Shown in pieces: positions 1-64,000 of a DNA stretch of 64,000 bases (position 1 is its first letter; every line of letters begins with the position of its first letter). The notes under the pieces are model-generated. The model saw only the letters and a program-made list of their open reading frames with translations, was not told the DNA's origin and ran no database searches. A program made the translations under genes and the position numbers. The stretch is from the NCBI RefSeq assembly GCF_000746095.1, contig NZ_JQKP01000002.1, positions 124,001 to 188,000 on the forward strand, read 5' to 3'. This DNA is from Ferriphaselus sp. R-1. Its GTDB lineage: Bacteria; Pseudomonadota; Gammaproteobacteria; Burkholderiales; Gallionellaceae.

Positions 1-293
1 TGGTGATGACGGCGCTCGCACCCAGCTATGACTTCTTCCTGTATTACTTCACTCTGGTCATCACCCCGATGATGATGTTGTGCGGCGTGTTCTTCCCGGT
101 GGCCCAACTGCCACCGGCCTTGCAGACACTGTCCGCCCTGCTCCCGCTGTCGCACGCCATCGACCTGGCCCGTCCGCTACTCAGCGGCACGGTGCCGGCG
201 CAGGCTGGGCTGCATCTGGCCGTGCTGATTGCGTATGCGCTGGCGGGTTACTACCTGTCACTGGTGTTGTTCCGCCGCCGGCTGGGGCGTTGA
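1..293 (+). CDS. ABC-2 type transporter permease, C-terminal part (NodJ-like)
   Basis: The reading frame is open from the left edge and stops at 293; only about the last 97 residues are in the window. What is visible is strongly hydrophobic: a segment with repeated Met and Gly (MMMLCGVFFPVAQLP), a short periplasmic stretch with PLSHAIDLARPL, and a final membrane helix followed by an Arg-rich end (FRRRLGR). The pattern FPVAQLPPALQ...PLSHAID..R is typical of the C-terminus of NodJ-like and other ABC-2 export permeases, which work with a separate ATPase to export glycolipids, polysaccharides or drugs. The gene ends four bases before the convergent PII-like gene. The substrate cannot be inferred. 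Confidence 0.75.
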   Translation, partial: VMTALAPSYDFFLYYFTLVITPMMMLCGVFFPVAQLPPALQTLSALLPLSHAIDLARPLLSGTVPAQAGLHLAVLIAYALAGYYLSLVLFRRRLGR

Positions 294-296
294 GAC

Positions 297-623
297 TCAG
301 CTCGGCGGCAGACTCAGACGGCGGACATCTACGACATCGGTGACCCAAAGCAGGCCGTCCCCCTGCTTGCCGCTGTAGGCGTGCTGATGGATCAACTGCA
401 CGACCTCGGCGACCTGTTCGTCCGGGCTGACGATCTCCAGCCGTATCTTGTCGGAGAACTCGGTCAGCTCGGCGCGCAGGGAATTATGGCGTTCCAGCCC
501 CTGATGCCCGCTGCAGCCCTGCACTTTCAGGATGGTCATGCCGGGGAAGCCGGGCATCTGCCGGAAGGCATCGCGGATGCGCTCCAGCCGCTTGGGCTGG
601 ATGATGGCCTTGATCTCTTTCAT
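297..623 (-). CDS. PII-like protein of a metal efflux operon
   Basis: This 108-residue protein starts MKEIKAIIQP and has the ferredoxin-like PII fold signature: the KEIKAII first strand, a Gly-rich turn near residues 34-42, and a C-terminal half resembling DGLLWVTDVVDV. Canonical GlnB/GlnK proteins are uridylylated on Tyr51 in the T-loop. The corresponding stretch here (LRAELTEFSDKIRLEI) has no tyrosine, so classical uridylylation is unlikely. It is the last gene of the leftward operon, 16 bases after the RND pump. This placement and divergent sequence match the PII group linked to CusABC-type exporters (PII-NG). A role in sensing metal or adjusting the pump is inferred; ligand and partner are unknown. 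Confidence 0.85.
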   Translation of the reverse strand: MKEIKAIIQPKRLERIRDAFRQMPGFPGMTILKVQGCSGHQGLERHNSLRAELTEFSDKIRLEIVSPDEQVAEVVQLIHQHAYSGKQGDGLLWVTDVVDVRRLSLPPS

Positions 624-639
624 ACTCGTACCTCCTCTC

Positions 640-3600
640 TCAAGCCTCGATGGGCTTTTCCTCGAACCAGCGATACAGCGTCGGCAGCACCACCAGGGTC
701 AGCAGTGTCGAGCTGACCAGTCCGCCGATCACCACGATGGCCAGTGGCCGTTGTACTTCCGAACCCGGACCGGTGGCGAACAACATCGGGATCAGCCCCA
801 GCATCGCCACCGTGGCGGTCATCAACACCGGGCGGAAGCGCTGGCGGCAGCCCTGCCGTATCGCTTCGTCCTGTTCCAGGCCTTCGTCGCGCAGGCTGCG
901 GATGAACGACACCAGCACCACGCCGTTCAGCACCGCGATGCCCCACAGCGCGATGAAGCCGACCGAGGCGGGCACCGACAGGTATTCGCCGGTGATGAAC
1001 AGGGCGATCACGCCGCCGATGGAGGCGAAGGGCAGCACGGTGATGATGAGCGTGGCGAAGCGCAACGAGCCGAACAGCAGGAACAGCAGGAAGAAGATCG
1101 CCGCGATGGTCACCGGCACGATAATCATCAGGTGACCCATCGCCCGCTCCATGTTCTGGAACTGACCGCCCCACTCCAGATAGTAGCCCTCCGGCAGCTT
1201 CACTTTGTGCTCCACCGCCTGCTGCAACTCGGCCACGAAACCGCCCAGGTCGCGATCTTTCACGTTCACGCCGATCACAATGCGGCGCTTGGCGCTCTCC
1301 CGGCTGATCTGCGCCGGGCCGTCCAGCACCTCGATGCGAGCCAGGTTCTCCAGCGCCACCTGGGCACCGTTGGGCGCGGTGACCAGCAGGCTGCGGATGG
1401 TGGCGACATCGTTGCGGAAGGACAGCGGCAGACGCACCACCCCGGCGAAACGGCGCTCGCCCTCGTAGATCTCGGTGGCCTGTTTGCCGCCGATGGCCGT
1501 CTCGATCACGTCGTGTACATCGGCCACATTCAGTCCGTAGCGGGCGATGGATTGCCGGTCGACCTCGATCGCCAGGTATTGCTGGCCGGTCACCCGTTCG
1601 ACGCGGATGTCCTGCGCGCCCTTGATGGTGGCGGCGACGCGGGCGATGGCATCGCCCTTCTGCTTGAGCTGGTCGAGATCATCGCCGAACACTTTGATCG
1701 CCACGTCCGAGCGCACCCCGGTCACCATCTCGTCCACCCGGTCGGAGATCGGCTGCGCCATCACCACCTGCACGCCTGGCAAGGTGTTCAGCTTGGTGCG
1801 GATCGCCTCGGCGATGTCGTCCTGCGTCCAGCCGTCCGGCCACTCGTCGCGCGGCTTGAGGCTGACGATGGGGGTGGATTCGTTCTGCCCCTGCGCGTCG
1901 GCGGGGCTTTCGCCGCGCCCCACGCCGGACACTGCCGACTTCACGCCCGGCACTTGCATCACCCGTCGCATCCCCTCCATCTCCATCTTGATGGACTCTT
2001 CCAGCGAGATGTTGGGCACGCGATTGATGCCGGGCACGATGGAGCCTTCCTTCATCTCGGGGATGAAGGCGGTGCCGAGCAAGGGCAGCAATGCCAATGC
2101 CAGCACGAACGTGCCCACGGCCAGCAGCACCGTCTTGCGGCTCTGGGCCAGCGCCTGTTCCAGCAACCTCAGGTACGGGCGCTTGATCGCCGCCACCAGC
2201 CGGGTGTCGTACTCGTCCTTGCCGATCAGCAGGTAGGAGCTCAGCACCGGCGTGAGCGTGAGCGAGAGCACCAGCGAGACGAACAGGGCAATGGCGATGG
2301 TAAAGGCCAGCGGGGCGAACATCTTGCCCTCCATGCCTTGCAGCGTCATCAGCGGCAGGAACACCAGGATGATGATGGACACGCCGAACACCACCGGCGT
2401 GCCGACTTCCGCTGCCGCCTCCATCACCACGCGCGGTCGACTCACCCCGCTGCCGCGCCGTTCGGCCAAGCGCTGGAAGGCGTTCTCCACCACCACCACC
2501 GAGCCATCCACCATCAAGCCGATGGCGATGGTCAGGCCACCCAGCGACATCAGGTTGGCGGACAGGCCGTAGTGGTTCATCACCATGAAGGTGATCAGCG
2601 GGGTCAGCACCAGCGTGGAGACGACGATGAGCGAGGAGCGCACATCACCCAGGAACAGGAACAGCACGATGACTACCAGGATCACACCCTCGATCAGGGT
2701 CTTCACCACCGTATGCAGCGCAGCATCCACCAGCTCGCTGCGGTCGTAATAGGGCACGATCTTCAGGCCGTTGGGCAGCATGCCTTTGTCGTTGATCTCT
2801 TGCACCCGCTGTTTGATGCGTCCGACCACCTCTTTGGCGTTGCCCGCGCGCATCATCATTACGATGCCGCCGACCGCCTCGGTGTCGCCGTTCTTGATGA
2901 CGGCACCGTAACGCTCTTCAGCCCCGATGGTCACCTCGGCCACGTCGCGCATCAGCACCGGCACGCCGTCCTGCTCCTTGAGCACGATGGCGCGGATGTC
3001 GTCCAGCGACTTCACCAGCCCCACGCCTCGGATCAGGTATTGCTCGGCGTAGTGCGGCAGCACGCCACCGCCGGAGTTGGCGTTGTTGCGCGCCAGTGAC
3101 TGATAGATCTCCTGCAAGGTGAGATGGTAGTAACGCATCCGGTCCGGATTGACCAGCGCCTGATACTGCTTGATGTAGCCGCCCTGTGAGTTGATCTCGG
3201 CCACGCCGGGGATGCCGCGCAGCAAGGGGCGCACCACCCAGTCCTGCGCGATGCGGCGTTCGGTCAGCTCGTCCTTGGTGAGCGCACGCTTACCGTCATC
3301 GGTGCGGTCCAGCGTGTACTGATAGACCTCGCCCAAGCCGGTGGAGAGCGGGCCCAGCGTGGGTGTCACGCCCTGCGGCATGCGTCCGCCCGCCTCGATC
3401 AGCCGCTCCATTACCAGTTGCCGGGCAAAATACACATCGGTGGCATCGGTGAATACCAGCGTGATCAGCGACAGTCCGGGCTTGTTGAGCGAGCGCATCT
3501 CTTCCAGCCCCGGCAGGCCGGTCATCGCCATTTCCAGCGGCACGGTGACGAAGCGCTCCACCTCTTCCGGCGAGCGTCCCTGCGCCACCGTGGCGATTTG

Positions 3601-3741
3601 CACCTGCACATTGGTCACATCGGGGAAGGCATCGACCGAGAGTTTGCGGCTGGCGTTGAGACCGAATGCCAGCAGGCAAACGGCGACCACGACCAATACC
3701 AGGCGCTGCTTGATTGCAGCGCGAATGATGGCGGTCAACAT
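640..3741 (-). CDS. Heavy-metal efflux RND transporter (CusA/CzcA family)
   Basis: This 1033-residue inner-membrane pump has the full length of the HME-RND family. It shows a first helix near residues 10-28, a large periplasmic domain, a helix bundle near 340-560, a second periplasmic domain and a last helix bundle. Proton-driven export occurs through a trimer joined to an adaptor and an outer-membrane channel. The conserved helix-4 region contains IAIGLMVDGS followed by VVVVEN, with Asp about residue 412. The position occupied by Asp in the DFG motif of CzcA-type zinc/cobalt/cadmium pumps is Ala here, so this is not a typical CzcA and the metal remains open. One base separates its ATG from the adaptor stop codon. 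Confidence 0.93.
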   Translation of the reverse strand: MLTAIIRAAIKQRLVLVVVAVCLLAFGLNASRKLSVDAFPDVTNVQVQIATVAQGRSPEEVERFVTVPLEMAMTGLPGLEEMRSLNKPGLSLITLVFTDATDVYFARQLVMERLIEAGGRMPQGVTPTLGPLSTGLGEVYQYTLDRTDDGKRALTKDELTERRIAQDWVVRPLLRGIPGVAEINSQGGYIKQYQALVNPDRMRYYHLTLQEIYQSLARNNANSGGGVLPHYAEQYLIRGVGLVKSLDDIRAIVLKEQDGVPVLMRDVAEVTIGAEERYGAVIKNGDTEAVGGIVMMMRAGNAKEVVGRIKQRVQEINDKGMLPNGLKIVPYYDRSELVDAALHTVVKTLIEGVILVVIVLFLFLGDVRSSLIVVSTLVLTPLITFMVMNHYGLSANLMSLGGLTIAIGLMVDGSVVVVENAFQRLAERRGSGVSRPRVVMEAAAEVGTPVVFGVSIIILVFLPLMTLQGMEGKMFAPLAFTIAIALFVSLVLSLTLTPVLSSYLLIGKDEYDTRLVAAIKRPYLRLLEQALAQSRKTVLLAVGTFVLALALLPLLGTAFIPEMKEGSIVPGINRVPNISLEESIKMEMEGMRRVMQVPGVKSAVSGVGRGESPADAQGQNESTPIVSLKPRDEWPDGWTQDDIAEAIRTKLNTLPGVQVVMAQPISDRVDEMVTGVRSDVAIKVFGDDLDQLKQKGDAIARVAATIKGAQDIRVERVTGQQYLAIEVDRQSIARYGLNVADVHDVIETAIGGKQATEIYEGERRFAGVVRLPLSFRNDVATIRSLLVTAPNGAQVALENLARIEVLDGPAQISRESAKRRIVIGVNVKDRDLGGFVAELQQAVEHKVKLPEGYYLEWGGQFQNMERAMGHLMIIVPVTIAAIFFLLFLLFGSLRFATLIITVLPFASIGGVIALFITGEYLSVPASVGFIALWGIAVLNGVVLVSFIRSLRDEGLEQDEAIRQGCRQRFRPVLMTATVAMLGLIPMLFATGPGSEVQRPLAIVVIGGLVSSTLLTLVVLPTLYRWFEEKPIEA

Positions 3742-3742
3742 G

Positions 3743-4879
3743 TCAGCCCTCCAGTTCTTTGCGGCGGCGCTCGTTGTTCAGGTGGAAAGCGCCTTCGGTG
3801 ACGATCTTCTCGCCCTCGAACAAGCCATCCAGCACCGGAGCGACCCCGGCGTTCTCCTGTCCGAGCTTGACCTGACGCAACTGGAAGTGCTGCGCGTCGA
3901 TCTGGACGAAGACATAGTCGCGCCGGTCTTCGCGCACCACGGACACGACCGGGACCATCACCCGCTGATGGGGCGTGCCGTGGATCAGCATAGAGGCGAG
4001 CATGCCCGGCTTGAGCGTGTGGCCCGGATTCTCCATCGCCATGCGCGCAGTCACGGTACGGGTGTCGGGCTTGACCGTATCCGACACGAAGATCAGTTTG
4101 CCCTTCACGCGCTGGTCCTCCAGCGCAGGCACCTCGGCCTCGCTGACGTCGCCCGTCTTGATGAGCCCGGCCTGCTGCTCGGGAATCTCGGCGACCAGCC
4201 AGACCTGTGACAGATCGGCCACGGTGAACAGGGCATCGGCGGGCTGCACCACCTCGCCCTGCGTCACCTTGCGCTCGATCACCACGCCATCCACGGTGGA
4301 GGTGACAGACGAGAGCGAGTGCACCGAGCGCGTCGCGCCCAGCTTGTTGATGTCGCCATCGGTCATGCCCAGCACCTTGAGCTGATCCTGCGAGGCGTGG
4401 CGCTCGGCCTGGGCCTGGAGCAGCTCGCTCTCGCGCTTTTGCAACTCGGCGGCGCTGATCACATCCGACTCGAACAGCAGTTTGGCGCGGCTGACGGCGC
4501 GTTGCTGCAAGCCTTCCTGCGACAGTGCCTTGAGATAGGTCAGTTGTGCCGAGGACAGTTCGGTGCTGTGCAGGGAGGCGAGCACTTCGCCACGCTTCAC
4601 CCGCTGGCCGAGCTCGGCATGAATGTCGGTCAACCGTCCGATCACGGCGGCACCGATGCGGGCGACCCGTTGCTCGTCCACGGCGATGCGCGCCGGGACG
4701 CGCAGGGTCTCGGCCATTTCTGCGGCCCCGACTACCGCGATGGTCAGGCGGCTGAGCAGTTCGGGCGCAACGGTGACGATGGAGGGGTCTTCGGCCACTT
4801 TGGCGGGAGCTTCCTGCTTGCCTTGGCAGGCGGACAGCAGAACGGCTAGCAGCAGGATGGAAATGTTCTTGGTCATCAT
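3743..4879 (-). CDS. RND efflux periplasmic adaptor (membrane fusion protein, CusB/CzcB type)
   Basis: A 378-residue periplasmic adaptor that links the inner-membrane pump to the outer-membrane channel. It begins with a lipoprotein signal (LLLAVLLSACQG, lipobox Cys about residue 18), so it is probably anchored as a lipoprotein. Next come a beta-barrel/lipoyl region (IGAAVIGRLTDIHAELGQ), a coiled-coil hairpin near residues 110-170 rich in Gln, Leu and Ala, and a second lipoyl half (SLSSVTSTVDGVVIERKVTQGEVV). The C-terminal membrane-proximal domain contains LKPGMLASMLI. Its start overlaps the stop of the channel gene by four bases (ATGA), which suggests translational coupling. No His- or Met-rich metal-binding tail is present. 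Confidence 0.92.
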   Translation of the reverse strand: MMTKNISILLLAVLLSACQGKQEAPAKVAEDPSIVTVAPELLSRLTIAVVGAAEMAETLRVPARIAVDEQRVARIGAAVIGRLTDIHAELGQRVKRGEVLASLHSTELSSAQLTYLKALSQEGLQQRAVSRAKLLFESDVISAAELQKRESELLQAQAERHASQDQLKVLGMTDGDINKLGATRSVHSLSSVTSTVDGVVIERKVTQGEVVQPADALFTVADLSQVWLVAEIPEQQAGLIKTGDVSEAEVPALEDQRVKGKLIFVSDTVKPDTRTVTARMAMENPGHTLKPGMLASMLIHGTPHQRVMVPVVSVVREDRRDYVFVQIDAQHFQLRQVKLGQENAGVAPVLDGLFEGEKIVTEGAFHLNNERRRKELEG

Positions 4880-6126
4880 GGGTGTTCTCCAGCGAGGGTG
4901 CCGCGCAGTCGTTCGATATCGACCAGGGCGAACTGCAATTCGTAACGAGCATTCAGGTAATCCATGCGCGTGCTGCGGACGACGCGCTGGGCATCGAGGT
5001 AGTCGAGGATGCCGCGCTCGCCGTAGCGATAAGCGGCCTCGGCGACCTTGAGGGCGGTTTCCGCACCCTGCATCAGCCCGGTCTCGAAGATGTGCAGCTG
5101 GCGCTGGGCGATGCGGTAGCGCCCATAGGCCTGATCCAGCTCGTTCAGGACGTTGCTGCGGATACGCTCCTGTTCAGCCTCGGCGCGCTCCAGATTGGCC
5201 TGGGCTTCACCAATCGGACCGGCGCGCCTGTCCCACAAGGGCAGCGGCAGGGCGATGCCGACGCGCCACAGGTTGACATCGGGATGCTGCTCGGCGCTCC
5301 ACTTCAGCGTGGGTTGCGGGATACGCAGGCTGCGCTCCTGATCGAGTTTCGCAGCGGCGCGCCGGGTCTCGGCCTCGGCGGCCTTGAGCAAGGGCTGGTG
5401 GGCCAGCAACTCTTCTCGCAGCGTCGCCAGCGCGGGCAATTCGTCGGGCGGCAATGTGGTCGGCGTGATGTCGAAGCTGTCGTCCAACGCCGTGCCCAGC
5501 AGGGCGCGCAGACGATCCTTGGCCTGGACGACCCTGATCTCGGCGCTCTGCGCCGCATTCTCGGCAGCCAGCATCTCGGCGTCGGCCTTGATCAACTCGT
5601 AGCGCGATGCCTCGCCCACCTCGACCCGCAGCTTCACCCGGCTGTAGATCTGCGCCAGCAAGGCGCGGGATTCTTCCGCCAGCTGCGCTTCGCTATCGCG
5701 GCGCTGGATGTCAAGGAACGCCTGTTTGACCTGGGCGTGCAGATTGAGCCGGGCATCCATCAGCTGGGCCGAGCCGGAGAGTGCGCCGGCCTCGGCTGCG
5801 CGCTCACGGGCATCGCGCACCGAAGGCAGCTCCAGCGGCTGGGAGACGGCCAGCAGACGGTTGCGCCCGGGGTGCGGCGTGGCAGGCATCAGGTGCGAAT
5901 TGCCCGCGCCGTATTCGACTTCGGGATTGGGATAGGCGCGCGCGGTGTCGAGTGCGGCTTGCGCACCCTGTTGTTGCCCCCTGGCGGCCCTGAGTGCCGG
6001 GCTGTGTCGTTCGGCCAGGGTCAGGGCCTCCGGCAAGGTCAGTGCGGTGGCGTTCCCGGCCAGCGCGACCAGCAAGGCACTAGCCGCCAGTGATACGTGA
6101 TGTTTTGTTGTCATGTTCGAATCCAT
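4876..6126 (-). CDS. TolC-family outer membrane efflux channel (CusC/CzcC type)
   Basis: About 416 residues from the ATG at 6126; a second candidate ATG at 6114 gives MTTKHHVSLAASALLVALAGNATA, a typical Sec signal peptide. The mature part starts LTLPEALTLAERHSPALRAARG, the classic first repeat of TolC-like proteins. Two OEP repeats follow with long Ala/Glu/Arg-rich coiled helices and the mid-protein segment VGIALPLPLWDRRAGPIGEA. These proteins form trimeric channels through the outer membrane. The frame stays open to 6348, but the upstream part has no signal-peptide character and is probably untranslated. The gene overlaps the adaptor by four bases and lies downstream of a small secreted protein in the same direction. 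Confidence 0.9.
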   Translation of the reverse strand: MDSNMTTKHHVSLAASALLVALAGNATALTLPEALTLAERHSPALRAARGQQQGAQAALDTARAYPNPEVEYGAGNSHLMPATPHPGRNRLLAVSQPLELPSVRDARERAAEAGALSGSAQLMDARLNLHAQVKQAFLDIQRRDSEAQLAEESRALLAQIYSRVKLRVEVGEASRYELIKADAEMLAAENAAQSAEIRVVQAKDRLRALLGTALDDSFDITPTTLPPDELPALATLREELLAHQPLLKAAEAETRRAAAKLDQERSLRIPQPTLKWSAEQHPDVNLWRVGIALPLPLWDRRAGPIGEAQANLERAEAEQERIRSNVLNELDQAYGRYRIAQRQLHIFETGLMQGAETALKVAEAAYRYGERGILDYLDAQRVVRSTRMDYLNARYELQFALVDIERLRGTLAGEHP

Positions 6127-6187
6127 AGGTCCAAGGTGCTGCACGGGCAGCAGCGTGCGGCGCAAGCAATGCGCGCGCGGTACTGGA

Positions 6188-6481
6188 TCAGGCGAGTTCG
6201 GGTGGCGGATGGTCCGGCGGCAAGGAGCGGCTGGGGATGGAGACGCGCGCCCTGTCCGTCGGGTAGCTGGCGGCAAGCAGTGCAGGATAGCGGAGGGAAG
6301 GCTGCGAGATGGGAGCGTCCCGGTCCGTCGTGTCGTCACCCGGAGCATCCAGGGACAACTCGATCAGGCCGTTATCCTGCGCATCTCCTACCCAGGCATG
6401 CCCGACACAGCCCAGCCAAAGGGTCAGCAGCACCAGAGCGGCGAGCAGGCAACGCGACAGGAGGGACGATGGCATGGACAT
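6188..6481 (-). CDS. Small secreted protein at the head of the metal efflux operon
   Basis: A 97-residue frame begins MSMPSSLLSRCLLAALVLLTLWLGCVG, a convincing signal peptide or single membrane anchor. An acidic stretch (DAPGDDTTDRDAP) and a Pro/Arg-rich tail ending DHPPPELA follow. I do not recognise a family. It is co-directional with the efflux genes, ending about 60 bases before the channel start, and sits just behind a promoter-like sequence. Small secreted proteins upstream of czc- or cnr-type operons often act as metal sensors or modulators; that role here is inference from position alone. The -10 hexamer lies so close to the ATG at 6481 that translation may begin leaderless or at the ATG at 6475. 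Confidence 0.55.
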   Translation of the reverse strand: MSMPSSLLSRCLLAALVLLTLWLGCVGHAWVGDAQDNGLIELSLDAPGDDTTDRDAPISQPSLRYPALLAASYPTDRARVSIPSRSLPPDHPPPELA

Positions 6482-6487
6482 GGCGGC

Positions 6488-6517
6488 ATTATAGTCGAAG
6501 TGAAAAATAGCTGTCGG
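6488..6517 (-). promoter_or_regulatory. Putative promoter of the metal efflux operon
   Basis: On the minus strand a perfect TATAAT (6488-6493) is preceded by CCGACA (6512-6517) with 18 bases between. Transcription would start at about 6481, almost on the first ATG of the small secreted protein. The -35 box matches the consensus only in part. No MerR-type long-spaced promoter or clear dyad operator was seen. Confidence 0.45.
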
Positions 6518-6521
6518 CAGC

Positions 6522-6551
6522 TTCGGGAATGGGCAGAGTTTCGATTATAAT
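6522..6551 (+). promoter_or_regulatory. Putative promoter of the dusB-fis operon
   Basis: A perfect TATAAT (6546-6551) lies 25 bases before the dusB start codon, with a weak -35 (TTCGGG, 6522-6527) 18 bases upstream. A GC-rich stretch (CAGCGCCC) directly follows the -10 box, resembling the discriminator of growth-rate-controlled promoters such as the dusB-fis promoter of enterobacteria; stringent control is therefore possible but inferred. Confidence 0.5.
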
Positions 6552-6575
6552 CAGCGCCCTTTCCGGAGTTTACCG

Positions 6576-7583
6576 ATGCGCATCGGCCCCTACCAGCTCA
6601 AGAACAATCTGATCGTCGCCCCCATGGCGGGCGTGACCGACCGACCTTTCCGCATTCTTTGCAAGAAGATGGGCGCGGGGATGGCCGTGTCCGAGATGGT
6701 GGCTTCGAACTCCCTGCTGTACGGCTCCGAAAAGACCATGCGCCGCGCCAACCACGAGGGCGAGGTCGACCCGATCTCGGTGCAGATCGTCGGGGCCGAC
6801 CCCAAGATGCTGGCCGAGGCGGCGAAATATAACGTGGACAACGGCGCGCAGATCATAGACATCAACATGGGTTGCCCGGCCAAGAAGATCTGCAACGTGA
6901 TGGCAGGCTCAGCGCTGTTGCAGAACGAGCCTTTGGTGCAGACGCTGCTCGAAGCGGTGGTGGGCGCGGTCGATGTGCCGGTGACACTGAAGATCCGTAC
7001 CGGCTGGGACAAGTCCAGTCGCAACGCCATCAACATCGCTCGCATCGCCGAGAGTAGCGGCATCCAGGCGCTGGCCATCCATGGCCGCACCCGCGCCTGC
7101 GGCTACACCGGCGATGCGGAATACGACACCATCGCAGCGGTGAAGGCTGAAGTCCGCATCCCGGTGATCGCCAATGGCGACATCACCACCCCAGAGAAGG
7201 CGCAGTACGTGCTGCAGCACACCGGCGCGGATGCGGTGATGATAGGCCGTGCCGCACAGGGCCGTCCCTGGTTGTTCCGCGAGATCGCTCACTTCATGGC
7301 GACCGGACAGCATCTGCCCGCGCCGCAGGTGGCCGAGATCCGCGCGGTGCTGGTGGCTCATCTACAAGACCTGTACGATTTCTACGGGGAATACAGCGGC
7401 ACGCGCGTCGCGCGCAAGCACATTTCCTGGTACACCAAGGGGCTGCCCGGCTCGGCGCAGTTCCGTCATCACATGAACCAGCTGCCCTCCACGGAAGAGC
7501 AAATGGCGGCGGTGTGTGAATTCTTTGACTTACAACTAGAGCGCGGAGAGCGCCTGCATTACGGGGAGGAGTTGGCGGCATGA
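6576..7583 (+). CDS. dusB: tRNA-dihydrouridine synthase B
   Basis: A 335-residue flavoenzyme that reduces uridine to dihydrouridine in the D-loop of tRNAs. The FMN-binding TIM barrel is recognisable from NNLIVAPMAGVTDRPFR at the start, the catalytic-Cys motif INMGCPAKKICN near residue 95, and VPVTLKIRTGWD, AIHGRTR and PVIANGDITTPEKA further on. The C-terminal tRNA-binding domain follows to the end. Length and motifs match DusB rather than DusA or DusC. A GGAG ribosome-binding site lies seven bases before the ATG. The gene is coupled to fis by a four-base ATGA overlap, the arrangement conserved in many gamma- and betaproteobacteria. Confidence 0.97.
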   Translation: MRIGPYQLKNNLIVAPMAGVTDRPFRILCKKMGAGMAVSEMVASNSLLYGSEKTMRRANHEGEVDPISVQIVGADPKMLAEAAKYNVDNGAQIIDINMGCPAKKICNVMAGSALLQNEPLVQTLLEAVVGAVDVPVTLKIRTGWDKSSRNAINIARIAESSGIQALAIHGRTRACGYTGDAEYDTIAAVKAEVRIPVIANGDITTPEKAQYVLQHTGADAVMIGRAAQGRPWLFREIAHFMATGQHLPAPQVAEIRAVLVAHLQDLYDFYGEYSGTRVARKHISWYTKGLPGSAQFRHHMNQLPSTEEQMAAVCEFFDLQLERGERLHYGEELAA

Positions 7584-7843
7584 GCAAGGAATGTGGCTGC
7601 GGCCCGGTCGGCGAGAACGAGATCGCCCGTTACGTGCGTGATGCGGTGAACGAATATTTCAGCGATCTGGAGGGCGAGCACCCTTCCAGTTCGATCTATG
7701 ACATGGTGGTCCGCTGTGTCGAAAAGCCACTGATCGAGACCGTACTGCATCATGCGGGCGGCAATCAGACCCGCGCCGCCGAGCTGCTCGGCATCAATCG
7801 CAACACCCTGCGCAAGAAGATGCAGGACCTCAAGATCAAATAA
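7580..7843 (+). CDS. fis: Fis family DNA-binding nucleoid protein
   Basis: An 87-residue protein, close to the size of beta/gammaproteobacterial Fis. The N-terminal half has a short Cys/Gly-rich start and the dimerisation helices; the C-terminal helix-turn-helix is clear ([22 protein letters not shown]) and ends in QDLKIK. Fis bends DNA and adjusts transcription of rRNA and growth genes. It begins inside the stop codon of dusB and is followed after 16 bases by purH, so all three may share one transcript. The segment [16 protein letters not shown] is the usual signature before the helix-turn-helix. Confidence 0.96.
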
Positions 7844-7859
7844 CCCACGAAAGACCCTC

Positions 7860-9422
<1,563 letters not shown>

Positions 9423-9458
9423 ATCCGGACTGACCCGACACACGCGACAGGAGGCGAC

Positions 9459-9776
9459 ATGCGTACCACACGACTGCTCAAGATGATGGTGTCGCCCCTG
9501 CTGCTGGCGTTGGGTATGGGTGCGAGCCAAGCGGGCGAGCTGGCCATCGTGCGCTGCAACGCCGAACCCGGCGGTCCGGTGGTGCTGCGCTCGTTCTCTA
9601 TCTCCAACCCTGCACTGATCGCCACGCCCGAATTGGCGGCCAAAGAGAATTGCGCCCTGTTCCTCAAGCAGTTGCAGGACAAGGGTTTCGCCATCACCGG
9701 CGAGTTCGTGTTGCAGGATGCGGGGACCGGATCGAGCGGCACGCCTATCGCATTGATCTACCGCCTGAGCCGGTAG
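9459..9776 (+). CDS. Small predicted periplasmic protein between purH and purD
   Basis: A 105-residue protein with a Sec signal peptide (MVSPLLLALGMGASQAGE, cleavage probably near residue 25). The mature part of about 80 residues has two cysteines (RCNAEP and ENCALF) that could form a disulfide, and ends LIYRLSR. No family is recognised. An AGGAGG-like site lies upstream of the ATG (acaggaggcgac). The position between purH and purD, 36 bases after one and 32 before the other, suggests cotranscription, yet an exported protein has no obvious part in purine synthesis. Coding is supported by ribosome-binding site, signal peptide and fit between genes. Confidence 0.75.
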   Translation: MRTTRLLKMMVSPLLLALGMGASQAGELAIVRCNAEPGGPVVLRSFSISNPALIATPELAAKENCALFLKQLQDKGFAITGEFVLQDAGTGSSGTPIALIYRLSR

Positions 9777-9808
9777 TACGTCCAAACAACAGTATCAGCG
9801 AGTCGAAT

Positions 9809-11080
9809 ATGAAAATTCTAGTGGTGGGTTCCGGTGGTCGTGAACATGCTTTGGCCTGGCGTCTGGCGCAAGGCGAGCGGGTGCAAAAGGTGTTCGTCGC
9901 GCCCGGCAATGCGGGCACAGCGCTGGAAGATGGCCTGGAGAATCTGCCCATCACCGACATCCAAGAGTTGATCGAGTTCGTCAAACGCGAAAGTATCGAA
10001 TTCACCGTGGTCGGGCCGGAAGCGCCACTGGCGGCGGGCATCGTGGATGCCTTCCGCGCCGAGAAGCTGAAGATCTTCGGCCCGACCAAGGCCGCTGCGC
10101 AGCTCGAATCCTCCAAGGACTTCGCCAAGCGCTTCATGACCCGCCACCACATCCCCACCGCGTTCTTCGAGACGTTCAGCGATGTCGAGTTGGCGCGCGA
10201 TTACGTGGACAAACACGGCGCGCCCATCGTCATCAAGGCTGACGGCCTGGCCGCCGGCAAGGGCGTGGTAGTGGCGATGACCGAGATGGAGGCCTATGCC
10301 GCCATCGACATGATGCTGGCCGACAATAGCTTCGGCGACGCGGGCGCGCGGGTGGTGATCGAGGCGTTTCTGGAAGGCGAAGAGGCCAGCTTCATCGTCA
10401 TGGTCGACGGCAAGAACGTGCTGCCGCTGGCCACCAGCCAGGATCACAAACGCCTGCTCGACCGTGACCACGGCCCCAACACCGGCGGCATGGGCGCGTA
10501 TTCGCCCGCGCCCGTCGTCACGCCCACCATTCACGCCAAGGCCATTCGCGAAGTCATCCTGCCGGTGGTTCGCGGCATGGAAGCCGAGGGCGTGACCTAC
10601 ACCGGCTTCCTCTACGCCGGGCTGATGATCTCGCCGGACGGCGGCCTCAAGGTGCTGGAATTCAACTGCCGCATGGGCGACCCCGAGACCCAGCCCATCA
10701 TGCTGCGCCTGAAGAGCGATCTGTCGGTGCTGATGGAGCACGCCATCGCCGGAACGCTGGACCAGGTCGAAGCTGAATGGGACAGACGCACCGCGCTGGG
10801 CGTGGTGATGGCTGCCGCCAACTATCCCGACACCCCGCGCAAAGGTGATGTCATCACCGGCCTGCCCAAACCGCAGGACGATGCCCACGTGTTCCACGCC
10901 GGAACCACCATGCAAGACGGCAAGGTCGTCACCAACGGTGGCCGCGTGCTGTGCGTCACCGCGCTGGGCGACATGGTCAAGCGCGCCCAGCAGCGCGCCT
11001 ACGAAGTCGCCGACGGCATCCACTTCGACGGTGCCCAGATGCGCCGCGACATCGGCTACCGAGCGATCGCACGCAGGTAA
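9809..11080 (+). CDS. purD: Phosphoribosylamine-glycine ligase (GAR synthetase)
   Basis: A 423-residue ATP-grasp enzyme joining phosphoribosylamine and glycine, the second step of purine synthesis. The start [19 protein letters not shown] is the hallmark N-terminus. ATP-grasp elements are visible: [18 protein letters not shown], the conserved [26 protein letters not shown] and [11 protein letters not shown]. The C-terminal domain ([12 protein letters not shown]) is complete and the protein ends GYRAIARR. The ATG at 9809 is chosen because it gives the conserved N-terminus; the frame is open upstream but overlaps the small secreted protein gene. The gene faces the leftward kinase gene across 117 bases. 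Confidence 0.98.
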
Positions 11081-11197
11081 TCCGGCCACCTCGCCACCCC
11101 AGCTGGAGCGGACCGCGCGCACCATAACCGGCAAGCGCAACGCGCCGGGTTCGAGCAGGTTGCGCCCGGCACATGAAGCCTGCCTGATCTTATGACA

Positions 11198-13009
11198 TCA
11201 AACGATCGGCAAACTGACAGACACCGAGGTTCCTTGCCCCGGACTGCTAACGATAGCGATCCTGCCACCGTGCAACTTGACCAGTTCATACACAATCGTC
11301 ATACCCAGCCCCAAGCCGGGCATCACCCCCGATGAGTCGGCCCGGTAGAATCGCTCAAACGATCTTTTCTGCTGCTCCTGATCCATGCCTATGCCGGAAT
11401 CACGGATCTCGAGCACAGCTCGCATCTCACCATCCGAACCGCGCTCTTGCCCTACAGCGACATCGACGCGGGTATCTCCAGGGGAGAAGCGATAGGCGTT
11501 GTCGACCAGATGCTCCATCACCTGACCAATTCTTTGCACATCGACATATACACGCGAGTCATCTTGAAGTGTAAGTACTGGCCGAGCGCGCCCCTCCGGG
11601 ACTAGAAAACCAGCCACCTTGGCCTGAACCAGCTCGAACAGAGAGACTTCGCGCATCTCGAAGAGCGAGCCCTTGTAAGCATCGATCCGCGAAAGTTCGA
11701 GTAGCTCGTCGATAATCGAGGCCAGCACTCCTGATTGGCGGTGAATGACATTGGCTACTTCCTCCAGATCTTGTGACATGATCCGGCCAGAGGCCAGCAG
11801 CTCGGAGTAACCATAGATGCTAGCCAGTGGTGTCCTTAACTCATGCGCCGCCATCATGAGGAACTGACTTTTCAGCCTATCAATCTCGGCCTCGAAGGTG
11901 ACATCTCTGAAATGCAGCACCATGGACACGTGTCCGATCAAAGCCCTTTGCACCCTGATCTCCAGCAATCTGCCGGTGGGTTGGGCAAGCTCGATCAGGC
12001 AGCGCACACCTCGATTACCCGCCCCCACCGCCGCCTCGTCATGCATGAGTTGCTCCAGGCATCCCGACCGCGCCTGGACACACTTTCCACGCAACACAGC
12101 AACCAGCTCCTCAAGCTCCAACCCCAGCACCGTCGAACCATCCACCCCCAGGATCGTCTGGAACGTGCGATTCACCAAACCGACTCGCCCCTGTAAATCG
12201 AACGAAACGAATCCGTCCGGACTCAGGGCAAAAATAGCGGCCATTTGCTCGCCACGTTGCCTGAGCTGGGATGCGGTGACCTCAAGCTGCCGAGCAGTCT
12301 CTGAACGTGTAGCACTTTCTTCGGCAAGCTGTTCGTTCCTGTGCCGCAACGTCGCCGTCATCTGGTTGAACGCAACGGTCACCTCAGCCAACTCATCTTT
12401 ACCGCGCACCGGAATTCGATAATCGAAATCACCTTGCGCGACATGATGACTGGCATCCTTCAGGCCGACCAGCTGTCGAGTAAGATAAGTTCCCAGCATC
12501 CAGGAAAACAAGGCCACCAAAGCCATTTCGAGGAGCGCGATGCCTCCCGCCCATTCCCGAGCAGATTCCACCAATGCGGCCAAAGGTAGTGTCGACAGGC
12601 CGACTCGGACCTGGCCATAATTCACACCCTTGACCTGGATCGGCGTTGCCCAGTCGAAAACATCATCCTGCACCGAGCTGAACGAAGAGTCGGCATGAAA
12701 CGGACGAGCAAGCAAGGTCCCATCCCCTCGCTGGGCCAAGACTCGTCCATCCTGATCGAGAATCGATACGTAGTCGATATGGCTGGATGCGATGGCTGCG
12801 TCAACCAGCCCTTCCAGAGTTGCCAGATCCTGAGCTAGCACTGCCTCCCTGGATGCGCCAGCAAGCAACTCTCCAGCCAGTCTGACGCGCTGTTCCAGCT
12901 CGCGTTCGTTGGAGCGCGCCAGTACCGCCATCACACTGGAAATCAGCAGAGCAAGCAGGGTGGCCTCGATCAGGCCAATGCCAATAATGGTCTTGGTTCG
13001 GAAGCGCAC
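11198..13009 (-). CDS. Membrane sensor histidine kinase (HAMP-PAS-HisKA-HATPase)
   Basis: About 603 residues. A first membrane helix (about 10-32) and a second (about 156-178) flank a periplasmic sensor of about 120 residues; HAMP (180-230), coiled coil, PAS (260-375), HisKA with phospho-acceptor His in AAHELRTPLAS (near 390) and HATPase (VDNAYRFSPG, DSGIGMDQEQ, GLGLGMTIV) follow. No receiver is attached. The start is uncertain: TTG at 13015 or GTG at 13009; the GTG has a GGTGA six bases upstream. It is the last gene of the seven-gene signalling operon, just after the PhnD-like binding protein, which is the obvious candidate for its periplasmic ligand-presenting partner. This link is inferred. 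Confidence 0.9.
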   Translation of the reverse strand: MRFRTKTIIGIGLIEATLLALLISSVMAVLARSNERELEQRVRLAGELLAGASREAVLAQDLATLEGLVDAAIASSHIDYVSILDQDGRVLAQRGDGTLLARPFHADSSFSSVQDDVFDWATPIQVKGVNYGQVRVGLSTLPLAALVESAREWAGGIALLEMALVALFSWMLGTYLTRQLVGLKDASHHVAQGDFDYRIPVRGKDELAEVTVAFNQMTATLRHRNEQLAEESATRSETARQLEVTASQLRQRGEQMAAIFALSPDGFVSFDLQGRVGLVNRTFQTILGVDGSTVLGLELEELVAVLRGKCVQARSGCLEQLMHDEAAVGAGNRGVRCLIELAQPTGRLLEIRVQRALIGHVSMVLHFRDVTFEAEIDRLKSQFLMMAAHELRTPLASIYGYSELLASGRIMSQDLEEVANVIHRQSGVLASIIDELLELSRIDAYKGSLFEMREVSLFELVQAKVAGFLVPEGRARPVLTLQDDSRVYVDVQRIGQVMEHLVDNAYRFSPGDTRVDVAVGQERGSDGEMRAVLEIRDSGIGMDQEQQKRSFERFYRADSSGVMPGLGLGMTIVYELVKLHGGRIAIVSSPGQGTSVSVSLPIV

Positions 13010-13038
13010 GGACAATCACCAACGATGTCGCGATGGGC

Positions 13039-13881
13039 TCATGGGGTACCCAAGCGCTCAAGCATCTTGAGGTCGAGTGCGCGAATATCATTCCACGCCT
13101 CATCCTCGGCACGCATAATTCCGCTGAACGTAAGCCCGCGCAAAATCTGGCGTCCCCTCTCGGTCGAGGACATGGACACCAAAGCCTGTTGAACTCGCTC
13201 AACAATCTCGGGACTCACCCGTGGTGCGCTAGCTATGGCATGGGGCGTGTACTGGGCGGTCTGTACCAGAACTCTCAATTGCCCTCGAACTGCATCGGGA
13301 GCCGCCTCCAGAGTTCGCGGTATTCCTCCACCCGCCGGATACAATCCGGCGGCAACCGCTCGGTATACCGATTCGTGCGACGACACATAACGTGGGGTGA
13401 TCTTGACCCTCTGCCGCTCGAATTCGGCCTGGGTCAGAATCGAGGCCGCGAATGCTGCCGGTGCCGGAAAGGCCACCTCCTGCCCAGCCAGGTCGGGTAA
13501 GGCCCGTACATTGGCATCTTTCCGTACCACGATAATTCCCTTGAGCATCTTTGCCTGCTCCTTGGCTAGAGCTCGGTAACCCGATACGCGATGAAAGACC
13601 ACATAGTGGTAGGGATTCATGTAGGCAAAATCGTACTCGCCTCGTCCCAGTCGCTGTTCGAATACCGGGATGCTAGGTGCCGTGGCAAACCTGAAGCTCA
13701 ATCCGGTATGCAGACTCAACTCGGCAAGCAACGGCCCCCACTCCTCTGCCGATCGACTAGCCGATTGCTGCGGAACAATGCCGAAAGTAAAGGTTTGTCC
13801 GAGTTCACTTGATTGAGCGAGCCCAGCATAGAGCAATACCCCACAAAGGGCGGCCCCAAGTAATCTTAAAAAACGCTGCAC
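13039..13881 (-). CDS. PhnD-like phosphate/phosphonate-type periplasmic binding protein
   Basis: About 280 residues of the PhnD/PtxB-like class. A GTG start at 13881 gives the signal peptide MQRFLRLLGAALCGVLLYAGLAQS and has AAGGA seven bases upstream; a TTG at 13896 would lengthen it by five residues. Family features include FGIVPQQSASRSAEEWGPLL, RGEYDFAYMNPYHYVVF, a DLAGQEVAFPAPAAFAAS loop and LTQAEFERQ. No ABC permease or ATPase gene is nearby; instead the gene lies between two sensor kinases. That context suggests ligand sensing rather than uptake. The true ligand is unknown, because proteins of this fold also bind other small anions. Confidence 0.88.
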   Translation of the reverse strand: MQRFLRLLGAALCGVLLYAGLAQSSELGQTFTFGIVPQQSASRSAEEWGPLLAELSLHTGLSFRFATAPSIPVFEQRLGRGEYDFAYMNPYHYVVFHRVSGYRALAKEQAKMLKGIIVVRKDANVRALPDLAGQEVAFPAPAAFAASILTQAEFERQRVKITPRYVSSHESVYRAVAAGLYPAGGGIPRTLEAAPDAVRGQLRVLVQTAQYTPHAIASAPRVSPEIVERVQQALVSMSSTERGRQILRGLTFSGIMRAEDEAWNDIRALDLKMLERLGTP

Positions 13882-13892
13882 TTGATAATCCT

Positions 13893-16511
13893 TCAAATCG
13901 CCGGAATAAAGATAGAGACCGTCGTCCCGACGCCCAGCGTACTTGCTATGTGAAGCTTACCTCGATGCAACTCAACGATCTCCTTGACGATACTCATCCC
14001 AAGTCCGGTCCCTGGAATGCTGCCGGAAGTATCCGCACGATAGAATCTTTCACAGACCCGAGCGACTTGGCCCTTGGTCATCCCGATACCATGATCGGTG
14101 ATACGCATCACGCAATAATGCACGGCATCATGCACCTCGGACGCCAGACTGAGCATGACATCACCCCCACCTGGCGAGTACTTGTAAGCATTGCTCAACA
14201 CATTGCTCAGTGCCTGACCGATCTTGCTCCGATCGACATTGAAGAACAGAGGGGTATCGGGCATCTGCAAAATCAACGGCCTGTGTCCGTCGATGTTGAA
14301 ATTGGCAGATACCTCCTGGCATACCTCGCGGGCTTCGTTCTTCTTGTAGACAAAATCCTTACCCCGACGGGCCTCTATCCTGGAAATATCCAGCAGCTCA
14401 TTGATGATGCTGTTGACCAATGCCGACTGCCTGAAGACCACTTCCAGCATTTCCTTCCGATCCCCCTCGGGATAGGACCGATTCAGCAACAGCTCGGTAT
14501 AGCCATAGATCGAGGCCATCGGAGTGCGCAGCTCATGAGCCGCTGTCGACAAGAATTCACTTTTTATCTGCGCCACCTCCCACTCGTAGGTGACATCCCG
14601 GAAATACACTATGCGAGACAGGGTATGTGAGCGGCAGCTCCGCAGCGACATCTCCAGCACCTTGCCTGTACGGGCGATGTGGATCGTCTCTGCACGTTTC
14701 TTACTATCACCCTTATCTTCAATAGTCCGCTTCTGGGTCGAAAGGTCTAGAAAGACGGTCCCAGCCTGGCAGCTCGCTGACATCAATTTGACAAACTTCG
14801 ACTCACTAAGCCCCATGACCTCAGACAGCTCCAGGCCGACCAGTGTGGAGAACGCCGGGTTCGCGTATTTGACCAGCCCCTGATTATCGAACGAAATCAG
14901 GCCATCAGGACTCAGGGCAAAGATGGTATCCAGCTGCTCATTGCGGTCCTGCAATGCCATCTCAGCATCCCGCCGGTCGGTGATGTCAGTATGTGACCCA
15001 ACCATGCGCAAGGGTTTGCCATCGGCATCGAATATCGCCTTGCCCCGATCCAATATCCACTTGTATCCGCCATCCTTGCACTTCAGTCTGTGCTCGGTCT
15101 GGTAAAACGCTGTATGGCCAGCCAAGTGTGCGTCAATGGCATCCATCACACTAGCGATATCGTCCGGATGGACTCGACTGCGCCACTCCTCTAGCTGATT
15201 TGGCAGTTCCTCCTCGGAAAATCCGAGCATGGATTTCCAGCGGGTGGAGTAGAACACCGCTCCATCCTTAATGTTCCAGTCCCAGATACCATCATTGTTA
15301 CCTTCTAGCGCCAGCTGCCAGCGTAGCTCGCTGTTTGCCAGAGCCTGTGCCATTTGATGCCGCTCAGTGACATCACGAGCAAAGCCGACCGTGCCGATGA
15401 CCTCCCCCGTGGGCGCAAAGACCGGATGCTTGTATGTTTCTATCCAGATTCGGGTACCTTCCGCTTCGAGCGGCTCCTCAACAAATTTCTCGCGTTGGCT
15501 TTGCATCACCTCCTGGTCGTCCGACCGGTAGCTGAGTGCGAGCTCTTCGGGCCACAGATCAAGGTCAGACAGGCCGACCACACTATCGGGATCAGACCGT
15601 CCACTAGCCTCGGCAAAACGGCGATTGACAGTCAGGAAGCGACTCTCCCCATCCTTCAGCCAAATCATGAACGGAAAGTTGTCGAGCGTGGCACGCAAGT
15701 AGGACTCCCGTCGCTCCAACTCTTGTGCCGCGAGGATGCGCTCAGAGATGTCGATTACACTACCGACCATGCGTAATGCATTTCCAGCCTCATCCCGCTC
15801 AACCACATCCCCTCGGTCGAGTACCCAGATAGTGGCTCCATCGGAACGATGCATGCGATGCTCGCTACGGTAAGGCCCCCCGTTGGACAGACAGGCCTCG
15901 ATCGATCGCCTGACCCTCGACACATCCTCTTGGTGGACAAGTGCCGAAAAGATCTCAAATGGATGGCGCGCGTAGCGCTCATCGAACCCAAGTAGCTTGC
16001 ACCATCTGACATTGTGAGTGACGGTCCCGGAGCGGATATCCCAATCCCAAATGCCTTCCTGGGTAACATCCAACACATACTGCAAACGGCGCTCACTTTC
16101 CTCCAGATCATTCTTGGCCCGACGCAAGTCGGTAACATCCGTGGCGATCACCAATATCTGCGGGGAGCCATCTGGTGCCAGCAACGGTTTCTTGATCGAT
16201 TGGTAGTAATGCGTCTCACCGGTCACGGCATCCGTGGACTCCTCCATCACGATCCGCGTCTCGTTCTGCGACATGATTTCGCGCACGTTTTGTAGATAAA
16301 ACTCGACCTGCTCCCGATTGGGGTTGAACGCACCATCATCCTTGCCCACCAACTCGTTCGGGGTCGTCCCATACAGGTTGGCCAACGCCCGATTTCCCAG
16401 GATGAACTTACCATTCCAGTCCTTAAGTAGAATGATGTTGGGGTTCTCGTCGATAACCGTTCTCAGTAAGTCGTAACCCTCGTCACCTACCACTTCCAGC
16501 CCCTCACTCAT
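13893..16511 (-). CDS. Cytoplasmic sensor histidine kinase with five PAS domains
   Basis: About 872 residues from the ATG at 16511 (a GTG at 16526 is also possible). No membrane helix is seen. Five PAS domains in tandem are recognisable from repeated elements such as GIWDWDIRSG, GIWDWNIKDG, RMVGSVIDIS and RMVGSHTDIT; the second and fourth are near-duplicates of the PAS_3 type. HisKA follows with STAAHELRTPMASIYGY (His about residue 660) and HATPase with SNAYKYSPGGG and GTGLGMSIVKEIVE. The HisKA/HATPase part resembles that of the kinase at 11198-13009. With no attached receiver, it presumably signals to receivers in the same operon. The upstream HD-GYP gene ends 39 bases before the start. Confidence 0.9.
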   Translation of the reverse strand: MSEGLEVVGDEGYDLLRTVIDENPNIILLKDWNGKFILGNRALANLYGTTPNELVGKDDGAFNPNREQVEFYLQNVREIMSQNETRIVMEESTDAVTGETHYYQSIKKPLLAPDGSPQILVIATDVTDLRRAKNDLEESERRLQYVLDVTQEGIWDWDIRSGTVTHNVRWCKLLGFDERYARHPFEIFSALVHQEDVSRVRRSIEACLSNGGPYRSEHRMHRSDGATIWVLDRGDVVERDEAGNALRMVGSVIDISERILAAQELERRESYLRATLDNFPFMIWLKDGESRFLTVNRRFAEASGRSDPDSVVGLSDLDLWPEELALSYRSDDQEVMQSQREKFVEEPLEAEGTRIWIETYKHPVFAPTGEVIGTVGFARDVTERHQMAQALANSELRWQLALEGNNDGIWDWNIKDGAVFYSTRWKSMLGFSEEELPNQLEEWRSRVHPDDIASVMDAIDAHLAGHTAFYQTEHRLKCKDGGYKWILDRGKAIFDADGKPLRMVGSHTDITDRRDAEMALQDRNEQLDTIFALSPDGLISFDNQGLVKYANPAFSTLVGLELSEVMGLSESKFVKLMSASCQAGTVFLDLSTQKRTIEDKGDSKKRAETIHIARTGKVLEMSLRSCRSHTLSRIVYFRDVTYEWEVAQIKSEFLSTAAHELRTPMASIYGYTELLLNRSYPEGDRKEMLEVVFRQSALVNSIINELLDISRIEARRGKDFVYKKNEAREVCQEVSANFNIDGHRPLILQMPDTPLFFNVDRSKIGQALSNVLSNAYKYSPGGGDVMLSLASEVHDAVHYCVMRITDHGIGMTKGQVARVCERFYRADTSGSIPGTGLGMSIVKEIVELHRGKLHIASTLGVGTTVSIFIPAI

Positions 16512-16550
16512 CACGCCCCCTGTCACCCCAAAAATCTCTCTCTTCGCCGC

Positions 16551-17693
16551 TCACCCCTTCGCCCGTTCGGCGAAGTCGGCCTTGGCTTGGAGTACATCAT
16601 CCTCATCCACATAACTCAGAGCAATGGCATAAAAGTCTTCGTGATGAGCCAGGAACACATCGAGGACATCGGGATCGAAGTGCTTACCCCGCCCGTCTAG
16701 CATAATCTTGCACGCCGCCTCATGTGGCATCGGAGCCTTGTAAACACGCCGACAGATCAAAGCATCGTACACGTCTGCAACCGCCATCATTCTTGCCGCT
16801 ATCGGAATGTCATCTCCCGACAGCCCCTCCGGATAACCGGAGCCATCCCATTTCTCATGATGGTAATAGACGATGTCCTTCGCAAGATCAAGGAAGCTGA
16901 TCCTTGCGCCAAGTAGCTCCTCCGCATGGACGATGGCATCCCTCCCCAACGCGGGATGCGATTTCATTATCTCCATCTCCTGCGGCTCGTAACGCCCCGG
17001 CTTCAGCAAAATGCGATCCGGAATGCCCACCTTTCCTATGTCATGCAACGGGGCAAGCTTCGACACCAGACTGATGTTATGTTCGGTCAAGAAAGCATCG
17101 AATCTGGCATGTCCCTTCAGTTTGTCAGCCAACAGCCTCATGTAGAGTTTGGTGCGTATTAGGTGGTTGCCGGTGTCAACATCACGAACCTCGGCCAGCG
17201 ACGACATCGCCATCACCACAGCATCCTTGATCGAATTCAGCTCCAAAGTCCGGTGCGAAACTGCGACATCGAGGTAATCGTTGATTTGCCGCAAGGTATC
17301 GATGCTGCTCTTGACGGCAAGTTGAGCCTTTATCCTTGAGCGTAGAATGGCTGGCGCGATAGGGCGGGTGATGTAGTCGACGGCCCCCAACATCAGTCCG
17401 GTCTGCTCGTCTTCTATTTCGCTACGTCCAGTCAGGAAAATCACCGGGATGTCGGCGACATCAGGATCCTGCTTCAACAGTCGACAAACCTCATAGCCAT
17501 CCATGCCCGGCATCATCACATCGAGCAAGATGAGGTCTGGCTTGTGCTGCCTTGCCAGCAACAAGCCCTTCTTTCCAGTGTTTGCCACTTGCACTCGGTA
17601 GCTTTCAGAGAGTAAGCCGGAAAGCAGCCGCAAATTCGTTGCTGCATCGTCCACTATCAGAATGGTCTGCCTTATCGGCATAAATAATTGCAT
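16551..17693 (-). CDS. Response regulator with HD-GYP phosphodiesterase domain
   Basis: A 380-residue protein with an N-terminal receiver (residues about 8-125: ILIVDDAATN, phospho-acceptor in LILLDVMMPGMDG, Lys replaced around YITRPIAPA) and a C-terminal HD-GYP domain (about 150-350). The catalytic motifs are present: HDIGKVGIPDRIL, YHHEKWDGSGYPEG and AVADVYDAL, so hydrolysis of cyclic di-GMP is expected. The canonical receiver Lys-Pro motif reads TRP here, so Lys is replaced by Arg and switching may be altered. It lies between the hybrid kinase (13 bases upstream) and the five-PAS kinase, which suggests that a kinase in the operon controls it. Confidence 0.93.
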   Translation of the reverse strand: MQLFMPIRQTILIVDDAATNLRLLSGLLSESYRVQVANTGKKGLLLARQHKPDLILLDVMMPGMDGYEVCRLLKQDPDVADIPVIFLTGRSEIEDEQTGLMLGAVDYITRPIAPAILRSRIKAQLAVKSSIDTLRQINDYLDVAVSHRTLELNSIKDAVVMAMSSLAEVRDVDTGNHLIRTKLYMRLLADKLKGHARFDAFLTEHNISLVSKLAPLHDIGKVGIPDRILLKPGRYEPQEMEIMKSHPALGRDAIVHAEELLGARISFLDLAKDIVYYHHEKWDGSGYPEGLSGDDIPIAARMMAVADVYDALICRRVYKAPMPHEAACKIMLDGRGKHFDPDVLDVFLAHHEDFYAIALSYVDEDDVLQAKADFAERAKG

Positions 17694-17706
17694 ATCCGCT
17701 TATCCT

Positions 17707-20700
17707 CTACATCGATGGTTGGTTCTCCGATGCAGCATCCGCACCGTTTCCAGAGGCTCGCATTAAGCCAATAGCCACATCAAAATCAAAGTTGTTGACA
17801 CTGGCGATAAAAGCGCCCGCCTGTTCGCCCAGCAGCGCCTCCAACTGCCCCCTTAGCTGCTCAGTACGCGCCTGGGCCATAGCATCGCCCTGCTCTAAAA
17901 GGTACAACAGCTCTGTGCGGACGGCATGCAACTCCGCGTCAGGATAAGGTGATCGGGCCTCCGTACGGGCAAGAGGAACTTCCGGCAAACATTGCAGAAT
18001 CTGATCGGTCATGCTTTTGAGGGGCCCCTCCAGCGAGCTCAAGCAAGAGTCGAGCTGTTTGCGCCCGGCTTTGTCACGGATTGCACCCTCCAGCTCAGCC
18101 GCAAGCGCAGAAAGCTCATGTGCGCCAAGATTGGCCAGCACCCCCTTGAGCGTATGCGCCGTTCTTTGCGCCTCCGCCCCATCTCCGTCATCGAGCTGAC
18201 CACCGATCCGGGCCGTCACATCGGAGAAAGTGGCAGCGAACTGCTGCAACAAAGACCGATAAAGCTCCTGATTGCCCGCCACCAGCCTGAGACCAGTCGC
18301 AGTATCGACTCCTTCGATCTGCAACAAGTCGGGCACAGCCTCAACCGTCTGCACATCAGCGACACCCCGCCCCGCCCATCGACCGAGGGCGTGGTAGAGC
18401 GAGTCAGGATCGATCGGTTTGGTAAGGTGGTCATTCACCCCCTCCTCGAAACACCGCTTCCGTTCATGAGCAAGGGCGTGGGCAGTTAGCGCGATCACCG
18501 GTAGTCCCTTGAAACGTGGCAATTTACGTATCGCTATCGTAGCTTCATGCCCATCCATCACCGGCATTTGCATGTCCATCAGAATGACTTGCCAGGGTAC
18601 CGGGTCAGCCGCCGCCTGCAACAGATCGAGAGCCTCTCGCCCGTTACCGGCTAACGTCACCTCGACCCCTGCTGCGATCAATAACTCCCGAGCGATCTGC
18701 TGATTGATGGGATTGTCTTCGACCAGCATCACATTGAGGCCGGCCAAGTCGGGCATACGTTTATCGTCATGCTTCTCACCGGCAACGGACTCATAGATGG
18801 CCGGCGCGAAGAGCTGCGCCACGACATCCCACAGCATCGTGTAATTGACCGGCTTCTCCAGGAAGCCGGCCACGCCGACATCCTGCGCAGCCTGATAAAC
18901 ATTGTCTGCCCCAAAAGCCGTTACCATGACGATACGGGGCGGATGCTGAATGAGCAGTTCCCGATTGATCATCATCGCAGCCTCGATACCATCCATCTCC
19001 GGCATGCGCCAATCCATGAATACGAGCTGATAAGGATCAATCCCGTCTTGCGATTCGATGGCCGAAATGGCCGCATGCACATCGCCGAAAGAGGTGGCTT
19101 CGATACCCAACGCCTTGAGCTGCTCTACCAGAATTTCCCTCGCGTCCTCATTGTCATCGACGACCAGTGTGCGTATCGCACCGACATCGGGTATCGCCAG
19201 GACCTGATGCCGCCTCTCTGACACTTCCAGCCAAACGCGGAACTTGAATTCGCTCCCCTGCCCCAAAGTCGACTCTACCCAGAGCCGCCCCCCCATCAGT
19301 TCGACGATGCGTTTGCTGATAGCAAGCCCCAGCCCTGTCCCCCCGTACCGGCGAGTGGTCGATGTGTCGGCTTGAGTGAAGGCCTCGAACAGCCCGCTCA
19401 CCTGATCCACCGACATGCCTATGCCGGTATCTTTCACGGAAATCTGCAGTTCTACCGCCCCAGGCCGATGATCGACCACACTGATATCAAGCTTGACCAT
19501 CCCCGCGTCAGTGAATTTGATGGCATTGCCGACCAAGTTGGTCAGCACCTGCCCGAAGCGAAGTGCGTCGCCAACGAGACTCTGGGGAACATCAGGCGCG
19601 ACATGGATCAGGAACTCAAGGTCCTTCTGGCGGGCTTTGTCGGCGACCAGCACTGCGAAACTGCCCATCACCTCATCCAGCCAGAACGGAGCACACTCCA
19701 ACTCCAGCTTACCCGCCTCCACCTTCGAGAAGTCGAGTACGTCGTTGATAATATTGAGCAGCGCGGTACCTGCCGAAAAGATCTTCTCGACATAGTCGCG
19801 TTGTCGAGCATCCAGTTTCGTCTTCAGCGCCAGATTAGACATGCCAATGATGGCATTCATCGGGGTCCGTATCTCGTGGCTCATGTTGGCGAGAAACATG
19901 CTTTTCGCCTTGGTAGCCTGCTCCGCCTTGGCCTTTTCGGCTATCAGTTCGAGATTCTTCTCTTCCACCGCCACATTTGCTTCCGCCATCACCTGCTGAC
20001 TGCGAATAAGCTCACGTGTCTGGCGCTTAAGCTCCTCCGTCCGCACAGCCAACTCGGTGTTACTGCGCTGTAACACGTCCTCGGATTGCTTGAGTTGCTG
20101 ACTCTGGCGCTCGGACTCAGCAAGCAGACAGGCAAGCTTCTCGTTACGCTCAATCACATCGATCATCAACGCCAAGGTGGTGGACAGCTCGGTCAGCAAA
20201 GCGCGATGACGCTCGGATACAGGGGCCAGCATACCGATCTCGATCACTGCAAGCACGTCGTCGTTGCGCGCAATAACCGGAAACAGCCAGATATGTCGCG
20301 GGCATGTTTCGCACAGACCTGAGGAGATCGCAATAGAGTCCGAGGGAATATCATGGAGCGATATCGGCAGCTTATCCAAAGCACATTGGCGGATCAAGCC
20401 GGAGCCGAACTCAACCTCGATCGGCAAATCATTGCGATTCCGGTAACCCCAGCTTCCCATCAGTCGCAGTCCATCGATGCCCTCATCGAACAAGTAAGCC
20501 AAGCCCACTTGAGCATCAATCGTGGTTGCGACGTTGCGGATCAAAATGCGCGCAAAATCAGATTTACTCTTGGCACTCTGCAGATCCCGGACGATCAGAG
20601 CGACATTGCTCTTCACCCAGTGGGACTCCTCGGCACTCTGCACTTTGGACTGCAATCCCAGCAGTGACCTGGCCATATCGCCGACATCGTTTTTAAGATC

Positions 20701-21453
20701 CGTGAACGGCACACGCTCAAAAAGTTGCCCATTGGTCAACGAGTCGATGGCCCCCTGCAACAATCGCGTCGGCACGCGGATACTGTGGGCGATCACCAGG
20801 GCAAGGCCGCTACCGACCAGCAACGCAAATATCAATAGCTCGATGAATTGCCATAAACCGCTCTCTGAGTTCCGCTCCGCACGTTCCACATGTTCGCGGA
20901 TCTCAAGCTCTTCCTGAGCCAATAGTCCCGCCAGCCGCTCCTCCAGCTCGGTACGGATATCCGCATAGCCGGATGCTTCGATCATCTTTTGTATGTCGTC
21001 CGCCGCATCCCTCCCGTTCTCCCGCAACAACAGTTGAACCTGATTAACGATGACAAAATACTCCGGCAGCACCTCGTCCATCTTGGCGACCAAAACACCC
21101 GCCCGATTGCCGTACCGGTGGTCGTGCAACTCGGCGATATTCTTGCGCAGGCGATTTTGCAGCTCACTGAAGACAACCAGCTCACCAGCCAGTCCATTAC
21201 CCGAGTGTGCACCTTGGAATGCCAGTCGATTGACCCTGGCATCGATATTGGCAAGATCGGCGCTGACATCCTTGACGTGAATGACCCGATGAAAGTCCCG
21301 CTCGTAGAGTTCAGAGATCAGTTCGTTCCTGACATGCAGGTTATAGATACCGATGGTGCCGATCACGGCGACGATGCATAGCATCAACCCGAAGCCGACC
21401 GACATCTTGAACACCACTGACTGACTCTGCAGCCCCCGCAGTATGGATCTCAT
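17707..21453 (-). CDS. Hybrid histidine kinase with GAF, two receivers and HPt (phosphorelay)
   Basis: A 1248-residue protein. Two membrane helices (about 16-37 and 200-222) flank an all-helical periplasmic region; HAMP, a GAF domain (about 290-430), a long coiled coil, HisKA with [12 protein letters not shown] (His about 526), HATPase, receiver 1 (Asp about 814 in [11 protein letters not shown]), receiver 2 (Asp about 960 in [11 protein letters not shown]) and an HPt domain (His about 1100 in [13 protein letters not shown]) follow. This is a complete BarA-like His-Asp-His relay. The final phosphate acceptor is probably one of the stand-alone receivers of the operon. Its start codon overlaps the GGDEF gene stop (ATGA). 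Confidence 0.93.
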
Positions 21454-22139
21454 GATTCGCCGCTGCCCGGTCGCTCAATCTCAAGCAGATGAGCGCTTAC
21501 ACCATCGACACCGGCTATCCGGAATCGCCCTCCACCCGAGTGCTTAACCGCATACATCATCTGATCGGCAAGCCGGTACAGTTCTGCCGCACAAGTAGCA
21601 TCCATCGGGAATCTCACGACACCGATACTGGCCCCCATCTTCAGGCTATGTTCACCCAAGCCGATCGGCTGCGACAAGGCCACCAACAGCTTATTGGCAA
21701 CGACCGCTATCTCTTTGGTATCGGCCAGCCCCTCCGTAACGATGATGAACTCATCACCTCCCACGCGCGCCACCGAGTCCACCTTGCGTACCGCATTGAC
21801 CATGCGCTCACTCTGCAACTTCAACGCAGCATCACCAACCGCATGACCGTAGCGATCATTGATGGGCTTGAGTTTATCAAGGTCGATATAGAACAGCGCG
21901 AACCCGGAGGGGCGCCTGAGGTCGTTCAAAATCGCCTGATCGATGCGGGCATCGAGCAACCTTCGATTCAGCAAACCCGTCAGAGGATCGCGCATGGCGG
22001 CCTCCAACTGGGCGGAGTTGCTCGCTATCAATTGGTTTCGCTGCAACATCAGCTGATTGATATCTTCGGCATAGCGATGGAGCTGGGCATACAAATCCGC
22101 CACCATCTCGCCCGAACTATCCACCTCGGGTACCTTCAC
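21450..22139 (-). CDS. GGDEF diguanylate cyclase, soluble
   Basis: About 229 residues from the GTG at 22139, whose GTGA overlaps the stop of the receiver gene; a GTG at 22160 would add seven residues. A short helical N-terminus ([20 protein letters not shown]) leads into the GGDEF domain: [37 protein letters not shown] and an intact active-site [11 protein letters not shown] near residue 145, then [11 protein letters not shown]. Synthesis of cyclic di-GMP is therefore expected. With no sensor domain of its own, its activity presumably depends on the receiver encoded just upstream or on the coiled coil. Overlaps on both sides indicate tight translational coupling. Confidence 0.92.
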
Positions 22140-22498
22140 CTTAACATCGCCTCCACCCACCGTATGACCTGCAATGGACCGAATGGCTTAATGAAATAGG
22201 CATCAGCGCCATGCTCTTCACCCAGACGAACATCATTCGACTGCCCTCGGGCCGTGATCATGGCGACCCGCACATCACTAAATTCAGGATCACGCTTGAT
22301 CACATCGAGGACATCAATTCCATCTATATCTCCCGGCATCATCACATCCAACAACACGATTTTGGGATGATGACATCTGAGCATTTCCAAAGCGCCCACC
22401 CCATCCCTCGCCTCGATCACCTCGTAGCTCCCACCCAGAGTTATCGCCAGCAATCTGCGAATGTCGAATTGATCATCTACAACAAGTATTTTTTCCAT
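22136..22498 (-). CDS. Single-domain response regulator (receiver)
   Basis: A 120-residue CheY-like protein made of a receiver only. Key residues are present: Asp pair in ILVVDDQFD, phospho-acceptor Asp in IVLLDVMMPG, Thr in AMITARGQ and Lys in YFIKPFGPLQ. A one-residue insertion changes the usual MPGMDG to MPGDIDG. It is the first gene of the leftward signalling operon and overlaps the diguanylate cyclase gene, so the two behave like a split receiver-GGDEF response regulator. Its closest relative in the window is the divergently transcribed receiver at 22757, with which it shares the end KPF.PLQ.IR.VE. Confidence 0.92.
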   Translation of the reverse strand: MEKILVVDDQFDIRRLLAITLGGSYEVIEARDGVGALEMLRCHHPKIVLLDVMMPGDIDGIDVLDVIKRDPEFSDVRVAMITARGQSNDVRLGEEHGADAYFIKPFGPLQVIRWVEAMLR

Positions 22499-22756
22499 TG
22501 CAAGTCAAGCCCACCTATTACATCGATGTTTTTCTGCGTGTCCGAATGACAAATCCTGCACATATTATCATTTATATCATAATTTACACAGACCACCCCA
22601 CCAAAGACCCGACAAACACAATCTTTATTACACATAAGTAATCTTAAATAGAGAATAGATCCACCAACAAAACGGGGTAAATTCATTATTTCATTTTTAT
22701 CATTAATATTGCCATGCTATCATCACATCCATTCTGACCTCACTTGGGTGACGCAA
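22499..22756. promoter_or_regulatory. AT-rich divergent control region between the two signalling operons
   Basis: This 258-base gap separates two divergent receiver genes and is visibly AT-rich against GC-rich surroundings, with runs such as ATTATCATTTATATCATAA and ATTTCATTTTTATCATTAAT. Several TATAAT-like hexamers occur on both strands, so individual promoters cannot be assigned by eye. No long dyad was found. It most likely holds both operon promoters. The open frame of 69 codons across it on the minus strand has no ribosome-binding site and is not called. Confidence 0.45.
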
Positions 22757-23173
22757 ATGACCGAAGAAATTGAAACCATTCTGATCGCAGACGATGATGG
22801 GTATCTAAGGAAACTGCTGGAAACTACGCTGGACTATAACCACCGGAAAGTATTGACCGCTGCGGATGGCCCTCAGGCATTTGAACTTGCAAAAAAACAC
22901 CTGCCGTCAGTGATAATCCTCGATGTGATAATGCCCAAGATGGACGGCATTGAGGTCTGCAAGAAAGTAAAGGCCACATCAGGACTAAGCGATGCCTTCG
23001 TGATACTGTTGACTGGGCACGACCACACTTCCATCGGAGAGAAGGCCAATCAAGCTGGGGCAGATGCGTATCTCACCAAGCCCTTCTCACCGCTGCAACT
23101 CATCCGATTGGTAGAGTCACGCGGCATCACGAGCAGAAAGCCCAGCAATGCTGAACAAGACCAAGCCAACTGA
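22757..23173 (+). CDS. Single-domain response regulator (receiver)
   Basis: A 138-residue protein from the ATG at 22757 (MTEEIETILIADDDG); an in-frame ATG 16 codons upstream lacks receiver character. All receiver residues are visible: DDD acidic pocket, Asp in VIILDVIMPKMDG, Thr in VILLTGHDH and Lys in YLTKPFSPLQLIRLVE. After the receiver only a short tail (SRGITSRKPSNAEQ) remains, with no output domain. It heads a rightward set, and the next gene starts 26 bases before its stop. It presumably passes a signal to the downstream unknown proteins or serves as the target of the divergently encoded phosphorelay. Confidence 0.92.
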   Translation: MTEEIETILIADDDGYLRKLLETTLDYNHRKVLTAADGPQAFELAKKHLPSVIILDVIMPKMDGIEVCKKVKATSGLSDAFVILLTGHDHTSIGEKANQAGADAYLTKPFSPLQLIRLVESRGITSRKPSNAEQDQAN

Positions 23174-23756
23174 GAACATCCCGGTCTTGCACTACGCGGT
23201 CAGTCATCTGAGCGAGCGCTTGGCCGAACGCCAGCAGCTACTGGACCAATATGCCAGCGACTTACGTTCACTGATATCGCAGGAGTTCCAATCTTCCCGC
23301 GAGGAGGAGGATGCCCAACCCTCGTGGATCAATCTTGGGATTGCCGCACATTGCGCCTCCCTCGCCAGGCAAGCCGGGCAAGATCCCGGCTATGCCGATA
23401 AACTGGAGCAAGCTGTCCGGCATCTGGGCCAAACCCGATCCCCCGTTTCGCCATGTACGCTAGCCGCCCGCCCCCAGCCAGAAGGCGAGGTAGGTGAGAT
23501 TTTGCATCAAATAATTACATATCAGATGTGCTGGTACGATGGCAGCACCCGATTCCTGCCAACGCTCGACAGCATTCCTTTCGCCGCACGTTGCTACGCA
23601 CTAGTTTCGTTCTGTCACCACTTTCTCGACATGGATAGTCCCAACTATAGTCTGCGCCTCATCGCACTGAAGCCCATGATAAGAGCGCTGGAGGGACGAC
23701 TTTTTGACCCGGTCCTGGCCCGCAAGCTGTTTACGGCCGCCGAACAAAGCACATGA
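23148..23756 (+). CDS. Unknown 202-residue protein linked to a receiver
   Basis: I do not recognise a family. The protein starts MLNKTKPTENIPVLHYAVSH and has a helical segment with RQQLLDQYASDLRSLI near residues 28-43, an acidic stretch (SREEEDAQPS), then a mostly helical region with several His and Trp (ITYQMCWYDGSTRF, LVSFCHHFLDMD). No signal peptide or membrane helix is seen. Its start lies 26 bases inside the receiver gene, and its stop overlaps the next gene by four bases (ATGA), so the three are translated together. The helical motif LL.QYAS.L..LI recurs in the following small protein, suggesting a shared interaction surface, possibly with the receiver. This is inference. Confidence 0.7.
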   Translation: MLNKTKPTENIPVLHYAVSHLSERLAERQQLLDQYASDLRSLISQEFQSSREEEDAQPSWINLGIAAHCASLARQAGQDPGYADKLEQAVRHLGQTRSPVSPCTLAARPQPEGEVGEILHQIITYQMCWYDGSTRFLPTLDSIPFAARCYALVSFCHHFLDMDSPNYSLRLIALKPMIRALEGRLFDPVLARKLFTAAEQST

Positions 23757-24052
23757 AATCAGGAGAGAAGATGCCCTCGAACGCAACGCACACTTCTTCA
23801 AGGGTTGAGATATTGGAAGGTCTGGTCGACCTGTTGAACCATCAAATCGCCTCGCTGGAGGCAGTCATAGACTATCAGCGCCAAGAGAACCAGCAGCTGC
23901 ACACCCTGCTTGAAAAGTATGCCTCCGAACTGAACGAACTCATCGCCATCGACAGAGAGTTAAGTACAGACGGCGAGAAGGGAATCAGCTTGAACGACAT
24001 CATCCATCTTGCCCCGCCGTCTGAAGATGATGCACGAGGATCCAGTCGTTGA
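23753..24052 (+). CDS. Small coiled-coil protein linked to a receiver
   Basis: A 99-residue protein (start ATG 23753, or ATG 23771 giving MPSNATHTSS). The middle is a probable coiled coil: EGLVDLLNHQIASLEAVI followed by a Gln-rich YQRQENQQLHTLLEKYASEL. The end is acidic (APPSEDDARGSSR). No known family is recognised. The segment LLEKYASELNELI matches the motif LLDQYASDLRSLI of the preceding 202-residue protein, so the two may be related at this element or bind the same partner. It overlaps the preceding stop codon by four bases and ends about 60 bases before the convergent frameshifted regulator gene. Confidence 0.65.
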   Translation: MKSGEKMPSNATHTSSRVEILEGLVDLLNHQIASLEAVIDYQRQENQQLHTLLEKYASELNELIAIDRELSTDGEKGISLNDIIHLAPPSEDDARGSSR

Positions 24053-24110
24053 AAGTCGCCCCTTCGCCCCACTCACAACACCTCCGACGTAAGCGTGGGC
24101 AGGGCAATGC

Positions 24111-24697
24111 TCAGGATGATTGCCAGCGCGCCCTTACTTTGAGGGCAATTTCGCGCAACTGGTCAAATGGGATCGGCTTGGGCAAAACAGGTATGCCCTG
24201 CGGCATGCCGCCTCTGGCATCGAATCAGCCTTATCCAGCGCAGTTACAACGACTATCTCGATACCATCGAGCTCCGGCATCTCCTTCAAGCAGCGCAGCA
24301 TTGTCAGACCATCCATCTCCGGCATATTAAGATCGGTGATCACCAGATCAGGCTGCTCTTTGCCGATCAGCACCATCGCCTCCAGCCCATTACTAGCCGA
24401 AATGACACGAGGCATCATGGGCCAGCCGGACAGATTGGCCTCATACAATCGCAACAAGACTCGATTGTCCTCTACAACGAGAATTTTGAACCGCCTGTCA
24501 AGGGATGCGAGGTCCAAGTTCGACTGATTCCGCAACAGCAGTCGATCGACCGACTCTCGGGAAATCCTGCGATGCCCGCCCGATGTTTTCCACGCTGCCA
24601 GCACCTGCCGCTCAACCCACAATTGAGCCGTGCGAACCGAAATCCCCAGCAGCTTCGCCGCCTCGATGGTGGAATAATAATCCTTCTGTTCTGACAC
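24111..24697 (-). pseudogene. Helix-turn-helix/receiver response regulator with a frameshift
   Basis: A GTG at 24697 with GAGG nine bases upstream starts a protein with a MerR/excisionase-type helix-turn-helix (YYSTIEAAKLLGISVRTAQLWVERQV, then GGHRRI) followed by a receiver: ILVVEDN, Asp in LVITDLNMPEMDG and Thr in VVVTALD. After DKAD the frame becomes nonsense and stops at 24134. Shifting by one base near 24224 restores the receiver end (GGMPQGIPVLPKPIPFDQL and on to a TGA at 24111), including the conserved Lys-Pro. One base is therefore missing relative to the ancestral gene, which would encode about 195 residues. It may be a true inactivating mutation or a sequencing error. Having the DNA-binding domain before the receiver is itself unusual. 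Confidence 0.8.
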
Positions 24698-24993
24698 CTT
24701 GACCTCGCCCCTTGCTATCACATTTTTGATTTTACACAAAACGTCTGATAATACCGAACCAATTGATCGATTTGATTCATTGAGAACCTCTCAGCGAAGC
24801 TCGCCGAGCCGATTGAGAGTTCAGCCGATCACTTCCGGAAACCGTTACCGGGGAAGATTACATTCCGCCGCCGTGCGCATCTTGCGGAGGAGCGGGTGCG
24901 AACGGCGATACGGCGATTGGGCACAGGGCAAGCCTCACAGCCGCACTCAACGTTGCATTTGCGCAAGCAGGGGAAAGCCGCTAAGACACAAGC
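24698..24993. other. Intergenic stretch with no recognised gene
   Basis: Between the regulator gene and the tRNA terminator, about 300 bases hold no convincing frame. The part next to the regulator (24720-24780) is AT-rich and probably contains its promoter. The rest is GC-rich with short imperfect repeats such as CGAAGCTCGCCGAGC. I found no copy of the tRNA 3' end or integrase-like remnant that would mark an insertion site. Confidence 0.5.
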
Positions 24994-25029
24994 TGAAAAG
25001 GAAAATGGCTCGCATCGCTGCAAGCCATT
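24994..25029 (-). terminator. Rho-independent terminator of tRNA-Met
   Basis: Arms AATGGCT (25004-25010) and AGCCATT (25023-25029) form a perfect seven-base stem with a 12-base loop. On the minus strand the stem is followed by TTTTCCTTTT. It lies seven bases past the CCA end of the tRNA, as expected for a single tRNA transcript. Confidence 0.75.
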
Positions 25030-25035
25030 GAATTC

Positions 25036-25112
25036 TGGTGGCGAATCCCCGATTCGAACGGGGGACCTGCGGATTATGATTCCGTCGCTCTAACCGGCTG
25101 AGCTAATTCGCC
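25036..25112 (-). tRNA. tRNA-Met (anticodon CAT)
   Basis: The 77-base minus-strand sequence folds as a full cloverleaf: acceptor arm GGCGAAT/ATTCGCC, D-arm GCTC/GAGC, anticodon stem with loop ATCATAA giving anticodon CAT, T-arm with GTTCGAATC, and an encoded CCA end. The 1:72 pair is G:C, so this is not an initiator. Elongator tRNA-Met is most likely; an isoleucine tRNA with lysidine-modified CAT is the alternative and cannot be excluded without identity-element comparison. Confidence 0.93.
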
Positions 25113-25172
25113 ATTTGAAGAGTGCGCGATTCTCCATATTTCACCGCCCCTTGTCAATCCGAATCGACCTAA

Positions 25173-27890
25173 TCAGTGCGCGGCCTCCCAGTTCGCCCCG
25201 ACACCACAGCTGACCGTGAGTGGCACCCGTAACTTCCCGACCTGGCACATCAGGCCCGGCAGGGCGGCGCTCACCTGTTCGACCTCGCCGTCGGGGACTT
25301 CGAGCACCAGTTCATCGTGAACCTGCATGATCAGGCGGGCACGGCTGCCTTGCTCGTCCAGCCAGCGCTGGACCGCGACCATCGCCAGCTTGATCAGGTC
25401 AGCGGCGGTACCCTGCATGGGCGCATTGATCGCAGCGCGTTCTGCGGCCTGCCGGCGCATGCCGTTCGCTCCGCCGATCTCCGGCAGCCATAGGCGGCGA
25501 CCAAAGACGGTCTCGACATAGCCCAGTTGCTTGGCCTGGAGCCGGGTGCGCTGCATGTAGTCGGCCACGCCGGGATAGCGGGCGAAGTAGCGGTCCATGT
25601 AGGCTTGGGCGGCGGAACGCTCGATGTTGAGCTGACCAGCCAGACCGAAGACCGACATGCCGTAGATCAGGCCGAAGTTGATGACCTTGGCCTGACGGCG
25701 CTGCTCGTTGCTGACCAGCCCGGCATCCACGCCAAAGATCTCGGCAGCCGTGGCACGGTGGATGTCCTGCCCCCGTGCGAACGCATCCAGTAGCCCCGGA
25801 TCGCCGGACAGGTGGGCCATGATGCGCAATTCGATCTGTGAATAATCGGCGGAGATGAGCTTGTGTCCCGCCGGGGCGATGAACGCTTCGCGGATGCGGC
25901 GCCCTTCAGCGGTCCGCACCGGGATGTTCTGCAAGTTGGGATCGTTGGAAGAGAGCCTGCCCGTGACCGCCACGGCCTGAGCGTAGTTGGTATGCACCCT
26001 ACCCGTCGCCGGATTGATCATCAGCGGCAGCTTGTCGGTATAGGTCGATTTGAGTTTGGCCAGGCCACGGTATTCCAGCAACAACTTGGGCAGGGGGTAG
26101 TCCAGCGCCAATTCCTGCAACACCTCCTCATCGGTCGAAGGCGTACCGCTCGGTGTCTTCTTCTTGACCGGCAGGCCGAGCTTGTCGAACAGAATCTCCT
26201 GGATCTGCTTGGGCGAGTTCAGATTAAACGGCTGCCCCGCCGCCGCATGGGCATGCGATTCAAGGGTGAGCAGCTTTTCGCCCAGCTCGCGGCTCTGGAT
26301 GCCGAGCAAGCGGCTGTCGAGCAGTACGCCGTTGCGCTCCATGGTCCACAATACCGCGCGCGATGGCAGCTCGATCTCGCGGTAGATGTAAGCCAGTCCG
26401 CCCTGCAATTGGGGTGCCAGCTTGTGATGCAGTTGCAGGGTGATGTCGGCATCTTCGGCGGCGTAACGCGTGGCGGTGTCGAGGTCAACCTGGTCGAACC
26501 CGATCTGCTTGGCCCCCTTGCCCACCACCTCGGCATAGCTGATGGTCTTGACCCCCAGATGGCGCAGGGCGAGATTGTCCATATCGTGTGGCCGGTGGCT
26601 TTCCAGCACATAGGATTGCAGCAAGGTATCGTCCGCCACGCCCGCCAGCCGGACCCCGTGGTTGGCGAGGATATGCTGGTCGTATTTGAGGTTCTGCCCC
26701 AGCTTCTTGTGCTCCGGGTTCTCCAGCCACGGCTTGAGTCGCTCCAGGGCAAAGCCGAGATCAAGCTGGGTCGGGGCTCCCGGAAAGTGATGTGCCAGCG
26801 GCAGGTAGGCGGCGCGATGTGGCTCGACAGCGAAAGAGATGCCGACCAGACGGGCATTCATCACGTCCAGGCCAGTGGTTTCCGTATCCAGGCACGCCAA
26901 GGGAGCCCGGTTCAGTGCATCCAGCCAGAGATCGAGCTGAGCCTCGGTCAGGATGGTTTCGTACTGCCCCGACGCTTCGATCGGCAGCGCGGCCTGCGCA
27001 CCTTCAGCCTCGGAGGCCGGTACCGCTGCCCGCCCTCTTGATACGGACGCATCCAGCTCGTGCAGCAGGGTCTTCAGGCCGTAGTGTCCGAACAGCTCCT
27101 TCAGCCGCAGCTTGTCCTGGTCTTGCCAGACCAGCGCATCGAAACGTGCGGGCAGCGCAACATCGCACTTGACGGTGAGCAAACGTCTAGCTTGCGGCAA
27201 CCAGTCGAGCACGCTGCGCAGACTCTCTCCGACCACGCCGCCGATCTCGGTCGCGTGAAGCATGACTTGATCCAGCGTACCGAATTGACCCAGCCACTTG
27301 AGCGCCGTCTTGGGGCCACATTTGCTCACGCCGGGCACGTTATCGACCGCATCGCCGACCAACGCCAGATAATCCACGATGCGCGCCGGTTCGACACCGA
27401 ACTTGGCGATGACTCCGGCCTCGTCCAGGACTTCGTTGCTCATGGTGTTGATCAGCATCACCAGCGGGTTGACCAGCTGCGCCAGATCCTTGTCGCCGGT
27501 GGAGATGATGCACCGTGACCCGGCCTGTGCCGCTTGCTGCGCCAGCGTGCCGATCACGTCATCGGCCTCGACCCCCTCGACCGCCAGCACGTTCCAGCCT
27601 GAGGCCGCGACCATCTGGAGCAGCGGCTCGATCTGGCAACGCAAGTCGTCGGGCATGGCAGGGCGGTGGGCCTTGTAGTCGGGATACCAGTCGTCGCGGA
27701 AGGTTTTGCCCTTCGCATCGAACACGCAGGCGCTATAATCCGCCGGGTAGTCGGCCTGCAAGCGCCGCAGCATGTTGAGTACGCCATGGATGGCTCCGGT
27801 GGGCTCGCCGCTCGGGCTGCGCAGATCGGGCATGGCGTGGAAAGCGCGATACAGGTAGGAAGAGCCATCCACCAACAACAGTGTTTTCAT
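25173..27890 (-). CDS. polA: DNA polymerase I
   Basis: A 905-residue enzyme for Okazaki fragment processing and repair. The N-terminal 5'-nuclease (1-290) begins LLLVDGSSYLYRAFHAMP. The 3'-5' exonuclease is intact: DTETTGLD (about 333), NLKYDQHIL and YAAEDADITLQLH carry the metal ligands. The polymerase domain has motif A DYSQIELRIMAHLSGD (about 680), the O-helix region RRQAKVINFGLIYGMS and motif C QVHDELVLEVPDGE (about 857). No ribosome-binding site is evident before the ATG, and only 21 bases separate it from the divergent LOG-family gene, so its promoter probably lies inside that gene. Confidence 0.98.
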   Translation of the reverse strand: MKTLLLVDGSSYLYRAFHAMPDLRSPSGEPTGAIHGVLNMLRRLQADYPADYSACVFDAKGKTFRDDWYPDYKAHRPAMPDDLRCQIEPLLQMVAASGWNVLAVEGVEADDVIGTLAQQAAQAGSRCIISTGDKDLAQLVNPLVMLINTMSNEVLDEAGVIAKFGVEPARIVDYLALVGDAVDNVPGVSKCGPKTALKWLGQFGTLDQVMLHATEIGGVVGESLRSVLDWLPQARRLLTVKCDVALPARFDALVWQDQDKLRLKELFGHYGLKTLLHELDASVSRGRAAVPASEAEGAQAALPIEASGQYETILTEAQLDLWLDALNRAPLACLDTETTGLDVMNARLVGISFAVEPHRAAYLPLAHHFPGAPTQLDLGFALERLKPWLENPEHKKLGQNLKYDQHILANHGVRLAGVADDTLLQSYVLESHRPHDMDNLALRHLGVKTISYAEVVGKGAKQIGFDQVDLDTATRYAAEDADITLQLHHKLAPQLQGGLAYIYREIELPSRAVLWTMERNGVLLDSRLLGIQSRELGEKLLTLESHAHAAAGQPFNLNSPKQIQEILFDKLGLPVKKKTPSGTPSTDEEVLQELALDYPLPKLLLEYRGLAKLKSTYTDKLPLMINPATGRVHTNYAQAVAVTGRLSSNDPNLQNIPVRTAEGRRIREAFIAPAGHKLISADYSQIELRIMAHLSGDPGLLDAFARGQDIHRATAAEIFGVDAGLVSNEQRRQAKVINFGLIYGMSVFGLAGQLNIERSAAQAYMDRYFARYPGVADYMQRTRLQAKQLGYVETVFGRRLWLPEIGGANGMRRQAAERAAINAPMQGTAADLIKLAMVAVQRWLDEQGSRARLIMQVHDELVLEVPDGEVEQVSAALPGLMCQVGKLRVPLTVSCGVGANWEAAH

Positions 27891-27911
27891 CGTTAGACCA
27901 TAGGTTATGAA

Positions 27912-28628
27912 ATGAGCGACCAGTCCAAACTGCCCGTGTCCAAACTGTCGGACATGACCAGCTCGAAAGAGGCATGGCGTGTCTTCGGCATTATGTCAGA
28001 ATTCGTCGCCGCGACCGAACGACTGAGCGCCATTCAACCTGCTGTCAGTATCTTCGGCAGCGCGCGCACCAAGCCCGATCACGCTTACTACCGCACCACG
28101 GAAGAGATCGCGCGCCTGCTGTCGGATGCGGGGTTCGCCGTCATCTCCGGCGGCGGTCCGGGCATCATGGAAGCTGCCAACAAGGGCGCTTTCTACGGGC
28201 GCTCGCCCAGCGTGGGGCTGAACATCCAGTTGCCGCACGAGCAGCACACCAATCCGTATCAGAATGTCAGCCACACCTTCCAGCACTTCTTCTCCCGCAA
28301 GGTGATGTTCGTCAAGTTTGCCAGTGCCTATGTGGTGATGCCGGGCGGATTCGGCACGCTGGACGAGCTGATGGAGGCGCTGACGCTGGTACAGACAGGC
28401 AAGACCCGGCGCATCCCCATCATCCTGGTCGGCAGCAAGTTCTGGGGCGGGATGATGCAGTGGATACGCGACTCGCTGCTGACCGAGGGCATGATCGCTC
28501 CCGAAGACATGGATCTGGTGCAACTGATCGACGAGCCCGAGGCTGTGGTCGATGCCATCTTCAAACACTACGAGACCCGTGGCTTCGAGCCTTCCGCCGC
28601 CGAACGCGAAATGCAGCTCAACCTCTAG
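27912..28628 (+). CDS. LOG-family Rossmann-fold protein (TIGR00730)
   Basis: A 238-residue protein of the LOG / former lysine decarboxylase-like family. Diagnostic parts are VSIFGSARTKPD, VISGGGPGIMEAANKGAF and the phosphoribohydrolase signature VMPGGFGTLDELMEALTLVQTGK near residues 138-160. Characterised relatives release cytokinin bases or hydrolyse nucleoside monophosphates to base and ribose 5-phosphate; in bacteria the main role is often nucleotide salvage. The substrate here is not determined. It starts 21 bases from the divergent polA start and heads a group with a DUF2782 protein, homoserine kinase and a membrane protein, a neighbourhood common in Betaproteobacteria. Confidence 0.9.
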   Translation: MSDQSKLPVSKLSDMTSSKEAWRVFGIMSEFVAATERLSAIQPAVSIFGSARTKPDHAYYRTTEEIARLLSDAGFAVISGGGPGIMEAANKGAFYGRSPSVGLNIQLPHEQHTNPYQNVSHTFQHFFSRKVMFVKFASAYVVMPGGFGTLDELMEALTLVQTGKTRRIPIILVGSKFWGGMMQWIRDSLLTEGMIAPEDMDLVQLIDEPEAVVDAIFKHYETRGFEPSAAEREMQLNL

Positions 28629-28672
28629 CGGCATCGGCTAAAATACGGGCTAGCATCTATCTAGGAACTACC

Positions 28673-29011
28673 ATGCGTCACTTGATTCCTCTGCTGTTGG
28701 CCCTCGGGATGAGCGCCACCGCCCTCGCTGCCGAGCCACGCTCTGCCGATCTGCAGGCGGCGCCACCACCCCCCGCGTTCAATCCGGACGAGCAGTCGCC
28801 GGACGCGGAGCCGGAAGTCACCATCAAAAAGGAAGAGAACCAGACCGTCGAGGAATACCGCTCCGGTGGCCGACTTTACATGATCAAGATCACCCCCAAG
28901 CACGGCAAACCCTATTATCTGGTGGATGATCGTGGTGACGGCAAGTTCGCCCGCCAGGAATCCCTGGATTCCGGGCTGCGCGTGCCGACCTGGACGATAC
29001 ACCGCTTCTAG
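28673..29011 (+). CDS. DUF2782 family periplasmic protein
   Basis: A 112-residue protein with a clear signal peptide (MRHLIPLLLALGMSATALAAEP). A Pro/Ala-rich linker (APPPPAFNPDEQSPDAEPEV) precedes the conserved domain, which contains VEEYRSGGRLYMIKITPKHG and YYLVDDRGDGKF and ends VPTWTIHRF. This is typical of the DUF2782 proteins found next to thrB and polA in Betaproteobacteria; no function is established. The frame is open far upstream but overlaps the LOG gene; the ATG at 28673 gives the signal peptide. The next gene starts two bases after its stop. Confidence 0.88.
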   Translation: MRHLIPLLLALGMSATALAAEPRSADLQAAPPPPAFNPDEQSPDAEPEVTIKKEENQTVEEYRSGGRLYMIKITPKHGKPYYLVDDRGDGKFARQESLDSGLRVPTWTIHRF

Positions 29012-29013
29012 CC

Positions 29014-29961
29014 ATGTCCGTTTTCACCCGCGTCACCGAGGCGGAACTCACCGTCTGGCTGAAGGATTATTCTCTGGGGCAACTGCTGGAATTGCAGGGC
29101 ATTGCCTCGGGTATCGAGAACACCAACTACTTCGTCACCACCAGCAACGGTCGCTTCGTGCTCACCCTGTTCGAGAAGCTGACCGCGCGTGAGCTGCCTT
29201 ACTACCTGAACCTGATGGCGCATCTGGCACGGCACGGCATCCCTTGCCCGGCTCCCGTAGCCGATCGCCGCGAACGCTTTCTGGGTGAGCTCAACGGCAA
29301 GCCTGCCAGCATCGTCAGTCGCCTGTCGGGGAAATCGCTGACTCACCCCGCTGCCGAGCAGTGTGCCGCGATAGGCGCGATGCTGGCGGAGATGCATCTG
29401 GCCGGGCAGAGTTTCCCATCCCAGCTCCCCAACCCGCGCGGCCCCGACTGGCGTGCGGAGGCTGCACGCCAAGTGCGCGGCTTCCTGTCAGCAGAAGATG
29501 CGGCGCTACTCGACGGCGAGATCGACTTCCACCGTGCGCACCCATTGGACGGATTGCCGCAGGGCGTGATCCACGCCGACCTGTTCCGCGACAACGTGCT
29601 GTTCGATGGCCCCCGTGTCGGCGGCCTTATCGACTTCTATTTCGCCTGCAACGACACCCTGCTGTATGACATCGCGATCACGACGAACGACTGGTGCATG
29701 GGGCCGGACGGATCACTGGACCCGGTTCGCGCACGCGCGCTGCTGTCGTCCTACAGCGCCATCCGGCCATTCTCGGCAGACGAAGCCAGGCTTTGGCCGA
29801 TCGCGCTGAGAGTAGCCGCGCTGCGCTTCTGGATCTCAAGACTGTTCGACCTGCACCTGCCGCGCCCGGGTGAAATGATCCACGCGCACGATCCGGAGCA
29901 GTTCAAACGCATTCTGCAAAATCACATCGCCAGCGCTGACAACGCCATCTGGCTGGAGTAA
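29014..29961 (+). CDS. thrB: Homoserine kinase (aminoglycoside phosphotransferase fold)
   Basis: A 315-residue kinase converting homoserine to O-phosphohomoserine in threonine synthesis. It belongs to the APH-like homoserine kinase type of Proteobacteria, not the GHMP type of E. coli ThrB. Evidence: N-terminal IASGIENTNYFV, the catalytic loop VIHADLFRDNVLF (Asp about 190), LIDFYFACNDTLLYDIAI with the metal-binding Asp, and the end YLDLHLPRPGEMIHAHDP-like region (FDLHLPRPG) before FKRIL. It lies two bases after the DUF2782 gene and seven before the next membrane protein gene, implying one transcript. Confidence 0.95.
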   Translation: MSVFTRVTEAELTVWLKDYSLGQLLELQGIASGIENTNYFVTTSNGRFVLTLFEKLTARELPYYLNLMAHLARHGIPCPAPVADRRERFLGELNGKPASIVSRLSGKSLTHPAAEQCAAIGAMLAEMHLAGQSFPSQLPNPRGPDWRAEAARQVRGFLSAEDAALLDGEIDFHRAHPLDGLPQGVIHADLFRDNVLFDGPRVGGLIDFYFACNDTLLYDIAITTNDWCMGPDGSLDPVRARALLSSYSAIRPFSADEARLWPIALRVAALRFWISRLFDLHLPRPGEMIHAHDPEQFKRILQNHIASADNAIWLE

Positions 29962-29968
29962 ACGACCC

Positions 29969-30691
29969 ATGGAAGCACGCAAAGTAACCGCCCTGCACGG
30001 CTGGCAATGGATACGCCAAGGCTGGACCCTGTTCCAGAAAAGCCCGGTGCTGTGGGTGGTGTTGGTAGTGATCGGCCTGACCGGATTGATCGCCCTGTCC
30101 GCCGTGCCCACGGTGGGCGAACCTTTGGCGACATTACTGTTCCCCGCCCTGCTGGCGGGCTACATGCAGGGCTGCCGGGCACTTGACCGGGGCGAGGAAC
30201 TGGAGCTAGCGCACTTGTTCGCCGGCTTCCGCCATCACAGCCAGCAGCTGGTCACTCTGGGCGGGATCAACTATGTGGGCCAGTTGCTGATCTTCGGGGT
30301 GATGACACTGGCTGGCGGCGCGACCTTGGTCGGCCTGTTCATGAGCGGTAAGCCCATCGACGACCCAGCGTTGGTCGCACAGGCTGTGGCCGGCGCAGGA
30401 TTCGCGATCCTGCTCGGCTTCACGCTGTTCACCGCCTTGCTGATGGCGGGCCAGTTCGCCCCCATGCTGGTCACCTTCGACCAAGCGGCTGCGATACCCG
30501 CACTCAAGGCCAGCTTGAAGGCCTGTCTGGACAACATCGTGCCGATGTCGGTCTACTGCCTGATGCTGTTGCCCTTCGCTCTGGCCGCCTCACTGCCCGC
30601 GATGCTGGGCTGGCTAGTGCTGCTCCCTGTGCTGTTCACTTCGCTGTACGCCGCCTACCGCGACCTGTTCGCATCGAGCCAGAACCCGTAA
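29969..30691 (+). CDS. BPSS1780-family membrane protein
   Basis: A 240-residue integral membrane protein. It begins with the family start KVTALHGWQWIRQGWTLFQKSP, then has about six membrane helices, including WVVLVVIGLTGLIALSA, LLIFGVMTLAGGATLVGLF, ILLGFTLFTALLMAGQFAPML and MLLPFALAASLPAMLGWL. The conserved element AALLMAGQFAPMLV..D and the segment PALKASLKACLDN are typical for this group. The function is not known. It is the last gene before a strong bidirectional terminator and follows thrB by seven bases. Confidence 0.85.
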   Translation: MEARKVTALHGWQWIRQGWTLFQKSPVLWVVLVVIGLTGLIALSAVPTVGEPLATLLFPALLAGYMQGCRALDRGEELELAHLFAGFRHHSQQLVTLGGINYVGQLLIFGVMTLAGGATLVGLFMSGKPIDDPALVAQAVAGAGFAILLGFTLFTALLMAGQFAPMLVTFDQAAAIPALKASLKACLDNIVPMSVYCLMLLPFALAASLPAMLGWLVLLPVLFTSLYAAYRDLFASSQNP

Positions 30692-30716
30692 CCGATCTCT
30701 GCCCCACCCAAACCAC

Positions 30717-30753
30717 GAGGCCGCCCCGATTTCGGAGGCGGCCTCGTCGTTTA
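30717..30753. terminator. Bidirectional terminator between the thrB group and manC
   Basis: Perfect nine-base arms GAGGCCGCC (30717-30725) and GGCGGCCTC (30737-30745) with an 11-base loop, followed on the plus strand by GTCGTTT. The structure lies between convergent genes and can serve both, although the T-run is short. Confidence 0.7.
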
Positions 30754-30766
30754 CTGAGCGTCGGAC

Positions 30767-32182
30767 TCAGGCGCGCTGATACACGTCTTCGAAGCGGACG
30801 ATGTCATCCTCGCCCAAGTAAGCGCCAGTCTGCACCTCGATCAGGTACAGTGGGGTCTCGCCGATGTTCTCCAGTCGGTGCTTGATGCCGACCGGGATAT
30901 AGATCGACTCGTTGGCATGCAGCAAGCGGTTAGCCCGACCCACGGTGACCTTGGCATTGCCCGCCACCACGATCCAGTGCTCGGAACGATAGTGGTGCAG
31001 TTGCAAGGACAGCTTCTGCCCGGGATTGACCACGATGCGCTTCACCTGGTAATTCTTGCCCAGATCGATGCCCTCGTAATAGCCCCAGGGCCGATAAACG
31101 CGGCGATGGACCAGATGCTCGGAGCGCTCGGCCTGCTTCAGATATTCGACCGCCTGCTTGACGTTCTGCGAGAAATCCTTGTGCGCCACCAACACCGCAT
31201 CCGGCGTCTCGACGATCACCATATCTTCCAGACCGATGGCAGTGACCATGCGGCTCTCGGCGCGGATGTAAGTGTTCTTGGTCTGCGGAGCGAAGATGTC
31301 GCCGCGCAGCACATTGCCGTCGGCATCGCCGGGAATGGCTTCCGCCAGAGCATCCCACGAGCCTACATCGTCCCAGCCGATATCGGCGGTGACCATCGCA
31401 GCAGAGCGGGTGCGCTCCATCACGGCATAATCGATCGAGTCCGAGGGCGAAGCAGCGAACGCGGCCTCATCGACCCGGCTGAAATCCAGATCGTGCTTGC
31501 CACCCCGCCAGGCAGCCTGGGCGGCGGCGTACATCTCGGGGGCGAACTGCTGCAGCTCTTGCAGATAGACTGCAGCCTTGAACACGAACATGCCGCTGTT
31601 CCAGAAGAACTGGCCGGAATCCAGAAAACGCTGCGCCGTATCAGCATCCGGTTTTTCCACGAAACGAGCCACGGCATAACTGTCGCCGGACTGACCCAGC
31701 GCCTGGCCGCGCTCGATATAACCGAAGCCGGTGGACGGGCTGTCCGGAGTGATCCCGAACGTAACCAGCTTGTCCTGCTGCGCCAACTCCACCGCATGAC
31801 CGATCGCGGCATGGAAAGCCGCACCGTTCTGGATCAAATGATCGGCAGGCAGAACCAGCAACATGGCATCCTGACTCTGCTCCAGCGCGGCCAGCGCGGC
31901 CAGCGCCACTGCGGGAGCCGTATTGCGGCTGACCGGCTCCAGCACCAAGGAGAGGGGCTGAATGTCGATCTCGCGCAACTGCTCGGCGGCGAGAAAACGG
32001 TGATCGGCGTTACACACCACTAAAGGAGGAGCCAACTCAGGCACCCCGTTGAGGCGCAACAAAGTCTCCTGAAAGAGCGTCTTATCCGTGACCAACGGCA
32101 GGAACTGTTTGGGAAGTGCCGCACGAGACAAGGGCCACAAGCGGGTGCCCGATCCTCCGGACAGAATTACTGGATATATCAT
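30767..32182 (-). CDS. manC: Mannose-1-phosphate guanylyltransferase / mannose-6-phosphate isomerase
   Basis: A 471-residue bifunctional enzyme (also named AlgA, WbpW, XanB or CpsB) making GDP-mannose and interconverting fructose 6-phosphate and mannose 6-phosphate. The N-terminal nucleotidyltransferase starts with VILSGGSGTRLWPLSR and has VLPADHLI and FVEKPDADTA. The C-terminal cupin isomerase shows YRPWGYYEGID, PGQKLSLQLHHYRSEHWIVV and ending around GIKHRLENIG. GDP-mannose feeds surface polysaccharides, so it may serve the cluster at 53-64 kb although 20 kb away. No good ribosome-binding site is visible; a 190-base spacer of lower GC upstream probably has the promoter. Confidence 0.95.
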   Translation of the reverse strand: MIYPVILSGGSGTRLWPLSRAALPKQFLPLVTDKTLFQETLLRLNGVPELAPPLVVCNADHRFLAAEQLREIDIQPLSLVLEPVSRNTAPAVALAALAALEQSQDAMLLVLPADHLIQNGAAFHAAIGHAVELAQQDKLVTFGITPDSPSTGFGYIERGQALGQSGDSYAVARFVEKPDADTAQRFLDSGQFFWNSGMFVFKAAVYLQELQQFAPEMYAAAQAAWRGGKHDLDFSRVDEAAFAASPSDSIDYAVMERTRSAAMVTADIGWDDVGSWDALAEAIPGDADGNVLRGDIFAPQTKNTYIRAESRMVTAIGLEDMVIVETPDAVLVAHKDFSQNVKQAVEYLKQAERSEHLVHRRVYRPWGYYEGIDLGKNYQVKRIVVNPGQKLSLQLHHYRSEHWIVVAGNAKVTVGRANRLLHANESIYIPVGIKHRLENIGETPLYLIEVQTGAYLGEDDIVRFEDVYQRA

Positions 32183-32372
32183 CTATATTTGCAACCTTAA
32201 ATTGGAATAACAACAAACCGGACTTTATCTATGTGTTTTACGTCCACAACTCCCGCCCCTGGGCAGACTCCAACTCAAACTCGCCTCCACGGAGTGATTG
32301 TAATACTTCGCATGCTCCCATATAAGCAAAATGTAGTATTTTTCTTACAAATTGTGTCGCAGCGACATCCGC

Positions 32373-34571
32373 TTACACAGCGGTAAGCTTGGCATACTCC
32401 AACGCCAACCATTTGCTGCCGGCGTGCTTGAAGTTGACCTGAACTCTCCCGTCTGAGCCATTTCCCTCCAGACCGGTGATGGTGCCTTCACCAAATTTCT
32501 GATGGAACACGCGCTGGCCGGTACGCCAGCCCATATTGACCGAGGCCGGGCGTGGCGCAGCAGGCAGCGATGAAGGCATGGACACGCTGAACGCGGATGG
32601 CGTGCGCTGGGTAAGTCGCGGCGACAGCCATTGCAGCAGCTCATCCGGCAATTCGCGCAGAAAACTGGACATCATGTTGTAGTTCACCTGCCCGTGCAGC
32701 ATCCGGCTCTGCGCGAAGGTGAGATACAAACGGCGACGCGCGCGGGTCAGCGCCACATACATCAGGCGGCGCTCTTCATCCAGCCCGCCGTCCTCGTTCT
32801 GGCTGTTCTGGTGCGGGAACAGGCCCTCTTCCAGCCCGGTGATGAACACGCTGTGGAACTCCAAGCCCTTGGCGGCGTGGACGGTCATCAGGTGCAGCGC
32901 GTCGCTGCCGGCGTCGGCCTGATGCTCGCCAGCCTCCAGCGTGGCGTGGGTAAGGAAGGCGACCAGGCTGTCGTCCTCGTTCTCATGCACGAACAAAGTC
33001 GCGGCGTTGAGCAACTCGTTCAGGTTGTCGATGCGCTCTTGCGCCTCGTGCTTCTTCGCGCCGGTCTCGTTCTGGTAGTTGGCCATCAGGCCGCTGTGCG
33101 TCAGCACGTGATCGACGATCTCGGGGAGCGAGAGGGTGGAGCCGGAGGCTCCGGGTACCCCTCGGCCTACCCCTTGCGGGTGGAGTGGCAGGTTCGCGGT
33201 GGCGCTGCGCATGGCCTCGATCAACCCGACGAAGCCGGTGACCTTGCCGCCCATGCGTGCCGCCGCGTCATACAGCGTGGTGTTGTATTGCCTGGCCGCT
33301 TCTTGCAACTGCTCGATGCTGCGCGCGCCAATGCCGCGCGTGGGGAAGTTGATGACGCGCAGCAGCGAGTTGTCGTCGTCCGGATTCACCAGCAGGCGCA
33401 GATAGGCCAGCGCGTGCTTGATCTCCTGCCGCTCGAAGAAGCGCTGGCCGCCGTAGACGCGGTAGCTCACGCCCGCCGCCACCAACGCATGCTCCAGCGC
33501 GCGCGACTGAGCGTTGGAGCGATACAGCACCGCCATCTCGGACAGCGCCACGCCCTCGCGGTGCAGGTGACGCACCTCGTCGGCGATGAAACGCGCCTCG
33601 TCCATGTCAGTGGGAGCCTCGTACACGCGCAGCGGCTCGCCCTTGTGTTCCGCCGTCCATAGCTCTTTGCCGAGGCGGTTGCGGTTGCGGCTGATGAGCG
33701 CGTTGGCAGCATCGAGGATGTTGCCGTGCGAGCGGTAGTTCTGCTCCAGCTTGATGACGCTCTCGACATGAAAGTCGCGCAGCAACTCCTGCATGTTGCC
33801 CACATTCGCGCCCCGGAAGGCATAGATCGACTGGTCGTCATCCCCAACAGCGAACAAGGCATTCTCCTGTCCCGCCAACAATTTGAGCCAGCGATACTGC
33901 AACGGGTTGGTATCCTGGAACTCGTCCACCAGAATGTGTTTGAAGCGCGCCTGATAATGCTCGCGCAGTAACTGGTTGCGCGACAGCAACTCGTAGCAGC
34001 GCAGCAGCAGCTCGGAGAAATCCACCACGCCTTCGCGCTGGCATTGCTCGTCGTAGGCGGCGTACACCTCCACCTTGCGCCGCGAGTACGGATCGTAAGC
34101 CTCCACTTCATGGGCGCGCAGACCTTGCTCCTTGTTGCGGCTGATGAAGTTCTGCAACTCGCGCGGCGGATATTTCTCGTCGTCCACGTTGAGCGCCTTC
34201 ATCACCCGCTTGATGGCGGCTTGCTGGTCGGATGAGTCCAAGATCTGAAAGGTCTGTGGCAGGTTCGCTTCGCGGTAATGCGCCCGCAACATACGGTTGC
34301 ACAGGCCGTGGAACGTGCCTATCCACATGCTGCGCGTGTTGATCGGGAGCATCGCCGACAAGCGCGTCTGCATCTCTTTCGAGGCTTTGTTGGTAAAGGT
34401 CACTGCCAACACGCCGCTGGGCGACACCAGCCCGTTACTGATGAGATAGGCGATGCGCGTGGTCAGCACGCGCGTCTTGCCGCTGCCCGCCCCCGCCAGA
34501 ATCAAGGCAGAGCGCGCGGGCAACTCGACTGCAGCGCGTTGTTCGGGATTGAGGCCGGAAAGCAAATCCAT
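32373..34571 (-). CDS. uvrD: DNA helicase II (UvrD), with an in-frame repeat insertion
   Basis: A 732-residue superfamily 1 helicase of nucleotide excision and mismatch repair. It begins MDLLSGLNPEQRAAV and has motif I GAGSGKT, QFLDE-type motif II (VDEFQDTN), VGDDDQSIYAFRGA (motif III), LEQNYRSHGNIL (motif IV), VHAAKGLEFHSVFI (motif V) and YVALTRARRRLYL (motif VI). A C-terminal Tudor-like end (VFHQKFGEGTITGLEG..VNF) is present. Around residues 461-482 an extra stretch reading PLHPQGVGRGVPGASGST is encoded by palindromic DNA and has no counterpart in usual UvrD proteins, where the flanking helices join directly. The frame is intact, so the protein is probably functional. Confidence 0.95.
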   Translation of the reverse strand: MDLLSGLNPEQRAAVELPARSALILAGAGSGKTRVLTTRIAYLISNGLVSPSGVLAVTFTNKASKEMQTRLSAMLPINTRSMWIGTFHGLCNRMLRAHYREANLPQTFQILDSSDQQAAIKRVMKALNVDDEKYPPRELQNFISRNKEQGLRAHEVEAYDPYSRRKVEVYAAYDEQCQREGVVDFSELLLRCYELLSRNQLLREHYQARFKHILVDEFQDTNPLQYRWLKLLAGQENALFAVGDDDQSIYAFRGANVGNMQELLRDFHVESVIKLEQNYRSHGNILDAANALISRNRNRLGKELWTAEHKGEPLRVYEAPTDMDEARFIADEVRHLHREGVALSEMAVLYRSNAQSRALEHALVAAGVSYRVYGGQRFFERQEIKHALAYLRLLVNPDDDNSLLRVINFPTRGIGARSIEQLQEAARQYNTTLYDAAARMGGKVTGFVGLIEAMRSATANLPLHPQGVGRGVPGASGSTLSLPEIVDHVLTHSGLMANYQNETGAKKHEAQERIDNLNELLNAATLFVHENEDDSLVAFLTHATLEAGEHQADAGSDALHLMTVHAAKGLEFHSVFITGLEEGLFPHQNSQNEDGGLDEERRLMYVALTRARRRLYLTFAQSRMLHGQVNYNMMSSFLRELPDELLQWLSPRLTQRTPSAFSVSMPSSLPAAPRPASVNMGWRTGQRVFHQKFGEGTITGLEGNGSDGRVQVNFKHAGSKWLALEYAKLTAV
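33122..33188. repeat. Palindromic REP-like insertion inside uvrD
   Basis: Within uvrD, about 67 bases carry GGAGCC-GGA-GGCTCC (33138-33152), the palindrome GGGTACCC (33153-33160) and TACCCCTTGCGGGTGG. The segment is read in frame as a Gly/Pro-rich loop. It resembles dispersed palindromic units of GC-rich Betaproteobacteria; only one copy of this exact type is in the window, so the boundaries are approximate. Confidence 0.6.
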
Positions 34572-34589
34572 TTTTAACCTAACAAATGA

Positions 34590-34619
34590 AATGGGGAATC
34601 AGAAACCTGATTCCCCATT
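34590..34619 (-). terminator. Terminator of the phosphoribulokinase gene
   Basis: Perfect 13-base arms AATGGGGAATCAG (34590-34602) and CTGATTCCCCATT (34607-34619) with a four-base loop. On the minus strand the stem is followed by TCATTTGTT. It lies 19 bases after the kinase stop codon and before uvrD, so the two genes are probably separate transcripts. Confidence 0.8.
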
Positions 34620-34637
34620 CTCGTGAGACGACAGCGA

Positions 34638-35525
34638 TTACTTCTTCTTGTTCTCGATCAGGTCATGGATGATCGGGCCAAGCACCAGTTCCAGAGCGAA
34701 GTTCATCTTGCCGCCGGGCACCACCAGAGTGTTGGGACGCGACATGAACGAATCGTGGATCATGGTCAGCATGTACGGGAAGTCCACACCGGTAGGATCG
34801 CTGAAGTGCACCACCACAAAGCTCTCGTCCGGTGTCGGGATATCACGGGCGATGAACGGGTTGGAGGTGTCCACGGTCGATACGCGCTGGAAGTTCACGC
34901 GGGTACGCGAGAACTGCGGCGTGATGTGGTTGATGTAGTCCGGCATGCGGCGCAGGATGGTGTCCACGGTCGCCTCGGCGGAATAGCCACGTTCGGCCTT
35001 GTCACGGGCGATCTTCTGGATCCACTCCAGATTGACGATAGGCACCACACCCACACCCAGATCGACATAGCGCGAAGCATCGATGTCGCCATGCTTGACC
35101 AGGCCGTGCAGACCTTCGTAGAACAGGATGTCGGAGCCTTCGCCCACGGTTTCCCACGGTGTGAACTGGCCTGGGCCGAGGTTGGTGCCGAAACGTGCGT
35201 TCAGATCCTTGGCTTCTGCATCGCTGTGGATGTAGTAGCGACGGTCACACTTGCCGGTCTCGCCGTAGCTCTTGAACGTCTGTTCGATCTTGTCGAAGTG
35301 GTTGGCTTCGGGACCGAAGTGGCTGAAGGAATTGTTGCCCGCCTTGGCGGCCTCGGCGGAAGCAGCGCGAAACGCCATGCGGTCCAGACTGTGCAGGCTG
35401 TCGCCCTCAACGACGGCGGCCTCGATCTTTTCGCGGCGGAAGATATTCTCAAAAGCGCGCTTGACTGTAGTCGTACCTGCGCCGGAAGAACCAGTTACAG
35501 CGATCACGGGATGCTTGCGGGACAT
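34638..35525 (-). CDS. prk: Phosphoribulokinase
   Basis: A 295-residue Calvin cycle enzyme that phosphorylates ribulose 5-phosphate to the RuBisCO substrate ribulose 1,5-bisphosphate. It is of the proteobacterial octameric class: ATP loop PVIAVTGSSGAGTTTVKRAFE (Thr-Thr instead of Lys-Thr is typical), VVEGDSLHSLDR, the segment FGPEANHFDKIEQTFKSYGETG, DILFYEGLHGLV and the Arg-rich TVDTILRRMPDYINHI. It ends LVLGPIIHDLIENKKK. An AGGAGA site lies just upstream of the ATG. It is not inside the RuBisCO operon 8 kb away, but both pathways are needed together. It has its own terminator and probably its own promoter facing leuS. Confidence 0.97.
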   Translation of the reverse strand: MSRKHPVIAVTGSSGAGTTTVKRAFENIFRREKIEAAVVEGDSLHSLDRMAFRAASAEAAKAGNNSFSHFGPEANHFDKIEQTFKSYGETGKCDRRYYIHSDAEAKDLNARFGTNLGPGQFTPWETVGEGSDILFYEGLHGLVKHGDIDASRYVDLGVGVVPIVNLEWIQKIARDKAERGYSAEATVDTILRRMPDYINHITPQFSRTRVNFQRVSTVDTSNPFIARDIPTPDESFVVVHFSDPTGVDFPYMLTMIHDSFMSRPNTLVVPGGKMNFALELVLGPIIHDLIENKKK

Positions 35526-35545
35526 GTGTCTCTCCTGAAGTGTAA

Positions 35546-38407
<2,862 letters not shown>

Positions 38408-38408
38408 G

Positions 38409-38903
38409 ATGAGCCTGCGCTGGTGGTTACCTCTGTTCGCCCTGCTGCTCACCGCCTGCGGCTTCCATCTGCGCGGACAAGCCAAGCTGCCGTTCACCTC
38501 GCTCTACTTGCAGGTAGCGAATGAATATTCGCCACTGGCGCAAGAGTTGCGCGGCGGTCTGGAGGGTAATGGCATCGCGCTGACCCAAAAGCCGGGTGAG
38601 GCGCAAGTGGTGCTGCAGATCATCAGCGAGCTGCCCGAGAAGCGAATCCTCACCTTGGGCGGTGGCGGGCGGGTGCTGGAGTATCAGCTGTTCTACCACG
38701 TCTCGCTGCGCATGTACGACCAGCAGCAAAACGACTGGCTGCCTGCGCAAGAGATCACCCTGCACCGCGACTTCCCCTGGGATGACACCCAGGTGTTGGC
38801 CAAGCTGCAGGAAGAAGTCATGCTGAACGAGAACATGCGCAGCGACATGGTGCAGCAGATCATCCGTCGCCTGTCGTTCGCCAAACCGCCCGTGCAGGAA
38901 TGA
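38409..38903 (+). CDS. lptE: LPS-assembly lipoprotein LptE
   Basis: A 164-residue outer-membrane lipoprotein that plugs the LptD barrel and delivers lipopolysaccharide to the cell surface. The lipobox is clear (LFALLLTACGFHLRG, Cys about residue 17), and CGFHLRG is the typical start of the mature protein. Further LptE features are SLYLQVANEYSPLAQELRGGLEGNGI and the late part VLAKLQEEVMLNENMRSDMVQQIIRRL. Order leuS-lptE-holA is conserved in Proteobacteria. Its end overlaps holA by four bases. Confidence 0.95.
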   Translation: MSLRWWLPLFALLLTACGFHLRGQAKLPFTSLYLQVANEYSPLAQELRGGLEGNGIALTQKPGEAQVVLQIISELPEKRILTLGGGGRVLEYQLFYHVSLRMYDQQQNDWLPAQEITLHRDFPWDDTQVLAKLQEEVMLNENMRSDMVQQIIRRLSFAKPPVQE

Positions 38904-39904
38904 AGCTGAGCGCTGACAGTCTGCCGCGCCACCTGGCTTCGGGGCTGAAACCACTGTACGTGATCCACGGCGACGCACAGCTGCTGGCGCTGGAGGCAGC
39001 AGACAGCATCCGCGCTGCAGCACGGGCAGCGGGCTATGCGGAACGCGACGTGCTCACTGCCGACAAGGACTTCCGTTGGGCGGAACTACGCGACAGCGCG
39101 CAAAGCCTCTCTCTGTTCGCCGATCGCAAGGTGATCGACCTGCGCATCCCCAGCGGCAAGCCGGGCACCGAGGGCGGGCAAGCGCTGCAGGAACATTGCG
39201 CCCGGCTCACGCCCGATGTGCTGACCCTCATCACCTTGCCGCGACTGGATGGCTCGGGCATGAAGAGCAAGTGGTTCGCCGCGCTGGAGCAGCACGGCGT
39301 GACCATCGCCGCCGATGACATCCCGCGCAGCGCACTGCCCGCCTGGATCGCCGGTCGCTTGCAGCGCCACGGCCAATCCGCCGAGCGCGAGACGCTGGAG
39401 TTCCTGGCCGACCGCGTGGAAGGCAATCTGCTGGCGGCCTGGCAGGAGATCCAGAAGTTGGCACTGCTCTACCCGGCGGGGGCGCTGAGTTTCGACCAAG
39501 TCAAAGATGCCGTGATGGACGTGGCGCGATACGACGTGTTCAAGCTGGCCGAGGCGATGCTGTCCGGCAACGCGGCGCGTTACGCGCGCATCCTGGACGG
39601 CTTGCGCGCCGAAGGTACGGCGACGGTGCTGATCCTGTGGGCGCTGACCGAGGAGGTACGCACGCTGGTCAAGCTGCTGGGCGGTATCCAGCGCGGCGAC
39701 AATCTGGGTTATCTGATGAAGGAGGCGCGGGTGTGGGGCAATCGGCAAGAGTCCGTGGGCCAGGCCGTGCGGCGCATCCGTCTGCCACAGGCCGAGGTGG
39801 CCTTGCGCCACGCGGCACGGCTGGACAAGACCATCAAGGGCCTGCGCTCCGGTGATGTTTGGGACGAGCTGCTGCAGCTGGGTCTGCGCTTCGCCAAAAC
39901 CTGA
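38900..39904 (+). CDS. holA: DNA polymerase III delta subunit
   Basis: A 334-residue clamp-loader subunit that opens the beta clamp. Typical segments are LKPLYVIHGDAQLLALEAADSIR near the start, LFADRKVIDLRIPSGKPG, TLITLPRLDGSGMKSKWF, LADRVEGNLLAAWQEIQKL and the C-terminal collar region with RIRLPQAEVALRHAARLDKTIKGL. Length is usual for the family (about 340). Translation is coupled to lptE through ATGA. The next gene, cutA, starts 13 bases after its stop. Confidence 0.96.
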   Translation: MKLSADSLPRHLASGLKPLYVIHGDAQLLALEAADSIRAAARAAGYAERDVLTADKDFRWAELRDSAQSLSLFADRKVIDLRIPSGKPGTEGGQALQEHCARLTPDVLTLITLPRLDGSGMKSKWFAALEQHGVTIAADDIPRSALPAWIAGRLQRHGQSAERETLEFLADRVEGNLLAAWQEIQKLALLYPAGALSFDQVKDAVMDVARYDVFKLAEAMLSGNAARYARILDGLRAEGTATVLILWALTEEVRTLVKLLGGIQRGDNLGYLMKEARVWGNRQESVGQAVRRIRLPQAEVALRHAARLDKTIKGLRSGDVWDELLQLGLRFAKT

Positions 39905-39917
39905 GCGCGGAGATAGC

Positions 39918-40247
39918 GTGGAACAGATGCTGATCGTCCTGACCAATCTGCCGGACCACGCCAGCGCCGAACGCCTGGCCGCTGCGCTCATCGCCGACCG
40001 TGCCGCCGCCTGCGTCAACATCCTGGCCGAATGCCGTTCGGTCTATCGCTGGAACGGTGCCGTCGAACAGGCAAACGAGGTTCCTCTGCTCATCAAAACC
40101 ACGCCCGCCGCCTATCCGCGCGTGGAGCAGACGATACGCGAGTTGCATCCCTATGAACTTCCCGAGATCGTGGCGGTCCCTGTCGTCGCAGGCCTGCCCG
40201 CTTACCTGGCCTGGGTCGCGCAAGAAACCAACCTGACTACACCATGA
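39918..40247 (+). CDS. cutA: CutA family divalent-cation tolerance protein
   Basis: A 109-residue trimeric protein of the CutA1 family, whose fold resembles PII. It is recognised by LIVLTNLPDHASAERLAAALI, RAAACVNILAECRSVYRWNG, EVPLLIKTTPAAYPRVEQTIRELHPYELPEIVAVPV and the end YLAWVAQET. The GTG at 39918 with GGAG six bases upstream is preferred; an ATG at 39927 would drop three residues. CutA was named for copper tolerance, but the physiological role remains unclear. Its stop overlaps the dsbD start by four bases; cutA-dsbD linkage is common. Confidence 0.94.
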   Translation: MEQMLIVLTNLPDHASAERLAAALIADRAAACVNILAECRSVYRWNGAVEQANEVPLLIKTTPAAYPRVEQTIRELHPYELPEIVAVPVVAGLPAYLAWVAQETNLTTP

Positions 40248-42034
40248 AACCATTCAAGTTCTTCGTATCCCTGTGTCTGCTCTGTGCGGCGACTTTCGCC
40301 CAGGCCGGCGTGTTCGACCGCATCGGCGGCGGCAAGGCGGCCACCTTCCTGCCCCCCGATCAGGCGTTCGGACTGGAAGTCAGCAGCTGCGACGAACGCA
40401 CGCTGATTGCCGGTTTCCGCGTCACACCGGGCTATTATCTGTATCGCAACAAAGTGTCGTTTGAACTGGCGGGGGGTAGCGGCAAGCTCGCCCGCATCAC
40501 GTTGCCGCCCGGCGAGACCAAGGACGACCCCAACTTTGGCAAAATCGAGGTCTATCATCAGTCGTTCCAGGCCAAGCTCGAACTGGAAGGTGCCGACCCC
40601 GCGCAGCCCCTGTCTCTGGCGGCAACCTATCAGGGCTGCAGCGAAGATGGCCTGTGCTACCCGCCCATCAACAAAACGGTCACGCTGAATCTGTCGCGCA
40701 ATGTGTGCGCTGCCCCAGCAACGGCGGCGAGCCAGCCCGCCAGCGAAGATGGCCGCATCGCCCACGTGCTGCAACAAGGCGATTTCTGGCTGGTGATCTC
40801 CGTTTTCTTCGGCGCGGGACTGTTGCTGGCCTTCACGCCCTGCGTGTTCCCGATGGTGCCCATCCTGTCCGGCATCATTGTCGGCCACGGCCACAAGATC
40901 ACGCATCGCCACGCCTTCTTTCTGTCGCTGGCCTACGTGCTGGGCATGGCGCTCACTTACGCGGCTGCCGGTGTGGCGGCAGGCTTGTCGGGCGAGCTGA
41001 TCTCGAACGCGCTGCAAACGCCCTGGGTGCTGGGCAGCTTCGCGGCGCTGTTCGTGCTCCTGTCGTTGTCGATGTTTGGCCTCTATGAGTTGCAACTGCC
41101 TTCCGCCCTGCAAAGCCGGTTGACCGAGACCAGCAACCAGTTACACGGCGGGCATTTCGGCGGCGTGTTCGCCATGGGCGCGCTGTCGGCCATCATCATG
41201 AGCCCGTGCGTCGCCGCGCCGATGGCGGGCGCGTTGCTCTACATTGGCAAGACGCACGACGCGCTGCTGGGCGGTTCGGCCCTGTTTGCTCTGGCATTGG
41301 GCATGGGCTTGCCGCTGCTGTTGATCGGCACCTCCGCCGGAGCCTTGCTGCCGCGCGCCGGGGCCTGGATGGAGTCGGTCAAGCGCATCTTCGGTGTGCT
41401 GATGTTGGCATTGGCGATCTGGATCGTGTCGCCGCTGTTGTCGGTTTCGGTGCAGATGGGTTTATGGGCAGCGCTGCTGATCCTGTCCGCCATGTTCCTG
41501 CGGGTGCTGGATGCCTTGCCACCCAACGCTTCCGGCTGGCGTAAACTGTGGCGCGGCGTGGGGGTGTTGATGTTGCTGCTGGGTGCGGCCTATCTGGTCG
41601 GGGCTTTATCGGGCGCACGCGACATCTTCCGCCCGCTCGCTGCCCTGGGACACACGTCCGCCGAGGCTCCGGCGAATCTCCCGTTCGTACGGGTGAAGTC
41701 ACTGGCCGAGCTCGATGCGAGTATCGCCGAGGCGCATGGCAAACGGGTGATGCTGGATTTCTACGCCGACTGGTGCGTGTCGTGCAAAGAGATGGAGCGC
41801 TTCACCTTTGCTGACGCGCAGGTTCGCGCCAAATTGAAGGATGTGGTGTTGCTCCAGGCGGATGTGACGGCCAACAATGACGACGACAAGGCGCTGCTCA
41901 AGCGCTACAGCTTGTTCGGCCCACCCGCGACTTTGTTCTTCGATACGCAGGGCAAGGAGCTGAGCGACTTCCGTGTGACCGGCTTCCAGAATGCCGAGCT
42001 GTTCCTGCGCTCGCTGCAGGCGGTCGGCCTGTAA
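40244..42034 (+). CDS. dsbD: Thiol:disulfide interchange protein DsbD
   Basis: A 596-residue inner-membrane electron carrier that moves reducing power from cytoplasmic thioredoxin to periplasmic DsbC and to cytochrome c maturation. The signal peptide (FFVSLCLLCAATFAQAG) is followed by the alpha domain with the Cys pair in GCSEDGLCYPPINK, the eight-helix beta domain with conserved Cys in FTPCVFPMVPI and MSPCVAAPMAG, and the gamma thioredoxin domain with DWCVSCKEME near residue 508. All six redox cysteines are present. The gene meets the convergent cbbR gene with four bases between. Confidence 0.97.
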   Translation: MKPFKFFVSLCLLCAATFAQAGVFDRIGGGKAATFLPPDQAFGLEVSSCDERTLIAGFRVTPGYYLYRNKVSFELAGGSGKLARITLPPGETKDDPNFGKIEVYHQSFQAKLELEGADPAQPLSLAATYQGCSEDGLCYPPINKTVTLNLSRNVCAAPATAASQPASEDGRIAHVLQQGDFWLVISVFFGAGLLLAFTPCVFPMVPILSGIIVGHGHKITHRHAFFLSLAYVLGMALTYAAAGVAAGLSGELISNALQTPWVLGSFAALFVLLSLSMFGLYELQLPSALQSRLTETSNQLHGGHFGGVFAMGALSAIIMSPCVAAPMAGALLYIGKTHDALLGGSALFALALGMGLPLLLIGTSAGALLPRAGAWMESVKRIFGVLMLALAIWIVSPLLSVSVQMGLWAALLILSAMFLRVLDALPPNASGWRKLWRGVGVLMLLLGAAYLVGALSGARDIFRPLAALGHTSAEAPANLPFVRVKSLAELDASIAEAHGKRVMLDFYADWCVSCKEMERFTFADAQVRAKLKDVVLLQADVTANNDDDKALLKRYSLFGPPATLFFDTQGKELSDFRVTGFQNAELFLRSLQAVGL

Positions 42035-42038
42035 GGAC

Positions 42039-42956
42039 TCAAGCCAGCGTAGCCAGCGGGGTGAGGCTGGTGGCCTCGGTCAGCAGGAACTGCACAAAAG
42101 CCTGTGCCGCCAGCGAAAGTCGCTTGTTCTTGCGGTGAACGATGTGCCAGTTGCGCAGAATGGGAAAACCCTGGACATCGAGCACCCGCAAGCGCGCGGT
42201 CTCCAGCTCCAGCTCGATGGCATGCAGGGAAATGATGCCGAGACCGATACCCGCCTGCACGCTTTGCTTGATCGCCTCGTTGGTATCCATCTCCATACTG
42301 CGCGGCAACGGTAATCGGTGCTTGGCGAAGTAGCGCTCGATCACCCGGCGCGTACCCGAGCCCTGTTCGCGCAGCAAGAAGGTCTCGCCGACCAGCTCCC
42401 CGGGTGTGATCTGGCTGCGCCCAGCCAAGGTGTGGTTGGGCGCAGCGATGATGACCAGCGGGTTCTCCATGAACGGGTGTGCATCCATCTCCCCGTCTTC
42501 CGCAGGCAAGCCCATGATGGCGAAATCGGCCAGATTGTCGGTGAGCTCGCGCAGCACCGCATCGCGGTTGGCGACATGCAGGCTGACCTGGATGTTGGCG
42601 TGGGTCTGGATGAATTTGGCCAGAAGTTGTGGCATGAAATAATTGGCGGTACTCACCACAGCGATGTTGAGATGGCCTCGCTCCAAACCCCGCATCTCAC
42701 CCAGCACGGACTCCAACTCCTGCATCTGCTGCATGATGGCGCGGCTGTAGTGCAACAACTCGCGTCCAGCCTCGGTAAGAAACAGCTTCTTTCCGACTTG
42801 CTCGAACATGGCCAATCCGCTAATCTGCTCCACCTGCTTGATCTGCATGGAAATGGCAGGCTGTGACAGATACAGTTCGGCAGCAGCGCGCGAGTGACTC
42901 AGATGGCGCGCTACACTTTCGAAAACCTGAAGTTGTCGCAGACTCAATGGCAGCAT
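42039..42956 (-). CDS. cbbR: LysR-type regulator of the RuBisCO operon (CbbR)
   Basis: A 305-residue LysR-type regulator divergent from cbbM. The N-terminal winged helix-turn-helix (LPLSLRQLQVFESVARHLSHSRAAAELYLSQPAISMQIKQVE in parts) is typical, with AELYLSQPAIS as recognition region; a linker helix and two-lobed effector domain follow (GHLNIAVVSTANYFMPQLLAKF is the usual CbbR segment). CbbR proteins activate Calvin cycle genes in response to metabolites such as RuBP or NADPH. Position and sequence together make the assignment strong. A palindrome suited to LysR-type binding lies 16 bases before its start codon. Confidence 0.92.
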   Translation of the reverse strand: MLPLSLRQLQVFESVARHLSHSRAAAELYLSQPAISMQIKQVEQISGLAMFEQVGKKLFLTEAGRELLHYSRAIMQQMQELESVLGEMRGLERGHLNIAVVSTANYFMPQLLAKFIQTHANIQVSLHVANRDAVLRELTDNLADFAIMGLPAEDGEMDAHPFMENPLVIIAAPNHTLAGRSQITPGELVGETFLLREQGSGTRRVIERYFAKHRLPLPRSMEMDTNEAIKQSVQAGIGLGIISLHAIELELETARLRVLDVQGFPILRNWHIVHRKNKRLSLAAQAFVQFLLTEATSLTPLATLA

Positions 42957-42971
42957 GGTGCGGGATTCTAA

Positions 42972-42992
42972 ACCATAAGCAGATCTTATGGT
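42972..42992. promoter_or_regulatory. Putative CbbR operator
   Basis: A perfect 8-base dyad, ACCATAAG (42972-42979) and CTTATGGT (42985-42992), has a five-base spacer. Its core TAA-GCAGATC-TTA fits the CbbR motif TNA-N7-TNA. It sits between the divergent cbbR and cbbM starts, where it could both activate cbbM and repress cbbR. Confidence 0.7.
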
Positions 42993-43018
42993 CCGAATAA
43001 AAACATTTGACTGTTATT

Positions 43019-43024
43019 TATAAT
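43019..43024 (+). promoter_or_regulatory. Putative -10 box of cbbM
   Basis: A perfect TATAAT lies 58 bases before the cbbM ATG. At the expected -35 spacing only AATAAA is found, which agrees with a promoter needing activation by CbbR from the dyad about 27 bases further upstream. The leader is about 50 bases and ends in a GAGGAG ribosome-binding site (43071-43076). Confidence 0.55.
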
Positions 43025-43082
43025 GGCAAACCCGTAAAGTTCGCAGCGTAGTAGTTACATTCAACGACAAGAGGAGAACACA

Positions 43083-44495
43083 ATGGATCAATCAAATCGT
43101 TACGCAAACCTGAATCTGAAAGAAGCGGACCTGATCGCTGGCGGCAAGCACTTGTTGGTTGCCTACAAGCTGATCCCCGCCAAGGGTTATGGCTTCCTGG
43201 AAGTGGCTGCTCACGTTGCAGCTGAATCCTCTACCGGCACCAATGTGGAAGTGTCCACCACCGACGACTTCACCCGTGGTGTTGACGCGCTGGTCTATGA
43301 GATCGACGAGACTGCGTTCGGCGACGACCCGGTCAAGGGCGGCGGTTTGATGAAGATCGCTTATCCCGTCGACCTGTTCGACCCTAACCTGATCGATGGC
43401 TACTACAACGTTTCCCACATGTGGTCCCTGATTCTGGGTAACAACCAAGGCATGGGCGACCACGTTGGTCTGCGTATGCTGGACTTCCTGGTGCCCGAGT
43501 GCATGGTCAAGAAGTTCGATGGCCCGAGCGCTGGCATCGCCGACTTGTGGCGCGTGCTGGGCCGTCCCGAAGTGGATGGCGGCTACATCGCCGGCACCAT
43601 CATCAAGCCTAAGCTGGGCCTGCGTCCGGATCCGTTCGCCAAGGCATGTTACGACTTCTGGCTGGGCGGCGACTTCATCAAGAACGATGAACCGCAAGCC
43701 AACCAAGTGTTCTGCCCGATGGAAGTGGTGATTCCCAAGGTCGTTCAAGCAATGGATAAGGCGCAACAGGAAACCGGCCAAGCCAAACTGTTCTCGGCTA
43801 ACGTGACTGCTGACTTCCACGGCGAAATGATCAAGCGCGGTGAGTACATCCTCGGCGAGTTTGCCAAGATCGGCTCCGAGAAGCACGTTGCCTTCCTGGT
43901 TGACGGCTTCGTGACCGGCCCAGCAGGTGTGACCACCGCCCGCCGCGCGTTCCCGGACACCTTCCTGCACTTCCACCGCGCAGGCCACGGCGCTGTGACT
44001 TCCTACAAGTCGCCGATGGGTATGGATCCGCTGTGCTACATGAAGCTCTCCCGTCTGATGGGCGCTTCCGGTATCCATACCGGCACCATGGGCTACGGCA
44101 AGATGGAAGGCCACGCCAAGGAAACCGTGCTGGCTTACATGCTGGAACGCGATGAGTGCCAAGGGCCTTACTTCTACCAGAAGTGGTACGGCATGAAGCC
44201 GACAGCACCGATCATCTCCGGCGGCATGAACGCGCTGCGTCTGCCAGGCTTCTTCCAGAACCTGGGCCACGGCAACGTGATCAACACCTGCGGCGGCGGC
44301 TCCTTCGGCCACATCGACAGCCCGGCAGCCGGTGGTATCTCCCTCGGCCAGGCTTACGAGTGCTGGAAGAGCGGTACCGACCCGATCGAATACGCGAAGA
44401 CCCACAAGGAATTCGCCCGTGCTTTCGAGTCCTTCCCCAAGGATGCCGACAAGTACTTCGCAGGCTGGCGCGAAAAGCTGGGCGTACACAAGTAA
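43083..44495 (+). CDS. cbbM: Ribulose bisphosphate carboxylase, form II
   Basis: A 470-residue large-subunit-only RuBisCO that fixes carbon dioxide onto RuBP. Form II is shown by [14 protein letters not shown] at the start, the active-site Lys region [12 protein letters not shown] (Lys about 172), the carbamylated-Lys region [16 protein letters not shown] and the loop with [11 protein letters not shown]. No small-subunit gene follows. Form II enzymes have low CO2/O2 specificity and suit low-oxygen, high-CO2 habitats. A strong terminator follows it, so cbbQ and cbbO are probably made at lower level. The codon use is biased toward frequent codons, as in highly expressed genes. Confidence 0.98.
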
Positions 44496-44528
44496 GCGTA
44501 GCCCGGTAATATCGAAGCAACGAAAATG

Positions 44529-44556
44529 CGCCCCCACACGATGGGGGCGTTTTTTT
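44529..44556 (+). terminator. Strong rho-independent terminator after cbbM
   Basis: Perfect arms CGCCCCCA (44529-44536) and TGGGGGCG (44542-44549) with a five-base loop, then seven T. It lies 34 bases after the cbbM stop and upstream of cbbQ, so downstream genes depend on read-through or on an own promoter. Confidence 0.88.
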
Positions 44557-44678
44557 CCCAAGATTCCAGCCCTCACCGTTGCCGGTGCGGGGCTTGAGCA
44601 GGACAAGCGCGGCATCGACCCGCGTTGCCTTGCTCTATCAATGCACATCACTTGATGTGGGAGACTCAGGAGTTAGCG

Positions 44679-45482
44679 ATGACAAACAAGAACCAATACA
44701 CTGTGGGCAAGGAACCGTTCTATCAGGCCCAGGGCGATGAAGTGAAACTGTACGAGGCCGCTTACGCCGCCCGTCTGCCGGTGATGGTGAAAGGCCCGAC
44801 CGGCTGCGGCAAATCGCGCTTCATTGAATACATGGCCTGGAAGCTCAACAAGCCACTGATCACGGTGGCGTGTAACGAAGACATGACCGCTTCCGACCTG
44901 GTCGGGCGCTATCTGTTGGATGCCAACGGCACCCGCTGGCTGGACGGCCCGCTGACCACGGCAGCGCGCATCGGTGCGATCTGTTATCTGGACGAAGTGG
45001 TGGAAGCGCGTCAGGACACCACCGTGGTGATCCACCCGCTGACCGACCACCGCCGCACCCTGCCGCTGGACAAAAAGGGCGAGCTGATCGAAGCCCACCC
45101 TGACTTCCAGTTGGTCATCTCTTACAACCCCGGCTACCAGAACCTGATGAAGGATCTGAAGCAATCCACCAAACAGCGCTTCACCGCATTCGAGTTCGAT
45201 TACCCCGATGCCGCGCTCGAATCGGCGATCCTGGCCAAGGAAACCGGGCTGGATGCGGCGGTGTGCGACAAGCTGGTGCAAATCGGCCAAGCCGCGCGCA
45301 ACCTCAAGGGACATGGCCTGGATGAAGGCATCTCGACCCGTTTGCTGGTCTATGCGGCCACGTTGATCCGGAATGGCGTGGATGCCAAGGCGGCTTGCCG
45401 CATGGCGCTGGTGCGTCCGATCACCGACGATGCCGACATCCGCGACACGCTCGATCACGCGATCGATGCTTCGTTCGCCTGA
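44679..45482 (+). CDS. cbbQ: CbbQ, MoxR-type AAA+ RuBisCO activase subunit
   Basis: A 267-residue AAA+ ATPase that forms hexamers and, with CbbO, removes inhibitory sugar phosphates from RuBisCO. Walker A is VKGPTGCGKSRFIEYMAWKL, Walker B ICYLDEVVEARQDTT, and a sensor region is LVISYNPGYQNLMKDLKQST. The preceding region (EPFYQAQGDEVKLYEAAYAARLPV) is characteristic for CbbQ/NorQ. The ATG at 44679 has CAGGAG upstream; the frame is open earlier but without a ribosome-binding site. It follows cbbM after a terminator and precedes cbbO by 32 bases. Confidence 0.96.
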   Translation: MTNKNQYTVGKEPFYQAQGDEVKLYEAAYAARLPVMVKGPTGCGKSRFIEYMAWKLNKPLITVACNEDMTASDLVGRYLLDANGTRWLDGPLTTAARIGAICYLDEVVEARQDTTVVIHPLTDHRRTLPLDKKGELIEAHPDFQLVISYNPGYQNLMKDLKQSTKQRFTAFEFDYPDAALESAILAKETGLDAAVCDKLVQIGQAARNLKGHGLDEGISTRLLVYAATLIRNGVDAKAACRMALVRPITDDADIRDTLDHAIDASFA

Positions 45483-45514
45483 GATCAGAACGGAAACCGG
45501 CAGGAGGTGAAGTG

Positions 45515-47788
45515 ATGACGGATGTGGTGGCGGAAAGAACCGAAGAGGCGGCTAGGTATTGGGAGCAACTGGGTTGCCGGTTCTCCCAGGTCAATGCCGT
45601 CTTTGACGAGTGCATCAAGGAAGCCCAGGCGCTGCTGTCGAAAGCGGGCCTAGCAGCCTATATCGAGAATGCCCGCATCATCGGCAAGATGGGGCGTGGC
45701 GCGGAACCATTGCTGGTCTATCTGGAAGAGGCGCCCAGCGTAGCCAGCATCGTCGGGGAGCATGCGCTGATCACTCTGCGCGAATTCTCCGAGTACATGT
45801 CCACGCATACCAACTTCAAGGCGATCGTGCCGTTCCTGCAAACCAGCGGGGCCATCGCACGCCGTTTGCACGACGACAAGATGTTCCGCCGCTACATCGA
45901 GATCGTCCGCGACATGATGGATCGCACCTCTGGCTCGATCCACGGTCACCACACGACCTTCGCCAGTCCCGGGTTGCCCGACCTGCTCAAACAATCGCCC
46001 AAGCTGTTGAGCGTCCTGTCCTTGCAGGGATTCCAGAACTGGATCGAGTACGGCATCAAGTACTACAACAATCATCCTGAGCGACAGGAGGAGTATTTCC
46101 GCCTGGAATCCGCCGATGCCATTGCGGTGATGCAACGCGAGCGGCATGGCACCTTGCTGGTGGACAACGAGCGCAAACTGGATGCCTACATCCGCGCACT
46201 TTGGAACGACAGCGACTACCTCATCCCGTATTCCGTCGCCTTCGCCAGCCTGCGCAAGGCTATGCCTTATTACACCGACGACGGCATCCGCTTGCCCGAT
46301 GTCTATGACGATCTCAATGGCGTGTCGGGCATAGACCGTTACCGCGCTGCGTTGGCTCACATGGCCGCGCATCGTCGCTGGTCGCAACAGATGATCGTGG
46401 ACAACTGGAGCCCGTTCCAGCGCGCCAGCGTCGAGGTATTCGAAGACTCCCGCGTGGAATATCTGGCCTGCCAGAAATATCCGGGTCTGCGCAAGTTGTT
46501 CTTGGCACTGCACCCTGTTCCCCGAGAGGAAGACCTTCAGCTCGAAGAACAGGGCATCTCGGTGTTCCGGTTGCGGCTCGCCATGCTGTCGCGCGCCATT
46601 CTCGATCCGGACTACGCCTACCAGAACGAGCATGTCCGTGAGTTCGTCAGACGCTTCCATGAATTGATGGCGACAGGCGCATCGACCAGCGCAGCGATGG
46701 CTTCGATCGCCCTGGCGTTCATCGCGCGCACACGCGGCCAGCGCGACCTGTCGGCCCAAATGTATTTCGACAATACCGAGGTGGACTACCGCGACGATAA
46801 CCGTCACTTGTGGATCTACATCGAAGAGAGCGACGAAGACGAGATGTTCGAGCATCTCGACAAGCGCCAGAGCACGGAAGCGGAGTTGCACGCGCTGCCT
46901 CCCCGTCACTACGACGAGTGGGATTACAACGCACAGAACTATCGTCCGGACTGGGTGAGCGTGTATGAAGCGCTGCATCCGCGCGGCAATCCGGCGATGA
47001 TCGACGCTCTGCTGACCAAGCATGCCAAACTGACCAAGCGCCTGAAAGCGATGCTGGAGTTGCTCAAGCCACAGGATAAGGTTCGCATCCGCTATCAGGA
47101 GGAAGGCTCGGAGCTCGATCTGGATGTCGCCATCCGCTCCTTGATCGACTACAAGAGCGGCAGTTCGCCCGACCCGCGCATCAACATGTCGCATCGCACC
47201 GATGGCCGCAGTTTCGCCATCACCTTGCTGCTTGACCTGTCGCAGTCGCTAGGCGAGAAGGCCGCTGGCAGCAACCAGACCATCCTCGAACTCAGTCAGG
47301 AGGCCGTTTCCTTGCTGGCCTGGTCGGTGCAGCAGGTTGGTGATTCGTTCGCTATCGGCGGTTTCCACTCCAACACCCGCCACGATGTGCGTTACTACCA
47401 TCTGAAGGGCTTCAAGGAGCCTTGGGGTGATGAGGTCAAATCGCGCCTGGCGGCGATGCAGGCAGGCTACTCCACCCGCATGGGTGCGGCGGTACGCCAC
47501 GCCGGTCACTATCTGAAAACGCAACAGGCGGACAAGAAGCTGCTGCTGATCCTCACCGACGGTCAGCCGTCCGACGTGGATACCAAGGACGACAATTTGC
47601 TGATCGCCGACGCGCGTCAGGCAGTGAAGGAGTTGGATCAGGATGGAATCTATAGTTACTGCATCAACCTCGACCCCAAGGCTGACGAGTATGTGGCAGA
47701 CATCTTCGGCAAGCAGTACACGGTGATCGATAATGTTGCCCGCTTGCCGGAACAGCTGCCTCAGCTATTCATCTCGCTGACCAAATGA
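45515..47788 (+). CDS. cbbO: CbbO, von Willebrand factor A RuBisCO activase adaptor
   Basis: A 757-residue partner of CbbQ. The long N-terminal helical part carries repeated segments (LLVYLEEAPSVASIVG and others), and the C-terminal von Willebrand A domain starts near residue 560 with the metal-site motif LLDLSQSLGEK (D-x-S-x-S), followed by LLLILTDGQPSDVDTKDD. CbbO binds RuBisCO and couples it to the ATPase. The start ATG at 45515 has a perfect AGGAGG seven bases upstream; an upstream part of the open frame overlaps cbbQ and is not used. A hairpin just after the stop separates it from the convergent dps-family gene. Confidence 0.95.
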   Translation: MTDVVAERTEEAARYWEQLGCRFSQVNAVFDECIKEAQALLSKAGLAAYIENARIIGKMGRGAEPLLVYLEEAPSVASIVGEHALITLREFSEYMSTHTNFKAIVPFLQTSGAIARRLHDDKMFRRYIEIVRDMMDRTSGSIHGHHTTFASPGLPDLLKQSPKLLSVLSLQGFQNWIEYGIKYYNNHPERQEEYFRLESADAIAVMQRERHGTLLVDNERKLDAYIRALWNDSDYLIPYSVAFASLRKAMPYYTDDGIRLPDVYDDLNGVSGIDRYRAALAHMAAHRRWSQQMIVDNWSPFQRASVEVFEDSRVEYLACQKYPGLRKLFLALHPVPREEDLQLEEQGISVFRLRLAMLSRAILDPDYAYQNEHVREFVRRFHELMATGASTSAAMASIALAFIARTRGQRDLSAQMYFDNTEVDYRDDNRHLWIYIEESDEDEMFEHLDKRQSTEAELHALPPRHYDEWDYNAQNYRPDWVSVYEALHPRGNPAMIDALLTKHAKLTKRLKAMLELLKPQDKVRIRYQEEGSELDLDVAIRSLIDYKSGSSPDPRINMSHRTDGRSFAITLLLDLSQSLGEKAAGSNQTILELSQEAVSLLAWSVQQVGDSFAIGGFHSNTRHDVRYYHLKGFKEPWGDEVKSRLAAMQAGYSTRMGAAVRHAGHYLKTQQADKKLLLILTDGQPSDVDTKDDNLLIADARQAVKELDQDGIYSYCINLDPKADEYVADIFGKQYTVIDNVARLPEQLPQLFISLTK

Positions 47789-47812
47789 ATCAGCCCGCGT
47801 CTGCGGGCTGAT
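47789..47812. terminator. Hairpin between cbbO and the dps-family gene
   Basis: Perfect 10-base arms ATCAGCCCGC (47789-47798) and GCGGGCTGAT (47803-47812) with loop GTCT directly after the cbbO stop codon. There is no T-run on either side, so it may act as a bidirectional terminator or RNA-stabilising hairpin. Confidence 0.55.
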
Positions 47813-47817
47813 CCGGA

Positions 47818-48312
47818 TCACTCTTCCAACAGGCTGCGCAGCATCCACGCATTCTTTTCGTGGATCTGCATCCGCTGGGTGAGGATGTCGGCGGTCGGCT
47901 GATCGTTTGCCTTATCCACCACCGGGAACATGGCACGGGCCGTGCGCACCACGGTCTCCTGTCCGGCGATAAGCTGGCGGATCATTTCCTTGGCGTTGGG
48001 TGCACCCTCGCTGTCGGCAATACGAGTCAGCGCAGCAAACTCGCGATACGTACCCGGTGCAGGAAAACCTAGCGCACGAATACGCTCGGCCAGCAGATCG
48101 ACCGCCAGCCATTGCTCGTTGTACATATCCATGAACAACAGATGCAAAGTTTGGAACATCGGTCCGGTCACGTTCCAGTGGTAGTTGTGAGTCTTCAGGT
48201 AAAGCGTGTACGTATCCGCCAGCAAATGCTTCAAGCCGTCGGCGATCTCGGCACGCTGTTTGTCGGAAAGCCCGATATCGATATGAGCCAAGTTGATCTT
48301 TTTGCTTGCCAT
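47818..48312 (-). CDS. Dps-family DNA-protection/ferritin-like protein
   Basis: A 164-residue ferritin-like protein of the Dps family. Dodecamers oxidise ferrous iron with peroxide and protect DNA. The ferroxidase motif is visible: LKTHNYHWNVTGPMFQTLHLLFMDMYNEQW, with His and Asp/Glu ligands, and AERIRALGFPAPGTYREF follows. The ATG at 48312 (MASKKINLAHIDIG) has GGAGG five bases upstream; an ATG at 48324 is less likely. The Lys-containing N-terminus could bind DNA. In an organism growing by iron oxidation such a protein would be useful, but the link to the RuBisCO operon is only by location. Confidence 0.93.
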   Translation of the reverse strand: MASKKINLAHIDIGLSDKQRAEIADGLKHLLADTYTLYLKTHNYHWNVTGPMFQTLHLLFMDMYNEQWLAVDLLAERIRALGFPAPGTYREFAALTRIADSEGAPNAKEMIRQLIAGQETVVRTARAMFPVVDKANDQPTADILTQRMQIHEKNAWMLRSLLEE

Positions 48313-48391
48313 GATGCCCTCCATGAGAAAGACCGGGGATGCTCGCTACAGCCAATCTTGAGCGACCGCCGAGCAGCAGCCCCCGTGCCGT

Positions 48392-48419
48392 ATCCTAGCA
48401 CGACCAAACAAACTCGCAA
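48392..48419 (-). promoter_or_regulatory. Putative promoter of the dps-family gene
   Basis: Minus-strand TTGCGA (48414-48419) and TAGGAT (48392-48397) are separated by 16 bases, each matching the consensus at four positions. No OxyR or Fur box was recognised around it. Confidence 0.35.
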
Positions 48420-48440
48420 CGCCACACACTGAACGAACGC

Positions 48441-48494
48441 TTGACGGCCCCCCAGTAATGCGCTCTACTTACCCCACTATAGAAGATGGGGTAA
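48441..48494 (+). promoter_or_regulatory. Putative promoter with overlapping inverted repeat before the PstS-like gene
   Basis: The 305-base gap 48313-48617 holds TTGACG (48441-48446), 17 bases, then TCTACT (48464-48469). At the expected start point lies a perfect dyad, TTACCCCA (48469-48476) and TGGGGTAA (48487-48494), with a 10-base spacer, which could be an operator. About 120 bases of leader follow with two small hairpins (GTGC/GCAC and CTGCC/GGCAG) and no recognised riboswitch core. Confidence 0.35.
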
Positions 48495-48617
48495 AAAACC
48501 CACACTAATAGGGGATGTTGGCACTCGGGTCGACATGTGCATCCCGCGCACTCAGTTAGCTGCCGGGGCAGGGGAAGCGACATGATGGGAGTCCCTTTGG
48601 AATCGAGGAGAGTACAT

Positions 48618-49055
48618 TTGCCCAGGCAAATCACGCGAAATAGACCGCTCCAACTGATCTACGGCATCGTTCTCGCCCTGAGTCCGCTCGCCGCAGATAC
48701 CGCTGAAGTGATCGTTCACCGGGAAGTAAGCACGGCCACACTGACCGTAAGCATGGCTCGCGCCATGTTCGGCATGCGGCAGAACAAATGGCCGGATGGT
48801 ACGCCATTGAAAGTGTTCGTATTACCCGATGCGCATCCCCTGCACAAGGCATTGTGCAGGGAGGTCTTAGATGTTTTCCCCTACCAGTTACGGCAATCCT
48901 GGGATCGGCAGGTGTATTCCGGTACCGGTCAAGCGCCAACTGAGTTGACTTCCGAAGAACAGATGATCAGCCAAGTGTCCGCGACACCGGGCGCGATCGG
49001 CTATGTCAAGAAAGCGAGTAACTCCGATGCGGTACGCATTGTCCCTGTACATTAG
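48618..49055 (+). CDS. Short PstS-like periplasmic binding protein
   Basis: A 145-residue protein from a TTG start at 48618, which has GAGGAG seven bases upstream and gives a signal peptide (NRPLQLIYGIVLALSPLAADT). The mature part of about 115 residues matches the short PstS-like proteins: EVIVHREVSTATLTVSMARAMF, KWPDGTPLKVFVLPD, HKALCREVL, YSGTGQAPTELTSEEQMI and ATPGAIGYVKKAS. This is about half a normal phosphate-binding protein, so the ligand site may be formed with a partner. It overlaps the following porin gene by 29 bases and is linked to a cyclic di-GMP phosphodiesterase gene; no transporter genes are nearby. A sensory role is inferred. Confidence 0.8.
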   Translation: MPRQITRNRPLQLIYGIVLALSPLAADTAEVIVHREVSTATLTVSMARAMFGMRQNKWPDGTPLKVFVLPDAHPLHKALCREVLDVFPYQLRQSWDRQVYSGTGQAPTELTSEEQMISQVSATPGAIGYVKKASNSDAVRIVPVH

Positions 49056-50211
49056 CACCTTGTTAGTCTCAGCCAGCGCTCTGGCCGAGGGGCTCCCTGA
49101 GAACATACAGGTCCACGGCTTTGTCAGTCAGTCAGCCGCCTGGACCAACCACAACCAAGTCGGCGGTAACCAGCCGGGCAAAGTCGGCACAGATCTACAC
49201 GAAATCGGCGGCAACCTGTCCTGGCGCCCGGATGCGGACTGGCTGGTATCAGGCCAATTACTGTCCCGCCTCGCGGGGGCCAGCGACAACGGGAACGTAC
49301 GTGTCGACTACGCCTTCGTCGATCACACCTTGCTCGAATTCGAAGGGCAGCGGGTAGGAGTACGGGTCGGCAAGATCAAGATCCCCTTCGGTTTCTACAA
49401 CACCACTCGCGATGTGGCACACACCCGTCCCGGCGTGATACCGCCACAGTCCATCTATTACGACCAACTGCGCAGTTCTTTCCTAGCCGCCCCGGGCATG
49501 GCCGTGTACGGGGACGGCGAGATGACCAGCGGAGGCCTGCATTGGCAAGTCAGCATCATCCGTCCGGAGATCAATGACCGCAATCTGACCATCCTCATGG
49601 TCGACCAGCAACCCGGACACTTCAATGGCCTGCCCTCTATACTCGGTCAGGCGATCTATGACTTCGATGGCGGGCGCTGGCGCACCGGCCTGACGATGAG
49701 CAACATGAAGATGCAGTACCAGCCGGGCGTGGGGGATTTTCTGCATGCGGGCCACATCACCCTGAACACGGGTGTATTGTCGCTGGAGCGTAACAGTGAA
49801 GAGTGGACTCACACGGTCGAATACGCGCTCACTCACCAGATCCGCAATGGATTCAACGTGCCATTTGCTCCTATTCTGGACATGGGCACTACGATCGAGG
49901 CCGCTTACTTCCAGACTCAATGGCGCTTCGTGCAGCAGTGGCAGGCCCTGGCCCGCTTCGACATGCTGTATCTGAACAGCCGTGACCGTAACGGTCTGCA
50001 GTTTGCTGCCGCGACCGGGATGCCCGCAGCGCAGCGCTATGCCCGCGACTGGACCTTGGGATTGCGTTTCGACCCCAGCAAGGACTGGTCGCTGTTCGCC
50101 GAATGGCACCGTGTCAGCGGGGCAGCCTGGCTATCGAAGCTCGACAACCCTCCTGCCGCACTGGCGACCCCGTGGAACATGCTGCTGCTGCAAGCCGCGT
50201 GGCGGTTCTAG
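49027..50211 (+). CDS. Outer-membrane beta-barrel protein (porin-like)
   Basis: A 394-residue protein with signal peptide (MRYALSLYISTLLVSASALAEG). The mature sequence alternates polar and hydrophobic residues, has aromatic-rich strands (GRWRTGLTMSNMKMQYQ, AAYFQTQWRFVQQWQALARF) and ends in LLQAAWRF, the terminal Phe typical for outer-membrane barrel insertion. Segments such as VHGFVSQSAAWTNHN and VRVGKIKIPFGFYNTTRDVAHTRPG recall porins of the DcaP/OprO kind, but I do not assign a family. It lies between the PstS-like gene (29-base overlap) and the phosphodiesterase gene (12 bases). It could supply ligand to the periplasmic protein. Confidence 0.8.
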   Translation: MRYALSLYISTLLVSASALAEGLPENIQVHGFVSQSAAWTNHNQVGGNQPGKVGTDLHEIGGNLSWRPDADWLVSGQLLSRLAGASDNGNVRVDYAFVDHTLLEFEGQRVGVRVGKIKIPFGFYNTTRDVAHTRPGVIPPQSIYYDQLRSSFLAAPGMAVYGDGEMTSGGLHWQVSIIRPEINDRNLTILMVDQQPGHFNGLPSILGQAIYDFDGGRWRTGLTMSNMKMQYQPGVGDFLHAGHITLNTGVLSLERNSEEWTHTVEYALTHQIRNGFNVPFAPILDMGTTIEAAYFQTQWRFVQQWQALARFDMLYLNSRDRNGLQFAAATGMPAAQRYARDWTLGLRFDPSKDWSLFAEWHRVSGAAWLSKLDNPPAALATPWNMLLLQAAWRF

Positions 50212-50223
50212 GAGGAGAGCAAC

Positions 50224-52998
50224 ATGGCCCCCCCCTCCAGGCCCCGGGATTTCCTTGGCATCCGCTGGAAGATCCTGCTTTTGGCAGGTCTGGTATTGTG
50301 CGTGACCGGCAGTCTCTTGATCTGGCAACAGTACCATGCCGAGATGCGGCAGTTCGAGGCCGATCAGGCCAGCCAGCGTCGACGCACCGAGGAGCTGGTC
50401 GACCGGCTGTTCGAGCTACAGTCGGAACGGCTGCAGATGCAGGCGCGCATGTTTGCCAGTATCCCCAAGGTCAGACAGGATATGGCCTCCCACGATGCGA
50501 CCGACTTGGCGCAGGCCATCGACCCCCTGTGGTCCGAGCTGAATATGGGCCAAGGCCTGCTGGATGTCAGCATCTACGATGAACAGCAGAACCGGCTGGT
50601 CAACCGAGGCGAGCGCAAGACGACCTTGCAAGTGGGGATGGCCAAGATGGTCGCCTTGCACGAGACTCCGTTAAGCTGGCTGGAATGCTCCGAGGAATGC
50701 GCCTACCAGTCCGCCATCCCGATCACCTACCGTGGCAACACGCTAGGTGTCATCGCCGTGCAAGGCAGCCTGGAGAACATCATCCTCGACCTGCGACAGC
50801 TGTCTGGGGCTGAAGTCGCGGTGTTCACCGGCCACTCCGACCACCCCGATTCCCCGCTGCGCGGAATGAGCCTTTTGACCGCCAGCGGCGGCGAGGCGAT
50901 GCGTGAATTGCTGCACTCAGCCACCTCGATCCCGTGGCAGAACAACCACACACAGATAAACCACGGCGAACAGGTATTCCAGTTGATGTTGCTGCCGGTA
51001 CCGGCAAGTAACGGCGTACGCGCTTATCTGGCGTTCTCCGCCGACATCACCTCACAGGTCCGACTCATCCAGACCACGGCACAACGCAGTGTGCTGCTGG
51101 GTAGCGTGGCCTTGGCATTGGCGCTGCTCCTGCTCTATCTGATGCTGAGACCGACCATGCGCCGCATCGAACACGTCACTGGCATCATGCCGCTACTGGG
51201 CGAGGAGCGGTTCGGCGAGATCCGGGATAGCTACTCGAATCGGCCACGCAGTCGTTTCCCGGACGAAACCGATGAACTGGAAGAACTGGCGGTCACCCTC
51301 TCCAACCGGCTCGAAGGGTTGCGCAACGAGTCGCGCGAACATCTGCGCGACCTGGCCACGCAGGCAAAACTGTTGGAACAGGAGCGCGACCTGTTCACCA
51401 GCCTGTTCAATACCGCCCCCGTATTGATCCTCACCTATGGCCGGGACGGCTGCATCCGCATGGCAAACGAAGCCGCACAGCAAATCGGCGACATGGGTGA
51501 ACTCGGACTCATCGGTCAGGATTTCGCCACCTTGTTTCTGGATGCCTGGCAACGCCCTAGCCATGCAGCCGAGATGGCGAGCATGGTCTCGGGCGGCATA
51601 CACCACGGGGAATCGAGCCTGGAATCCTTCGACGGACAGAAACACGACATCGTCTGGTTCCATACCCGTCTGGCCCATGAGGCAGGCGGAACGCCCGCCT
51701 ATCTGTCGGTAGGCATGGATGTCACTGAGCACCGGCAAATCAAACACCAACTGCACAAACTGGCCGAATGCGATGTGGTCACCGGCCTGCTCAACCGCCG
51801 CGCCTTCAAACGGGAACTCGACCAGCTATTGTCCACCACCACGTACGGGGTACTCCTGGTCTGCGACCTGGACCAGTTCAAGGTGATCAACGAAGCTGGC
51901 GGTCATGAAGCAGGTGATGCCATGCTGATGGCTTTGGCCGAGTATCTGGAGGCACTTGTACCCTCGCCCCGGCTGATGGCCAGACTGGGCAGCGATGAGT
52001 TCGCGCTGATGTACCCCGCACTCACCATCACCGAGGCCATCGGATTGGCCCAGCGCTTGAACCACATCAGGCCCCAATGCGCCGAATCCCAGCTCATGCC
52101 CCACGTCCTGTCGACCTGCGTGGGGATAGTGAACTTCCCGGAACACGGCGGCGATTCCGATACCTTGCTGGGCAGCGCCCAGTTCGCCCTGCTCCAGGCA
52201 CAGAACCGTGGGCATGGTTCCTGGCACCTCTATTCCGCCGACGACCCCCAGCGCAGTTCGATGGGCAAACGGGCCTACTGGAAACGGGAAGTCGAGCAGG
52301 CGCTGGAGGAAGACCGTTTGGTCCTGCACTATCAGCCCATCCGCAACATCATCAAGGGCACCATCAGCCATTACGAGGCACTGGTGCGTCTGGTCGGTGC
52401 AGACGGCACACTGATCATGCCCGGAGAGTTCATCGATGCAGCGGAGAGCACCGGCCTGATTCGCCGGGTCGATCGCTGGGTGGTCAACGCCGTGGCGGAG
52501 TTCGTCGCCGGTCGGCCCGACATCAAGGTGGCGCTCAATTTGTCAGGACGCAGTTTCGACGACGATTCTGTCTTCGAGATCGTCAGGACAGCGCTCAAGC
52601 GCCATGGGGTCGAGGGAAAAAACATACAGCTCGAAATCACCGAGACCGCCGCGCTCGGGAACATGAGCAAGGCCACCCGAACCATGGAGAAGTTACGCAG
52701 CCTGGGCTGCGCCTTCGGCTTGGACGATTTCGGTGTCGGCTACAGCTCCTTCCAGTACCTGAAGGAGTTGCCGATGGACTTCGTCAAGATAGATGGCTCG
52801 TTCATCCGGGGACTGACCCGTAACGCCGACGATGCCGCATTCGTGCGCGCCCTGCACAATGCGGTCAAGAGCTATGGCAAGACCACCGTGGCAGAGTTCG
52901 TGGAAGATGAGGAGACACTGGCCCTGCTGCGCGAGATCGGGGTCGATTGCGCGCAGGGCTATCTGATCGGCCGCCCCTCGCCCAAGCTGATCAATTAG
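50224..52998 (+). CDS. Membrane sensor phosphodiesterase (periplasmic sensor-PAS-GGDEF-EAL)
   Basis: A 924-residue protein. Helix 1 (about 17-36) and helix 2 (about 288-310) enclose a large periplasmic Cache-like sensor; a HAMP-like stretch, PAS (about 385-500), GGDEF-type (about 515-670) and EAL (about 685-920) domains follow. The GGDEF active site reads GSDEF (about 589), so cyclase activity is doubtful. The EAL domain is intact: HYEALVRL (about 718), LNLSGRSF, IQLEITETAAL, DDFGVGYSSFQYLKELP and FVKIDGSFI. Hydrolysis of cyclic di-GMP is therefore likely. An AGGAGG site precedes the ATG. Being last in the PstS-like/porin/phosphodiesterase trio, it is the likely output. Its stop overlaps the convergent gtrA-like gene by eight bases. 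Confidence 0.92.
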   Translation: MAPPSRPRDFLGIRWKILLLAGLVLCVTGSLLIWQQYHAEMRQFEADQASQRRRTEELVDRLFELQSERLQMQARMFASIPKVRQDMASHDATDLAQAIDPLWSELNMGQGLLDVSIYDEQQNRLVNRGERKTTLQVGMAKMVALHETPLSWLECSEECAYQSAIPITYRGNTLGVIAVQGSLENIILDLRQLSGAEVAVFTGHSDHPDSPLRGMSLLTASGGEAMRELLHSATSIPWQNNHTQINHGEQVFQLMLLPVPASNGVRAYLAFSADITSQVRLIQTTAQRSVLLGSVALALALLLLYLMLRPTMRRIEHVTGIMPLLGEERFGEIRDSYSNRPRSRFPDETDELEELAVTLSNRLEGLRNESREHLRDLATQAKLLEQERDLFTSLFNTAPVLILTYGRDGCIRMANEAAQQIGDMGELGLIGQDFATLFLDAWQRPSHAAEMASMVSGGIHHGESSLESFDGQKHDIVWFHTRLAHEAGGTPAYLSVGMDVTEHRQIKHQLHKLAECDVVTGLLNRRAFKRELDQLLSTTTYGVLLVCDLDQFKVINEAGGHEAGDAMLMALAEYLEALVPSPRLMARLGSDEFALMYPALTITEAIGLAQRLNHIRPQCAESQLMPHVLSTCVGIVNFPEHGGDSDTLLGSAQFALLQAQNRGHGSWHLYSADDPQRSSMGKRAYWKREVEQALEEDRLVLHYQPIRNIIKGTISHYEALVRLVGADGTLIMPGEFIDAAESTGLIRRVDRWVVNAVAEFVAGRPDIKVALNLSGRSFDDDSVFEIVRTALKRHGVEGKNIQLEITETAALGNMSKATRTMEKLRSLGCAFGLDDFGVGYSSFQYLKELPMDFVKIDGSFIRGLTRNADDAAFVRALHNAVKSYGKTTVAEFVEDEETLALLREIGVDCAQGYLIGRPSPKLIN

Positions 52999-53383
52999 TG
53001 CGGTGACGGAACACGAACAGACGCAGTGCCAGGAACATGGCGACAATGTAGACCGCTGTTGAGCCGGCCTGGGCCCACATCTCATGGATGCCCGCCTGCA
53101 AGGCGAAGCGCAGCACCAGCAGGTTGATGACAAAGCAGACACCGAAGGCCATGAGATAGCGGGCACCTTGCGCGCTCATCTTCCCTTCGTGACGGAAGAC
53201 GAAGCGGCGCGACACAAAGAACCCCAGCACCAATCCGACCAGATAGCCCGCCGCATTGGCCGCATAGGGCTGGAAACCCAGCGCGGTGAGCCCGAAGATC
53301 GTGGAGAAACCGGCCACGGTATTAAGCGCACCCGAAAGCGAGTAGCGCGACAGGATGCCAGCTTCATGTTTGAGTCGGGACAT
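52991..53383 (-). CDS. GtrA family membrane protein
   Basis: A 130-residue protein with four membrane helices (LSRYSLSGALNTVAGFSTIFGLTALG, AANAAGYLVGLVLGFFVSRRFVF, YLMAFGVCFVINLLVLRFAL and a last one before LRLFVFRHRTN). The RRFVFRHEG and LFVFRH repeats are family hallmarks. GtrA-like proteins are thought to move undecaprenyl-linked sugars across the inner membrane for modifying surface glycans. The ATG at 53383 is five bases past the stop of the glycosyltransferase gene upstream. The open frame extends farther but without coding character. Confidence 0.9.
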   Translation of the reverse strand: MSRLKHEAGILSRYSLSGALNTVAGFSTIFGLTALGFQPYAANAAGYLVGLVLGFFVSRRFVFRHEGKMSAQGARYLMAFGVCFVINLLVLRFALQAGIHEMWAQAGSTAVYIVAMFLALRLFVFRHRTN

Positions 53384-53388
53384 GGGTT

Positions 53389-54459
53389 TCAGCTCCGCCG
53401 GTCGCTTAGGGTCGGGCCGTTCGGAAGTTGCGGCCGGTAGATCTCTACACACTCTTGCGCCACCTCGCTCCAGCCATGCCGGAACGCGGGTACGGGATCG
53501 CTCCGCTGCAATTGCCGTTCCACTGCCTGCACCCACTGCGACAGCTCCGCACCCAGTGGCAGCACCACACCGGACTCCGCTCCGACCTGGGCGGCCGCGC
53601 CGCAGGCATCGGACACGACCACCGGAACGCAGGCCGCCATGGCTTCGGAAATGACCATGCCATACGGCTCTGCCCTGGCCGGATGCAGCAGCACGTCGAA
53701 GTCGCGCAGATGGTCGGCGTCGGTGCGCCAGCCCAGCAGGCGGAAACCGCCTTGCCAGCCAGCGAACAAGTGCTCTATCTCGTCCGGTCGGGGCCCGACC
53801 ACCCAAATCTCCAGCTGCGGGCGCTTGCGTCTCAAGTGCGCCGCGATGTCGACCGCCAGCGACAGTCCTTTGCGCTGCCATTCCTTGCCCACAAAGCCGA
53901 TCACGCCGCCATCGGCCATAGGATGGCGGAACGGGCGTAGCACGCCGGGAGCGACGCCGGGCACCACCGGGGAGGTCAGTTTGTGGGCATATTCAGGGTA
54001 GTAGCGGGCCAACAGGCCCCGGATCACCTCGGAGTTGGGGATGATGGCCTGCGCCCGATCCAGTTCACGCCGCTCCAGATATAACTGCGCCCAAATACGC
54101 AGCGAGAGCTTCTTCCACCAGGGACGTTCGCGCACGCTGGCAAAGGGCGGGCCGTGAAACGTGGAGACGTGATGCACACCGACGCGCTCATGACTGTGGA
54201 TCAGCCAGCCCGGATGGGGGTGGGCCGCCAGCCAGCGATCGACGCGCCGGGAAAAACGCCAGTAGTACAGCCAGCGTGGCCGATAGACCATCGTCCCCAG
54301 AGCATGGACCTCGATGCCCGCCGGATGCGTGACGTCGCAGCGCTCACACACGACCATGACCCGATGCCCCAGTGCGGCCAGCTCGCGGGTCAACTCCCAG
54401 ACATAACGCTCGGAGCCGCCGACCGGGCCGTAGCGACGCACGATATGAATTATTTCCAT
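53389..54459 (-). CDS. Glycosyltransferase family 4
   Basis: A 356-residue GT-B glycosyltransferase. The N-terminal acceptor domain starts IIHIVRRYGPVGGSERYVWELTRELAALGHRV; the C-terminal donor domain has VIGFVGKEWQRKGLSLAVDIA, LEIWVVGP and LHPARAEPYGMVISEAMAACVPVVVSD, including the conserved Glu of the E-x7-E motif. It resembles WaaG-type and other retaining enzymes that add sugars to lipopolysaccharide core or capsule. Donor and acceptor are not determinable. It begins next to a possible divergent promoter shared with the rightward GT2 gene at 54599 and runs into the gtrA-like gene. Confidence 0.88.
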   Translation of the reverse strand: MEIIHIVRRYGPVGGSERYVWELTRELAALGHRVMVVCERCDVTHPAGIEVHALGTMVYRPRWLYYWRFSRRVDRWLAAHPHPGWLIHSHERVGVHHVSTFHGPPFASVRERPWWKKLSLRIWAQLYLERRELDRAQAIIPNSEVIRGLLARYYPEYAHKLTSPVVPGVAPGVLRPFRHPMADGGVIGFVGKEWQRKGLSLAVDIAAHLRRKRPQLEIWVVGPRPDEIEHLFAGWQGGFRLLGWRTDADHLRDFDVLLHPARAEPYGMVISEAMAACVPVVVSDACGAAAQVGAESGVVLPLGAELSQWVQAVERQLQRSDPVPAFRHGWSEVAQECVEIYRPQLPNGPTLSDRRS

Positions 54460-54598
54460 CTACTCTCTGCAAGCGGCGCGCACCGTTATAAAATGAGCGC
54501 CATCCAACGATCTACAATGAAGTGTCGCGGATAGTATAACAACTCGTCCCGAACCGAACCCGAATCTGTACCGATCGTCACAACCCGACTGGAAGCCC

Positions 54599-55438
54599 AT
54601 GTTCTCTATCCTGATCCCCACCTGGAACAACCTCGCCCTGCTGCAACTATGCGTGCGCAGCATCCGCGAGAATTCCCGCTATGACCACCAGATCATCGTG
54701 CATGTGAACGATGGCAGCGATGGCACCTTGGCGTGGGTGCAGGAGCAAGGCCTCTGCCATACCCGCTCGCCTGAGAACATCGGCATCTGTCTGGCCGTTA
54801 ACGAGGCGGCGATGCACGCGACGCAGGACTACATCCTGTATCTGAACGACGACATGTATTGCTGTCCGGGCTGGGACACGGCGCTGGTGAACAAGCTCCA
54901 GCAGCTGGACAGCGACCTGTTCATGCTGTCCGGCACCATGATCGAGCCGCGCGACACCCACAATCCCTGCGTGATCGTCCATGACTATGGCGACGACCCG
55001 GCCAATTTCGCGGAAGCGCAGTTACTGGCCGATCTGCCCGCTTACCGCAAGGCGGACTGGTGCGGCTCGACCTGGCCGCCGACCCTGGTGAGCAAGCGCT
55101 GGTGGTTCAAGGTTGGCGGCTACAGCAGCGAATTTTCGCCGGGGATGAGCAGCGATAACGACTTCTCCATGAAGCTATGGCACGCGGGCTGCCGGGTCTT
55201 CCTCGGCGTAGGCGACTCGCTGGTCTATCATTTCCAGTGCAAATCCACCGGCAAGGTCAAGAAGAACAACGGCGGCAAGCAGTTCCTGCACAAATGGGGG
55301 ATTCGGCAGTCGGTGTTCGACCATTACTTCCTGCGGCGCGGTCTGCCCGCACAAGGGCTGAACTTGGAAGAGCCGGAAGACACCCGCGAATTCCGCTGGC
55401 AGCTGATGCGCAGCCGGTTGAAGCGGGCATTGAGTTAG
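54599..55438 (+). CDS. Glycosyltransferase family 2
   Basis: A 279-residue GT-A enzyme. It begins MFSILIPTWNNLALLQLCVRSIRENS, with the nucleotide-binding YDHQIIVHVNDGSDGTLAW, the metal-binding DYILYLNDDMYCCPGWD (DxD-like DD) and a later KVGGYSSEFSPGMSSDNDFSMKLWHAG. A His/Lys region VYHFQCKSTGKVKKNN follows. The family is diverse and the sugar is not predictable. It is the only rightward gene in the polysaccharide cluster. Its stop codon overlaps the stop of the convergent GT2 gene by four bases. Confidence 0.88.
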   Translation: MFSILIPTWNNLALLQLCVRSIRENSRYDHQIIVHVNDGSDGTLAWVQEQGLCHTRSPENIGICLAVNEAAMHATQDYILYLNDDMYCCPGWDTALVNKLQQLDSDLFMLSGTMIEPRDTHNPCVIVHDYGDDPANFAEAQLLADLPAYRKADWCGSTWPPTLVSKRWWFKVGGYSSEFSPGMSSDNDFSMKLWHAGCRVFLGVGDSLVYHFQCKSTGKVKKNNGGKQFLHKWGIRQSVFDHYFLRRGLPAQGLNLEEPEDTREFRWQLMRSRLKRALS

Positions 55439-56196
55439 GCCGATGTTTGCCCGGAACGCAACCGGGCGAGCTTGTGATACTTCAGATAGGTGGTACGGGC
55501 GTTCATCGCCGCGATCTGCCAGCCCGTCCAGCCATCCAGCACCCCGAGCTTGAACAGATAGGTGCGCACAAACGCCCACGCGCCGCGCAGGGGCGCCGTC
55601 ATCGGCCAGGCCGACCTTCCGTTCTGGAACATCTGCTGTGCCGCCGCCGAGGAATAATGCTCCACCTTGCGTTCGACATCCTGTCGGCTCAGGTAGCTGT
55701 AGTGCAGCAAAGGGTGTTCGAGCATACCTGCCTTGCCCGGAAGTTCGACCCGCTCATGCACCAAGCTGTCGGAGAAGCGTCCCTGCGTGCGCCTGAACAG
55801 GCGCAGCACAGGATCAGGATACCAGCCGGAATAGTGGACAAACTTGCCACAGAACTGGGAAAGTCTGGGCATCCGATACCCGTCGCAACGCCCCTCCCGG
55901 ATAGCCGCCTCGATGTCCTGCCGCAACTCGGGTGTGACGCGCTCATCGGCATCCAGCGACAACACCCATTCGCCCGTGGCGTAGCCTAGCGCCCGATTCT
56001 TCTGCGGGCCGAATCCCGGCCAATCATAGCTAAACACCCGATCGGTGAACTCCCGCGCCATCGTCAGCGTCTCGTCCGTACTGCCCGAGTCCACGACGAT
56101 CAACTCGTCCGCCCACGACACCGAAGCCAGGCAATCGCGGATATTGGCGGCCTCGTTGCGGGTGATGAGGATGACGGAAAGCGTTGTCGGCATCAT
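55435..56196 (-). CDS. Glycosyltransferase family 2, WaaE/KdtX-like
   Basis: About 253 residues from the ATG at 56196 (MMPTTLSVILITRNEAANI). The sequence LSVILITRNEAANIRDCLASVSWADELIVVDSGSTDET and VLSLDADERVTPEL is typical for the WaaE/KdtX (beta-1,4-glucosyltransferase) branch, which adds glucose to heptose of the lipopolysaccharide core. Also seen: GYRMPRLSQFCGKFVHYSGWYPD and VHERVELPG. The start overlaps the stop of the O-antigen ligase gene. A core-modifying role fits the neighbours but is inferred. Confidence 0.88.
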   Translation of the reverse strand: MMPTTLSVILITRNEAANIRDCLASVSWADELIVVDSGSTDETLTMAREFTDRVFSYDWPGFGPQKNRALGYATGEWVLSLDADERVTPELRQDIEAAIREGRCDGYRMPRLSQFCGKFVHYSGWYPDPVLRLFRRTQGRFSDSLVHERVELPGKAGMLEHPLLHYSYLSRQDVERKVEHYSSAAAQQMFQNGRSAWPMTAPLRGAWAFVRTYLFKLGVLDGWTGWQIAAMNARTTYLKYHKLARLRSGQTSA

Positions 56197-57476
56197 GCCC
56201 GTCCCGGCGCTTCCGGTTCGCCCAGTCTGGCGAACAGCCAAGCAGTGAAGAAGGCAAAGAACAAGCCCTCGGTGTGATCCAGCAGCATCGAGTTGAACAC
56301 GCTGGTCAGACTGTAAGTCAACACCAGCCCGCGCGCCGCATCACGCTCGAAAGCTGGCAGGCGAGCGGCACAACGCCAAAGTGTAACGAACAGATAGATC
56401 AACATGACCGGGCCGAGAAACCCAAGCTGAACGGCCTGCATCAGGTATTCATTGTGGGGATTTTCCACCAAATGCGTGGGGTCGACATCGGGAAGCTGGC
56501 CGTAAGCCCGGGCCAGTCCGCCGGTCCCGTATCCCAGCAGCGGCTTGTCGGCGATGAGGGTCAACGAGTTGGCGTACAGACTCAAGCGCGTGCCCATAGA
56601 ATTCTCCTCATCGAACTTGCCGGGCTGCCACTGCTGCACTTCAGTCAGCGCCGTAGTCACCCGGTCATGGACCCGGGGGATGCCCTGATAGGCGGACATC
56701 ATCAGCGCGAGGGGGAACAAGATCAGAGCAGCGTATGCCGCCAATTTGCCACGTACACCCAAGCCGTGGCGCAAAATCAAGCTGTTGAGTCCGGTCCAGC
56801 CCAACCAGCCTAGTAGTACAAGCAACGTCAAATAACCCGTCCGTCCATTGAGCATGAGCAGGACATCGGCAACCGCTTGTGCTGCCAGCAGGTACATCGC
56901 CCAGCGCAGCCGCGCCGAGTCAATCTGGCGCGCCCAAAGCAGCAACAGGAAGCTGGCATAGGGTGTCATCAGTCCCTGAGTGATGTAACTATGGAAGATG
57001 CTGGGATTGTCCACCTGCGCCGAGGGACCCACCAGAAACCGGACCCCGTGAGTGAGCGGCAACAGCCTCAGCCCTATCGCCCAGGACAGCGCCCAAGCGA
57101 TGAGCATGATGAAGATGAAGGCCCGCAGACTACGCGCCCGCGTCACCGGCTCGCGGAACAGCAGCATGAACAAGGGGATCAGCGCCAAATCGACATACTT
57201 GCCCAGCACACCCAACGCCTGCCCCCAAGGCGCATCTCCCCAGAGCGTACCGAGCAGCAACAAGCCGAACATAATCACGGCCACCCTTGCCACAGGATTC
57301 TGGCGGATCAGCTCCGGCAAGTCCTTGCCGTACGCGGGCAGAGCCACCAACAGCAGCAGCCCCAGCACAAGATTGTTCAGCGCCACCTGCTGGGGAAGCG
57401 TAAAAGCCAGAGCGACGGCCAACCACTGGGCGGTGCGCTGTAGAGTCAAGGGAAGCGACTCAATGGCTGCGCTCAT
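56193..57476 (-). CDS. O-antigen ligase family membrane protein
   Basis: About 427 residues from the ATG at 57476 (MSAAIESLPLTLQ). Around ten to twelve membrane helices are seen, including WLAVALAFTLPQQVALNNLVLGLLLLVALPAYG and AYAALILFPLALMMSAYQG. The large periplasmic loop before the last helices contains GYGTGGLARAYGQLPDVDPTHLVENPHNEYLMQAVQLG, with the His-Asn motif of WaaL-type ligases. Such proteins transfer undecaprenyl-linked polysaccharide to lipid A-core or to other acceptors. It overlaps both neighbours (17 and 4 bases). O-antigen polymerase (Wzy) has similar topology and is the alternative. Confidence 0.87.
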   Translation of the reverse strand: MSAAIESLPLTLQRTAQWLAVALAFTLPQQVALNNLVLGLLLLVALPAYGKDLPELIRQNPVARVAVIMFGLLLLGTLWGDAPWGQALGVLGKYVDLALIPLFMLLFREPVTRARSLRAFIFIMLIAWALSWAIGLRLLPLTHGVRFLVGPSAQVDNPSIFHSYITQGLMTPYASFLLLLWARQIDSARLRWAMYLLAAQAVADVLLMLNGRTGYLTLLVLLGWLGWTGLNSLILRHGLGVRGKLAAYAALILFPLALMMSAYQGIPRVHDRVTTALTEVQQWQPGKFDEENSMGTRLSLYANSLTLIADKPLLGYGTGGLARAYGQLPDVDPTHLVENPHNEYLMQAVQLGFLGPVMLIYLFVTLWRCAARLPAFERDAARGLVLTYSLTSVFNSMLLDHTEGLFFAFFTAWLFARLGEPEAPGRA

Positions 57477-59295
57477 CCGGCGCATACTCCGGCACCCAGC
57501 GCACCAGTGCTTGCTTGACCGCCGCATCGCTTTGCTGCGGCGCAGCTGCCCAGCCCAGCAGCGCCTGCGGGAAGTCCGGCTCAGCGGCACGCGCCTGAGC
57601 GATGCGCAACTTGGCATGCGGAGTGGGCAAGGTATGCTCGTTGTCCGCCAGCAACTCTTCGTACAACTTCTCGCCGGGTCGCAATCCGCTGAATTCGATC
57701 TTGATCTCGTCCTCGCTCAGGCCGGACAGGCGGATCAGTTCCTTCGCCAGATCGACGATCCTCACCGGCTCGCCCATGTCCAGCACGAAGATTTCGCCGC
57801 CCTGCCCCATCAGCCCGGCCTGCAACACCAGCTGGGCGGCTTCGGGGATAGACATGAAGAAGCGGGTGATCTCGGGATGCGTCACCGTGACCGGCCCGCC
57901 CTTGGCGATCTGCTCACGGAACTTGGGAATCACGCTGCCGTTGCTGCCCAGCACGTTGCCGAAGCGCACGATGACGAAACAAGTGCCTGTCGCCTGTTGC
58001 AGACTTTGGCAGGCCATCTCCGCCAAGCGTTTGCTGGCTCCCATCACATTGGTCGGATTGACGGCCTTGTCGGTGGAGATGAGCACGAACTTGTCCACCC
58101 CGTGCCGTTGCGCAGCCTGGGCCACCCGCCAGGTGCCCAGCACGTTGTTCTGTATTGCCTGCCAGGCATTGTGCTGCTCCATCAGGGGGACATGTTTGTA
58201 GGCGGCGGCATGGAAGATCACGGCGGGCTGCCAGCGGCTCATGACCTCGTCGAGCCGGGCCGAGTCTCGCACATCACCGATCAGGTACTCGCAGCGCAAC
58301 CCGGGCAGACTGACGCGCAACTCCTGCTCGATGGTGTACAGCGCGAACTCGCCCTGATCGTACAGCAGCAAGGTGGATGGCCCGAAACGGGCAATCTGGC
58401 GGCACAGCTCGGAGCCGATCGAACCGCCCGCGCCGGTGACCATGACGACCTTATCGGTCAGCAACTGATGCAAACCGGCATCGTCCAGCTGCACCGGGTC
58501 GCGGCCTAACAGGTCATCCAGTTCGACCTCGCGCAACTGCGACACCGATACCCGTCCACTCAACAGGTCATCGAAGGAAGGCACGGTGAGTACTTTGACT
58601 CCGGCCTCCTGACACAAGTCGATGGCACGCTTGCGCTGTTGGTGCGAGGCCGAGGGCATCGCGATGATGGCCTGACGGACATCGGCCCGCTCAGCCCAAA
58701 CCGACAGACTTTCCAATGTCCCCAATACTCTGATGCCATTCAAGGCACGCCCAACCTTGTTGCCGTCGTCATCCAGCATCCCCACCGGATGCCACGCTTT
58801 GCTACGCAATAACTCCCTAGACAAGCTGACGGCAGCGTCTCCCGCACCGAGAATCAGCACCGGCTCGCTCAAGAGGTCCACCCGATCAGAGAATTGCCAC
58901 TCCTTCCACATCCGGTAGAACAAGCGGTCACCGCCCATGATCAATATCAGCAGGAGCGGGTCAAGCAGCAACACCGAGCGGGGAATAACAGCTTGATTGC
59001 GCAGCATCCAGAAGAGCAACGGGATAGCAGCCGCAGAAATCGACACTGCCAACAGGATGCGGCGAAAATCGTTCAAACTGGCATATCGCCATATGCCCAG
59101 ATACAGTCCGAAGCGCCAAAACATCAGCCCCTGTAGTGGCACAACCCAAATCAGGGTATTCCACATCTCGGCCAGAAAGTGCGGCGGTAGCTCCAGATTG
59201 AAGCGCAGCAGATACGCCAACACCCAAGCCAGCGCCGAGGCAACCAGATCATGAAGGATCGCCAGCAAGGTACGCGGATTAGTTGGTCTGATCAC
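57460..59295 (-). CDS. Membrane-bound nucleotide-sugar 4,6-dehydratase (WbpM/CapD type)
   Basis: A 611-residue protein starting at a GTG with AGGAG seven bases upstream. Four membrane helices occupy about residues 10-115; a middle Rossmann domain (SEPVLILGAGDAAVSLSREL) and the catalytic extended SDR domain from about 280 follow: VMVTGAGGSIGSELCRQIARFG, VIFHAAAYKHVPLMEQHN, STDKAVNPTNVMGASKRLAE and VRFGNVLGSNGSVIPKF. It converts UDP-GlcNAc to a 4-keto-6-deoxy sugar for QuiNAc or FucNAc synthesis. The order with the two upstream genes equals wbpV-wbpL-wbpM of Pseudomonas, supporting that role. Confidence 0.92.
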   Translation of the reverse strand: MIRPTNPRTLLAILHDLVASALAWVLAYLLRFNLELPPHFLAEMWNTLIWVVPLQGLMFWRFGLYLGIWRYASLNDFRRILLAVSISAAAIPLLFWMLRNQAVIPRSVLLLDPLLLILIMGGDRLFYRMWKEWQFSDRVDLLSEPVLILGAGDAAVSLSRELLRSKAWHPVGMLDDDGNKVGRALNGIRVLGTLESLSVWAERADVRQAIIAMPSASHQQRKRAIDLCQEAGVKVLTVPSFDDLLSGRVSVSQLREVELDDLLGRDPVQLDDAGLHQLLTDKVVMVTGAGGSIGSELCRQIARFGPSTLLLYDQGEFALYTIEQELRVSLPGLRCEYLIGDVRDSARLDEVMSRWQPAVIFHAAAYKHVPLMEQHNAWQAIQNNVLGTWRVAQAAQRHGVDKFVLISTDKAVNPTNVMGASKRLAEMACQSLQQATGTCFVIVRFGNVLGSNGSVIPKFREQIAKGGPVTVTHPEITRFFMSIPEAAQLVLQAGLMGQGGEIFVLDMGEPVRIVDLAKELIRLSGLSEDEIKIEFSGLRPGEKLYEELLADNEHTLPTPHAKLRIAQARAAEPDFPQALLGWAAAPQQSDAAVKQALVRWVPEYAPDERSH

Positions 59296-60256
59296 GTCGA
59301 AACTCCTGCCAGCGGGCGTCCACCGCCCACATCAGCAACACATATAGGCCCGCCAGCGCGGCAACAGCCATCCAAGGAAATACCGGAGCCGCACTGGCCC
59401 AGACCGCCAGCGTGCCGGAAAGGAACATCAGTCCATATTCGGCGAACGCGACCTTGCGATGGCCCCAGCCCGATTGTACCAGTCGCTGATAGTAATGTTC
59501 CCGATGCGCCTCGGTGACCTTGGCCCCGCGCAAGGATCGCCGCGCCAGAGTCACCGTCGCATCGACGATGAAGGGCGAGAAGACGATCAGCGGGAACCAG
59601 AACGGCCAGAGCGACTGCTGCCAGCCCACCATGCCCATGACCGCCGCCAGGAAGCCCAGCGGAATGGAGCCAGAGTCTCCCATGAAGATCCGAGCTGGGT
59701 GGAAGTTGTAATACAGGAAACCCAGTGCTGCCGCACCGATGGAGAAATTCAACATGGCGTGCGCTTCACCGCCAGCCATCAACGCTGCCACGCCATACGC
59801 CGTGAAGCCGAAGAAGGCCATCCCGCCCGCCAGGCCATCCGAGCCATCCATGAAATTGTAGAGGTTGGTCATCCAGACGATGGCCAGCAACAGCACGGGG
59901 AAGAGCACGGGATGTTGCCAGGCGAAACCGGAGCCGACCAGCGTGACCAGCGCCGCCATCATCTGTCCGAGCAAACGGGTCCGCACCGGCAGGCCGCGCA
60001 GATCATCCAGCCAGGACACAGCGACCAGCAGCAACATCGGCACGACCACCCACCAGAACAGCGCACCAGGCATGAACGCCCAAGCAGCACAAATACCGCC
60101 CATCATGCCCAGCCCGCCGATGCGCGGGACCGGTATCGTATGCAAGGAGCGCTCGTTGGGTACGTCCTGAACCAGCCGTCCGGTCTTGGAGACCAGCAGA
60201 ATGAGCGTCAGCAGCATGGTGACGAGTGCCGCCACCACCGGGGAGTAATGTGTCAT
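59279..60256 (-). CDS. WbpL/WecA-type undecaprenyl-phosphate N-acetylhexosamine phosphotransferase
   Basis: A 325-residue polytopic enzyme from the ATG at 60256 (MTHYSPVVAALVTMLLTLILL). The MraY/WecA family signatures are present: DVPNERSLHTIPVPRIGGLGM, SWLDDLRGLP with the metal-binding Asp pair, NLYNFMDGSDGLAGGMAFF, HPARIFMGDSGSIPLGFL and the cytosolic His loop EAHREHYYQRLVQSGWGH. It starts lipid-linked oligosaccharide synthesis by moving a sugar 1-phosphate onto undecaprenyl phosphate. It overlaps the flanking genes by 17 and 4 bases. Similarity of context to WbpL suggests QuiNAc- or FucNAc-1-phosphate as substrate. Confidence 0.92.
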   Translation of the reverse strand: MTHYSPVVAALVTMLLTLILLVSKTGRLVQDVPNERSLHTIPVPRIGGLGMMGGICAAWAFMPGALFWWVVVPMLLLVAVSWLDDLRGLPVRTRLLGQMMAALVTLVGSGFAWQHPVLFPVLLLAIVWMTNLYNFMDGSDGLAGGMAFFGFTAYGVAALMAGGEAHAMLNFSIGAAALGFLYYNFHPARIFMGDSGSIPLGFLAAVMGMVGWQQSLWPFWFPLIVFSPFIVDATVTLARRSLRGAKVTEAHREHYYQRLVQSGWGHRKVAFAEYGLMFLSGTLAVWASAAPVFPWMAVAALAGLYVLLMWAVDARWQEFRRDQTN

Positions 60257-61215
60257 CTTTTGACCGTTTTGAACCAGTTCGCCGTGGCCTGCAAGCCTTG
60301 CTGCAGGGGATAAGGAGGGCACCAGCCCAACTCCCGGCGGATTTTATCATCGTCTATCCGCAGCGAGCCGACCAAGCGCGCGATCTGGGCGGACCGACCG
60401 CTCACCCTGCCGACCAATTCCAACGCCATCACCGGGATCGGCAGCATACGCGGCCTCACATCCAGAGCGCGCGCCAACTGTCGCACCAGCTCCGAGGTGG
60501 AGAGTGGCTCGCCATCCCGCACCAGATAGGTCTGCCCCACCGCCCCCGGGTGGGTCGCGCACAGGATCAGCAGATCGACCAGATTGCCGACGTAGATCAG
60601 ATCACGCGCGTTGTGGATGGAACCGATGGGCAGCGGCACGCCTTGGGCGACGGCGCGCATCAGCGCGATGAAGTTACCCTTGACTCCCGGCCCATAGACC
60701 AGCGGCGGGCGAACGACGACCACTTCCAGTCCGGTCTCGCGAGCCAGCTGATGCAGCGCCTGCTCCGCCTCCCATTTGGACACGCCGTAAGGATCCTGCG
60801 GGTGTGGGCACGCGGTCTCGTCATACGCTGTCGTGGCCGGAGTCTCCTCACCGTTGACCTTGATCGAACTGACATACACGAAACGCTTGACCCCCGCTGC
60901 TACTGCGCTGCGCGCAAGGCGCATGGTCCCCTCGACATTCACCTTGCGGAACTCCTCCAGCGGATCTGCCGAAGTGTCTCGCATCACATGGACCCGGGCA
61001 GCCAGATGAACCACGACATCCATTCCCGCCAGTGCCGCAAACCAATCGGGAGCGGCAGCCTGCACAACGATATTCTCCACTCCGCCATCGAACTCGGCAG
61101 GCGCGCGGGTGACCGCTCGCACGGCATAGCCTCGCGCATGAGCTTCCGCACAAAGAACGCGCCCGACAAAGCCATTAGCGCCCGTCACCAACATGCTTTT
61201 GCCCATGAGCGTCAT
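60253..61215 (-). CDS. NAD-dependent epimerase/reductase, WbpV-like
   Basis: A 320-residue extended SDR enzyme from the ATG at 61215. The Rossmann start is KSMLVTGANGFVGRVLCAEA; VVHLAARVHVM with FRKVNVEGT, the catalytic YGVSKWEAEQAL and the substrate region VYGPGVKGNFIALM follow. The combination VHLAARVHVM...NV.GT belongs to the group of UDP-4-keto-QuiNAc 4-reductases and UDP-GlcNAc 4-epimerases (WbpV-like). Directly followed by WbpL- and WbpM-like genes, it probably makes UDP-QuiNAc. An epimerase activity is the alternative. It overlaps the neighbour genes by four bases on both sides. Confidence 0.88.
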   Translation of the reverse strand: MTLMGKSMLVTGANGFVGRVLCAEAHARGYAVRAVTRAPAEFDGGVENIVVQAAAPDWFAALAGMDVVVHLAARVHVMRDTSADPLEEFRKVNVEGTMRLARSAVAAGVKRFVYVSSIKVNGEETPATTAYDETACPHPQDPYGVSKWEAEQALHQLARETGLEVVVVRPPLVYGPGVKGNFIALMRAVAQGVPLPIGSIHNARDLIYVGNLVDLLILCATHPGAVGQTYLVRDGEPLSTSELVRQLARALDVRPRMLPIPVMALELVGRVSGRSAQIARLVGSLRIDDDKIRRELGWCPPYPLQQGLQATANWFKTVKR

Positions 61216-61961
61216 CGCCGTATCAGCTCCAACACTTTCGCCGGGTATTTCGACAACACTTTCAACGTATTGGTCTTTATCCCGTTCTCCCGGCAGGCGC
61301 GCAGCACTTCGCGGTTGAGCAGCAAGGTGTTCCGCCACCCGCCGGTGCTTACTCCGCCGGTCTGCATGTGCACGAACACTTCCTGCACATAGCGGGAGCG
61401 CAGCACATCGCCGTGGAATGCCCGCGCGATGAACTCGAAATCGCCTGCGATCCGGTAGTCCGTGCGAAACTTGCCCACCCGGCTAAACACCTCGCGCTTC
61501 AGGAACAGTGCAGGATGGGCGGGCATCCAGCCCCAGGCGATCCGGGCCGGACTAAAGCGGGCCGAGCTGTAGCGGCGTATCAGCCGCCCCGGATCTTCTG
61601 CACGAAAGAACGCCACATCACCGTACAGGGCATCTAGGTTGCCGGCTCTCATTTCCTTGACGACATCTTCCAGAACCCGAGCATGGGCATAGATGTCATC
61701 AGCATTCAGGAATCCGATGAGATGCCCGGTCGCCAGGCTTATGCCCTTGTTCATCCCATCGTAGATGCCATGGTCCGGCTCGGAGATAAGGCGCGCCACA
61801 TGCGTCCCGTCGCGCCTGACTATCGCGACCGTCCCGTCCTTCGAGCCTCCGTCGATCACGATGTGCTCGATATCGGGGTAGGTCTGCTCAGCCACAGAAC
61901 GCAAGGTCGCCGAGATGGTGGCGGCGGCGTTGTAGGCGACGGTAACGATACTGATCTTCAT
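61212..61961 (-). CDS. Glycosyltransferase family 2
   Basis: A 249-residue GT-A enzyme starting MKISIVTVAYNAAATISATLRSVAEQTYPDIEHIVIDGGSKDGTV, a standard family 2 N-terminus. ISEPDHGIYDGMNKGISLATGHLIGFLNADDIY contains the metal-binding Asp pair. This branch, with IAWGWMPAHPALFLKREVF, resembles WcaA/WfgS-like enzymes adding sugars in colanic acid or O-antigen clusters. Its ATG overlaps the preceding stop (ATGA), as does its stop with the following epimerase gene. Substrate not predictable. Confidence 0.9.
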   Translation of the reverse strand: MKISIVTVAYNAAATISATLRSVAEQTYPDIEHIVIDGGSKDGTVAIVRRDGTHVARLISEPDHGIYDGMNKGISLATGHLIGFLNADDIYAHARVLEDVVKEMRAGNLDALYGDVAFFRAEDPGRLIRRYSSARFSPARIAWGWMPAHPALFLKREVFSRVGKFRTDYRIAGDFEFIARAFHGDVLRSRYVQEVFVHMQTGGVSTGGWRNTLLLNREVLRACRENGIKTNTLKVLSKYPAKVLELIRR

Positions 61962-63130
61962 GTGCGGGCCCTGACGATGGCCTCGACCAGATCGGCGAAC
62001 TCGCTACCGAACCGGCAGACCCGCGCCTCTGCTTGCTGGCGGGCAAGGCTGGCCGCCGCCACACGCTGCGGTGCACTCAATACGGGAAAACCTTGCATCG
62101 CGTCAGCCAGCGCGAGTGCCGAATAGCGATCGAAATAGCTGGCATCCGCCCCCATCTGCTCGCGGTGCACGGCCAGATCCGACAGCAGCATCGGTGTACC
62201 TATCGCGCGCGCCTCTTCCACCGTGGTGCTCCAGCCCTCGAACAAGGACGGATTGAGCAAGGCGGTACAGGACTGCATCAGTGCGGCGAGATGGGGGTAT
62301 GGGATCAGCCCAAGGAAGCGCATCTCTCCCTGAACGCCCAGCCGCTCGACCTGTGCCTGCAAACAGGGAAAATGCTCCGGGTCGCGCGGGTCGCTCTGCA
62401 TGCCGGAAGCGGCCACGACCACGCGCTCGCCACGCTCGCGCAAAATCGCCAAAGCTTCTACCACAAGCGCATGATTCTTATGCTTCCAGAACTGGTTAGG
62501 CATGAAGAAAAAGCGCTCTGGCAAGGCATACTCATTGGCGATTCGGCGCGCCGCGTCCTGCTCCATCGCCGCTCCCGGAGGGACGGCAAAATGCACAACT
62601 TGCGTCCGACTGCGCGTGGATGGATAGTAACGCTCACAGGCCACACGGGCATCCTCACTGCTCAGCATGACGAAGCGCCGCCCGATCACCTGGGCGATGA
62701 AGCCGATCTCGCGCTTCCAGCGCCCCTGCCAGGTGAACATGTGAGGCAACTCGCGATGCTGGAAGTCGGGTATCCAGGCGATGGCTGGCAAGCCCAGCCG
62801 CCAGCCGAAGAACTGAGCGTTCTCGAACACCGCGTCGATCCGATGATGCCGGAAAAGCTCGGCCACAGCCATGTCCTTGCCCCAAGCGATAGCTTGCAGC
62901 AACGAGCGCCCACGGCGCGAAGCATCAAGCAGGGGGGTGCGGACGAACTCGACTCCCGGGATCGCGGCCAGCGCCTCGATGTCTGTCCCCGTCATGCTTG
63001 CGCCCACGAAAAGTACCGGGGTCAGGCGCCGGCCTTCGTGCTGTGCCAGTACTTGCAACAGGTTGCGCAGGTAATTGAATCCGCCAGTCCACGTCTTGCC
63101 ACCGATCAGGGTAAAGGCGACTCTCGTCAA
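61958..63130 (-). CDS. Glycosyltransferase family 4
   Basis: A 390-residue GT-B enzyme. It begins MTRVAFTLIGGKTWTGGFNYLRNLLQVLAQHEG; the central part has IAWIPDFQHRELPHMFTWQG, and the donor-binding half contains MPNQFWKHKNHALVVEALAIL and LLNPSLFEGWSTTVEEARAIGTPMLLSDLAVHREQ, the family 4 motif with conserved Glu residues. Typical relatives transfer mannose or other sugars in O-antigen synthesis; GDP-mannose could come from manC at 30.8 kb, which is only a suggestion. It overlaps both neighbouring genes by four bases. Confidence 0.88.
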   Translation of the reverse strand: MTRVAFTLIGGKTWTGGFNYLRNLLQVLAQHEGRRLTPVLFVGASMTGTDIEALAAIPGVEFVRTPLLDASRRGRSLLQAIAWGKDMAVAELFRHHRIDAVFENAQFFGWRLGLPAIAWIPDFQHRELPHMFTWQGRWKREIGFIAQVIGRRFVMLSSEDARVACERYYPSTRSRTQVVHFAVPPGAAMEQDAARRIANEYALPERFFFMPNQFWKHKNHALVVEALAILRERGERVVVAASGMQSDPRDPEHFPCLQAQVERLGVQGEMRFLGLIPYPHLAALMQSCTALLNPSLFEGWSTTVEEARAIGTPMLLSDLAVHREQMGADASYFDRYSALALADAMQGFPVLSAPQRVAAASLARQQAEARVCRFGSEFADLVEAIVRART

Positions 63131-64000
63131 AACTCATCTCCACTCGAAGTCAGATACCAGCCGACATACTCGGCGATACCTTGTGCGACAGGCAGGATGT
63201 CGCCTATCGCCAGAGTTCGCATCCTGGCATTGTCGGCCACCAGGCTGAATGGGTCACCGGGTCGGGACCGGCCATTGAACGAGACCGTGCGAGACTCGCC
63301 CCGTGCGCGTTCCCAAGCGGTCAGGACGTGCCCGGCGATCTCGCTGACCGGCGTTACCGCACCGGATGCGACGTTGATGACGGGGGCGTCCGCTCCAGCC
63401 AACTCCGGCAGCCGTCCCAATACCCTGGCCACATCACGGACATCGACCCAGTCACGCAACTCCTTACCCGTCCCACCCAATTCGACCGCGCCACCCGCTG
63501 CCAGTTTGCAGCACAGATCCCACAGCAATTGTTTCTTCAACCCCGGCCCGTACACAGAGAACAAGCGTGGCAGCACGACGGACAGTCCGAAGTTAGCCGC
63601 ATAGGAGCGACACAACTCCTCCATCATGAACTTATGCGCCCCATACGGAGAATAGGGCATCGTCGCCGCGCGCTCGGTGATCGCGCCTTCGTGGCCGGCA
63701 CCGTACACCGCTGCGCTGGACACGGCGACCACCTTGGCCTGAGGGGCGTGCTGGCGCAGCCATTCCAGCAAGGTCGCCGTGGTCACCACGGTACGCGTGA
63801 AGTCTTCCAGCGGATTGGCGATCGCGGCGCCGACCGACGAGCCGCCCGCAAGGTGGAACACCACGTCCGGCGAACCGCCCGCCTGCTGCATCTGGTCCAG
63901 ATTACTTGCGCTGATCTCGCCGTTGATCCAGGACGCTATGCCCCAGTGTCTGGCCTCGATCGCCGGCCAGGCGCCGTGACCTATACCGGCAACCAGATTG
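63127..64000 (-). CDS. NAD-dependent epimerase/dehydratase, N-terminus cut by window edge
   Basis: At least 290 residues of an extended SDR enzyme run off the right edge; the frame stays open to 64000 and reads upstream as NLVAGIGHGAWPAIEARHWG, so the start is outside. The cofactor-binding Gly-rich loop is near or beyond the edge. Visible motifs are VVFHLAGGSSVGAAIANPLEDF, VAVSSAAVYGAGHEG, the catalytic YSPYGAHKFMMEEL (Tyr-x3-Lys) and LPRLFSVYGPGLKKQLLWDLC. This suggests a UDP-glucose/GlcNAc 4-epimerase or a dehydratase of surface sugar synthesis. It overlaps the following glycosyltransferase gene by four bases. Confidence 0.87.
   Translation of the reverse strand, partial: NLVAGIGHGAWPAIEARHWGIASWINGEISASNLDQMQQAGGSPDVVFHLAGGSSVGAAIANPLEDFTRTVVTTATLLEWLRQHAPQAKVVAVSSAAVYGAGHEGAITERAATMPYSPYGAHKFMMEELCRSYAANFGLSVVLPRLFSVYGPGLKKQLLWDLCCKLAAGGAVELGGTGKELRDWVDVRDVARVLGRLPELAGADAPVINVASGAVTPVSEIAGHVLTAWERARGESRTVSFNGRSRPGDPFSLVADNARMRTLAIGDILPVAQGIAEYVGWYLTSSGDEF

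Follow-up and report, generated by a model that had tools for sequence, protein, structure and literature searches.

To our knowledge, external inputs have been identified for only a small number of c-di-GMP enzymes. In the NspS-MbaA system of Vibrio cholerae, a relative of periplasmic binding proteins is encoded with a membrane GGDEF-EAL protein, and NspS is a full PotD-type flytrap. In three-component sensors of the AioX/ArrX type, a PstS/PhnD-type oxyanion-binding protein serves a sensor kinase, and those known to us have full-length binding proteins and no barrel partner. MbaA is described as a periplasmic polyamine sensor in part of PMC8079147, and a paper on an arsenate-binding protein is cited in a portion of PMC8846402. 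The locus described here lies in a window of 64,000 nucleotides (the whole stretch of DNA that was analysed) and joins a small PstS-like protein, an outer-membrane barrel and a GGDEF-EAL sensor; no description of this trio was found in the literature searched, the scope of which excluded subscription journals and preprints.

The three genes probably constitute a single operon encoding a trans-envelope sensor, whose signal would pass from the barrel and the PstS-like protein to a c-di-GMP phosphodiesterase through its Cache domain (estimated probability about 0.57). The initial annotation of three rightward genes separated by a 29-base overlap (P0001/P0002) and a 12-base gap (P0002/P0003) was confirmed in coordinates, order and strand (Table 1). 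No terminator-like site was found between the genes in a sequence scan of the plus strand, and the lone promoter-like site on that strand within the unit, at 49614, is at chance level (3 found on both strands vs 2.0 expected). The upstream DNA is poorly conserved when compared with four relatives. A TTACCCC/GGGGTAA palindrome at approximately 48470-48494, spotted by eye, was dropped because the repeat search did not return it. A search of plasmid DNA gave no match.

Table 1 Features of the trio locus (positions in the window)
Feature	Position	Strand	Description
Mini-PstS (P0001)	48618..49055	+	TTG start at 48618 with GAGGAG upstream; 145 aa precursor; secreted; single lobe (lobe II) in the model
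16-strand porin-like outer-membrane barrel (P0002)	49027..50211	+	ATG at 49027; signal peptide; 394 aa
Inner-membrane sensor (P0003)	50224..52998	+	ATG at 50224 behind GGAGGAG; 924 aa
Intergenic region, presumed promoter of the trio	48325..48617	.	Common to the trio and a divergent ferritin-like gene

The sole Pfam match of P0001 at E values up to 1 is PBP_like_2, which is covered at profile positions 95-187 of 267 only and scores 16.7 bits, below the cut-off of 27; at E 0.01 this family, and no other, is matched by 19 of the 33 members of the mini-PstS family. A profile of the family matches PstS chains in the PDB (best E 1.5e-11), whereas phmmer of P0001 alone returned only chance matches. 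In the AlphaFold model (pLDDT 87.6), the stretch 27-145 aligns to positions 77-210 of PstS from E. coli, corresponding to lobe II, with Z up to 15.9. P0001 accordingly models as this one lobe, with lobe I and the phosphate loop missing, and the PstS-like half-protein recognized earlier is borne out by the fold alignment; its 145 residues, aligned to positions 77-210 only, do not make up the two-lobed flytrap of PstS. The mature length of 115 residues first proposed hinges on the cleavage site, and 115-117 fits by eye. The YfiR family is not among the structural matches of P0001, from which no exclusion is drawn.

P0002 scores 16.9 bits against Porin_O_P, below the cut-off of 20.9, and 7 of 31 partner barrels match that family at E 0.01. 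The AlphaFold model (pLDDT 88.1) has 16 strands, in agreement with the porin-like barrel of the initial annotation, and Foldseek returned porins, with DcaP first (E 7e-14) and Omp32, OmpC and, at rank 14, OprP also present; the matches listed have TM-scores of 0.45-0.59 by query length and identities of 8-13 %.

The fold relationship of P0001 to PstS and the weak Porin_O_P match of P0002 would suit a sensor of phosphate or another oxyanion, in which the mini-PstS binds phosphate and reports to the sensor and the barrel is an OprP-like pore. This phosphate theme of the initial annotation was not upheld. At the positions of the E. coli PstS phosphate loop, which we take to be Arg135 and Ser139-Gly140-Thr141, P0001 has L69 and H73-P74-L75, and across the family the Arg occurs in 3/33 members and Ser-Gly-Thr/Ser in 0/33. 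The mini-PstS has one lobe only, and its gene adjoins those of the barrel and sensor rather than transporter genes; elsewhere in the host genome (contig C4) lies a gene for a full-length PstS, followed by three co-directional genes that are pstCAB-like by size only. A pattern scan of the window found no Pho-box-like site upstream of the trio; the Pho-box pattern used gave one distant match in the window with up to 3 mismatches, at 14766, which is below the chance expectation of 5.08. The barrel contains 29 K/R and 33 D/E residues and shows no overall anion bias. Position 76, adjoining the old loop, is basic (R, H or K) in 33/33 members and leaves room for another anionic ligand, but oxyanion sensing is, taken together, very improbable.

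The initial annotation named absence of co-occurrence in related genomes as the finding that would refute it; when checked, this refutation failed, and the linkage recurs in relatives. Among the 80 best named relatives, a set ordered by mini-PstS similarity in which Nitrosomonadaceae are heavily represented, 69 retain all three genes, with EAL and GGDEF domains in the sensor, which is more than a chance arrangement. The barrel is present in 77/80 of these loci (with or without the sensor) and also in L132, and is found neither in the truncated locus L095 nor in L121, which has a mini-PstS and sensor and no barrel match within its 14 kb; L127 has the mini-PstS and barrel without a matching sensor. 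In L035, L040, L042, L046 and L047 the barrels are present though masked by other ORFs in longest-ORF calls. A barrel relative directly follows the mini-PstS in 18/18 family loci at an identity of at least 40 %, the host's own included, a count that omits two further matches at that identity for which no locus was read. Sampling across the class gave the mini-PstS and barrel pair in 36/37 loci, with a variable or missing third gene. No co-directional gene of at least 200 aa lies within 350 bases behind the pair in 17 of the 37 (a recount in which L209 has a sensor and L197 is counted without a third gene), and the pair can therefore exist without an operonic sensor; L192 has a second tandem pair, followed by a sensor.

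The near-constant unit is thus the mini-PstS with its barrel, and the sensors are swappable, a point that goes beyond the initial annotation. Domains of the third gene in a 30-row alignment were HisKA (16/30), GGDEF (9), EAL (8) and MCP (2), counts that take in one false protein (L032) and some opposite-strand neighbours; the 988-aa minus-strand gene called behind the barrel of L032 is an antisense ORF, a P0003 relative having been located at that place by tblastn, and L072 (124664 bases, as L032) has a normal sensor. One related genus has the trio's periplasmic sensor domain joined to a histidine kinase, and a model of 68 GGDEF-EAL periplasmic domains matches the N-terminus of 5/5 tested hybrid kinases (E 2e-75 to 2e-82), all of which lie behind a mini-PstS/barrel pair, so the input cassette is retained while the output is swapped. 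In a mirror-tree test of 69 trios, compared within trios only and without an unlinked reference gene, distances of the mini-PstS track the periplasmic domain more closely than the cytoplasmic part of the sensor (partial r 0.45 vs 0.06), as do those of the barrel (0.56 vs 0.18). This set excludes L071, L103, L132, L142 and L150 and holds up to two repeats; probable duplicate rows, with contigs of equal length, are L033/L074 and L034/L133, with tree branch lengths of 0 to 0.43 and 0 to 0.001.

Those loci of the class sample that have the pair but no sensor in the same operon would also fit an uptake operon, in which the barrel and half binding protein form a nutrient import pair and the phosphodiesterase is co-transcribed and receives no signal from them. 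This is improbable, given that the distances of the pair and the periplasmic domain covary, that the sensor input domain remains with the pair when the output changes, and that no transporters are among the few recurrent neighbour families annotated, a minority of the neighbour clusters; half a binding protein would, moreover, be an unlikely carrier.

All four domains of the Cache-PAS-GGDEF-EAL protein first described are above the Pfam cut-off in P0003: dCache_3 (50-210), PAS_4 (395-504), GGDEF (515-664) and EAL (688-918). The EAL residues that we take to be the catalytic set (E718, N772, E804, E807, D834, D835, K855, E891 and Q911) are intact, and these nine positions are identical in 73/73 sensors, a set that excludes L103 and L132 and holds up to two repeats. 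The GGDEF motif is RLGSDEF, a degenerate form of GG(D/E)EF, and 18 of the 73 sensors, P0003 included, are non-canonical at this motif; some non-canonical GGDEF motifs are active in other proteins. Because the EAL residues are intact and the GGDEF motif is degenerate, the output of P0003 is, as judged from its sequence, most likely c-di-GMP degradation with a degenerate, regulatory GGDEF domain. Lower c-di-GMP would favour dispersal or motility over matrix production.

Under the preferred reading of a trans-envelope sensor, an extracellular or outer-membrane cue would act on, or pass through, the barrel, and P0001 would serve as an adaptor or ligand-presenting subunit that docks on the barrel, the dCache_3 domain of P0003 or both, and would not work as a self-closing flytrap. 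The Cache domain would then switch the cytoplasmic PAS-GGDEF-EAL part, which would act as a c-di-GMP phosphodiesterase with a regulatory GGDEF domain, and the lowered c-di-GMP may lead to dispersal or motility. The sequence data and models establish the order and packing of the genes, their domains and modelled folds, their co-conservation, the swapping of outputs, the lost phosphate loop and the intact EAL residues; co-transcription, complex formation, signal direction and ligand are features that we infer. From the outside-to-sensor path of the initial annotation, the single linked unit, the three compartments and the c-di-GMP output are kept and phosphate is removed.

The best lead to a ligand for the trio family, which is not claimed for the host locus, is the N-acyl amino acids. 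A TIGR03694 N-acyl amino acid synthase lies near the trio in 43/80 named loci, and a class sample has this family in 20/31 close-type genomes vs 34/339 others, an unexpected association that was not visible to the initial annotation; since the set often adjoins the synthase family, the trio may be the missing receptor of the fatty amino-acid molecules that this family is reported to make. Genome searches found neither a TIGR03694 synthase nor an EpsH exosortase in the host, and the cue there would therefore come from outside or be different. In its full form, the proposal is that barrel, half binding protein and dCache_3 sensor act together as a receptor devoted to N-acyl amino acids of long chain length, that synthase and trio together form a complete signal-receptor circuit setting c-di-GMP, quorum-sensing-like but envelope-wide, and that the host represents a receptor-only, phosphodiesterase-only branch listening to neighbours or re-tasked; so extended, it is doubtful. 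The purpose of N-acyl amino acids is described as an open question in part of PMC4897644, to which the synthase link, if functional, would supply a testable answer, and no paper linking such a synthase with GGDEF proteins or with a porin was found among sources other than subscription journals and preprints.

The synthase link could also reflect mere residence in exosortase/EPS loci, with the barrel as a YfiB-like receptor for exopolysaccharide or envelope load and the mini-PstS relaying cell-surface state. The exosortase A-associated EPS genes TIGR03098 and TIGR03099 are both over cut-off in L102, and the neighbour clusters holding them occur in 18/80 and 16/80 loci, respectively. According to part of PMC11072679, a methanotroph strain mutated in a gene that carries this synthase annotation did not form the usual polysaccharide band, although it also failed to grow in that set-up. 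A matrix sensor of this kind is unlikely, however, as the host genome keeps the trio yet has neither synthase nor exosortase.

The trio represents an input cassette that is both widespread and portable, combining an outer-membrane component and half a binding protein with outputs that can be exchanged, and it warns that phosphate binding should not be read into such small PstS-like proteins. Like NspS-MbaA, it has a binding-protein gene with a membrane GGDEF-EAL sensor in one unit, the barrel gene lying between them, in 69/80 relatives; unlike NspS-MbaA, it has a single PstS-type lobe and includes an outer-membrane barrel. It resembles YfiBNR of Pseudomonas aeruginosa in its tripartite outer-membrane, periplasmic and inner-membrane c-di-GMP control, as described in parts of PMC4655355 and PMC4887326, but P0002 is a barrel whereas YfiB is a lipoprotein, Pfam gives P0001 no match to the YfiR family, and the output of P0003 is predicted to be that of an EAL phosphodiesterase rather than a cyclase. 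AioX/ArrX-type sensors differ from the half binding protein and barrel found here. P0001 corresponds to lobe II of PstS by model and profile, without lobe I, the phosphate loop or adjoining transporter genes. P0002 shares a 16-strand barrel with OprP/OprO and DcaP-type porins, DcaP being the best fold match and OprP ranking 14th, and differs in falling below the Porin_O_P cut-off and in the 8-13 % identity of the listed fold matches. The PEP-CTERM/exosortase-associated synthase (TIGR03694) is a frequent neighbour of the close-type trio that the host genome lacks.

The trio of genes encoding a mini-PstS (P0001, 145-residue precursor), a barrel protein (P0002, 394 residues) and a sensor (P0003, 924 residues) is listed with neighbouring genes in the table, and the positions, rightward strand, overlap and gap given by the initial annotation were all borne out. 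A sequence scan between the three genes found no terminator-like sites on the forward strand and no promoter-like sites standing out. On its other flank, the trio faces a convergent GtrA-domain gene. The order of the AAA+ and VWA genes is that of CbbQO or NorQD pairs.

Features of the trio locus and its surroundings in the window
Feature	Position	Strand	Remarks
CbbQ/NirQ/NorQ-type AAA+ gene, then large VWA-domain gene	44670-47788	+	
Ferritin-like (Dps-type) gene	47818-48324	-	Divergent from trio; upstream region common to both
Mini-PstS (P0001)	48618-49055	+	TTG start, GAGGAG before start
Barrel (P0002)	49027-50211	+	29-base overlap with mini-PstS gene
Sensor (P0003)	50224-52998	+	12-base gap after barrel gene

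The Pfam match of P0001 to PBP_like_2 is partial and under cut-off. In an AlphaFold model built from a 33-row family alignment (pLDDT 87.6), residues 27-145 superpose, at a best Z of 15.9, on a single lobe of PstS proteins, corresponding to residues 77-210 of E. coli PstS in the structure alignment, and the mini-PstS family profile recovers PstS chains at the sequence level (best E 1.5e-11), so that the description of P0001 as half a PstS holds and the protein is assigned to lobe II. The phosphate-holding loop of PstS is absent from the family: the position of Arg135 is Leu in P0001 and Arg in 3/33 members, Ser-Gly-Thr/Ser occurs in 0/33, and the position just after the former loop is basic (R, H or K) in all 33. 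Phosphate is disfavoured as the cue on these sequence grounds, because the loop is missing, no Pho-box-like site was found for the trio, and a full-length PstS gene, followed by three genes of 318, 283 and 257 aa, lies elsewhere in the host genome. P0002 is modelled by AlphaFold as a 16-strand barrel (pLDDT 88.1) whose fold matches are porins at moderate TM-scores, with DcaP at the top and OprP at rank 14. P0003 contains dCache_3, PAS_4, GGDEF and EAL domains (Pfam). Nine catalytic EAL positions are invariant in 73/73 aligned sensors; 55 of these sensors have a canonical GGDEF motif, and P0003 has GSDEF at this site.

Relatives of P0001 were found in 38 of 100 sampled genomes of the host's family, of which 18, the host included, hold a mini-PstS of the close type (identity at least 44 %, E 1e-30 or better), with a P0002 relative directly behind it in all 18 loci read. 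The named set, the best 80 of at least 257 confirmed relatives on GTDB contigs, was ranked by mini-PstS similarity and therefore describes the close type. The trio proposed as one unit by the initial annotation was looked for in these related genomes, and mini-PstS, barrel and EAL+GGDEF sensor are all present in 69 of the best 80. Eight of the remaining 11 loci have the pair without a matching sensor ORF (7 reach the contig end, L127 does not), and L132 combines a barrel with a sensor ORF in which no output domain was recognised. The sequence of L095 ends behind the mini-PstS, and in L121 (Thiorhodococcus minor, 6914-10218) the gene after the mini-PstS encodes a dCache_3-GGDEF-EAL sensor, and nothing in the 14-kb locus matches the barrel. 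Loci of the named set are labelled Beta- and Gammaproteobacteria or unplaced Proteobacteria, plus one Nitrospirota MAG (L134).

The mini-PstS profile matched 104/370 genomes of the class sample, and 37 loci (every fourth listed match, picked by hand) were read. A same-strand barrel match adjoins the mini-PstS in 36/37 (gaps -89 to 33 bases; mini-PstS first in 12, barrel first in 24), using barrel models that were built from the host's family and matched only P0002 within the window. No co-directional gene of at least 200 aa lies within 350 bases of the pair in 17/37 loci, and the 19 third genes scanned, including one from a locus without a barrel (L222), contain GGDEF in 5, EAL in 4, MCP signalling domains in 4 and HisKA in 2. 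Because the pair persists while the third gene varies, mini-PstS and barrel are the near-constant unit and the sensor is a frequent, not constant, third part. Repeated mini-PstS genes or mini-PstS/barrel pairs occur within L187, L192, L197 (three mini-PstS copies) and L200. The contigs of L214 (G403:C18) and L217 (G464:C99), from different genomes, both measure 89748 bases, possibly by coincidence.

In g9, a related genus within the host's family, a protein with a histidine-kinase motif lies behind 13 of 14 fetched pairs (the domain scan covered part of these 13), the sole exception, L034, having GGDEF-EAL instead. In both kinase loci checked, a Cache-HAMP-GGDEF gene follows the kinase (L037, 1781-3424, and L039, 1836-3476, both on the reverse strand). 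A profile for which only the periplasmic portions of 68 GGDEF-EAL sensors were used matched the first ~345 residues of 5/5 tested g9-type kinases (E 2e-75 to 2e-82) and no distant-type sensor in the same sequence set. Its match to kinase N-termini indicates that the input cassette of mini-PstS, barrel and dCache_3 domain is retained as a block when the catalytic part is swapped. Across 69 trios, mini-PstS distances gave a partial r of 0.45 with the periplasmic domain (cytoplasmic part allowed for) and 0.06 with the cytoplasmic part (periplasmic domain allowed for), the barrel values being 0.56 and 0.18; these correlations, made without an unlinked reference gene, agree with the cassette staying together and are supporting, not decisive.

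Clustering of flanking genes in the 80 named loci gave one strongly recurrent extra (41/80; next 18, 16 and 10), which is TIGR03694 (PEP-CTERM/exosortase system-associated acyltransferase): 5/5 members tested scored over cut-off. By profile search this synthase is in 43/80 loci. Most have it upstream of the trio; in 8, labelled Halomonadaceae, it lies downstream, behind the sensor. Synthase, mini-PstS, two barrels and sensor lie in a row in L134, the Manganitrophaceae (Nitrospirota) MAG, reflecting either cross-phylum transfer or a binning error. The exosortase link of such synthases was reportedly treated by Craig, Cherry and Brady in 2011. In L102 (Nitrosomonas halophila), exosortase A-associated genes lie upstream of the trio at 600-5809, with TIGR03098 and TIGR03099 over cut-off and an amidotransferase under the TIGR03108 cut-off. 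A Neisseria protein annotated under the TIGR03694 name produces N-acyl amides, according to a source that classes its family as N-acyl amino acid synthases (PMC9762135); another source calls their physiological role unclear and notes a resemblance to autoinducer synthases (PMC4897644).

In the class sample, which was not chosen for the synthase, 20/31 close-type genomes (A4 profile, at least 99 bits) versus 34/339 others carry it (odds ratio 16.3, Fisher p 1.6e-11, shared descent not taken into account, as in the other Fisher tests here), and genomes with the distant-type pair only show no association (10/73 versus 24/266, p 0.17). Among the 31, 12 have the synthase no more than 6 kb away (upstream co-directional, divergent or downstream); the remaining 8 of the 20 carry it elsewhere in the genome. 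In the host's family it is over cut-off in 11/100 genomes, all within the 18 with close-type mini-PstS; within g9 it occurs in 11/13 genomes with and 0/6 without a close-type mini-PstS (p 0.001; 3 of the 6 are <90 % complete), often on the mini-PstS contig about 24-26 kb off (e.g. G008, G026, G032). Profile searches of the host genome matched neither TIGR03694 nor the EpsH exosortase, and TIGR03694 was likewise not found in the two further genomes sampled from its genus. In a quick sensor tree, rooted at the midpoint and with several long branches and two probable repeat rows, a branch with SH-aLRT 100 sets off a group of 20 rows that includes P0003, and 0/20 of its fetched loci hold the synthase. 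Canonical GGDEF is found in 40/40 synthase-linked sensors versus 15/33 others. The absence of a synthase from host and sensor-tree group, together with the GGDEF pattern, suggests that the window's trio is a receptor-only, probably phosphodiesterase-only branch.

Along the path from pore through periplasmic binder to sensor proposed by the initial annotation, the barrel would gate or receive the cue, the half-PBP would link this cue with the Cache domain, and c-di-GMP would then be lowered by the sensor. Since a lone lobe is unable to close on a ligand like a flytrap, it may depend on the surface of a partner; this would account for the pairing of the mini-PstS with the barrel. No prior description of the trio was found in the open-licence literature searched. 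The cyclase output of YfiBNR is, judged from sequence, not matched by the trio. Though it would work like both NspS-MbaA, a PBP-assisted sensor, and YfiBNR, a tripartite relay, the trio belongs to neither, being without the full binding protein of the one and the YfiR-type protein of the other.
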